In this document: one piece after another, positions 1 to 64,000 of the stretch
Layout of the letters: every line of letters begins with the position of its first letter
Position numbering within the stretch: position 1 is the first letter of the stretch
From: Halichondria panicea
Taxonomy: Eukaryota; Porifera; Demospongiae; Suberitida; Halichondriidae
Direction of reading: 5' to 3'
DNA length: 64,000 nt
Assembly: GCF_963675165.1 (NCBI RefSeq)
Contig: NC_087377.1
Coordinates: forward strand, 287,501 to 351,500
Notes under the pieces: generated by a model
The model's input: only the letters and a program-made list of their open reading frames with translations
Told to the model about the DNA's origin: nothing
Databases searched by the model: none
Translations under genes and position numbers: made by a program

Positions 1-462
1 GTTCTATTGGTGCGCCAAATTTGAGCTTGATACACCACTGTTTGTGGAAATTAGGTATGGGATTTCTAAAGCGCATACAGAAATGCCTGAGTCCTATTAC
101 TATTATCCCTCACATCTGTTGTGGAATAAAGTTCAACTATCACATATATTTTTAACAGATATTACTATGGCAACCGTATAGCAAATGTTTATGTATTTCA
201 AACAAGTGTACGTACATTGCAAATAATTATTCGAAATTGAAATGTAACACTATTAAACTTTCCGCTGTATGCATGGTATGAAAACTTCACATACACAACG
301 ACTACTTACCAGTGCTACGACTACTACATCGCAAATAATTATTATACTACGCGAAATTACTGACACAATTGATATTGCTACACAGTACATGTATATAATT
401 CAGATACCATAATGATATGGAGAAACAATTACAATACACAAATAATTATAATGACTACTTAC

Positions 463-1023
463 CAGTGCTGCACCCGACCTCCTCCTTCAAGTACTGCACC
501 ACCTCTTTATGACATCCCCAGCATGCATAGTGAAGTGGAGTACTGTTAGCCCACCCACCACCTTTATCAGTACGAGCTCCATGAGTAACAAGTGTCTTCA
601 CAATCTCAAGGTAGCCGTCATAGCAAGCCCTGTGTAATGGAGGCCGCTTAACCGCCCACTCGTTACTCCAGTAGAGCTGGTGGTTGGGGTCTGCCCCCTG
701 TCCCAACAGGGACCTAACTTTGGTGACGTCATTATTGTCTACAGCCTGCCATAAGTCCCTGGCTAGCTTCTTTTGAGCACTGTACAAAATAGATGGTTGG
801 GGGGTCAGTCATACAGAGAATTACTTGATATGTGTATATAGTTTATACAAGTGACACCATGCACATATCCAGCTGTCACTTTGCTGTACAGTGTTCCACC
901 TCTGATCATAGCCAGCTCTGACTCTACTAATGGAATGAGCCTCCCTCCATGCAATCACAAGGTGCTACCATGAGTAGTAATTATAGTCTACATGTTCACT
1001 CACTCTGAATCTTGTTCAGCCAT
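463..1023 (-). CDS. 5' exons of an ankyrin-repeat gene (copy A), continuing off the left edge
   Basis: Two exons are visible. Exon 1 is 1,023 to 1,004: an ATG encoding MAEQDS plus two bases, then a GTGAGT donor. Exon 2 is 779 to 463, with a TTTTGTACAG acceptor and a GTAAGT donor. The phases match. Exon 2 encodes about three ankyrin repeats, recognised from ADPN, PPLHRAC and TPLHYACW motifs. It is the paralogue of exons 1 and 2 of the full ankyrin-Roc-COR-Death gene at 20,939-34,235, so the downstream exons probably lie to the left of the window. It differs by several substitutions, an extra Glu (LKEEVGCS) and a few added residues. Ankyrin repeats are protein-binding modules. Whether this copy encodes a complete protein cannot be judged here. 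Confidence 0.75.
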
Positions 1024-1370
1024 TAGTGAAGCTTTGTTCAAACTCTGTCAAATTCGCCCCTTGTTTCTCGAACACACAACGTATTGCTCAACCCTCCGGC
1101 TTTGTCACTAATTTCGCCCCTTTCCTATAAACATAATCATTGCTCAGATCCTCCCCTTTTTCAGAGGTGTCACATTCCGGCCTCCCCTTTCTCAGTAAAC
1201 AAAGCAAAGCAAATCCATTTATTTTTGATCAACAAGATATTGCAATTGCATATGAAGTAAAAAAGCACTGAACATAAAAATCCATTTATAATAATGATAT
1301 GCACACAGTCAATAGTGGAGTCATGTGATCCTACTACACACAAAACACACGGAAAAATTAATATTAAAAT

Positions 1371-2908
1371 TCAGCTAAAAGGAACTGCTCCAAATTGATC
1401 TACAGTTGTCATTGTCGTCGCAACCTTTGAACCCTCTCCAAAGGGAGGTGCTCCAAACAAATCTCGTTTTGCATTGTCAGCAGTATTATGAGTGGGCGGG
1501 GTAGAGGAACGTCCGTCAAATGAAGTGCTACAAAAGTCATCCGTAGGAAATGAACTGCCAGTCTGTGAGGTGTGTGTGGGTGTGTGTGTGTGTGTGTGCA
1601 TGTGTGTGTGTGTCTGCCAGTCTGTGAGGGTATGTGTGGGTGTGTGTGTGTATGTGTGTGTGTGGGTGTGAGGGGGGCAGGTATGTGTAGGTGTGTGAGG
1701 GGTGGGAGGTTCAATTCAATAAGCAGTATATAGAGTGGAGCATGTCTATTATGGTCACCCTCTATAATACAGCCAGGTTTAGTAAGGGACCCAGAGTCAG
1801 CCTCTGCTCAGCCTAGGGGGCAAGTACCGTATTACTAGAATATTTGCTGGTGAAAAACCTTAGCGAAGGAGCAGAAAATTAATTTACCTTTTGCGATCTA
1901 ACTATGGCGTTCTGGCAAGGATCGTGTATTTACTAGTAAGTTTTGCGGTTGGGAATTTATCAACCATCGCAAAGTTCGCAAAACATTCTAGTGATAATTA
2001 TGGTAGCTAGTAGAAAGTCTATTAAGGAAAACACTACATCACACAACACACACATACCCACCCACACACCCAACACCCACTCACCACTGTGGTCAGGTTG
2101 GTCTCTGATCCTATTCTTTGTGGAGTGAACGGGATGACCAAAAGCATCCAGTCCACTGTCTACGCTCTTATGGAATCCTGCATTCTGATTTGACGGCTTC
2201 AGGTTCGATACTCGTTGTTGCTGTGGCGACTTAGACCCGTTACCTCTTCCGCGAGGTCGATCTCGAGATGAAATGGTTGTCGTGGTAACCGCTGTGGCAA
2301 TAGCCCTCGTAGCGTTGATGGGGGTGATAGTCACGGATGGTTTTGATTGGTTTGTTGGTTTCTTAGCAACAGGACGAGTTTTTTTCGGAAAAGGGAGGGG
2401 ATTGGGTGGACCAGGGGAACGCTGTGTGGACATGTATAATTATATAATGGTGAAATAAAATTTAACACTCAAGGTCACCAATGTATAATCAATAAGCACC
2501 CTCTATAATACAGCCAGGTCCATAGCATGTGTTTGGACCTGTGTTAGCAGACCACCCTCTATAATACAGCCAGGTTAATGCGCTCCAAAGTCTCCATAGC
2601 ATGTGTTTGGACCTGTGTTAGCAGACCACCCTCTATAATACAGCCACTGTTGGTCTACCCACCACTATACATACACAGGGTATACTAATAGTAAGGTACT
2701 CACAAAGACATTAGTGACATGGTTGGTGGTTCCTGTGATCCTGGACACCACCTCACACACTTGCCAGATACTGGGACGCAGCTCAGGGTCAGAGGTCAAC
2801 AAGTAAGCTACAAAGAGGGGGAGAATACACGTACCATTAGAGCAACATACTTAAGACTGGCAGAATAAGCGTTATTATAATAGTCTTTAGGGAAATTTAT
2901 ACGTATAC

Positions 2909-2942
<34 letters not shown>

Positions 2943-3086
2943 CGTGGTCTCACCTATCAAGTTGTGCAGGTCTTGTGTGTAGGGAGAGTCTTCAGGAATA
3001 CTGTACTGAGCACTGACTATGGCTAGAGGGTTGTCACTAAATGGAGTATCCATGAAGCACAGCTTGAACAGTAGTACACCCAGTTC
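1371..3086 (-). CDS. C-terminal part of a NAK-family (AAK1/BIKE-like) Ser/Thr kinase, copy A
   Basis: Exons 3,086-2,954 and 2,807-2,704 join in phase. They encode the end of a kinase C-lobe: ELGVLLFKLCF, then YSIPEDSPYTQDLHNLI, then SDPELRPSIWQV. This pattern is typical of the AAK1/BMP2K/GAK group, whose members phosphorylate clathrin adaptors. Exon 2,421-2,085 follows in phase 0. It encodes a basic, Ser/Thr/Pro-rich linker beginning RSPGPPNPLPF. The exon ending at 1,371 encodes DLFGAPPF and DQFGAVPFS-stop, which resemble the repeated FGA.PF tails of AAK1/BMP2K. I could not find the N-lobe, the catalytic HRD/DFG exons or the joint to the last exon. The gene may therefore be truncated, or those exons may be too diverged to spot. 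The ankyrin gene starts about 350 bp downstream on the same strand. Confidence 0.6.
1825..2005. mobile_element. Small TIR element (MITE-like), about 180 bp
   Basis: The ends form an imperfect inverted repeat: TACCGTATTACTAGAATATT on the left, and the complement of CTAGTGATAATTATGGTA on the right. It lies inside a 670-bp stretch of the kinase region that is missing from cassette B. No coding potential is seen. The superfamily is not assigned. Confidence 0.4.
2490..2650. repeat. Short tandem duplication around CCCTCTATAATACAGCCA
   Basis: The motif CCCTCTATAATACAGCCA recurs at about 2,500, 2,557 and 2,630. Two of the copies share the following stretch with CATAGCATGTGTTTGGACC. It lies in the intron between the kinase-lobe exon and the linker exon. 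Cassette B keeps fewer copies (34,790 and 34,915). Confidence 0.6.
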
Positions 3087-3577
3087 CTGTGTGTGGGCGG
3101 GTGTGTCTTGTGTGAGGGTGTGAGGATGTGATAATATGGGTATTATTAGATTCGTCGCTTAAGCCTACCACCACTCATCCCGACAGACCACATTCACTTC
3201 AATTAAAATGTAAACCTTATTAGAAGTCAACCACTTAGCTACAGTGTACACAGTGGGACCACACATAAAGTGGATATTTCGCCCCTTTCAGCCTTGTTTC
3301 TCAGTAAACATAATCATTGCTCAGATCCTCCCCCTTTTCAGAGAGGTGTCACATTCCACCCCTTTCACAGTAAACAAAGCAATTTGGTAGAATGTCATTG
3401 AAAGGTCATAATTAGTGAAAGGTCACCTCCAATAGTATCCACATGTCCATACATGCATGGATAAACAATTACACCATACTGTAGTTTAAAATACCACGAC
3501 AAATGACATCTCTGAGCCCATGCCAACTCAGCTAGGTATGGTTGCTCAATATTGACCTCCCTCCACCAATAAGGTCT

Positions 3578-3871
3578 TAGACTCGCAAGCCGTCACTGTT
3601 GCAGGCGAACAGTAGACTGGTCAAACTCCGTGTTGAGACTCGTGTAACGTTTGCCACGATATTTGTGGCAACTAACCGCATGCGGTTACCACAAGATCAA
3701 TGATAGTGACGTTTCACTAGAAAACTCTACGTATCACATGCAGTATACTGACGTCACGAAAACCGCAGCCACTTAAAATATTTTCTGATATGCTGACTGT
3801 GCAACACGAATCTCAACACGGAGTTTGACCAGTCTACTGTTCGCCTGCAACAGTGACGGCTTGCGAGTCTA
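3578..3871. mobile_element. 294-bp MITE with about 60-bp terminal inverted repeats and an 8-bp target duplication
   Basis: The left end starts TAGACTCGCAAGCCGTCAC. The right end is its near-perfect inverse, with pairing over about 60 bp. The flanks TAAGGTCT (3,570-3,577 and 3,872-3,879) are a direct repeat. Cassette B has a single TAAGGTCT at 36,247-36,254 with no insert, which is an empty site. An 8-bp TSD fits hAT or P-like elements. A much shorter relative sits in the Kolobok-like gene at 54,481-54,577. Confidence 0.85.
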
Positions 3872-3984
3872 TAAGGTCTAACACATGGGCAAGCAATACT
3901 ATCGGGAAATATGAACAAAACAATGAACCTCGTGATTATTATCAGTAGCCTACAACAGGTCCCGTCTCTACAAAGCATCTCCCC

Positions 3985-4260
3985 TCACCTCCATCCTCTC
4001 ATGCATTCATCCATTCTTATCCTATAGCACAGCCACTGGACTGGCACATGCTGGCAGCAGATCACATTCACGCTGAGTAGGTAATGGCATATGCTAGGCC
4101 TCATCATAGATAGTGGTATGGCCTCATCAACCTCATCTTCAGCGCGGCCTGAGATGGAGGCTAAAAGATCCCCTTCCTCCCACGTTTGTGACTTGTTGCA
4201 GTTCACCCACGTAGCGTGTCGTGCCACAGAGTCATGGAGTATGTTCTCAATCTGAATCAA
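3985..4260 (-). other. Open frame conserved between cassettes A and B, function unknown
   Basis: A frame of about 90 codons is open here and in cassette B (36,360-36,581, where the first part is lost). The changes between copies include Ala to Thr and Glu to Lys. It ends at a GTGAGG that could be a splice donor. The ILHDSVARHATW and NCNKSQTWEEGD segments match no family I recognise. It could be an upstream exon of the kinase gene or plain non-coding DNA preserved by recent duplication. Confidence 0.2.
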
Positions 4261-4655
4261 AATCAGTGGAAGTAATTATAATCATGTGAGCTTAAATGCT
4301 TGGTAACCGTGATTTCAATGGATTGTACAGGCCTTGAAATACAAAAATACGCTCGAAAAAATAGCATTAATCATCATTTATTTCTAGCTCTACGGTATTA
4401 TCAACTATTGGATAGAGCTATTGGATGATACTTTATAGTCTAATAAAGGTAGCGCTCACCTTTCCCCTGAGTTAGAGTGTTGGTCCATTGTGTCCAGTGC
4501 ACCGTGCTAGCTAGTAGGACCACTCCAATGGATGTGCCCTCAGAGTATTAGAACTGTAATGAATGCACCACATGGCCAGTGGGTAAAGATCGTCAAACCA
4601 TTAGGTTTAATTTTGTAGATTTGATAAACCTTTACCAGACACGCTCACACACAAG

Positions 4656-5560
4656 ATGGAGACGGCTGGTGAGGAAAAGCGTTCACTTGTCCTTCCCTCT
4701 AGGAGCTTCCATAAGGCTGGATATCGGGTGGATACTCCTCCAAACGACCAGCAGCAATGGATCACAAGGCAAAGAGCATCGCAGCGAGTACAAGTGAGTG
4801 GCTAGTCATGATCAAAAGTGGATCACCTAGTATAGTGTATAGGCTGCTTTAGATGACTGGCATTCAATATCTGCTAATAGATATCATTACTAGTGATCAA
4901 ACTATACAGCCTCTGTGACAAATGCATCCATTGCTACACATTTGTTGATCCGTTACTTCATTGCGTACAGTGATGGAGAGCACGAGAGGGGCGGAGTCAG
5001 TGACAAGTTACTATGACAACATATGATGGAGGAGTTACAAGGTGACACTGTGGAGTTTGTGTACGACCCATTAGACGTCTTGCACTGCAGATAAAGGAAC
5101 ACAATTAAGAAATAGTGAGTACTGCCGCGTGCAGAGTGTGACTCTTTCCCCCACCAGAACTGTGATCTGAGCATGTCATGTGATAGGCCTTGTCTAGAGC
5201 TACAGAATGCATCTCTTAGTTTTTATATTGATTGCTTTTTAGTGAAGTTCTGATCTCCTGAAAGTTGCTTAAATTGTACATTTTATGGGGAAAGCGTTGT
5301 GTTATATCAGGCCTAAGTTTGAGAGCCCCATATTTAGTAGTGCTACAAGACTGTACATACACTATCAATTATTGCAGCTCAAGTTGATTTGAAGAAATAA
5401 AAATGTTTAAGATAATAATTGTTATGGTGGAATTATCTACTAGTGAGTGAGTGGTCTGATTGTTCTCTCACTTGTTAGATTCGTGAGGGTCAGTTGTTCA
5501 CTCTGTTGGATGCTGATGATGATCCAGCCATTGGACGTCAGATAAAAATACAATCGACCT
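4656..5560 (+). CDS. Possible small two-part gene of unknown function
   Basis: An ATG at 4,656 opens a 46-codon frame (METAGEEKRSLVLPS...) ending exactly at a GTGAGT donor. Further along, a TTGTTAG acceptor at about 5,479 precedes an exon encoding REGQLFTLLDADDDPAIGR and a stop. The 3' part is present three times in the window (5,480, 38,247, 57,317) and the first part twice, with the ATG lost in cassette B. The stretch 5,060-5,215 is also a tandem relative of 5,515-5,680, so the gene end seems duplicated in place. I could not join the two parts in phase, because the acceptor at 4,967 would give an immediate TGA. I do not recognise the protein. Confidence 0.25.
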
Positions 5561-5717
5561 AAGAAACAGTGAGTACTGCCGCGTGCAGAGTGTGACTCTT
5601 TCCCTGACCAAACTTTGATCTCTCTTTCCCTGACCAAACTTTGATCTGAGCATATTTATGTGATAGGCCTTATCTAACGGTGCTTGGAATAGTTATTCGC
5701 TGTACTCCCCCCTAGTG

Positions 5718-8700
5718 TTTACGTTCCCGTGGGTGGGTTCAATTCACTAGCAATAGTTTTGCGTTCCCGTGAGTGGGTTCAATTCACCAGCAATAGTTTT
5801 GCGTTCCCGTGAGTGGGTTCAATTCACTAGCAATAGTTTTGCGTTCCCGTGAGTGGGTTCAATTCACTAGCAATAGTTTTAAGTTCTCGTGAGTGGTCAC
5901 TAGCAATAGTTTTGCGTTCCCGTGGGTGGGTTCAATTCACTAGCAATAGTTTTAAGTTCCCGTGAGTGGTCACTAGCAATAGTTTTGCGTTCCCGTGGGT
6001 GGGTTCAATTCACTAGCAATAGTTTTGCGTTCCCGTGGGTGGGTTCAATTCACCAGCAATAGTTTTGCGTTCCCGTGGGTGGGTTCAATTCACCAGCAAT
6101 AGTTTTACGTTCCCATGAGTGGGTTCAATTCACTAGCAATAGTTTTAAGTTCTCGTGAGTGGTCACTAGCAATAGTTTTGCGTTCCCGTGGGTGGGTTCA
6201 ATTCACTAGCAATAGTTTTAAGTTCCCGTGAGTGGTCACTAGCAATAGTTTTGCGTTCCCGTGGGTGGGTTCAATTCACTAGCAATAGTTTTGCGTTCCC
6301 GTGGGTGGGTTCAATTCACTAGCAATAGTTTTGCGTTCCCGTGGGTGGGTTCAATTCACTAGCAATAGTTTTGCGTTCCCGTGAGTGGGTTCAATTCACT
6401 AGCAATAGTTTTGCGTTCCCGTGAGTGGGTTCAATTCACTAGCAATAGTTTTGCGTTTCCGTGAGTGGGTTCAATTCACTAGCAATAGTTTTGCGTTCCC
6501 GTGAGTGGGTTCAATTCACTAGCAATAGTTTTGCGTTCCCGTGGGTGGGTTCAATTCACCAGCAATAGTTTTGCGTTCCCGTGGGTGGGTTCAATTCACC
6601 AGCAATAGTTTTACGTTCCCGTGAGTGGGTTCAATTCACTAGCAATAGTTTTAAGTTCTCGTGAGTGGTCACTAGCAATAGTTTTGCGTTCCCGTGGGTG
6701 GGTTCAATTCACTAGCAATAGTTTTGCGTTCCCGTGGGTGGGTTCAATTCACTAGCAATAGTTTTGCATTCCCGTGAGTGGGTTCAATTCACTAGCAAAA
6801 GTTTTGCGTTCCCGTGAGTGGGTTCAATTCACTAGCAATAGTTTTGCATTCCCGTGGGTGGGTTCAATTCACCAGCAATAGTTTTGCGTTCCCGTCGGTG
6901 GGTTCAATTCACTAGCAATAGTTTTAAGTTCCCGTGAGTGGTCACTAGCAATAGTTTTGCGTTCCCGTGGGTGGGTTCAATTCACTAGCAATAGTTTTGC
7001 GTTCTTGTAAGTGGGTTCAATTCACTAGGAATAGTTTTGCATTCCCTTGAGTGGGTTCAATTCACTAGCAATAGTTTTACGTTCCCGTGAGTGGGTTCAA
7101 TTCACTACCAATAGTTTCAAATTCCTGTGAGTGGGTTCAATTCACTAGCAATAGTTTTGCGTTCCCGTGAGTGGGTTCAATTCACTAGCAATAGTTTTGC
7201 ATTCCCGTGAGTGGGTTCAATTCACTAGCAATAGTTTTGCGTTCCCGTGAGTGGGTTCAATTCACTAGCAATAGTTTTGCGTTCCCGTGGGTGGGTTCAA
7301 TTCACCAGCAATAGTTTTGCGTTCCCGTGGGTGGGTTCAATTCACTAGCAATAGTTTTACTTTCCCTTGAGTGGGTTCAAATCACTAGCAATAATTTTAC
7401 GTTCCCGTGAGTGGGTTCAATTCACTAGCAATAGTTTTAAGTTCTCGTGAGTGGTCACTAGCAATAGTTTTGCGTTCCCGTGGGTGGGTTCAATTCACTA
7501 GCAATAGTTTTGCGTTCTCGTGAGTGGGTTCAATTCACTAGCAATAGTTTTGCATTCCCGTGGGTGGGTTCAATTCACTAGCAATAGTTTTGCGTTCCCG
7601 TGAGTGGGTTCAATTCACTAGCAATAGTTTTGCGTTCCCGTGAGTGGGTTCAATTCACTAGCAATAGTTTTGCGTTCCCGTGAGTGGGTTCAATTCACTA
7701 GCAATAGTTTTGCGTTCCCGTGAGTGGGTTCAATTCACTAGCAATAGTTTTGCGTTCCCGTGGGTGGGTTCAATTCACTAGCAATAGTTTTGCGTTCCCG
7801 TGGGTGGGTTCAATTCACTAGCAATAGTTTTGCGTTCCCGTGGGTGGGTTCAATTCACCAGCAATAGTTTTACGTTCCCGTGGGTGGGTTCAATTCACTA
7901 GCAATAGTTTTGCGTTCCCGTGGGTGGGTTCAATTCACTAGCAATAGTTTTAAGTTCCCGTGGGTGGGTTCAATTCACCAGCAATAGTTTTGCGTTCCCG
8001 TGGGTGGGTTCAATTCACCAGCAATAGTTTTGCGTTCCCGTGGGTGGGTTCAATTCACTAGCAATAGTTTTAAGTTCCCGTGAGTGGTCACTAGCAATAG
8101 TTTTGCGTACCCGTGGGTGGGTTCAATTCACTAGCAATAGTTTTGCGTTCTTGTAAGTGGGTTCAATTCACTAGGAATAGTTTTGCATTCCCTTGAGTGT
8201 GTTCAATTCACTAGCAATAGTTTTACGTTCCCGTGAGTGGGTTCAATTCACTACCAATAGTTTCAAATTCCCGTGAGTGGGTTCAATTCACTAGCAATAG
8301 TTTTGCGTTCCCGTGAGTGGGTTTAATTCACTAGCAATAGTTTTGCGTTCCCGTGAGTGGGTTCAATTCACTAGCAATAGTTTTGCGTTCCCATGAGTGG
8401 GTTCAATTCACTAGCAATAGTTTTGCGTTCCCGTGAGTGGGTTCAATTCACTAGCAATAGTTTTGCGTTCCCGTGGGTGGGTTCAATTCACCAGCAATAG
8501 TTTTGCGTTCCCGTGGGTGGGTTCAATTCACCAGCAAAAGTTTTACGTTCCCGTGAGTGGGTTCAATTCACTAGCAATAGTTTTAAGTTCTCGTGATTGG
8601 TCACTAGCAATAGTTTTGCGTTCCCGTGGGTGGGTTCAATTCACTAGCAATAGTTTTGCGTTCCCGTGGGTGGGTTCAATTCACTAGCAATAGTTTTAAG

Positions 8701-11700
8701 TTGCCGTGAGTGGGTTCAATTCACTAGCAATAGTTTTAAGTTGCCGTGAGTGGGTTCAATTCACTAGCAATAGTTTTAAGTTGCCGTGAGTGCATGGGTT
8801 CACTTCACTAGCAATAGTTTTACGTTCCCGTGAGTGGGTTCAATTCACTAGCAATAGTTTTACGTTCCCTTGAGTGGGTTCAATTCACTAGCAATAGTTT
8901 TGCGTTCCCGTGAGTGGGTTCAATTCACTAGCAATAGTTTTGCGTTCCCGTGAGTGGGTTCAATTCACTAGCAATAGTTTTACGTTCCCGTGAGTGGGTT
9001 CAATTCACTAGCAATAGTTTTAAGTTGCCGTGAGTGGGTTCAATTCCTAGCAATAGTTTTACGTTCCCATGAGTGGGTTCAATTCACTAGCAATAGTTTT
9101 GTGTTCCCGTGAGTGGGTTCAATTCACTAGCAATAGTTTTACTTTCCCTTGAGTGGGTTCAATTCACTAGCAATAGTTTTACTTTCCCTTGAGTGGGTTC
9201 ACTTCACTAGCAATAGTTTTACGTTGCCGTGAGTGCATGGGTTCACTTCACTAGCAATAGTTTTGCGTTCCCGTGAGTGGGTTCAATTCACTAGCAATAG
9301 TTTTGCGTTCCCGTGGGTGGGTTCAATTCACCAGCAATAGTTTTGCGTTCCCGTGGGTGGGTTCAATTCACCAGCAAAAGTTTTACGTTCCCGTGAGTGG
9401 GTTCAATTCACTAGCAATAGTTTTAAGTTCTCGTGATTGGTCACTAGCAATAGTTTTGCGTTCCCGTGGGTGGGTTCAATTCACTAGCAATAGTTTTGCG
9501 TTCCCGTGGGTGGGTTCAATTCACTAGCAATAGTTTTAAGTTGCCGTGAGTGGGTTCAATTCACTAGCAATAGTTTTAAGTTGCCGTGAGTGGGTTCAAT
9601 TCACTAGCAATAGTTTTAAGTTGCCGTGAGTGCATGGGTTCACTTCACTAGCAATAGTTTTACGTTCCCGTGAGTGGGTTCAATTCACTAGCAATAGTTT
9701 TACGTTCCCTTGAGTGGGTTCAATTCACTAGCAATAGTTTTGCGTTCCCGTGAGTGGGTTCAATTCACTAGCAATAGTTTTGCGTTCCCGTGAGTGGGTT
9801 CAATTCACTAGCAATAGTTTTACGTTCCCGTGAGTGGGTTCAATTCACTAGCAATAGTTTTAAGTTGCCGTGAGTGGGTTCAATTCCTAGCAATAGTTTT
9901 ACGTTCCCATGAGTGGGTTCAATTCACTAGCAATAGTTTTGTGTTCCCGTGAATGGGTTCAATTCACTAGCAATAGTTTTACTTTCCCTTGAGTGGGTTC
10001 AATTCACTAGCAATAGTTTTACTTTCCCTTGAGTGGGTTCAATTCACTAGCAATAGTTTTAAGTTGCCGTGAGTGCATGGGTTCACTTCACTAGCAATAG
10101 TTTTACGTTCCCGTGAGTGGGTTCAATTCACTAGCAATAGTTTTACTTTCCCGTGAGTGGGTTCAATTCACTAGCAATAGTTTTAAGTTGCCGTGAGTGC
10201 ATGGGTTTACTTCACTAGCAATAGTTTTATGTTCCCGTGAGTGGGTTCAATTCACTAGCAATAGTTTTACGTTCCCTTGAGTGGGTTCAATTCACTAGCA
10301 ATAGTTTTACGTTCCCGTGAGTGGGTTCAATTCACTACCAATAGTTTCAAATTCCTGTGAGTGGGTTCAATTCACTAGCAATAGTTTTGCGTTCCCGTGA
10401 GTGGGTTCAATTCACTAGCAATAGTTTTGCATTCCCGTGAGTGGGTTCAATTGACTAGCAATAGTTTTGCGTTCCCGTGAGTGGGTTCAATTCACTAGCA
10501 ATAGTTTTGCGTTCCCGTGGGTGGGTTCAATTCACCAGCAATAGTTTTGCGTTCCCGTGGGTGGGTTCAATTCACTAGCAATAGTTTTACTTTCCCTTGA
10601 GTGGGTTCAATTCACTAGCAATAATTTTACGTTCCCGTGAGTGGGTTCAATTCACTAGCAATAGTTTTGCGTTCCCGTGGGTGGGTTCAATTCACCAGCA
10701 ATAGTTTTACGTTCCCGTGGGTGGGTTCAATTCACTAGCAATAGTTTTGCGTTCCCGTGGGTGGGTTCAATTCACTAGCAATAGTTTTAAGTTCCCGTGG
10801 GTGGGTTCAATTCACCAGCAATAGTTTTGCGTTCCCGTGGGTGGGTTCAATTCACCAGCAATAGTTTTGCGTTCCCGTGGGTGGGTTCAATTCACTAGCA
10901 ATAGTTTTAAGTTCCCGTGAGTGGTCACTAGCAATAGTTTTGCGTACCCGTGGGTGGGTTCAATTCACTAGCAATAGTTTTGCGTTCTTGTAAGTGGGTT
11001 CAATTCACTAGGAATAGTTTTGCATTCCCTTGAGTGTGTTCAATTCACTAGCAATAGTTTTACGTTCCCGTGAGTGGGTTCAATTCACTACCAATAGTTT
11101 CAAATTCCCGTGAGTGGGTTCAATTCACTAGCAATAGTTTTGCGTTCCCGTGAGTGGGTTTAATTCACTAGCAATAGTTTTGCGTTCCCGTGAGTGGGTT
11201 CAATTCACTAGCAATAGTTTTGCGTTCCCATGAGTGGGTTCAATTCACTAGCAATAGTTTTGCGTTCCCGTGAGTGGGTTCAATTCACTAGCAATAGTTT
11301 TGCGTTCCCGTGGGTGGGTTCAATTCACCAGCAATAGTTTTGCGTTCCCGTGGGTGGGTTCAATTCACCAGCAAAAGTTTTACGTTCCCGTGAGTGGGTT
11401 CAATTCACTAGCAATAGTTTTAAGTTCTCGTGATTAGTCACTAGCAATAGTTTTGCGTTCCCGTGGGTGGGTTCAATTCACTAGCAATAGTTTTGCGTTC
11501 CCGTGGGTGGGTTCAATTCACTAGCAATAGTTTTAAGTTGCCGTGAGTGGGTTCAATTCACTAGCAATAGTTTTAAGTTGCCGTGAGTGGGTTCAATTCA
11601 CTAGCAATAGTTTTAAGTTGCCGTGAGTGCATGGGTTCACTTCACTAGCAATAGTTTTACGTTCCCGTGAGTGGGTTCAATTCACTAGCAATAGTTTTAC

Positions 11701-14700
11701 GTTCCCTTGAGTGGGTTCAATTCACTAGCAATAGTTTTGCGTTCCCGTGAGTGGGTTCAATTCACTAGCAATAGTTTTGCGTTCCCGTGAGTGGGTTCAA
11801 TTCACTAGCAATAGTTTTACGTTCCCGTGAGTGGGTTCAATTCACTAGCAATAGTTTTAAGTTGCCGTGAGTGGGTTCAATTCCTAGCAATAGTTTTACG
11901 TTCCCATGAGTGGGTTCAATTCACTAGCAATAGTTTTGTGTTCCCGTGAGTGGGTTCAATTCACTAGCAATAGTTTTACTTTCCCTTGAGTGGGTTCAAT
12001 TCACTAGCAATAGTTTTACTTTCCCTTGAGTGGGTTCAATTCACTAGCAATAGTTTTACGTTGCCGTGAGTGCATGGGTTCACTTCACTAGCAATAGTTT
12101 TGCGTTCCCGTGAGTGGGTTCAATTCACTAGCAATAGTTTTGCGTTCCCGTGGGTGGGTTCAATTCACCAGCAATAGTTTTGCGTTCCCGTGGGTGGGTT
12201 CAATTCACCAGCAAAAGTTTTACGTTCCCGTGAGTGGGTTCAATTCACTAGCAATAGTTTTAAGTTCTCGTGATTGGTCACTAGCAATAGTTTTGCGTTC
12301 CCGTGGGTGGGTTCAATTCACTAGCAATAGTTTTGCGTTCCCGTGGGTGGGTTCAATTCACTAGCAATAGTTTTAAGTTGCCGTGAGTGGGTTCAATTCA
12401 CTAGCAATAGTTTTAAGTTGCCGTGAGTGGGTTCAATTCACTAGCAATAGTTTTAAGTTGCCGTGAGTGCATGGGTTCACTTCACTAGCAATAGTTTTAC
12501 GTTCCCGTGAGTGGGTTCAATTCACTAGCAATAGTTTTACGTTCCCTTGAGTGGGTTCAATTCACTAGCAATAGTTTTGCGTTCCCGTGAGTGGGTTCAA
12601 TTCACTAGCAATAGTTTTGCGTTCCCGTGAGTGGGTTCAATTCACTAGCAATAGTTTTACGTTCCCGTGAGTGGGTTCAATTCACTAGCAATAGTTTTAA
12701 GTTGCCGTGAGTGGGTTCAATTCCTAGCAATAGTTTTACGTTCCCATGAGTGGGTTCAATTCACTAGCAATAGTTTTGTGTTCCCGTGAGTGGGTTCAAT
12801 TCACTAGCAATAGTTTTACTTTCCCTTGAGTGGGTTCAATTCACTAGCAATAGTTTTACTTTCCCTTGAGTGGGTTCAATTCACTAGCAATAGTTTTAAG
12901 TTGCCGTGAGTGCATGGGTTCACTTCACTAGCAATAGTTTTACGTTCCCGTGAGTGGGTTCAATTCACTAGCAATAGTTTTACTTTCCCGTGAGTGGGTT
13001 CAATTCACTAGCAATAGTTTTAAGTTGCCGTGAGTGCATGGGTTTACTTCACTAGCAATAGTTTTACGTTCCCGTGAGTGGGTTCAATTCACTAGCAATA
13101 GTTTTACGTTCCCTTGAGTGGGTTCAATTCACTAGCAATAGTTTTACGTTCCCGTGAGTGGGTTCAATTCACTACCAATAGTTTCAAATTCCTGTGAGTG
13201 GGTTCAATTCACTAGCAATAGTTTTACGTTCCCGTGAGTGGGTTCAATTCACTAGCAATAGTTTTGCGTTCTTGTGAGTGGGTTCAATTCACTAGCAATA
13301 GTTTTGCGTTCCCGTGAGTGGGTTCAATTCACTAGCAATAGTTTTACGTTCCCGTGAGTGGGTTCAATTCACTAGCAATAGTTTTAAGTTGCCGTGAGTG
13401 GGTTCAATTCACTAGCAATAGTTTTACGTTCCCTTGAGTGGGTTCAATTCACTAGCAATAGTTTTGCGTTCCCTGAGTGGGTTCAATTCACTAGCAATAG
13501 TTTTGCGTTCCCGTGAGTGGGTTCAATTCACTAGCAATAGTTTTGCGTTCCCGTGAGTGGGTTCAATTCACTAGCAATAGTTTTACGTTCCCGTGAGTGG
13601 GTTCAATTCACTAGCAATAGTTTTACTTTCCCGTGAGTGGGTTCAATTCACTAGCAATAGTTTTACGTTCCCGTGAGTGGGTTCAATTAACTAGCAATAG
13701 TTTTACGTTCCCGTGAGTGGGTTCAATTCACTAGCAATAGTTTTACTTTCCTGTGAGTGGGTTCAATTCACTAGCAATAGTTTTACGTTCCCTTGAGTGG
13801 GTTCAATTCACTAGCAATAGTTTTGCGTTCCCTGAGTGGGTTCAATTCACTAGCAATAGTTTTGCGTTCCCGTGAGTGGGTTCAATTCACTAGCAATAGT
13901 TTTGCGTTCCCGTGAGTGGGTTCAATTCACTAGCAATAGTTTTACGTTCCCGTGAGTGGGTTCAATTCACTAGCAATAGTTTTACTTTCCCGTGAGTGGG
14001 TTCAATTCACTAGCAATAGTTTTACGTTCCCGTGAGTGGGTTCAATTAACTAGCAATAGTTTTACGTTCCCGTGAGTGGGTTCAATTCACTAGCAATAGT
14101 TTTACTTTCCTGTGAGTGGGTTCAATTCACTAGCAATAGTTTTACGTTCCGGTGAGTGGGTTCAATTCACTAGCAATAGTTTTGCGTTCCCGTGAGTGGG
14201 TTCAATTCACTAGCAATAGTTTTGCGTTCCCGTGAGTGGGTTCAATTCACTAGCAATAGTTTTACGTTCCCGTGAGTGGGTTCAATTCACTAGCAATAGT
14301 TTTAAGTTGCCGTGAGTGGGTTCAATTCACTAGCAATAGTTTTAAGTTGCCGTGAGTGCATGGGTTCACTTTACTAGCAATAGTTTTACGTTCCCGTGAG
14401 TGGGTTCAATTCACTAGCAATAGTTTTACGTTCCCTTGAGTGGGTTCAATTCACTAGCAATAGTTTTGCGTTCCCGTGAGTGGGTTCAATTCACTAGCAA
14501 TAGTTTTGCGTTCCCGTGAGTGGGTTCAATTCACTAGCAATAGTTTTACGTTCCCGTGACTGGGTTCAATTCACTAGCAATAATTTTACGTTCCCGTGAG
14601 TGCATGGGTTCAATTCACTAGCAATAGTTTTACGTACCCGTGAGTGGGTTCAATTCACTAGCAATAGTTTTACTTTCCCGTGGGTGGGTTCAATTCACTA

Positions 14701-16490
14701 GCAATAGTTTTAAGTTGCCGTGAGTGCATGGGTTCACTTCACTAGCAATAGTTTTACGTTCCCGTGAGTGGGTTCAATTCACTAGCAATAGTTTTACGTT
14801 CCCTTGAGTGGGTTCAATTCACTAGCAATAGTTTTGCGTTCCCTGAGTGGGTTCAATTCACTAGCAATAGTTTTGCGTTCCCGTGAGTGGGTTCAACTCA
14901 CTAGCAATAGTTTTGCGTTCCCGTGAGTGGGTTCAATTCACTAGCAATAGTTTTACGTTCCCGTGAGTGGGTTCAATTCACTAGCAATAGTTTTACTTTC
15001 CCGTGAGTGGGTTCAATTCACTAGCAATAGTTTTACGTTCCCGTGAGTGGGTTCAATTAACTAGCAATAGTTTTACGTTCCCGTGAGTGGGTTCAATTCA
15101 CTAGCAATAGTTTTACTTTCCCGTGAGTGGGTTCAATTCACTAGCAATAGTTTTACTTTCCTGTGAGTGGGTTCAATTCACTAGCAATAGTTTTACGTTC
15201 CCGTGAGTGGGTTCAATTCACTAGCAATAGTTTTGCGTTCTTGTGAGTGGGTTCAATTCACTAGCAATAGTTTTGCGTTCCCGTGAGTGGGTTCAATTCA
15301 CTAGCAATAGTTTTACGTTCCCGTGAGTGGGTTCAATTCACTAGCAATAGTTTTAAGTTGCCGTGAGTGGGTTCAATTCACTAGCAATAGTTTTAAGTTG
15401 CCGTGAGTGCATGGGTTCACTTCACTAGCAATAGTTTTACGTTCCCGTGAGTGGGTTCAATTCACTAGCAATAGTTTTACTTTCCCGTGAGTGGGTTCAA
15501 TTCACTAGCAATAGTTTTACGTTCCCGTGAGTGGGTTCAATTAACTAGCAATAGTTTTACTTTCCTGTGAGTGGGTTCAATTCACTAGCAATAGTTTTAC
15601 GTTCCCGTGAGTGGGTTCAATTCACTAGCAATAGTTTTACTTTCCTGTGAGTGGGTTCAATTCACTAGCAATAGTTTTACGTTCCCGTGAGTGGGTTCAA
15701 TTCACTAGCAATAGTTTTGCGTTCCCGTGAGTGGGTTCAATTCACTAGCAATAGTTTTGCGTTCCCGTGAGTGGGTTCAATTCACTAGCAATAGTTTTAC
15801 GTTCCCGTGAGTGGGTTCAATTCACTAGCAATAGTTTTAAGTTGCCGTGAGTGGGTTCAATTCACTAGCAATAGTTTTAAGTTGCCGTGAGTGCATGGGT
15901 TCACTTTACTAGCAATAGTTTTACGTTCCCGTGAGTGGGTTCAATTCACTAGCAATAGTTTTACGTTCCCTTGAGTGGGTTCAATTCACTAGCAATAGTT
16001 TTGCGTTCCCGTGAGTGGGTTCAATTCACTAGCAATAGTTTTGCGTTCCCGTGAGTGGGTTCAATTCACTAGCAATAGTTTTACGTTCCCGTGACTGGGT
16101 TCAATTCACTAGCAATAATTTTACGTTCCCGTGAGTGCATGGGTTCAATTCACTAGCAATAGTTTTACGTACCCGTGAGTGGGTTCAATTCACTAGCAAT
16201 AGTTTTACGTTCCCGTGGGTGGGTTCAATTCACTAGCAATAGTTTTAAGTTGCCGTGAGTGCATGGGTTCACTTCACTAGCAATAGTTTTACGTTCCCGT
16301 GAGTGGGTTCAATTCACTAGCAATAGTTTTGCGTTCCCTTGAGTGGGTTCAATTCACTAGCAATAGTTTTGCGTTCCCGTGAGTGGGTTCAATTCACTAG
16401 CAATAGTTTTGCGTTCCCGTGAGTGGGTTCAATTCACTAACAATAGTTTTGCGTTCCCGTGAGTGGGTTCAATTCACTGACAATAGTTTT
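5718..16490. repeat. 10.8-kb satellite array of a 40-bp unit (array 1)
   Basis: About 270 head-to-tail copies of a 40-bp monomer. Its core parts are GCGTTCCCGTGAGTGGG, TTCAATTCACTAGC and AATAGTTTT. Three length classes are mixed. The standard unit is 40 bp. A 33-bp unit lacks most of GTTCAATT (GAGTGGTCACTAGC). A 44-bp unit carries an extra CATG (GAGTGCATGGGTTC). Point variants such as GCG/ACG/AAG/ACT after TTTT are shared by distant monomers, so the array has grown by block duplication. The monomer has a small dyad (AGTG...CACT). Because 40 is not a multiple of 3, occasional 84-codon open frames are by-products. Confidence 0.97.
8433..12949. repeat. Nested higher-order repeats inside array 1 (840-bp and about 2,837-bp periods)
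   Basis: An 840-bp block (21 x 40 bp) starts at 8,433 and is repeated almost unchanged at 9,273. The pair recurs 2,837 bp downstream at 11,270 and 12,110. Rare marker variants confirm the 2,837-bp shift. GCGTACCCG occurs at 8,105 and 10,942, and CACTACCAATAGTTTC near 8,250 and 11,087. The copy at 11,270 has one change in the marker TGATTGGTC, which becomes TGATTAGTC. Confidence 0.9.
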
Positions 16491-16491
16491 G

Positions 16492-16612
16492 GTTTTTGCG
16501 CTGTACTCCTCCCTTGCATGTGTGACTGTTGTTTGTAGTTTGTGCTTTTTGCGCTGTGCTCCTCCCTTGCATGTGTGACTGTGTTTTGTAGTTTGTGCTT
16601 TTTGCGCTGTAC
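16492..16612. repeat. 53-bp minisatellite at the right edge of array 1
   Basis: Two to three copies of a unit containing TTTTGTAGTTTGTGC, TTTTTGCGCTGTACTCC and TTGCATGTGTGACTG. The same unit borders the other 40-bp arrays at 41,233, 57,445 and 61,356. A fragment (GCTGTACTCCCCCCTAG) also begins arrays 1 and 2. A short CA tract follows at 16,616-16,640. Confidence 0.9.
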
Positions 16613-16649
16613 TCCCCACACTCACACACACACACACACAGTGAAGGAG

Positions 16650-17130
16650 CCTCCATCACAACGCCAGCGATATTTCCATAGTCATGATGAGGTACGCTAG
16701 GGGGTGTGGTCTCAGCTTGTGTGTGGGTGTGTGTGTAACTGTACATTATGCTGCATGTGAAATTGTCGTGTACTATAATTATATAAATACGACCACTTTC
16801 CCTCATCCCCCATTTCTCTGTAGACACGTTGTTTCTTATAATCATGGACACTGATGGGATAAGTTGAAGACATTGTCAAGAAAGTAAACACAAGCCCGGC
16901 CCGTTACCAAGGAAACATGACAACATTGATCATCATTGAAAATTTTTAGCCTATGCAGTCATAAAAATTAATATTGTTGTATTTTTTAATCTCTACTGCT
17001 AAAAATTAATTATGACCAAGAGTGCATGCGCTCTTGTTATGACATAATAATAATTATTACAATAAAAGTGGTAAAGATCATTAACTATATAAGTAATTAA
17101 GAATTATGTGTATTTTATAAACCTTACAGT
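16650..17130. other. AT-rich spacer, no gene seen
   Basis: The stretch is shared with 61,510-61,997 in cassette C at very high identity. It holds no convincing exon or element. Confidence 0.6.
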
Positions 17131-17214
17131 CCCCATGAGAACCCGTGTCCTCTCACGAGATCTGATCTACTAGCCACACCCTTAACCACTAGGCCACACC
17201 CATTCTTCACCAAT
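17130..17214 (-). repeat. tRNA-derived SINE-like sequence (copy A)
   Basis: Read on the minus strand, it has an A-box-like TGGCCTAGTGGTTAAG and, about 45 bp on, a degenerate B-box around ACGGGTTCTCATGG. This is the internal RNA polymerase III promoter layout of tRNA-derived SINEs. Stems of a functional tRNA cloverleaf are not convincing, so I do not call a tRNA gene. An almost identical copy is at 61,998-62,075. Confidence 0.4.
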
Positions 17215-17480
17215 CTGTGTATTATCAGGAGCTCATAAATAAGTTTAATTTTGATGACGGCTCTCTTCTGATGCTACACAGTTACAATACATTGATCATT
17301 GATAACATAGCTGGCATGTGCAATTGTGTGGACAGACATTGACTCAACAAAGCATTCACATCAGGTATAATTATGGTGGATAGAGTGCTAGTAGTCACCA
17401 CACAAACACTTGTAATTGATAAAGAACAAATTAAAAAATAAATGCCATCAGTCACAGTTTATAATGGCTAGAGGATATTG

Positions 17481-17660
17481 TCAGGTTAGAGTCACTTGCA
17501 ATCTTCCCTTGAGATCCTCAGCAATGTCAGCTCTAACGGGAGACTCTAGAGCTGTCAACAAGTCCTCCAGTTGTGGACTACCTTGCAACCACTCTACGAG
17601 CATGTGTGTGAAACACTTGGTGACACTGTTGGGTCTTCTGGCTTTCTCCTCAGCTATCAC
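17481..17660 (-). CDS. Last exon of a Death-domain gene (copy A), orphan
   Basis: After a CACTGCAG acceptor, the exon runs in one frame to a TGA at 17,481. It encodes the C-terminal half of a Death domain: CFTHMLVEWLQ, then LTALESPV, then RADIAEDLKG. The layout matches the last exon of the Roc-COR gene (CFTKLLEQWL...LKSPVISRGDIA). Copy A lacks two residues (a 6-bp deletion after SPV) that copy C at 62,350-62,535 keeps. No upstream exons of this gene were recognised, so it may be a stranded duplicate. Death domains mediate homotypic protein contacts in apoptosis and innate-immunity signalling. Confidence 0.55.
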   Translation of the reverse strand: MIAEEKARRPNSVTKCFTHMLVEWLQGSPQLEDLLTALESPVRADIAEDLKGRLQVTLT

Positions 17661-17828
17661 CTGCAGTGTACATTGTTATTATAATGACATCATTCTGTAC
17701 TATCCAAGTTCTACGGTATATCGGCTGAAATTATGAATCATGTCAAGTTAATGAATTCAGTGGCCAACCAATTGCTACTAACATGCAACACAGCCACCCA
17801 CACAACTAAAGAAACAAAACTACTATAA

Positions 17829-18036
17829 CAGGGTTTCATACAGAGGGGGGGGCCTGGGATATCCCCCCCCTAGAAATCTGAATATTAATGATGTCATAAT
17901 AAAAATGTATGACTTTTCTCCTTACAATATCTCATTAGACTAGTGAAATTAATTTTATGCACACAAAAAACCATGCACCTCAGATAACCATTCCTCAACA
18001 ATTGTTCCGGGGAAGGACCCCAGACCCCCCTCTAGA
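17829..18036. repeat. Interspersed repeat with facing G- and C-runs
   Basis: The segment starts with a run of eight G, then CCTGGGATAT and a run of eight C. It ends with GTTCCGGGGAAGGACCCCAG before CCTCTAG. The facing G- and C-runs could form a hairpin. It is repeated at 62,704-62,920. It resembles an unclassified dispersed repeat. Confidence 0.5.
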
Positions 18037-19496
18037 CCAAGGAACAAGTACAGCAGCCATTCAGTGTTAGGTATAGTGCCAGACCATCAAACTATCATCA
18101 ATATATACACAACCATCAACCTACACAGAGAGCATGAGAGACTTGCCACACAACATAGCTAGCTACTCATCTGTGTGTATGATGTTACAGTGGCTCCTCC
18201 ACACACACAATCAACCTACACAGAGAGCATGAGAGACACTGTACACAATGGAACTACTTATCTTTTGCTGTGAAGAGACATCGACCTACACACCATAGAA
18301 GCCAGCCATACTTATCTTTGATGTCTCCATAGCTGCACACAAAACAATCAAGAGACACTATAAATGATAGTAGTGGGCGTTGAGATCTGAGCCTCTCCCC
18401 CACATCTCCAGTCAAGCCCCGCCCCCTTCAGTACCTGCAATACATTATACAGTGATGAGGTTAGTAATCCTCCCTGGGTCCCAGAGCAGCATGGCTTGTC
18501 TGTACCTGGGGGAGAGAGGAGACAAAAGCAGTGAGAGAATGGAACACTAGTACAGTAGCTAGTAGGAGGAGCTGTGTGTGTGTGCATTGTGGCTGCAAGA
18601 GAACAAGCAAATGCATGGTTACATTGAGAGCAGCAGTTCAAACAAAACCATCCACTCCACACAATACAATACCAGCCAATCACCACCACAGCTGACAACC
18701 ATCGGCCTAGTATTATCAATACACACACAATACATAATTATAACACCAGACAACAAAATTACACCCATAGCTGTTTGTGCTGTGCAGAGAAGAGATGAGA
18801 AATTCCCACAACAACAAATCAATTCAACAGCGAAGACCACCAATTAATTCAGATTATTATTATCATCATAATACCAGACCAGGAGTGAATGCACTCCTGA
18901 CCAGACAAATCATTATAATCAAATCACACATCATCACCAAACCAGACTGTGCAACAAAATTTCCCACCCCACAACAACCAATCAAATCAACCACAGGAGG
19001 ACCACCACCAGTAGTCCAGTAGTTTCCTTGCCCAAGGGACTAATACAATAAGGGCATAATAAACTAAAGGGACCCTGTGACTGTGAGTACCATTAACTGA
19101 GCACAGAGGTAATCAACCAGAATGTGTGGGATGGTTCAACAACAGTAGACTCACAGAGACAACACCTCCTTGCTCTTGAAGCCCTTCTCGACTCCAGTTG
19201 CAACAAGCCTGGCACACCTAGGGTTTAGTTAAAGCCTGAACTTACCAATTCCATGTGCAGTAGGCACAGAGTTAAGATCCTAAAAAAGCCGTCATAACAG
19301 ATTAGTATAAGCCAAGAAGCAGCAGTTGTCTAACTATAATTATTATAGCTATCTATTCTAATGATCCTATATAGCTAACTAACTATTGGAACTGATAACG
19401 AGATCTTAACACTCCCAATTATGGCAGGATCCTGTGCTGCTTTCCTTTAGGCAGGTACTAACAGCAGAGTGCTCCCTCAATAGACTGGAACGCCAC

Positions 19497-19664
19497 CATC
19501 ATTGCACCCCAAAGGCTGGTTCGACAACGGTTTCAAGAACAAGAAGATGCTGTCCTGCGACCCGGCTGTTAAAGAACCTTCCACACACATTCTGATTGAT
19601 TACTTGAGTGCTACAGACACCATCCCTCCCCCCCCCAACCACCAAAGGGTTCAAGGCCATGCAG
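19497..19664 (+). pseudogene. Exon-like frame of unknown protein, copy 1 (start lost)
   Basis: It encodes HPKGWFDNGFKNKKML followed by a Cys-Asp-Pro segment, ILIDYLSATD and a proline tract, and ends at a CAG/GTAATA donor. The copy at 52,467-52,648 has an ATG start (MSNPSLHPEGW). This copy lacks that ATG because of a small deletion. The frame also shifts in its C-run. I do not recognise the protein family. Confidence 0.4.
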
Positions 19665-20032
19665 GTAATAGACTCTTAGCCATGCGTATTAAAAACAGTA
19701 TACAAAAAGCGTTGTCGACACGAGTTTAGCCATGCATACATGCATTTAACGTGCGCTTTGCTGGCAAGTATGTATCTATTAAACTGCATGACCTACACAC
19801 CTCACAGTCAAGAAGGGGCCACCACACTTAGACACAAGGAATACCAGAACTTCCACTCTCAACAAACAAAGCAACACCAATACACTCAAAGGCCAGAGAG
19901 TGAACAATCCAATCAATAGCTGGGACAAGATACACACAAGATGAACATGCGGACGTACGGTTTCAACTTACAAATGACTCTTGCAGCCTGCACTGCTTCT
20001 AATCTATCTTTCCATGGCTGGATAATGCTCGC

Positions 20033-20180
20033 GCTGTTTCTGCAACACAGTAGAAGGCTTGCGCTGTTTCTGCAACACAGTGGAAGGCTCGCAATGTTCT
20101 GCAACACAGTGGAAAGCTCGCGCTGTTTCTGCAACACAGTGGAAAGCTCGCGATGTTTTTGTAACACAGCGGAAGGCTGC
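20033..20180. repeat. 30-bp minisatellite, possibly within a minus-strand exon
   Basis: About five units of CTGCAACACAGTGGAAGGCT followed by CGCGCTGTTT, with one 29-bp unit. On the minus strand the frame reads as repeated VLQKQRELST. It is bounded by a TTTTTTTGCAG acceptor and a GTAAGTTG donor, which suggests an exon. The 29-bp unit breaks the frame. A related array is at 53,045-53,195. Confidence 0.6.
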
Positions 20181-20399
20181 AAAAAAATCAAGTCAATACC
20201 AATCAATAAAACATGACTAAATAGACAACTACAATGCTCTTCCTAGCCTAACATTCCTGCAAACATGCGAGCAAGCAAAAAAACTCACCTCTTCCAGCAA
20301 GACACTGAGCTTCTTCTTCAAACGGGTCAGGTGGCATATCGGGCACCTGATCCCTTCAAACTTCAAAGGAACTGAGCTTCTAGAACTGGATCTGAGAAT

Positions 20400-20560
20400 A
20401 TTTCAGGCCATTGACGTCAGAGTCTCCAAGGAGATGCCATGGAGACAACATGGAGGACCGCAGGAGTACTAGCTACAAGGTGTTGCGAGTATATATTGTG
20501 GGTACATTGCGAAATCTGTCCCAGTGAATACTCATACGCATGCGCAGTGTGCCCCTTCTC
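20400..20560. promoter_or_regulatory. Promoter-like cluster: CRE and NRF1-type motifs
   Basis: A full palindromic CRE (TGACGTCA) lies at about 20,414. An NRF1-like CGCATGCGCAGT lies at about 20,536. A minus-strand exon-like frame with a CPICHLTRLKKKL motif and a GTGAGT donor lies just downstream on the minus strand (20,285-20,370). No clear start codon was found. Between here and 20,930 I see a poly-A run and no gene. Confidence 0.3.
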
Positions 20561-20938
20561 TGTCTACCCGTTTGTACTTACCTTAATTACTCGTTTCACC
20601 ATAAAGGCTAAAAAAAAAAAAAAAAAACCCCTTCATGCAATTCAACAGCTAGAGACCAGCCCCTCCCCTTTTATCCATCATTGTGCAGAAGCTTGACGAC
20701 CTTTTCAGCTAGCTATCATGCATGCTGCCATTAATGTACAAAATCAACCTGAACATATAACTACTTAGAAACTGCCATGGCAAATGCTTTTATATAATTA
20801 TAACGCATGATGGACTGCATTATTATTTTTATTCAAAAATCTTAGCAAGAGTGGGAACCAGCAAAACAAAGCATAAAAATATTTCTGATCAATAAAAGAT
20901 GTACGAGTCACTATCATGATATGGAGTCAGTGGAGCTG

Positions 20939-34235
<13,297 letters not shown>

Positions 34236-34505
34236 TGAAGCTTTGTTCAAACTCTGTCAAATTCTCCCCTTGAATTGTTTCTCAGTAAGCGAAGTGCATG
34301 CCACATGCATGCACCCTCTTTCTGTATTTCAAGGGCCCTTCCGGCCACAAAAACCCACATGATTAATTGCAATTGTAAAAGCATAAAAATCCATTTATAA
34401 TAGCACAGATGTACAGTCAATAGTCGAGTCATGTGATCCTACTACACACAAAACAACACTTATAATAATACTAAACACACAGAAAAATAAATATTAAAAT
34501 TCAGC

Positions 34506-34681
34506 TAAAAGGAACTGCTCCAAATTGATCTACAGTTGTCATTGTCGGCGTAACCTTTGAACCCTCCAAACAAATCTCGTCTTGCATTGTCAGCAGATTA
34601 TGAGTGGGCGGGGTAGAGGAACGTCCGTCAAAAATGAAGTGCTACCAAAGTCATCCGTAGGAAATGGACTGCCAGTCTGTG

Positions 34682-34720
<39 letters not shown>

Positions 34721-35513
34721 TGTGTGTGTGTGTGTGAGGGGTGGGAGGTTCAATAAGCAGTATATAGAGTGGAGTGTGTCTATTGTAGTCACCCTCTATA
34801 ATACAGCCAGGTTTGATAAGGGACCCAGAGTCAGCCTCTGCTGTATAATCAATAAGCCAGATTAATGTTCCCCAAAGTCTCCATAGCATGTGTTTGGACC
34901 TGTGTTAGCAGACCACCCTCTATAATACAGCCACTGTTGGTCTACCCACCACTATACATACACAGGGTATACTAATAGTAAGGTACTCACAAAGACATTA
35001 GTGACATGGTTGGTGGTTCCTGTGATCCTGGACACCACCTCACACACTTGCCAGATACTGGGACGAAGCTCAGGGTCAGAGGTCAACAGATAGCCTACAA
35101 AGGGGACAATGATATACGTATCATTATAATAATAGAGCAATACACTTGAGGCTGGCAGAATATCATAGCACCTGTAGCTAGTGTGTGTTCTCAAAGTTAG
35201 CTCTGAAAACAGGTTCATTTCACAAAGAAAAAACTCACTATCAATAGTCTTTATAATTATAGTCTTAAAGTTAACATAATTATGCGTAAAGCTGGCTACA
35301 TTTCACTAGGATGTGTGTGTGTGGGTGTGGTCTCACCTCTCAAGTTGTGCAGGTCTTGTGTGTAGGGAGAGTCTTCAGGAATGCTGTACTGAGCACTGCT
35401 AGAGGGTTGTCACTAAATGGGGGAGAATACACGTGCCATTAGAGCAACATACTTAAGCTGGCAGAATAAGATAGTCTTTAGGGAAATTTATACATATACC
35501 CAGTGATTACATT

Positions 35514-35553
<40 letters not shown>

Positions 35554-35722
35554 CGTGCGTGCGTGTGTGTGTGTGTGTGTGTGTGTGCGTGGTCTCACCT
35601 CTCAGGTCTTGTGTGTAAGGAGAGTCTTCAGGAATGCTGTACTGAGCACTGACTATGGCTAGAGGGTTGTCACCAAATGGAGTATCCATGAAGAACAGCT
35701 TGAACAGTAGTACGCCCAGTGC
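34506..35722 (-). pseudogene. NAK-family kinase fragment, copy B (decayed)
   Basis: Exon 35,722-35,599 begins ALGVLLFKLFF and exon 35,094-34,991 encodes SDPELRPSIWQV. In between, a second partial copy of the first exon (about 35,415-35,337) has been duplicated, each part with its own TG tract. The linker exon of copy A is absent. In the C-terminal exon (34,506-34,680) a base insertion in the poly-T of the SFDG codons breaks the frame, and the first FGA.PF motif is deleted. The damage indicates a pseudogene. Confidence 0.65.
35518..35592. repeat. TG microsatellite with GTGC core
   Basis: About 75 bp of TG repeat with GCGTGCGTGCGTGCG in the middle. It lies between the duplicated kinase exons. 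Confidence 0.95.
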
Positions 35723-37394
35723 CTGTGTGTGGGCGGGTGTGTGTTGTGTGAGGGTGTGATATTATTAGATTCGTCTCATTGAAATGAGTATCACAAGTAA
35801 ACGTGTTTATACTTAACATGTTCAGTAAACGTAATCATCCCCACATTTCACAGTACTATTACACAAACGCCGACATTCACAAAATGGAAACCTTATTACA
35901 GAAAACACAAGTCAACCACTTAGCTACAGTGTACACAGTGGGACCACACATAAAGAGGAAATTTCGCCCCTTTCAGCCTTGTTTCCCAGTAAACATAATC
36001 ATTGCTCAGATCCTCCCCCTTTCAGAGAGGTGTCACATTCCACCCCTTTCACAGTAAACAAAGCAATTTGGTAGAATGTCATTGAAAGGTCATAATTAGT
36101 GAAAGGTCACCTCCAATAGTGTACCACATGTCCATACATGCATGGATAAACAATTACACCATACTGTAGTTTATGACAAATGAAATCTCTGAGCCCATGC
36201 CAACTCAGCTAGCTATGACTGCTCAATATTGACCTCCCTCCACCAATAAGGTCTAACACATGGGCAAGCAATACTATCGGGAAATATGAACAAAACAATG
36301 AACCTCGTGATTATTATCAGTAGCCTACAACAGGTGCCGTCTCTACGAAGCATCTCCCCTCACCTCCATCCTTTCATGCATTCATCCATTCTTATCCTAT
36401 AGCACAGCCACTGGACTGGCACATGCTGGCAGCAGATCACATTCACGCTGAGTAGGTAATGGCATATGCTAGGCCTCGTCATAGATAGTGGTATGGCCTC
36501 ATCAACCTTATCTTCAGTGCGGCCTGAGATCGAGGCTAAAAGATCCCCTTCCTCCCACGTTTGTGACTTGTTGCAGTTCACCCACGTAGCATGTCGTGCA
36601 CAGAGTCATGGAGTATGTTCTCAATCTGAATCAAAATCAGTGGAAATAATTATAATCATGTGAGCTTAAATGCTTGGTAATATTGAATAACCGTGATTTC
36701 AATGGATTGTACAGGCCTTGAAATACAAAAATACGCTCGCAAAATAGCGTTAATTTATTTCTAGCTCTACGGTATCATAAACTATTGGATAGAGCTATTG
36801 GATGATACTTTATAGTCTAAAATGAGTATAATAAATTATGTAATTGGAGGGGGGCAACACATTGAGAGGCATTATCACCTGATCATGATCATACAGTATA
36901 GGTAGTTGTCACCTGAGCTGAAACGGTACTTGCTGACACAGCAGACACTGGACTGAGTGACAACAGAGCCACACAATTCGTTGAGGTGTCCTGTACCTGG
37001 GGGATAGCAAACACAGGGGTCAAAGTGCACAGAATTGCAGGAGAGTTTGTAGCCATTTCAGCTTGTTGAGATTCAGTAGCAGTATGCAGTATGCAGTAAG
37101 CTGTGCAAATTAATGATAGGCTTTTCAAAGAAGTTCTACTGAAAATTAATAAGTCATCAATTATTATTGTCTAGTAATATTAAAGGTAGCGCTCACCTTT
37201 CCCCTGAGTCAGAGTGTTGGTCCATTGTGTCCAGTGCACCGTGCTAGCTAGTAGGACCACTCCAATGGATGTGCTTTCAGAGTATTAGAACTGCACCAAA
37301 TGGTCAGTGGGTAATGATCGTCAAACCATTAGACAAAATATGTTTCATTTTGTAGATTTGATGACCTTTACCAGATACGCTCACACACAAGACA

Positions 37395-38325
37395 AAGAAG
37401 GCTGGTGAGGAAAAGCATTCACTTGTCCTTCCCTCTAGGAGCTTCCACAAGGCTGGATATCTGGTGGATACTCCTCCAAAAGACCAGCAGCAATGGATCA
37501 CAAGGCAAAGAGCATTGCAGCGAGTACAAGTGAGTGGCTAGTCATGATCAAAAGTGGACCACCTAGTATAGTGTATAGGCTGCTTTAGATGACTGGCATT
37601 CAATATCTGCTAATAGATATCATTACTAGTGATCAAACTATACAGCCTCTGTATCAAATGCATCCATTGCTACACATTTGTTGACCCGTTACTTCATTTC
37701 GTACAGTGATGGAGAGCACGAGAGGGGCGGAGTCAGTGACAAGTTGCTATGACAACATATGATGGAGGACTTACAAGGTGACACTGTGGAGTTTGCGTAC
37801 AACCCATTGGACGTCTTGCAGTGCAAATAAAGGAACACAATTAAGAAATAGTGAGTACTGCCGCGTGCAGAGTGTGACTCTTTCCCCCACTAGAACTGTG
37901 ATCTGAGCATGTCATGTGATAGGCCTTGTCTAGAGCTACAGAATGCATCTCTTAGTTTTGATATTGATTGCTTTTTAGTGAAGTTATGACCTCCTGAAAG
38001 TTGCTTAAATTATACATTTTATGGGGAAAGCGTTGTGTTAAATCAGGCCTAAGTTTGAGAGCCCCATAACTTGTGTCAGTCTCCAAGATAATGTGTGTAT
38101 TTAGTAGTACTACAAGACTGTACATACACTATCAATTATTGCAGCTCAAGTTGATTTGAAGAAATAAAAATGTTTAAGATAATAATTGTTATGGTACAAT
38201 TATCTACTAGTGATTGAGTGGTCTGATTGTTCTCTCACTTGTTAGATTCGTGAGGGTCAGTTGTTCACTCTGTTGGATGCTAATGATGATCCACCCATTG
38301 GACGTCAGAGAAAATACTAAGAAAC
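37395..38325 (+). pseudogene. Copy B of the small unknown (+) gene, start codon lost
   Basis: The counterpart of the 46-codon exon (37,395-37,530) has ACAAAG where copy A has the ATG, and one base fewer upstream, but keeps the GTGAGT donor. The last exon encodes REGQLFTLLDANDD and ends early. See the entry at 4,656. Confidence 0.3.
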
Positions 38326-38447
38326 AGTGAGTACTGCCGCGTGCAGAGTGTGACTCTTTCCCTGACCAAACTTTGATCTGAGCATATTCATGTGATAGGC
38401 CTTATCTAACAGTGCTTGGAATAGTTATTCGCTGTACTCCCCCCTAG

Positions 38448-41232
38448 TGTTTACATTCCCGTGGGTGGGTTCAATTCACTAGCAATAGTTTTGCGTTCCC
38501 GTGAGTGGGTTCAATTCACTAGCAATAGTTTTGCGTTCCCGTGAGTGGTCACTAGCAATAGTTTTGCGTTCCCGTGAGTGGGTTCAATTCACTAGCAATA
38601 GTTTTAAGTTCCCGTGAGTGGTCACTAGCAATAGTTTTGCGTTCCCATGAGTGGGTTCAATTCACTAGCAATAGTTTTGAGTTCCCGTGGGTGGGTTCAA
38701 TCACTAGCAATAGTTTTAAGTTCTCGTGAGTGGTCACTAGCAATAGTTTTGCGTTCCCATGAGTGGGTTCAATTCACTAGCAATAGTTTTAAGTTCCCTT
38801 GAGTGGTCACTAGCAATAGTTTTGCGTTCCCGTGGGTGGGTTCAATTCACTAGCAATAGTTTTGCATTCCCTTGGGTGGGTTCAATTCACTAGCAATAGT
38901 TTTACGTTCCCGTGAGTGGGTTCAATTCACTAGCAATAGTTTTACGTTCCCGTGAGTGGGTTCAATTCACTAGCAATAGTTTTAAGTTCCCGTGAGTGGG
39001 TTCAATTCACTAGCAATAGTTTTACGTTCCCGTGAGTGGGTTCAATTCACTAGCAATAGTTTTGCGTTCCCGTGAGTGGGTTCAATTCACTAGGTGAGTG
39101 GGTTCAATTCACTAGCAATAGTTTTGCATTCCCTTGGGTGGGTTCAATTCACTAGCAATAGTTTTACGTTCCCGTGAGTGGGTTCAATTCACTAGCAATA
39201 GTTTTAAGTTCCCGTGAGTGGGTTCAATTCACTAGCAATAGTTTTACGTTCCCGTGAGTGGGTTCAATTCACTAGCAATAGTTTTGCGTTCCCGTGAGTG
39301 GGTTCAATTCACTAGCAATAGTTTTGCGTTCCCGTGGGTGGGTTCAATTCACTAGCAATAGTTTTGCATTCCCTTGGGTGGGTTCAATTCACTAGCAATA
39401 GTTTTGCGTTCCCGTGAGTGGGTTCAATTCACTAGCAATAGTTTTAAGTTCCCGTGAGTGGGTTCAATTCACTAGCAATAGTTTTACGTTCCCGTGAGTG
39501 GGTTCAATTCACTAGCAATAGTTTTGCGTTCCCGTGAGTGGGTTCAATTCACTAGGTGAGTGGGTTCAATTCACTAGCAATAGTTTTGCATTCCCTTGGG
39601 TGGGTTCAATTCACTAGCAATAGTTTTACGTTCCCGTGAGTGGGTTCAATTCACTAGCAATAGTTTTAAGTTCCCGTGAGTGGGTTCAATTCACTAGCAA
39701 TAGTTTTACGTTCCCGTGAGTGGGTTCAATTCACTAGCAATAGTTTTGCGTTCCCGTGAGTGGGTTCAATTCACTAGCAATAGTTTTGCATTCCCTTGAG
39801 TGGGTTCAATTCACTAGCAATAGTTTTACTTTCCCGTGAGTGGGTTCAATTCACTAGCAATAGTTTTAAGTTCCCGTGAGTGGGTTCAATTCACTAGCAA
39901 TAGTTTTGCGTTCCCGTGAGTGGGTTCAATTCACTAGCAATAGTTTTGCGTTCCCGTGAGTGGGTTCAATTCACTAGCAATAGTTTTGCGTTCCCGTGGG
40001 TGGGTTCAATTCACTAGCAATAGTTTTGCGTTCCCGTGGGTGGGTTCAATTCGCTAGCAATAGTTTTGCGTTCTCGTGAGTGGGTTCAATTCACTAGCAA
40101 TAGTTTTAAGTTCTCGTGAGTGGTCACTAGCAATAGTTTTGCGTTCCCGTGGGTGGGTTCAATTCACTAGCAATAGTTTTGTGTTCCCGTGGGTGGGTTC
40201 AATTCACTAGCAATAGTTTTAAGTTCCCGTGAGTGGTCACTAGCAATAGTTTTGCGTTACCGTGGATGGGTTCAATTCACTAGCAATAGTTTTGCGTTCT
40301 CGTGAGTGGGTTCAATTCACTAGCAATAGTTTTGCATTCCTTTGAGTGGGTTCAATTCACTAGCAATAGTTTTACGTTCCCGTGAGTGGGTTCAATTCAC
40401 TAGCAATAGTTTTAAGTTCCCGTGAGTGGGTTCAATTCACTAGCAATAGTTTTGCGTTCCCATGGGTGGGTTCAATTCACCAACAATAGTTTTACGTTCC
40501 CGTGAGTGGGTTCAATTCACTAGCAATAGTTTTAAGTTCTCGTGAGTGGTCACTAGCAATAGTTTTGCGTTCCTGTGGGTGGGTTCAATTCACTACCAAT
40601 AGTTTTTCGTTCCCGTGAGTGGGTTCAATTCACTAGCAATATTTTTAAGTTCCCGTGAGTGGTCACTAGCAATAGTTTTGCGTTCCCGTGGGTGGGTTCA
40701 ATTCACTAATAATAGTTTTGCTTTCTCGTGAGTGGGTTCAATTCACTAGCAATAGTTTTGCAATCCCTTGAGTGGGTTCAATTCACTAGCAATAGTTTAC
40801 GTTCCCGTGAGTGGGTTCAATTCACTAGCAATAGTTTTAAGTTCCCGTGAGTGGGTTCAATTCGCTAGCAATAGTTTTGCATTCCCTTGAGTGGGTTCAA
40901 TTCACTAGCAATAGTTTTACGTTCCCGTGGGTGGATTCAATTCACTAGCAATAGTTTCAAGTTTCCGTGAGTGGGTTAAATTCACTAGCAATAGTTTTAC
41001 GTTCCCGTTAGTGGGTTCAATTCACTAGCAATAATTTTGCGTTCCCGTCAGTGGGTTCAATTCACTAGCAATAGTTTTGCGTTCCCGTGAGTGGGTTCAA
41101 TTCACTATAGCAATAGTTTTAAGTTCCCGTGAGTGGTCACTAGCAATAGTTTTGCGTTCCCATGAGTGGGTTCAATTCACTAGCAATAGTTTTACGTTCC
41201 CGTGAGTGGGTTCAATTCACTAGCAATAGTTT
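38448..41232. repeat. 2.8-kb array of the 40-bp satellite (array 2)
   Basis: About 70 monomers, mostly 40 bp, with some 33-bp units. A truncated-monomer marker (CACTAGGTGAGTGGG) at 39,091 and 39,553 shows a 462-bp block duplication. Near the right end the monomers are more degenerate (CTATAGCAATAG, CAATCCCTTG), as expected at an old array edge. A lone monomer lies at about 41,457-41,495. Confidence 0.97.
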
Positions 41233-41457
41233 TACGTGTTTTGTAGTTTGTGCTTTTTGCGCTGTACTCTCCCCTTGCATGTGTGACTGTGTTTTGTAGT
41301 TTGTGCTTTTTGCGCTGTACTCCTCCCTTGCATGTGTTACTGTGTTTTGTAGTTTGTGCTTTTTGCGCTGTACTCCCCCCCTTGCATGTGTGACTGTGTT
41401 TTGTAGTTTGTGTGCTTTTTGCGCTGTACTCCCCCCTTGCATGTGTGACTGTGTTTA
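41233..41457. repeat. 53-bp minisatellite at the right edge of array 2
   Basis: Four copies of the TTTTGTAGTTTGTGC / TGCGCTGTACTCCCC / TTGCATGTGTGACTG unit. One has a GTGTGC expansion. Confidence 0.95.
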
Positions 41458-41559
41458 GTCACTAGCAATAGTTTTACGTTCCCATGAGTGGAGGTTCAAT
41501 AATTCACAACAGCTGCATTGTACCTCCTTGTTTTGTGTTTTTATGCAAGTCCACTGAAT

Positions 41560-42300
41560 GCGCCAGCGAAAGCTTAGGTTTTCTGAATGCTTAGAAACAG
41601 ACCTTTCAAATGATATCATATTTTTTTGATATTTGCCAATTTAGTCCCCATGGTCCGAGGTCTAAAAATAACAAATTCAGGGCCCGGATGAAATATTGGA
41701 TTGAAACACATCATTTGAAATGTATTTTTCTAAGCTTTCGGAATATTATAAAATTTTTGACATGGATCAACTGTTATGGCTGTTGAAAGACCCACCTTCC
41801 GTTTAATTCGTGAATCTTTTTCGGCTGTCATAACTTAAATTCTGTGGATCGAAAGTCAAAAATGTTATGGTTTTCTGAATGCTTAGAAACAGACCTTTTA
41901 AATGGTATGGGTGGGTTAGGGTTAGGCTCCCGTGAGTGGACTGAATGCGCCAGCAAAAGTCTTAGGCTCCCGCGAGTTGGCTGAATGCGCCACGAAAATA
42001 ACCCCACGAAAATTACCCGCTATATATACGATAGTTGGATGTTTTTTATGCGCTGTACTCCCCCCTTGTGTTGTATTTTTTATGTGAGTGCGCTAAATGC
42101 ACCAGCGAAAGTCTTAGGCTCTCGCGAGTTGGCTGAATGCACCAGCAAAAGTCTTAGGCTCTCGCAAGTTGGGCTGAATGCGCTAGCGAACGTCTTAGGC
42201 TCTCGCGAGAGGGCTGAATGCACCACGAAAATGACCCGCTATACGATAGTTGGAATAGTTAGTATTTTTTATGCACTGTACTCCCCCCTTGCATGTGTGA
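41560..42300. repeat. Diverged relatives of the 40-bp unit mixed with 53-bp fragments
   Basis: From 41,930 a 40-bp unit (CTTAGGCTCCCGCGAGTTGG plus CTGAATGCGCCAGCAAAAGT) repeats four to five times. Aligned to the satellite monomer it matches at about 28 of 40 positions, and many of the differences are C to T. Pieces of the 53-bp unit (GCGCTGTACTCCCCCCTTG) are interleaved. A direct repeat (TTTTCTGAATGCTTAGAAAC) occurs at 41,579 and 41,874. Confidence 0.7.
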
Positions 42301-42786
42301 CGGTGTTTTGGGTTAGTTAGTGTTCACTTCTCTATAATTACATACATGCATTAATTTGGGTGACAATTTGTGGGACATTATGATCATTGACGTGTGCAAT
42401 AAATGATGTATATATACTGTGTGTGTGTGCAGGACTGAACACCAGCCCCCGGCATGTATCATAAGGGACGCTGTACAGAGATGTTAGGGCAAGTTCCTTT
42501 AATTAGATCGAGATATTGTAATTATTTCCTTCTTCCAGGTTGTCGGTGGCTAAACGTGCTTATAGTTGCCATGGAGATGGAGATGGTAATTGACTGAAGT
42601 CATGTACCTACCTCTCGATAGAAGGAAACAAGGATTTGTCAATAATTATAGTACTGTGATAAATAAATGTTTTGTCAACTTCGATTCTCTAAGATCATAA
42701 TTATTCATAACTATAATTATACTATTGTTCTTGTTCTTACAAAACTTTAAATTATGTTACGTTGTTTCATATTAATTATATATCGA

Positions 42787-43820
42787 GTACAGCAGCCATT
42801 CAGTGTTAGGTAGTGCCAGACCATCAAACCATCACCTTGTCCATCCATATAATTATACACAACCATCAACCTACACAGAGAGCATGAGAGACTTGTCACA
42901 CAACATAGCTAGCTACTTATCTGTGTGTATGTGGCTCCTCCACAACCGTCAACCTACACAGAGAGCATGAGAGACATGCCACACGACATAGCTAGCTACT
43001 CATCTGTGTGTATGCTGTTACAGTGGCTCCTCCACACAATCAACCTACACAGAGAGCATGAGAGATACTGTACACAATGGAACTACTTATCTTTTGCTGT
43101 GAAGAGACATCCACCTACACACGATAGAAGCCAGCCATACTTATCTTTATTGTCTCCATAGCTGCACACAAAACAATCAAGAGACACTATAAATGATAGT
43201 AGTGGGCGTTGAGATCTGAGCCCCTCCCCCTTCAGTACCTGCAATACATTATACAGTGATGAGGTTAGTAATCCTCCCTGGGTCCCAGAGCAGCATGGCT
43301 TGTCTGTACCTGGAGGAGAGAGGAGACAAAAGCAGTGAGAGAATGGAACACTAGCTATAGTACAGTAGCTAGTAGGAGGAGCTGTGTGTGTGTGCATTGT
43401 GGCTGCAAGAGAACAAGCAAATGCATGGTTACATTGAGAGCAGCAGTTCAAACAAAACCATCCACTCCACACAATACAATACCAGCCAATCACCACCACA
43501 GCTGACAACCATCAGCCTAGTATTATCAATAATACATAATTATAACACCAGACAACAAAAATTTAATTACACCCATAGCTGTTTGTGTTGTGCAGAGAAG
43601 AGATGAGAAATTCCCACAACAACAAATCAATTCAACAGTGAAGACCACCAATTAATTCAGATCATTATTATCATCATAATACCAGACCAGGAATGAATGC
43701 ACTCCTGACCAGACAAATCATTATAATCAAATCACACATCATCACCAAGCCAGACTGTGCAACAAAATTTCCCAACCACAACAACCTATCAAATCATCCA
43801 CAGAAGGTTTAGTTTCCTTG
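42787..43820. repeat. Duplicated unit, copy 2 (3' truncated)
   Basis: It aligns with 18,045-19,030, including the ACACAGAGAGCATGAGAGA tandem phrases. It has lost 21 bp at the ACCACCACCAGTAG site and stops at TTTCCTTG, after which unrelated DNA follows. The gap 42,300-42,787 holds no gene I can support. Confidence 0.85.
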
Positions 43821-44349
43821 CACAATATTTGGTTGCCAAAATGATGATCACCTTTGAGAAAAAATCACACACAAAACAAACACCAAATGCTAAAATCATA
43901 AAAAACTGTTCTAAAAATTAAATTCTGCACTATTTTTACCCCTGGGAACAGCTGTTGTTTGCTAGACTCTTTCAGGGCTTGCTGTGGAAAGCCCTTCTTG
44001 TTCACTCACTGTCTGGTCCTGTTTCTTACCATTGAATTTACTGTACGAAAATACTCCCACTCACTACTTTCAGTCTGACATCTCTACCAATAGGTGTCAG
44101 CTGCAGCAGTCCTGCTTCTCTTGGCTGCTAAAGAATCTGGGTGGGGCTGCTGCTGGACTGAATCTAGGACCCCTTCTAATTCTATCCATTGTCAAGGTAC
44201 CCATATATAAAGTAAAAAGCTTATATCATACAGAAATTTTTTTGATACAGACGCTTGAATACTACTGTTGTTTTTATACCACCCAACAAACACAAAATAT
44301 TTATAACATGAACAAACATTTTTTAATAATAATATAGAGCTGCAGGCAT

Positions 44350-44692
44350 GGCCAAGAGGCCACACTGGACCACGGAGGAGGTTCTACAAGACATCTTGAA
44401 TGATGAGGAACCTGCAGAGGAGTGGGAAGAGGATATGGAAGAGGTAACAGCGGACAGGGATGAGCCAGTCATGCAGGGCAGTGACAAAGAATTTTCTGAT
44501 TGGGATGAAGGTGGGGTCTAAAACTAAACTGAATACCGATATAATTTATTACAACGCACATGTAGAAATGGAACCCCCGTCAACAGACAGCAATCCTGCA
44601 CAAGGTAAATATTAATAATTATAAGGTTAACAATTTGTACCAGCTATTGATAAATCCTTTCCTAGACGACGCAAGTGACGACACAAGTGGTC
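44350..44692 (+). pseudogene. Acidic N-terminal exons of an unidentified protein (possibly piggyBac-like)
   Basis: An ATG at about 44,350 opens MAKRPHWTTEEVLQDILND and an acidic stretch ending FSDWDEG, at a GATGAAG/GTGGGG junction. A second short exon (44,565-44,604) and a third (44,667-44,711, SDDTSGPSNSS) have AG/GT borders. A basic start followed by acidic and Ser-rich sequence is seen in piggyBac-derived proteins, but no transposase core follows. The next exon-like AG joins the start of duplicated unit copy 3. The flanking 43,825-44,340 shows no recognisable protein. Confidence 0.3.
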
Positions 44693-44814
44693 CAAGCAAC
44701 TCGTCACACGGTTTGTGCAATGTTATGAAGTACAATTACAATCAGTTCGACTTAATTTACAAAACATTAAATTATAATGTTACCTTGTTTCATATATTAA
44801 TTATAAATTATAGA

Positions 44815-45915
44815 CCAAGGAACAAGTACAGCAGTCATTCAGTGTTAGGTAGTGCCAGACCATCAAACCATCGCCTTGTCCATCCATATATACACAACCA
44901 TTAACCTACGTAGGGAGATAAAAGACTTTCTACACAACATAGCTATAGCTACTCATCTGTAAATTGCAGCCATTCAGTGTTAGGTAGTGCCAGACCATCA
45001 CCCTACGTAGGGAGATAAAAGACTTGCTACTCATCTGTATGTATGCTGTTACAGTGGCTCTTCCACAACCATCAACCTACACAGAGAGCATGAGAGACTT
45101 GTCACACAACATAGCTAGCTACTCATCTGTGTGTATGCTGTTACAGTGGCTTCTCCACACACAAATCAACCTACACAGAGAGCATGAGAGACACTGTACA
45201 CAATGGAGCTACTTATCTTTTGCTGTGAAGAGACATCCACCTACACACCATAGAAGCCAGCCGTTGATGTCTCCATAGCACACAAAACAATCGAGAGACA
45301 CTATAAATGATAGTAGTGGGCGGTGAGATCTGAGCCCTTCCCCCACATCTCCAGTCAAGCCCCGCCCCCTTCAGTACCTGCAATACATTATACAGTGATG
45401 AGGTTAGTAATCCTCCCTGGGTCCCAGAGCAGCATGGCTTGTCTGTACCTGGGGGAGAGAGGAGACAAAAGCAGTGAGAGAATGGAACACTAGTACAGTA
45501 GCTAGTAGGAGGAGCTGTGTGTGTGTGCATTGTGGCTGCAAGAGATGCATGGTTACATTGAGAGCAGCAGTTCAAACAAAACCATCCACTCCACACAATA
45601 CAATACCAGCCAATCACCACCACAGCTGACAACCATCATCCTAGTATTATCAATACACACACAATACATAATTATAACACCAGACAACAAAATTACACCC
45701 ATAGCTGTTTGTGCTGTGCAGAGAAGAGATGAGAAATTCCCACAACAACAAATCAATTCAACAGCGAAGACCACCAATTAATTCAGATCATTATTATCAT
45801 CTTAATACCAGACCTTGAATGAATGCACTCCTGACCAGACAAATCATTATAATCAAATCACACATCATCACCAAACCAGACTGTGCAACAAAATTTCCCA
45901 ACCCCACAACAACCA
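44815..45915. repeat. Duplicated unit, copy 3, left part
   Basis: It aligns with 18,037-18,980 up to CCCCACAACAACCA and is then interrupted by the 6-kb insertion. The unit resumes at 51,890 with CAATCAAATCAACCACAG. Confidence 0.9.
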
Positions 45916-46655
45916 CACACATAAATGAAAGGTGTCAATTTGGCATGCAAACGCGTGTCAAACTGCTTTCCCAAAAATTAACACACTAACACGGGTGTCA
46001 AATTAATATATGTCATTTTTACTGTGTCAAAACTGAAACATGCTGTAACTTTTGGTGTGTCGAACAGAGGTATGTCATTTTAAAACGTCACGGTTACAAG
46101 AATATGACCATATAAATAAAAATACACAAAAGGAACGCCGGAATTATACATAAATATCAAGTAAAACTGAATATAACATAATCATAATTGATACAGTCGG
46201 TAACTAACTCGGTAATAACTTGGTAACAGTAAATGTACAGTTGGGGTAACTAATGTTGTTTAGCGAGTTTATGAATGATGAGTACCTCACTGTTTTTTTT
46301 ACAGATGTCTTTTTCACACCCATCAACACTTCCTGTATGAAGAGAAGGAGACCAGAGGCAGGTGATGGCTTGGGGTAACTGACGTAGAAGGCGTAGTATG
46401 TTGCAAACAAGCTGATAACCGAGTCAATGACACTGTCGCCCAATACTTCAAAGAGAACCTTTCCTTCACCAAGGATGAACGCTTGCATGCCATTCATGCT
46501 CTTGTCAGCAAAAATTGCAAGCCTTGGCTCTGGAAAGGTCTTTTCAGCTGTCACTTCCTCAATATCAGTCCCGACCTGCAACAAATAAGAGTTAAATTTG
46601 AGGTGCATGCTTCCACAATAATGACGCATGAAAGGAATTACAGTGTTACTGCCTC

Positions 46656-46722
46656 CGTATAATTATATAGCCGGTAATTTTCGGGAGACAAAATATTTGA
46701 TTACCGGCTATAATTATGCGTA
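46656..46722. repeat. Inverted repeat in the intron before the last SAM-gene exon
   Basis: ATAATTATATAGCCGGTAAT faces ATTACCGGCTATAATTAT across a loop of about 25 bases. Confidence 0.6.
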
Positions 46723-48716
46723 TATATACGTTGTTGTTTTTACTTACTTGATACAAAGTAAAAGCAGCTGCAGCTTTAGAGGCTACTCCTGCGGGCCTGA
46801 GTTGTGTGTCAATGAACAGAAGTCCCTTGTATAGCTCCGAGTTTCTTCAGAGTCAGTGGGCACTTCACCATCCATCTGCAGCAGAGTTGGAACAATCTTA
46901 GTCCAAGAATCTCTGATTCGAGAGATGGATTCCTCCCCACACATTAGCGTGAACTCCAACAGCACCTATAACATTTCAAGACTCAATAAATAACCAAGAA
47001 AACATTAGGTGTATAATTATGGTTAAATAAACAATTTAAAGAGCTAACGCACTTACCCATTGATTTCTTGTGAAGAAAGGATTATGTCAAAAGAAGAATT
47101 GACATCTTGTCACCTGAATCTCCAATTCTCTTCCTTCTTTGTTGGTGCGTCTCCCTTATTAACTGTGTAATTGCTGCGTTGTTAGGCGCTTTCTTGGTGA
47201 ATTGGTCGCACAACCGACCGTGGTTTCGATCGTATGCACATTCGTCCACACTGATAACGGAGTCTTGGCCAGGAGCGGCTTCAGCTGGCTTTGCTGCAAT
47301 TATTTGCACTAAGTGCGCCTTTTCTGTCTTGAGAGGTTTGATTGCTGACGGTACTGACCTCCTTCTCCGATTTCAGAAGAACATAGTAACCTGTTGCTTC
47401 ACTGTATGCTGCATGCATGTTGTATGATTAATTATAGCTATAAAAATTTGCAATTATGTATAATTATAATACATGCATGCATTGTTATTATTGTATAATG
47501 CTCACCCAATAGCATCCGTCAATTACAATCTTGTTTCGTAGCTGCTCAAAGCTATTACACAAAACCTTAGCCATTTCGTCGTACTGATTTCCTTTCGGAT
47601 TCGGGCAAAGACCATAATAGAAGAGGGAAGCTTCTCGTATTAATGCTAGTTTGTCTTTTCCGTAAATTTGTTTCGCTATTATTGCTCTGTTTACTCTCTC
47701 ACTGAATACTGGTGGAAGTGGGCACGGAGTTGGTAGGGTCTTCGTAGGTGCTGCCAGCACCAGTGGGCAAGGAGTTGGTAGGGTCTTCGTAGGTGCTGCC
47801 AGCACTTCGTACTCTTCTGTCCATGGCTTTTTAGCAGGTGGTTCAGCTGCTTCATCACTTCTTGCAGGCAGCATTGCTAGAGGATAGTTGGCCACAGCTT
47901 CGTCCTCAAAATCCCCCATGTTGTAATCCTCTATCAGATTATAGCTGGCACTCATTTGACGTATCGTACCACTCATGGAGCAATTTTCCTGTAGTTATAA
48001 AAGAACGTATATATTATGTCTCAAACTTAACACCACAGAATAAGGGTATTTCGTGGCCAAAAAATTGCCGCTTTGTTAAAGAATTGCACACTTGTGCAAT
48101 GTATGAAATAGAAGCCCCTGTAGTGTGCTATGGTGGTTAGCAACAATTGTAGTTGAACGCCCACATTTACCACAATGCTCAGCTCAGTAGAATGGGGTAG
48201 AATGAGAATTGCAGTTGAATACAGTACAATGGGTACAATAGAGCACGGTATAGAATGGGTAGCATATTCTAGAATTGCAGTACAATGGGTTAACTCTTTT
48301 AAGCACTCAACAATTAAAATTACCTGCTATAATTATGGTACTAAAGTAAAATGTGTAAATGATTCTAACCTTTTCAAGAAGAGATTTGAGTGCCATCCTC
48401 AATCCACTCTGCGGCAACATATGCTTAAATTCCTCAAAGTCATTGGGTAGTTAAAGCAGTGCAATGCCATCAATTAGGTTTTCTGTAAGTGCAAACAGAT
48501 AATAATGTACTATAAAAGCTAAGAATATACCTAAGAAGACACTATAATAATTATTAGTCTACGAGTTGTACCTTTGAATGCAGAAACTACTGTTTCAGGA
48601 AAGCAGTTTTCCCTCAAGAGTCTCCCCACATCAGTTACAGACAACTTTTCCATCTCTTTCAAGGTTCTTTCAAGGTTTCTAAGTAACAAGTCTAGAGAAT
48701 ATTGCTCTAGGCTATA

Positions 48717-48742
48717 TCTAGTGCGCATGCGCTCTAGATAAA
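48717..48742. promoter_or_regulatory. NRF1-type palindrome between two divergent genes
   Basis: TGCGCATGCGC sits in a near-palindrome (TATCTAGTGCGCATGCGCTC). It matches the NRF1 consensus. It lies just inside the SAM gene's first codons and about 115 bp upstream of the transposase ATG at 48,849. NRF1 motifs are common in TATA-less bidirectional promoters. Use by both genes is an inference. Confidence 0.45.
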
Positions 48743-48848
48743 ACTGCATAAAATATCGAAATTGGTAACTATTATATTACTGATAAATACAAGCGTGCAA
48801 AGCAGTTAGCTCATCAGGTCTCTATAGATATATCTTTCCGTATTAATT

Positions 48849-51829
48849 ATGGCTGACAACTGTGTAGTGACCTGTTGCATGTGTCTTTTTCAGTGCTATT
48901 CCCACAAGTCTCTGCTAAAGCACACTCTTGCTGTTCATCAAAATGATCCAAGATTTATGGTCAATTGTAGTGTATGTGGCAAGTCAGCAACAAAATGGGA
49001 GACTTTGAGGAAGCATTTACGAAAGCATGGTAAGTCAGCTAATGAGATCATACATAATAATAGATCTAGCATTAAAACTACTACTATTTAATACATCTAT
49101 AGTTTTGAATATTACATCTATAGTTTTGAAGTACTTCAACCATTTTTTATAATTATATACAGATGTTCAGATCGACGCAAGTGATCCAATTACAAGTGAC
49201 CCAGAATCTTGTACAACCACAAATGATGACGTTGACGACGATTCACTACCATCGGTTACATCGGCTCATCCCAAGTTTGACCGGGCCATGTTTCTTCTTC
49301 GCAGCACTAGCAGTTTAGCACTTAATTATTCAAGCATCGAACATCTATGCGAATCAACACAGACACTAATGGAGCAAACTGCAGGACAAATGCAGCAGAA
49401 AATGTTGTGTTGTCTTCAAGAAAAAGGCATCACTGTGGATGAGGTCGTGAAGAAGATTGTCACAGAATGTTGCAATGTTGATGAAATGTTTAGCGGTTTG
49501 TCTTCACGAGCGTTAAGAGAGAAATACTACAAACAGCATCTCAATTATGTGGTAATTAACGTATTATTTTGTTATCAGTACAATGTAGCATGAAGGTACA
49601 TGCATTGTTTTATCATCTCATCATGTTAAATTACTGTATATGCATGCAATTACAAAATGTATGTTACTAGGAACCATCACCATCACTTCTCAACAAGAAC
49701 TTGGACTGGGTGAATGACCACGGCAAGATGCATCTGAAGGAGGTTGAGGCTAAGGGGTACTACATTGATCTCTGGGAGAGCTTGAGGTTTGTGCTATTTA
49801 CCAACTCAATCACTGGTTTTATTTTTATAACTTAATTGTCAGAGTTTGCTATCAAATCCAAATCCTGCTGTTAGAGAAGAGATCATTGGAAAAAGTCATG
49901 TCAGTACAGATGGTAGCATGCGCGATATCTGTGATGGGGACTTTGTTAAGAAACATCCAGTCTTTCGAGCACATCCAGATGGTTTACAGTTTTTACTGTA
50001 TCATGATGACATTGAAGTTTGTAATCCTCTCGGAACCAGTGCTGGAGTTCACAAGTTTGGTGAGAATTGCATTACATGTTGGTTTATACCTTTTTATAAT
50101 GACATGTAGGTGTGTTTTACTATATATATACATTGGGAAACATAAGACCAGTGTTTCGATCATCGCTCCAAGCTATTCAACTACTTGGAGTGGCTAAGTC
50201 ATCGGACATGAATCAGAGTGCACGTGATATCCTCCTCAGAAACTTTGTTCAATGCATGAAATTGCTTTCAACAGTAAGTGTTGCTGGTAGTTTTCTTTTT
50301 TTTAACATTACCGTGACGTACCTATGATAATGGATATCTCGTGTGTATACATTTCAAATATGCTATTGCAGGATGAAGGATACAGGTTAGAGCTAGACTC
50401 AGGTGTGGTAGTACTTCATGGAGCTGTCGTCTGTCTCTGTGGTGACATACCTGCTAGTAATTTTCTTGGAGGTTTTAAAAAAGGTGTTGGGTTTGCGCTA
50501 CGGAAATGCAGGCAGTGTCTTTGTTCGAAAGAAGATTTAAAACATAATGTGAGTTAAAAAACCACTGGTGCTAATTGTATTAATTTTTAACTACTTATAG
50601 TTTCATGTTGGTGCGTATACCCTGAGAGACTCTCATAGTCACAACCATTACTGTCAGCTAGTGGAAAGTGATGTGAATGGATGTTTGGGGTACTCAACTA
50701 CGTATGGAGTGAATAATGCGAGCATTCTTCTGGACATTCCATTCTTTGATGTCACCAAATGTCTTCCGTACGACATAATGCACACAATATTTGAAGGTAA
50801 AAATTCATTCAATAGCACACAAATATAAATTATTGCTTCTGTTCATTAGGTGTTGCTCCACGTCTCCTCAAAGAGCTTCTTGTTACTTTTATCAATATCA
50901 AGAAGTACTTCACCTTGTCAGAGCTCAACCAATCTCTTGCATCCCACCATTACGGATATTCAGAGCTTGACACCAAACCAAACACAATTACTGGGTCGAC
51001 GATGGAGTATCATATCAAACAGAAAGGTGAATGTTCATATCATTTTCCCCACTTTTGTACAATGCTTACTTTCATAATTAAAAAGCACATAAATCATCAT
51101 TACACGCAGCTTCTCAGATGAAAGCACTGATCCGATTATTCCCGTTTATCATGGGGGGCTTTGTTCCAGAGGGCGATGAACACTGGGGTCTTCTCCTAAC
51201 TCTGTGGGATATCTGCACAATGGTGACCGCATTTGTGGTTACAGAGGCAGATGCTTCTGATCTGGCATGGAAAGTAGAGTTGTTGCTAGAAACATATGTG
51301 CAACTCTATCCAAACTCGCCCTATGTTCCAAAGATGCATTATCTTCTGCATCTACCTGACGAACTATTAAGGTATTCTAAAATGTCTAAATTAATGCATA
51401 AAGTATATACTTTATTTCATTAGATTTGGTCAACCACGAAACACATGGTGTATGCGGTTTGAATCCAAGAATAAGGAGTTAAAAGGTTTCACCTCAAACT
51501 GCTTTAAGAATGTCCCATACAGTGTGAGTGTCCGACACCAGCAGAGGTATTGTCACCTTCTAGCAGTGCGTCCTGGACAAGAGATGTCAAATTTCTTGTA
51601 CAAAGGAGATGAAGTATCCTCAGGTAAATTTCTATTGCTGTTTGTAAATACAGAATAATTATTACTTTGGAGCTAACTTTTCCTAGGAAAATCTGTCATT
51701 TTGGACAATGATCTGGTAGCACCGGTTACACAACTGTGTGGATTGGACCACCCTCAGCTGCCACTTGTTGCTTATCGGTTAGTTTCGTTACCTTTCACAA
51801 CAAGCTTGTACCAGTGTATACATTTTTAA
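48849..51829 (+). CDS. EnSpm/CACTA-like DDE transposase with N-terminal C2H2 fingers
   Basis: Eleven exons: 48,849-49,029; 49,163-49,551; 49,671-49,786; 49,845-50,059; 50,110-50,273; 50,372-50,548; 50,601-50,796; 50,850-51,026; 51,110-51,371; 51,424-51,623; 51,687 on. All phases agree and no internal stop is seen. Exon 1 encodes two C2H2 fingers (CCMC...HTLAVH and CSVC...HLRKH). The core has STDGSM, YHDDIEVCNPLG, YTLGNIRPVFRSSLQ, YDIMHTIFEG and NTWCMRFESKNKEL. These are hallmarks of the animal EnSpm-type family (compare the D-MH-E motif of CACTA TNP2). The enzyme would cut and paste the element. Read-through of the last exon stops at about 51,829, only 60 bp before host sequence, so the C-terminus is probably truncated. 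A TATATA expansion adds residues in YYIYTLGN. Confidence 0.75.
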
Positions 51830-52466
51830 TTGTTACGATGTCAGCAAACAAACCCACAGCATTATGTTTAAAACAACAGTAACTACATGCAATCAAATCA
51901 ACCACAGAAGGACCACCACCAGTAGTCCAGTAGTTTCCTTGCCCAAGGGACTAATACAATAAGGGCATAATAAACTAAAGGGACCCTGTGACTGTGAGTA
52001 CCATTAACTAATCTAGCACAGAAGTAATTAACCAGAATGTGTGGGATGGTTCAACAACAGTAGACTCACAGAGACAACACCTCCTTGCTCTTGAAGACCT
52101 CGTCGACTCCAGTTGCAACAAGCCTGGCACGCAAGGCTTGCACAAGTGCTCAAGACTACTCTTCACTAATCCAGTCAAAAGCTACAGTTCCCTTGGCACA
52201 CCTATAGTTTAGTTAAAGCCTGAACTTACCAATTCCATGTGCAGTAGGCACAGAGTTAAGATCCTAAAAAAGCTGTCATAACAGATTAGCATAAGCAGCA
52301 GTTGTCTAACTATATTATAGCTAGCTATTCTAATGATCCTAGCTATTAAACTAACTTATAGTCTATTGGAACTGATAACGAGATCCCAATTATGGCAGGA
52401 TCCTGTGCTGCTTTCCCTTTAGGCAGTTACTAACGGCAGAGTGCTCCCTCAATAGACTGGAGTGCC

Positions 52467-52648
52467 ATGAGTAATCCATCTTTGCACCCCGAAGGCTGGT
52501 TCGACAACGGTTTCAAGAACAAGAAGATGCTGTCCTGCGACCCGACTGTTGAAGAACCTTCCACACACATTCTGATTGATTACTTCAGTGCTATGGACAC
52601 CATCCCTCCTCCTCCCCCCCCCCCACCAAAGGGTTCAAGGCCATGCAG
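52467..52648 (+). CDS. Exon of an unknown protein (copy 3, with ATG)
   Basis: ATG at 52,467: MSNPSLHPEGWFDNGFKNKK, then an acidic/hydrophobic stretch and eight prolines, ending at CAG/GTAATA. Relative to 19,497-19,664 it has both replacement and silent changes and keeps the frame through the C-run. I do not recognise the family and see no next exon before the minisatellite. Confidence 0.4.
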
Positions 52649-53044
52649 GTAATATACTCTTAGCAATGCGTATTTAAAACAGTACACAAAAAGCGTTGTC
52701 GACACGAGTTTAGCCGTGCATACATGCATTTAACGTGCGCTTTGCTGGCAAGTATGTATCTATTAAGCTGCATGCATGACCTACACACCTCACAGTCAAG
52801 AAGGGGCCACCACACTTAGACACACGGAATACCAGAACATAAACCTTCCACTATCAACAAACAAAGCAACACCGATACACTCAAAGGCCAGAGAGTGAAC
52901 AATCGAATGCAACAAGATACACACACACCACATACAACAAGCTACACACAAGATGAACATGCAGACGTATAGTTTCAACTTACAAATGACTCCTGCAGCC
53001 TGCACTGCTTCCGATGATCCAGCTCTATCTTTCCATGGCTGGAT

Positions 53045-53195
53045 ATTCGCGATGGTTCTGCAACACAGTAAAAGGCCTGCGCTGTTTCTGCAACACAGCC
53101 TGGTGAAATGCTCGCGATGTTCTGCAACACAGTGGAAAGCTCGCGCTGTTTCTGCAACACACTGGATGGTTCGCGATGTTTTTGTAACACGGCTG
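53045..53195. repeat. 30-bp minisatellite, second copy
   Basis: Units of CTGCAACACAGTGGAAAGCT and CGCGCTGTTT, more irregular than the copy at 20,033. One unit contains an insertion (CTGGTGAAATG). Confidence 0.7.
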
Positions 53196-53365
53196 CAAAA
53201 AAATCAAGTCAATAGCAATCAATAAAACATGACCAAATAGACAACTACAATGCTTCAAAAAAGGCTTCCTAGCGTAACATTCCTGCAAACATGCGAGCTA
53301 CAAGCAAGCAAAGAAACTCACCTCTTCCAGCAACACACTTCGCTTCTTCTTCAACGAGCATGCTG

Positions 53366-53420
53366 ACTATAAAAGGGGCGTGCCCTGGGCACTCGAGGCG
53401 GAAATGATTAAATATGGCCG
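53366..53420 (+). promoter_or_regulatory. TATA-box promoter candidate
   Basis: TATAAAAGG at 53,368 is followed, 46 bp on, by an ATG (AAATATGGCCGCG, 53,414) opening a frame MAACDKLSGLFCFTARFMHT. The frame is soon interrupted by the Mutator-like element at 53,503. It could be the original promoter of the gene now starting at 54,327. Confidence 0.4.
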
Positions 53421-53502
53421 CGTGCGATAAACTCTCTGGCCTCTTTTGCTTCACTGCTCGCTTCATGCACACATGGTTTTACTTTGATACGCCCCTTATA
53501 CC

Positions 53503-54259
53503 TAGCCTCCTTCGCAGCCTCTCCTTTTTCTGGTCTTTGTCACAGAAGAGAAATATTGGAGGAACAAAGAAAGAAAGAAGGAAGCAACTAAGAAAAAGGA
53601 GAGCTGCCTTGCTAAGTCCCGTGATCCCCTACTGAAGTAGACAAATTTTAACGAGCGTGGGCGAGAGAAAACCTCAATAACTGTCCTCCCACACAGTACT
53701 TGGAGCGCATTTACCAGGAACATAATCTGTTATGAACAGTACAGTGCAGTGCAGTGCAGTAGAGTCAGCCTTCGTGAGACCTTTAGTCAGTAGAGGAAGT
53801 ATGAAAGACTAGAGTAGAGTAGACTATACTGCTGTGATAATTATATCTACTAATCAAGTGGGTCTGTTCTGAACTCAGGAAAAAAAACTGAGCTAAATTT
53901 AGATATTTAGTCTCTTTAGTCTTTACTAGGTAAGCCCTCGTCTACGATGTTGATTCTGGCTTACTATCTACGATGCTAACAGCTTTTATTTAGAGTTTGC
54001 AATGTGCCGCCTAGTTGGGCGGAGTCCAACCAAACCTGGTTGGACTCCGCCCAACTAGGCTCCGCCTAGCTAGTGATTGCCCACGTTCATTTTCACTTGT
54101 CTACCACTTGTCTACCGTCACCCAACTTAGCAAGGCAGGAGGCTCTCCTTTTTCTTAGTCTCTTCCTTCTTTCTTTCTTTGTTCCTCCAATTAGTCCCGT
54201 ATTTTATCTTATTGAACTATGACAAAGAACAGAAAAAGGAGAGGCTGCAAAGGAGGCTA
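53503..54259. mobile_element. 757-bp Mutator-like foldback element, 9-bp TSD
   Basis: CCTTATACC occurs at 53,494-53,502 and 54,260-54,268 as a direct repeat. The ends are TAGCCTCCTTCGCAGCCTCT and its inverse, with pairing continuing through CTCCTTTTTCTG and the TTCTTTC tracts. A 9-bp TSD with long TIRs fits MULE elements. Near the middle is a perfect hairpin (arms 54,009-54,032 and 54,037-54,060, containing TTGGGCGGAGTCCAACC). No coding sequence is seen. Confidence 0.8.
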
Positions 54260-54326
54260 CCTTATACCTGCATGCATGTAGCACCTTGGCTCACAAGATA
54301 CTTTGTTCAAAAAAGAGCAAAAAAAA

Positions 54327-57001
54327 ATGGCTGAAAGATGTGACAACTCTCGTTCTCTACCCAAGAAGAAGCGTGCTAGGCATGGTTTTCGGTACCAAAT
54401 GGAGCTGAATTTCAATACTGAAGATGCAAAGCAGGCTTTTGTAGCTAGGATAGATAGGGCAAAGCATTCTCTTGCTGCTATTAGACTCGCATGCCGTCAC
54501 TGTTGCAGGCGAACAGTACACGAGTCTCTACACAGAGTTTGACCACTCCCTTTCTCAAGGGCTGGCTGGCGAGTCTATGCTGCTACAGCTAGAGGCTCAT
54601 TGCCCTTGGACAGCAGAGAGCTTATTTCTGTCCTGTTGGACAAGTTGGAGCAGGAGCAGGAGCAGGCAGGTGCTGTTCCTGAGAGAGAAGACCTACAATC
54701 TGATAAATCCAAAGTCTTCCCAATGTTGGAGAATTCAGGTTTGTGTGTGTCAATAGCTTTGTATAAAGACGTTACTTCTTGTTTAGGAATATTTACTAGC
54801 AATACACTGACGCTAGTGATGAACAGTTGTTCGTGTGTGAACTGAAGACTTTGTTCCGTCTTTTCACTGGCCTATCCCAAGCATGTGACCAGTGCCAATC
54901 TTATTGTCGTAGGCCGACCAATTTTCGCCAGGTATTTCTGATCCAATAGAGCCCAATACATGATGTATGCAATATAATATTGTTTTTCAGAACGGGCATG
55001 TTGTCCGATTTGAATTCAAGTGTGGAAAATGTGGAAAGTGACAGTGGTGGGCTAGCTCGCGAACACTCGGTGGACGATACCTTGTCAATCAAAAGTGAGT
55101 ATAATTCCATACGTTTTCAAGATTAACTTGGAATCCTATTTATTGCAGGATCGTCCATGCTTTTACTTGTGCTGGAGTTCTCCCAAGCCAGTACCTTCAC
55201 TTTAGTAGTCATGCTGGCTTGGGAAAAGTTAGTTCATGGTATATTTCGTCAAGTAAGTGTATGTTATAATTGTACTCTTACAAAACACTGTGACGTTACA
55301 GTGTACAAGAAAGGTGGATACTTAGACGTCGTGAACGCTTGTGCCAAGGCATCCATGTTGAGAGCGATTGACGAAGTGAAGGCATTGCCTGGTTACTCGC
55401 AGGACGGTGAGGTAATGAATTCTTATGTGCTAGTTTTGTTTTTGTTTTTCAGTAATGACTTTATCAATAGTGGGTAATAACAGATGCTCGCCACGACTCA
55501 ACAGCAAATGCTTATAACACGACTGTTCCCTGTCTCTCGGGAAGGTAAACTAATTATTTTCATTATCTACAAGTGTGCTGCTGTCGTTTATCATAATTTT
55601 TATGAAAATTATCTTTTTCTAGTACGAAAAGAATTGTTGGGTGTTCGACTGTTTCCAGGAAAGAACACATCTGTGCTCAGACTCGAGAAGTAGCGTGTAC
55701 TAAGATAGTTCTTCCGGAAGTCATATATAGATAAAGGTATGTTCAAGCATCAACATTATGAGGTTGTGTTTATTTTTTGTGGATATTATGTCTCAGGTCT
55801 TAATATTGTTGAAGTAGCACATGATAATCAGCCAGTAGTCAAGAGATTTGTCACTGATGATCTCAACCTTACAAACTCGTACGACACATGGCATGGTAAG
55901 TGTGTAGAATCTCAAATCTCAATTATTACCGTGTCCGTGTATTTTCAGGCACTAAGAATGTAGCGAAGAAGATGAAGAAAGTAGCAATTGGGACCAAAAA
56001 GGCTCAAGGAAAGACGTGGTTTCCAGAGTTATCTGACAAACGTAAGCTTTGATTATAAAAGTGCTCAGTAACATAAAAATATTTGTCAATAGGTAAAAGT
56101 ACGAAAGTTCACTTGTACTACTGTATGAAGAACTGTGAGCAGTCAGCAGACAATCTAAGAAAGAACATTCTGAATATCGTTAAACATTATCAGGTGAGTG
56201 TGTATGATAACAAGTTGTCCGTACTCTGTACACCAATAACATTTATAATCGTGTTCTCAGAACGAGCACTCAGATTGTGACGAAGCGTCCCCCTGTAAGC
56301 GTCCAGGGTACAAGCCCACGAACATAAAACTAGAGGATCCTCTTGCAATCGAGTCATTCACGTCAGCACTAAAAGACACCCTTATTTACAAGAATGCCGA
56401 ATCATATTGTCGAGTGAGGTTTTTTTCTAATTATATTAAAATTCATATGATGTTGTTTTTACAGTGTCGAGACACATTCTGGGGGGAGTCTTTCAATCAC
56501 CAGCTGCTCACATACATCTCGAAACGTGTACACTTTGGGGAAGCTACATTAAACATGAGAATGAACCTTGCTATTATGGACTGGGTACGTTATGCTGGCT
56601 AATAATGTATGTGTGACTGTACATTCATTCATTTGTTTACTTCAGAACGAGAATGTACGTAGAGGGTGTACAAGTGAACGACTGGTTCAGGACATGAGAA
56701 GACCGGATCGTAGGACTCCCGTAAGAGTGCTGAAGGAAAAATCGTTCAACTTTGCCGGAGAATATGGGAGAATTACGAGCAGCAGAGAAAAGTTGACCTC
56801 AGGTACTGCGTAATATATTTTATGTGCAATCTACATAATTTATTTTACATATAATTTTATAATTTTGCTACATGTATATATGTGCAGTGAGTTTGTAGAG
56901 GACGTGCAACCTGAGCAATCAGATGAGCCAGTAGATGAAAACGAGGACCTATTAAACGATGGTGTACATGTACTTGACGAAGATCTTTATGAAGACATAT
57001 A
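54327..57001 (+). pseudogene. Kolobok-like DDE transposase gene, broken
   Basis: A start (MAERCDNSRSLPKKKRARHG) is followed by at least nine exons. Landmarks: CDQCQSYCRR; a treble-cleft-like FKCGKCGK with WASSRTLGGRYLVNQK; FTCAGVLPSQYLHFSSHAG; ITDARHDSTANAYNTTVPC at about 55,480-55,540; FVTDDLNLTNSYDTWHG then KNVAKKMKK; CRDTFWGESFNHQLL; and an acidic tail ending YEDI. The D-R-DS, TD and D-WH-K pattern resembles Kolobok transposases (TTAA targets). Defects: a 97-bp MITE with a TGA in exon 1, and a TGA directly after CGKCGK in the next-but-one exon. One exon joint (54,738 to about 54,798) does not match in phase. AATAAA lies at about 57,073. Confidence 0.6.
54481..54577. mobile_element. 97-bp MITE inserted in a transposase exon, 8-bp TSD
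   Basis: It starts TTAGACTCGCATGCCGTCAC and ends GGCGAGTCTA. The same ends occur in the 294-bp MITE at 3,578. TGCTGCTA flanks it at 54,473-54,480 and 54,578-54,585. Insert plus TSD is 105 bp (35 codons), so the frame is kept, but the element brings a TGA at 54,540. Without it the exon is open. Confidence 0.85.
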
Positions 57002-57211
57002 AAGTAAGTATGTATCTGTGCAAATTTTGACTAGCCAATCAGCATTTTATATTTGCATTTTACATAATTAAACAATAAAGGAAGTAGAAGACTGGAAGTC
57101 TGTGTATGGAACTCCATCTGGATTTGGGAATCGTTCACGCACCTCCTGGAAAAGGTATATAGCAATTGATCGTACTTGCACTGTAAAGTGGGCATCATTT
57201 ATAACTTACTC

Positions 57212-57440
57212 AATTATTGCAGCACAAGTTGAAATAAAAATGTTTAAGATAATAATTGTTATGGTGGAATTATCTACTAGTGAGTGAGTGGTCTGATTGT
57301 TCTCTCGCTTGTTAGATTCGTGAGGGTCAGTTGTTCCCTCTGTTGGATGCTAATGATGATCGACCCATTGGACGTCAGATAAAAATACAATCGACCTAAG
57401 GAACAGTGAGTACTGCCACGTGCAGAGTGTGACTCTTTCC
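57212..57440. repeat. Cassette C left part: copy of 5,365-5,620
   Basis: It starts CAATTATTGCAGCACAAGTT and includes the third copy of the small exon (REGQLFPLLDANDDRPIGR, stop) at 57,317-57,399. It leads into the 53-bp repeat. Confidence 0.9.
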
Positions 57441-57444
57441 CTAA

Positions 57445-57822
57445 CCAAAGTAGTTTGTGCTTTTTGCGCTGTACTCCCCCCTTGGATGTGTGACTGTGTT
57501 TTGTAGGTTTGTGCTTTTTGCGCTGTACTCCCCCCTTGGATGTGTGACTGTGTTTTGTAGTTTGTGCTTTTTGCGCTGTACTCCCCCCTTGCATGTGTGA
57601 CTGTGTTTTGTAGTTTGTGCTTTTTGCGCTGTACTCCCCCCTTGCATTTGTGACTGTGTTTTGTAGTTTGTGCTTTTTGCGCTGTACTCACCCCTTGCAT
57701 GTGTGACTGTGTTTTGTAGTTTGTGCTTTTTGCGCTGTACTCCCCCCTTGCATGTGTGACTGTGTTTTGTAGTTTGTGTGGTTTTTGCGCTGTACTCCCC
57801 TCTTGCATGTGTGACGGTGTTT
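57445..57822. repeat. 53-bp minisatellite at the left edge of array 3
   Basis: Seven units of the TTTTGTAGTTTGTGC / TGCGCTGTACTCCCC / TTGCATGTGTGACTG sequence, the longest such tract in the window. Its last unit passes directly into a 40-bp monomer (GTTTAGTCACTAGCAATAG), the same junction as at 41,452-41,470. Confidence 0.95.
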
Positions 57823-57832
57823 AGTCACTAGC

Positions 57833-60800
57833 AATAGTTTTACGTTCCCGTGAGTGGGTTCAATTCACTAGCAATAGTTTTGCGTTCCCGTGAGTGGGTT
57901 CAATTCACTAGCAATAGTTTTGCGTTCCCGTGAGTGGGTTCAATTCACTAGCAATAGTTTTGCCGTGAGTGCATGGGTTCAATTCACTAGCAATAGTTTT
58001 ACTTTCCCGTGAGTGGGTTCAATTCACTAGCAATAGTTTTACGTTCCCGTGAGTGGGTTCAATTCACTAGCAATAGTTTTACTTTCCTGTGAGTGGGTTC
58101 AATTCACTAGCAATAGTTTTACGTTCCCGTGAGTGGGTTCAATTCACTAGCAATAGTTTTGCGTTCTTGTGAGTGGGTTCAATTCACTAGCAATAGTTTT
58201 GCGTTTTCGTGGGTGGGTTCAATTCACTAGCAATAGTTTTACGTTCCCGTGAGTGGGTTCAATTGACTAGCAATAGTTTTGCGTTCCCGTGAGTGGGTTC
58301 AATTCACTAGCAATAGTTTTGCGTTCCCGTGGGTGGGTTCAATTCACTAGCAATAGTTTTACGTTCCCGTGAGTGGGTTCAATTCACTAGCAATTGTTTT
58401 ACGTTCCCGTGAGTGGGTTCAATTCACTAGCAATAGTTTTAAGTTCCCGTGAGTGGTCACTAGCAATAGTTTTGCGTTCCCGTGGGTGGGTTCAATTCAC
58501 TAGCAATAGTTTTAAGTTCTTGTGAGTGGTCATTAGCAATAGTTTTGCGTTCCCGTGAGTGGGTTCAATTCACTAGCAATAGTTTTGCGTTCCCGTGGGT
58601 GGGTTCAATTCACTAGCAATAGTTTTGCGTTCTCGTGAGTGGGTTCAATTCACTAGCAATAGTTTTGCATTCCCTTGAGTGGGTTTAATTCACTAGCAAT
58701 AGTTTTACGTTCCCGTGAGTGGGTTCAATTCACTAGCAATAGTTTTAAGTTCCCGTGAGTGGGTTCAATTCACTAGCAATAGTTTTGCGTTCCCGTGGGT
58801 GGGTTCAATTCACTAGCAATAGTTTTTCGTTCCCGTGAGTGGGTTCAATTCACTAGCAATAGTTTTGCGTTCCCGTGGGTGGGTTCAATTCACTAGCAAT
58901 AGTTTTGTGTTCCCGTGGGTGGGTTCAATTCACCAGCAATAGTTTTACGTTCCCGTGAGTGGGTTCAATTCACTAGCAATAGTTTTAAGTTCTCGTGAGT
59001 GGTCACTAGCAACAGTTTTGCGTTCCCGTGGGTGGGTTCAATTCACTAGCAATAGTTTTGCGTTCCCGTGGGTGGGTTCAATTCACTAGCAATAGTTTTG
59101 CGTTTCCGTGGGTGGGTTCAATTCACTAGCAATAGTTTTAAGTTCCCGTGAGTGGTCACTAGCAATAGTTTTGCGTTCCCGTGGATGGGTTCAATTCACT
59201 AGCAATAGTTTTGCGTTCTTGTGAGTGGGTTCAATTCACTAGCAATAGTTTTGGTTCAATTCACTAGCAATAGTTTTACGTTCCCGTGAGTGGGTTCAAT
59301 TCACTAGCAATAGTTTTGCGTTCCCGTGGGTGGGTTCAATTCACTAGCAATAGTTTTGCGTTCCCGTGGGTGGGTTCAATTCACTAGCAATAGTTTTACG
59401 TTCCCGTGAGTGGGTTCAATTCACTAGCAATAGTTTTAAGTTCCCGTGAGTGGTCACTAGCAATAGTTTTGCGTTCCCATGAGTGGGTTCAATTCACTAG
59501 CAATAGTTTTGCGTTCCCGTGGGTGGGTTCAATTCACTAGCAATAGTTTTAAGTTCTTGTGAGTGGTCATTAGCAATAGTTTTGCGTTCCCATGAGTGGG
59601 TTCAATTCACTAGCAATAGTTTTGCATTCCCGTGGGTGGGTTCAATTCACTAGCAATAGTTTTAAGTTCTCGTGAGTGGTCACTAGCAATAGTTTTGCGT
59701 TCCCGTGGGTGGGTTCAATTCACTAGCAATAGTTTTGCGTTCCCGTGGGTGGGTTCAATTCACTAGCAATAGTTTTGCGTTCCCGTGAGTGGGTTCAATT
59801 CACTAGCAATAGTTTTGCGTTCCCGTGGGTGAGTTCAATTCACTAGCAATAGTTTTACGTTCCCGTGAGTGGGTTCAATTCACTAGCAATAGTTTTGCGT
59901 TCTTGTGAGTGGGTTCAATTCACTAGCAATAGTTTTGCGTTCCCGTGAGTGGGTTCAATTCACTAGCAATAGTTTTACGTTCCCGTGAGTAGGTTCAATT
60001 CACTAGCAATAGTTTTAAGTTGCCGTGAGTGGGTTCAATTCACTAGCAATAGTTTTAAGTTGCCGTGAGTGCATGGGTTCACTTCACTAGCAATAGTTTT
60101 ACGTTCCCGTGAGTGGGTTCAATTCACTAGCAATAGTTTTACGTTCCCTATGAGTGGGTTCAATTCACTAGCAATAGTTTTGCGTTCCCGTGAGTGGGTT
60201 CAATTCACTAGCAATAGTTTTGGTTCAATTCACTAGCAATAGTTTTACGTTCCCGTGAGTGGGTTCAATTCACTAGCAATAGTTTTGCGTTCCCGTGGGT
60301 GGGTTCAATTCACTAGCAATAGTTTTGCGTTCCCGTGGGTGGGTTCAATTCACTAGCAATAGTTTTACGTTCCCGTGAGTGGGTTCAATTCACTAGCAAT
60401 AGTTTTACGTTCCCGTGAGTGGGTTCAATTCACTAGCAATAGTTTTAAGTTCCCGTGAGTGGTCACTAGCAATAGTTTTGCGTTCCCATGAGTGGGTTCA
60501 ATTCACTAGCAATAGTTTTGCGTTCCCGTGGGTGGGTTCAATTCACTAGCAATAGTTTTAAGTTCTTGTGAGTGGTCATTAGCAATAGTTTTGCGTTCCC
60601 ATGAGTGGGTTCAATTCACTAGCAATAGTTTTGCATTCCCGTGGGTGGGTTCAATTCACTAGCAATAGTTTTAAGTTCTCGTGAGTGGTCACTAGCAATA
60701 GTTTTGCGTTCCCGTGGGTGGGTTCAATTCACTAGCAATAGTTTTGCGTTCCCGTGGGTGGGTTCAATTCACTAGCAATAGTTTTGCGTTCCCGTGAGTG

Positions 60801-61352
60801 GGTTCAATTCACTAGCAATAGTTTTGCGTTCCCGTGGGTGAGTTCAATTCACTAGCAATAGTTTTACGTTCCCGTGAGTGGGTTCAATTCACTAGCAATA
60901 GTTTTGCGTTCTTGTGAGTGGGTTCAATTCACTAGCAATAGTTTTGCGTACCCGTGAGTGGGTTCAATTCACTAGCAATAGTTTTACGTTCCCGTGAGTG
61001 GGTTCAATTCACTAGCAATAGTTTTAAGTTGCCGTGAGTGGGTTCAATTCACTAGCAATAGTTTTAAGTTGCCGTGAGTGCATGGGTTCACTTCACTAGC
61101 AATAGTTTTACGTTCCCGTGAGTGGGTTCAATTCACTAGCAATAGTTTTACGTTCCCTTGAGTGGGTTCAATTCACTAGCAATAGTTTTGCGTTCCCGTG
61201 AGTGGGTTCAATTCACTAGCAATAGTTTTGCGTTCCCGTGAGTGGGTTCAATTCACTAGCAATAATTTTACGTTCCCGTGAGTGCATGGGTTCAATTCAC
61301 TAGCAATAGTTTTACGTTCCCGTGAGTGGGTTCAATTCACTGACAATAGTTT
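57833..61352. repeat. 3.5-kb array of the 40-bp satellite (array 3)
   Basis: About 88 monomers of the 33-, 40- and 44-bp classes. A deletion marker (TTTTGGTTCAATTC) at about 59,252 and 60,221 reveals a block duplication of about 970 bp. The right end (CACTGACAATAGTTTTGG) is identical to that of array 1. Confidence 0.97.
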
Positions 61353-61355
61353 TGG

Positions 61356-61475
61356 TTTTTGCGCTGTACTCCTCCCTTGCATGTGTGACTGTTTTTTGTA
61401 GTTTGTGCTTTTTGCGCTGTGCTCCTCCCTTGCAGGTGTGACTGTGTTTTGTAGTTTGTGCTTTTTGCGCTGTAC
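61356..61475. repeat. 53-bp minisatellite at the right edge of array 3
   Basis: Two to three units as at 16,492-16,612, followed by the same short CA tract (61,483-61,502). Confidence 0.9.
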
Positions 61476-61997
61476 TCCCCACACTCACACACACACACAC
61501 ACAGTGAAGGAGCCTCCATCACAACGCCAGCGATATTTCCATAGTCATGATGAGGTACGCTAGGGGGTGTGGTCTCAGCTTGTGTGTGGGTGTGTGTGTA
61601 ACTGTACATTATGCTGCATGTGAAATTGTCGTGTACTATAATTATATAAATACGACCACTTTCCCTCATCCCCCATTTCTCTGTAGGCACGCTGTTTCTT
61701 ATAATCATGGACACTGATGGGACAAGTTGAAGATAATTATTGTCAAGAAAGTAAACACAAGCCCGGCCCGTTACCAAGGAAACATGACAACATTGATCAT
61801 CATTGAAAATTTTTAGCCTATGCAGTCATAAAAATTAATATTGTTGTATTTTTTAATCTCTACTGCTAAAAATTAATTATGACCAAGAGTGCATGCGCTC
61901 TTGTTATGACATAATAATAATTATTACAATAAAAGTGGTAAAGATCATTAACTATATAAGTAATTAAGAATTATGTGTATTTTATAAACCTTACAGT

Positions 61998-62075
61998 CTC
62001 CATGAGAACCCGTGTCCTCTCACGAGATCTGATCTACTAGCCACACCCTTAACCACTAGGCCACACCCATTCTTC
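61998..62075 (-). repeat. tRNA-derived SINE-like sequence (copy C)
   Basis: It has the same A-box-like TGGCCTAGTGGTTAAG and degenerate B-box as the copy at 17,130, with one CCCC to CTCC change beside the B-box. Confidence 0.4.
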
Positions 62076-62349
62076 ACCAATCTGTGTATTATCAGGAGCT
62101 CATAAATAAGTTTAATTTTGATGACGGCTCTCTTCTGATGCTACACAGTTACAATACATTTATCATTGATAACATAGCTGGCATGTGCAATTGTGTGGAC
62201 AGACATTGACTCAACAAAGCATTCCCATCAGGTATAATTATGGTGGATAGAGTGCTAGTAGTCACCACACAAACACTAATATAATTGATAAAGAACAAAT
62301 TAAAAAATAAATGCCATCAGTCACAGTTTATAATGGCTAGAGGATATTG

Positions 62350-62535
62350 TCAGGCTAGAGTCACTTGCAATCTTCCCTTGAGGTCCTCAGCAATGTCAGC
62401 TCTACTGATAACGGGAGACTCTAGAGCTGTCAACAAGTCCTCCAGTTGTGGACCACCTTGCAACCACTCTACGAGCATGTGTGTGAAACACTTGGTGACA
62501 CTGTTGGGTCTTCTGGCATTCTCCTCAGCTATCAC
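62350..62535 (-). CDS. Last exon of a Death-domain gene (copy C), orphan
   Basis: After a CACTGCAG acceptor it encodes VIAEENARRPNSVTKCFTHM, then LVEWLQ, LTALESPVISRADIAEDLKG and a TGA. This is the C-terminal half of a Death domain with the same motif spacing as exon 12 of the Roc-COR gene. It retains the Ile-Ser missing from copy A. No partner exons are visible upstream before the duplication border at 62,979, so it may be non-functional. Confidence 0.55.
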   Translation of the reverse strand: MIAEENARRPNSVTKCFTHMLVEWLQGGPQLEDLLTALESPVISRADIAEDLKGRLQVTLA

Positions 62536-62999
62536 CTGCAGTGTACATTGTTATTATAATGACATCATTCTGCACTATCCAAGTTCTACGGTATATCGGC
62601 TGAAATTATGAATCATGTCAAGTTAATGAATTCAGTGGCCAACCAATTGCTACTAACATGCAACACAGCCACCCACACAACTAAAGAAACAAAACTACTA
62701 ACAGGGTTTCATACAGAGGGGGGGGCCTGGGATATCCCCCCCCCCTAGAAATCTGAATATTAAAGATGTCATAATAAAAATGTATGACTTTTCTCCAAAT
62801 GTCTACAATATCTCATTAGACTAGTGAAATTAATTTTATGCACACAAAAAACCATGCACCTCAGATATAACCATTCCTCAACAATTGTTCCGGGGAAGGA
62901 CCCCAGACCCCCCTCTAGACCAAGGAACAAGTACAGCAGCCATTCAGTGTTAGGTATAGTGCCAGACCATCAAACCAAAGATATAGAGCGGTTGCATCG

Positions 63000-63184
63000 A
63001 CGTCATCGCATTACGTCATAAAAAGTTTTTGGAGGACAACCTCCCGAAAATTTACATGGCGGCTGCACAGATCTCTCAGTTTAGCTTTACTCTCTTAGCA
63101 GAGAAAGCGAATTAAGCAACGTTAATAGCTATAGACGATCAAAGGACCCCTACCTGAACTGCTGCAGAGGAAATGAGTTTGATG
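63000..63184 (+). promoter_or_regulatory. Possible promoter and 5' exon
   Basis: Two CRE/ATF-like motifs (GACGTCAT and TACGTCAT) precede TTTACATGGCGGC, a YY1-like initiator with an ATG at about 63,055. The frame MAAAQISQFSFTLLAEKAN stops after 19 codons. A GTAAGC donor lies at 63,185. A gene running off the right edge is possible. From here to 63,800 I see no further coding sequence. Confidence 0.25.
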
Positions 63185-63815
63185 TAAGCTCTCATGCTTA
63201 TAAATTATCATATGAATCAGGAGTGCATCATATCATAATTATGGATAGATCTATGTCAATATCTGCTGGCTGCCTTTTAGATCTAGTCAGCAGCAGCTTT
63301 ATATGAAGTACATACACAGTACATCTAAATGATCATAATGGCAGGGGAGCATATAGCATACTTTTGTTCGGATTACCTTCTGATGTATGCACACAACACA
63401 TACAGGGTGTGCTCCTCCTCTCGATGATATGGTACAAAGATTTGGATGCTTGCTTCTGTCATCTTCTAAGCTCAATAATTAACAGTGTTGTTTTTTGTTG
63501 TCTTTTTTGTCAATCTTGAGTCAACCAACATTCATTATTGCTCGACCCATATTAAAATTACTATTAATGTTTCAGAGACGATGTCGGTAAAGGTATATAC
63601 ACTGAGCACATAATTAATACATGTACTGACACATGATAATCAATGTCAATTTTATCTTGACTTTTGTCTCCATCATTCTCTGTGTGGGAGAAATTATGTA
63701 ATTATGAGCACTCAAAGGAGGTACTGTATAATTATACGAGATGACGTGCGCCTGTGTAATTAACAAGGCAACGTAACTTAGGAAAATGATGTGCACTAGC
63801 TATAAAGTAGTAGTA

Positions 63816-63982
63816 CAGTGGAACCTCTGTGAACAAACCACCTCTGAATAAATGCCAGTTGCTATATAACGGCCAGGCACCCAGGTCCCAAATGTGTACA
63901 AAACAACCTCTCAACAAAGGCCACCTCTGTATAAGGCCAAAACATTGTTCCCATAGGTGTCCGTTATAGAGGGGTTCCACTG
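63816..63982. mobile_element. 167-bp pogo/Tigger-like MITE, TA target site
   Basis: The ends are CAGTGGAACCTCT and AGGGGTTCCACTG, with TA on both sides. Internal phrases (ACCTCTGTATAAGGCC, ACCTCTCAACAAAGGCC, ACCTCTGAATAAATGCC) repeat the terminal theme. CAGT ends with a TA target fit pogo-type elements. Confidence 0.8.
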
Positions 63983-64000
63983 TATATTACCACTCAAATA

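What the first reader, a model, noticed from the sequence alone, without database searches (positions are those of the whole stretch)
45916..51889. Transposon with a SAM-domain gene head to head with its transposase, and a paralogous empty site
The duplicated unit at 18,037 is uninterrupted at AACAACC/AATCAAATC. The unit at 44,815 is split at that point by 5,974 bp holding exactly two divergent genes. The transposase has no internal stop and its exon phases agree, which argues for recent activity. A SAMD3-like protein as cargo beside an EnSpm-like transposase would explain why SAMD3-like genes are so numerous in some animal genomes. This is an inference, and the role of the SAM protein (targeting, partner of the transposase, or passenger) is open.
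Basis: partly seen in the sequence, partly recalled or inferred. Interest (0 to 1): 0.8.

Follow-up and report, generated by a model that had tools for sequence, protein, structure and literature searches.

The report
Transposon carrying a SAMD3-like helper gene
A broken, duplicated copy of an animal jumping gene carries a second, SAMD3-like gene back to back with its transposase, and similar pairs of genes lie side by side in several other jumping-gene families of this genome, so the second gene looks more like a working partner than a stowaway.

Summary
The 5,974-bp insertion (45,916-51,889) is real. CA stands on both sides, and the paralogous unit at 18,037 is uninterrupted there. But this copy is damaged. 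Its transposase stops inside the last intron and lacks exon 12, so 51,889 is not a true terminus. Its SAM gene has two premature stops. The seven C1 copies are one insertion spread by segmental duplication, so 'recent activity' is not supported. A copy on C6, with other flanks, holds parts of both genes, divergently. The left end (CACACATAAATG...) lies outside the SAM gene. A ~1.5-kb non-autonomous family with CACA inverted repeats, 2-bp duplications and subterminal repeats shares it.

Outside the array, 7 of 18 loci with the SAM protein's middle domain lie within 6 kb of a related transposase (0.06 expected), in five families: four divergent, one tandem. The middle domain shows purifying selection between two families. 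Against: 11 of 18 loci are unpaired, and 25 of 32 transposase loci show no partner. The SAM and EnSpm labels rest on weak matches, the right terminus was not found, and other animals could not be searched. Most likely it is a TNPA-like accessory gene of a CMC/EnSpm-like element.

The parts
45914..45915 (.). CA, left copy of a likely 2-bp target-site duplication (second copy at 51890-51891; single CA in the empty site at 18970-18988)
   Evidence: a 2-bp match alone could be chance
45916..51889 (.). whole insertion, 5974 bp, truncated on the right
   Evidence: comparison with the empty unit; C6 homology runs to about 51885 and then continues into sequence the window lacks
45916..46042 (+). left terminus, CACACATAAATGAAAGGTGTC..., shared at 95-96% with eight dispersed places of a non-autonomous family
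45933..46078 (+). six same-orientation TGTCA[AT] subterminal repeats (all in the first 180 bp; at most 2 in any other 180-bp stretch sampled every 20 bp)
46204..46580 (-). SAM gene, C-terminal exon (exon 6 in my numbering), limits approximate
   Evidence: splice sites by eye
46780..46970 (-). SAM gene, probable exon 5, limits uncertain
   Evidence: reading of the sequence only
47082..47395 (-). SAM gene exon 4, basic motif NRRRR, premature stop in the window copy; limits approximate
47506..47988 (-). SAM gene exon 3, carrying the conserved middle domain
48370..48482 (-). SAM gene exon 2, second half of the SAM-like domain, premature stop in the window copy
48572..48653 (-). SAM gene exon 1, start codon and first half of the SAM-like domain
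48654..48848 (.). 195-bp stretch between the two divergent start codons
48849..49029 (+). transposase exon 1, C2H2 zinc finger(s)
   Evidence: Pfam zf-C2H2 E 5.2e-5, 23.9 bits, just under the family cut-off of 25.2
49163..51777 (+). transposase exons 2-11, open in the window copy; exon 12 missing
51778..51889 (+). start of the last transposase intron, cut off at the insertion's right edge
   Evidence: comparison with the C6 copy
18970..18988 (.). paralogous empty site

Best explanation
The insertion is a 3'-truncated, inactivated copy of a two-gene cut-and-paste DNA transposon with CACTA/EnSpm-like (CMC-like) architecture. One gene is a multi-exon transposase with an N-terminal zinc finger. 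The divergent gene encodes an accessory protein made of a SAM-like domain, a conserved middle domain followed by a basic motif, and a C-terminal part. SHOWN: the left terminus lies outside both genes; copies with different flanks (window, C6) hold both genes or parts of them; related middle-domain genes sit beside related transposases in four more families of this genome; the middle domain is under purifying selection between the two families compared; the left end carries subterminal repeats. INFERRED: the accessory protein acts like plant TNPA. It would bind the subterminal repeats through its middle domain or basic motif, bring the ends together by self-association of its SAM-like domain, and assist or regulate the transposase, which cuts the ends and leaves 2-bp duplications. 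The window copy was truncated and then spread on C1 with its host unit by segmental duplication. I put about 0.75 on 'genuine element gene, not passenger' and about 0.4 on the specific TNPA-like role.
For: C6 copy with other flanks and parts of both genes. Left terminus outside the SAM gene, shared with a non-autonomous family that has TIRs and 2-bp duplications in 3 of 3 copies read to both ends. Linkage: 7 of 18 middle-domain loci outside the array lie within 6 kb of a transposase match, 0.06 expected under uniform placement; the C6 copy of the window family is one of the 7. Divergent at C6, C8, C20 and C3; tandem in three copies of one further family, 1,587-1,592 bp from the transposase match. 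Leave-one-out profile matches between middle domains: C7 1e-5, C8 8e-7, window 1.2e-3. Window versus C6:443 kb middle domain: pS 0.83, pN 0.30 over 47 codons. Subterminal repeats.
Against: 11 of 18 middle-domain loci have no transposase match within 6 kb. By subtraction, 25 of 32 transposase loci have no middle-domain match, among them all six copies of a 636-643-aa open transposase frame. The right terminus of the SAM/transposase element was not found. All copies examined are defective, and C6 lacks SAM exons 1-2 and the transposase N-terminus. Window versus C6 exon 3 shows 3 synonymous and 5 non-synonymous changes (dS 0.027, dN 0.014), too few to show selection. No Pfam SAM match. The window-type profile scores the C20 and C3 domains weakly (E 0.042 and 4.7); those two are tied in through the C7 query (7.8e-5 and 1.3e-4), and the C3 transposase match is weak (2e-4, with stops). 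Binding of the repeats and any effect on transposition are untested.
Confidence: 0.65

Rival explanations
1. The SAM-type gene is a captured host gene carried as passenger cargo.
For: Most transposase loci found show no such neighbour (25 of 32). A related open transposase frame of 636-643 aa, in six copies, has none detected. SAM, Ulp1 and PHD modules are also used by host proteins (recalled).
Against: Middle domains only 19-23% identical to the window's accompany different transposase families, in two gene orders, and the domain is under purifying selection between two families. A single capture does not predict this.
Confidence: 0.17
2. Middle-domain genes are host genes, or an unrelated repeat family, that lie near transposases by chance or by clustering of repeats.
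For: 11 of 18 loci are unpaired. Repeats cluster, so a uniform null is too lenient.
Against: Seven loci lie within 6 kb but only three in the 6-60 kb band (22.9, 26.3 and 52.5 kb), which is not what broad clustering gives. Orientation is head to head at four sites and spacing near constant at the three tandem sites. The C6 and window copies share the left terminus.
Confidence: 0.08
3. The two genes were brought together only in this locus and spread by segmental duplication; the insertion says nothing about transposition.
For: True of the C1 array: flanks are duplicated with the element.
Against: The C6 copy has other flanks on both sides. Other families repeat the pairing.
Confidence: 0.05
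4. The accessory gene is part of the element but acts in host interaction (targeting, chromatin, escape from silencing) and not on the element's ends.
For: Two related loci carry the middle domain near an Ulp1-type protease and a PHD finger, modules that suggest SUMO or chromatin contact (recalled). SAM domains often mediate protein-protein contact (recalled).
Against: No direct evidence either way. The basic motif after the middle domain and the subterminal repeats fit DNA binding better, but only by inference.
Confidence: 0.25

Closest known systems
Plant CACTA elements En/Spm, Tam1, Tgmt (CMC superfamily)
   Same: Two element-encoded functions (transposase plus a second protein), subterminal repeats near the ends, CAC-type terminus, short target-site duplication. 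In En/Spm, TNPA binds the subterminal repeats and both proteins are required (passages of PMC2613891).
   Different: There TNPA and TNPD come from one element's alternatively spliced transcripts; here there are two divergent genes. The second protein is a SAM-like/middle-domain protein. The left terminus reads CACA, not CACTA, and duplications are 2 bp, not 3 (3 bp for Tgmt).
Animal EnSpm/CMC elements (Repbase usage; recalled)
   Same: A transposase relative in this genome has a weak Transposase_21 (tnp2) match.
   Different: I recall no description of a SAMD3-like partner; Repbase was not checked.
SAMD3 / 'sterile alpha motif domain-containing protein 3-like' genes of fish and other animals (recalled; two such genes are named in tables of a carp-goldfish paper, passages of PMC6771007)
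   Same: SAM-like start, middle domain and C-terminal block as recalled from such proteins.
   Different: No sequence of these was available here, so homology was not computed.

Membership tests
CMC / EnSpm (CACTA) DNA transposons | DDE transposase of the tnp2/Transposase_21 kind | tested here: inconclusive
   No transposase-family Pfam match for the window exons tried (exons 1, 2, 4 and 9; exons 4-6 joined) or for exon 12 of the C6 copy; relative L045 gives Transposase_21 E 0.012, 15.3 bits against a cut-off of 28.6
CMC / EnSpm (CACTA) DNA transposons | Terminal inverted repeats beginning CAC(TA/TG) (recalled) | tested here: inconclusive
   Left end CACACATAAATG; imperfect CACA inverted repeats in the non-autonomous relatives; right end of the SAM/transposase element not found
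CMC / EnSpm (CACTA) DNA transposons | 2-4 bp target-site duplication (recalled range) | tested here: met
   TA, TA, TG in 3 of 3 non-autonomous copies read to both ends; CA at the window copy, although its right edge is a truncation
CMC / EnSpm (CACTA) DNA transposons | Subterminal repeats | tested here: met
   Six TGTCA[AT] in the first 180 bp of the window element, at most 2 in any other 180-bp stretch sampled; nine AGCACA in the last 250 bp of the C15 non-autonomous copy
CMC / EnSpm (CACTA) DNA transposons | Second protein needed for transposition | not testable with these tools
   Needs a transposition assay
SAMD3-like proteins | N-terminal SAM domain | tested here: inconclusive
   No Pfam match; of four PDB matches up to E 10, two are named SAM-domain proteins (8y77 E 0.78, 6luj/Atherin E 1.5), one, 2dkz E 0.46, I recall as a SAM domain, and one, 1jsm E 1.8, is unrelated
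SAMD3-like proteins | Sequence similarity to animal SAMD3 over middle and C-terminal parts | not testable with these tools
   No animal protein collection held; the resemblance is recalled

The most novel reading that the evidence does not exclude
A whole lineage of animal CMC/EnSpm-like transposons encodes a SAMD3-like partner protein as an essential second component, with the SAM module exchangeable for another (PB1-like) self-association module. The many 'SAMD3-like' genes annotated in animal genomes would then be transposon genes or relics of them, and SAMD3 itself possibly a domesticated one.
Probability: 0.35. Interest if true: 0.8.

Novelty: new variant of a known kind. Interest (0 to 1): 0.6.

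Why it matters
If true, it gives animal CACTA-like elements a second protein comparable to the one plant elements need. It would explain a group of annotated genes of unknown function as transposon machinery, and it makes a simple genome-wide test possible in any sponge, cnidarian or fish assembly. It also warns annotators that SAMD3-like and middle-domain gene models may be transposon genes.

Tried and rejected
Recent activity: rejected. Every copy examined is defective and the C1 copies are segmental duplicates. Right terminus: three guesses were dropped or left open. First, the window edge at 51,889 (C6 continues past it). Second, a TGTGTG end in C6 at L026:1176 (the C1:7.09 Mb match stops well before it). 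Third, the shared break after ...GATGGCACACTAC in C6 and C1:7.09 Mb (no duplication and no inverted repeat recognised by eye); this stays open. A reading in which the last window intron was coding was dropped once C6 showed exon 12. Viral contigs: 27 pattern matches for the transposase block, none confirmed. Literature: ten searches ran. None of the listed titles or abstract starts concerned a SAM-type transposon partner; one search listed 15 of 337 papers. Structure prediction of the middle domain never started.

Rows left out of the linkage count: all array places (C1 below 1.0 Mb and 13.33-13.35 Mb), and the five transposase rows with E above 0.01. Further hits of the same loci were merged or not re-entered. 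The C2:5.70 Mb middle-domain place (E 0.42) and other weak ones were kept and count as misses. All searches behind the count are six-frame, exon by exon and capped, so misses are not proof of absence.
Full report
Setting. The window is G000:C1:287,501-351,500 of a 131.5-Mb genome in 39 contigs.

The observation. The 5,974-bp insertion at 45,916-51,889 is real. The paralogous unit near 18,037 reads through without it. CA stands on both sides of the insertion and once in the empty site. In a capped search ten places on C1, the window's own among them, match across the empty junction: nine over query 1-441 and one over 1-415. The two genes are divergent, with 195 bp between the start codons.

A 401-base transposase query finds seven copies, all on C1, at 98-100% identity. 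Stretches around the six other than the window's were compared with the window. The right flank aligns in six of six, the left flank in five of six (for L008 in the neighbouring stretch L030, with several kilobases of other sequence between the two parts). In the sixth, at 13.34 Mb on the minus strand, homology ends at 46,178 inside the element. One insertion was therefore spread by segmental duplication. The copies are decayed. Window transposase exons 1-11 are open, but each of the six other C1 copies has a frameshift or stop in at least one of them. All seven share the same right edge, inside the last intron. In the window the SAM gene has a stop in exon 2 (also in L009, L010 and L011; not in L008, L012 or L013) and another in exon 4 (also in L009 and L010; not in L011, L012, L013, L030 or L026).

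A copy elsewhere. C6:389-395 kb holds a copy at about 94% nucleotide identity with different flanks on both sides. SAM gene and transposase are divergent there too. It lacks the stretch equivalent to 48,068-49,720 (SAM exons 1-2 and the transposase N-terminus) and has stops and small indels in several exons. It continues beyond the window's right edge to transposase exon 12 (107 codons with the stop). A further deletion derivative at C1:7.09 Mb has the left end, part of the SAM gene and transposase exon 12. So 51,889 is a truncation point.

Ends. The left terminus CACACATAAATGAAAGGTGTC... is shared by eight dispersed places over the first 127-130 bases at 95-96%, besides the fuller copies. One of the eight lies about 740 bp from the C6 copy. 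Three of the eight were read to both ends: 1,485-1,521 bp long, imperfect inverted repeats starting CACA, and 2-bp duplications TA, TA and TG. For two of the three an empty-site sequence occurs in the neighbouring sequence. In the C15 copy the last 250 bp carry nine AGCACA motifs. The left end of the window element carries six TGTCA[AT] motifs in one orientation in its first 180 bp; other 180-bp stretches, sampled every 20 bp, have at most two. The right terminus of the SAM/transposase element was not found; C6 and C1:7.09 Mb both break after ...GATGGCACACTAC without a recognisable duplication. The SAM gene nevertheless lies between the shared left terminus and the transposase.

Linkage test. 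I searched the genome with four versions of the SAM protein's middle domain and three transposase segments, then counted. The array was left out. There are 18 middle-domain loci and 32 transposase loci. Seven of 18 lie within 6 kb of a transposase match, against 0.06 expected under uniform placement (binomial 1e-13; 5 of 16 and 1e-9 if the three related tandem copies count once). The null ignores clustering, but only three further loci lie in the 6-60 kb band. C6 (the window family), C8, C20 and C3 are divergent pairs. C7:4.00 Mb, C7:6.20 Mb and C1:8.35 Mb belong to one family, with the accessory gene 1,587-1,592 bp downstream of the transposase match on the same strand. The C8 and C7 accessory exons were read: both show the middle domain followed by an exon with a basic motif; the C8 copy has a frameshift. 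The C7 gene starts with a different N-terminal block in place of the SAM-like domain; I take it for PB1-like from recall, and Pfam gives no match. Parts of the C20 and C3 exons were read and look alike by eye, but the window-type profile scores them weakly (E 0.042 and 4.7).

Against. Eleven of 18 middle-domain loci are unpaired, and by subtraction 25 of 32 transposase loci. Two unpaired loci (C6:443 kb, C9:4.09 Mb) carry the middle domain before an Ulp1-type protease and a PHD finger, with no match to window transposase exons at E 0.01 in their 9.9-kb stretches.

Homology and selection. Leave-one-out profiles find the omitted middle domains at E 1e-5 (C7), 8e-7 (C8) and 1.2e-3 (window) among all fetched frames. 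Between the window and C6:443 kb domains, 47 codons show pS 0.83 (saturated) and pN 0.30: purifying selection, not expected of idle cargo. Between the window and C6 element copies of exon 3 there are only 3 synonymous and 5 non-synonymous changes, which decides nothing.

Naming. The SAM-like domain has no Pfam match. Its four PDB matches up to E 10 are 2dkz (0.46; a SAM domain as I recall), two SAM-domain proteins (0.78 and 1.5) and an unrelated haemagglutinin (1.8). 'SAMD3-like' rests on recall. The transposase has a zinc-finger match just under the Pfam cut-off in exon 1. An open-frame relative has a sub-threshold Transposase_21 match. I therefore call the element CMC/EnSpm-like, not a proven member.

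Mechanism. In maize En/Spm, TNPA binds subterminal repeats and is required along with the transposase (passages of PMC2613891). The anatomy here is parallel: a second, conserved, element-encoded protein and subterminal repeats at the terminus. The best guess is that the middle domain and basic motif bind the repeats, and the SAM-like (or PB1-like) part self-associates to bring the ends together. Every step after 'element-encoded and conserved' is inference.

Novelty. The library searches (listings and abstract starts seen, 15 of 337 papers) listed no paper on a SAM-type transposon partner. Most subscription papers and Repbase are not covered.

The odds did not change.

Noticed in passing
C6:443,073-445,336 (L027:4073-6336) and C9:4,086,035-4,088,316 (L028): A 2.28-kb unit, 97.6% identical at two sites, with the SAM protein's middle domain followed by an Ulp1-type C48 protease and a PHD finger; no match to window transposase exons in either 9.9-kb stretch.
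   Followed up: partly
C1:2,194,999; C1:3,042,842; C5:2,585,748; C8:527,025; C11:2,502,671; C11:2,510,473 (L045-L050): Six similar copies of a related transposase as one open frame of 636-643 aa, with no accessory gene detected within 6 kb; possibly younger than the window family.
   Followed up: partly
C7:3,998,509-4,002,779 (L054, L077): A related transposase with a downstream same-strand gene: a PB1-like N-terminus (recalled, no Pfam match), a repeat-rich linker, the middle domain and a basic motif.
   Followed up: partly
window 5713-16615, 38445-41237, 57825-61357: Three long arrays of a roughly 40-bp tandem unit.
   Followed up: no
C1:71,359; 74,497; 77,635: The element's left end repeats at 3,138-bp spacing, a local tandem multiplication of flank plus element end.
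   Followed up: no
C12:1,638,050, C15:1,040,269 (-), C7:6,040,203 and five more places: A non-autonomous family of about 1.5 kb sharing the element's left 129 bp, with 64-bp internal tandem repeats in several copies, CACA inverted repeats and 2-bp duplications.
   Followed up: yes
C1:8,474,969 and C1:8,462,579-8,492,978: A 92% copy of the left end and, within some 30 kb, several fragments of the middle domain but no transposase match: perhaps a graveyard of this element type.
   Followed up: no
window 18,968 onward; C2:8.45 Mb, C5:6.86 Mb, C7:7.32 Mb, C10:78 kb, C16:5.78 Mb: The right flank of the insertion site belongs to a repeat also found on five other contigs.
   Followed up: no
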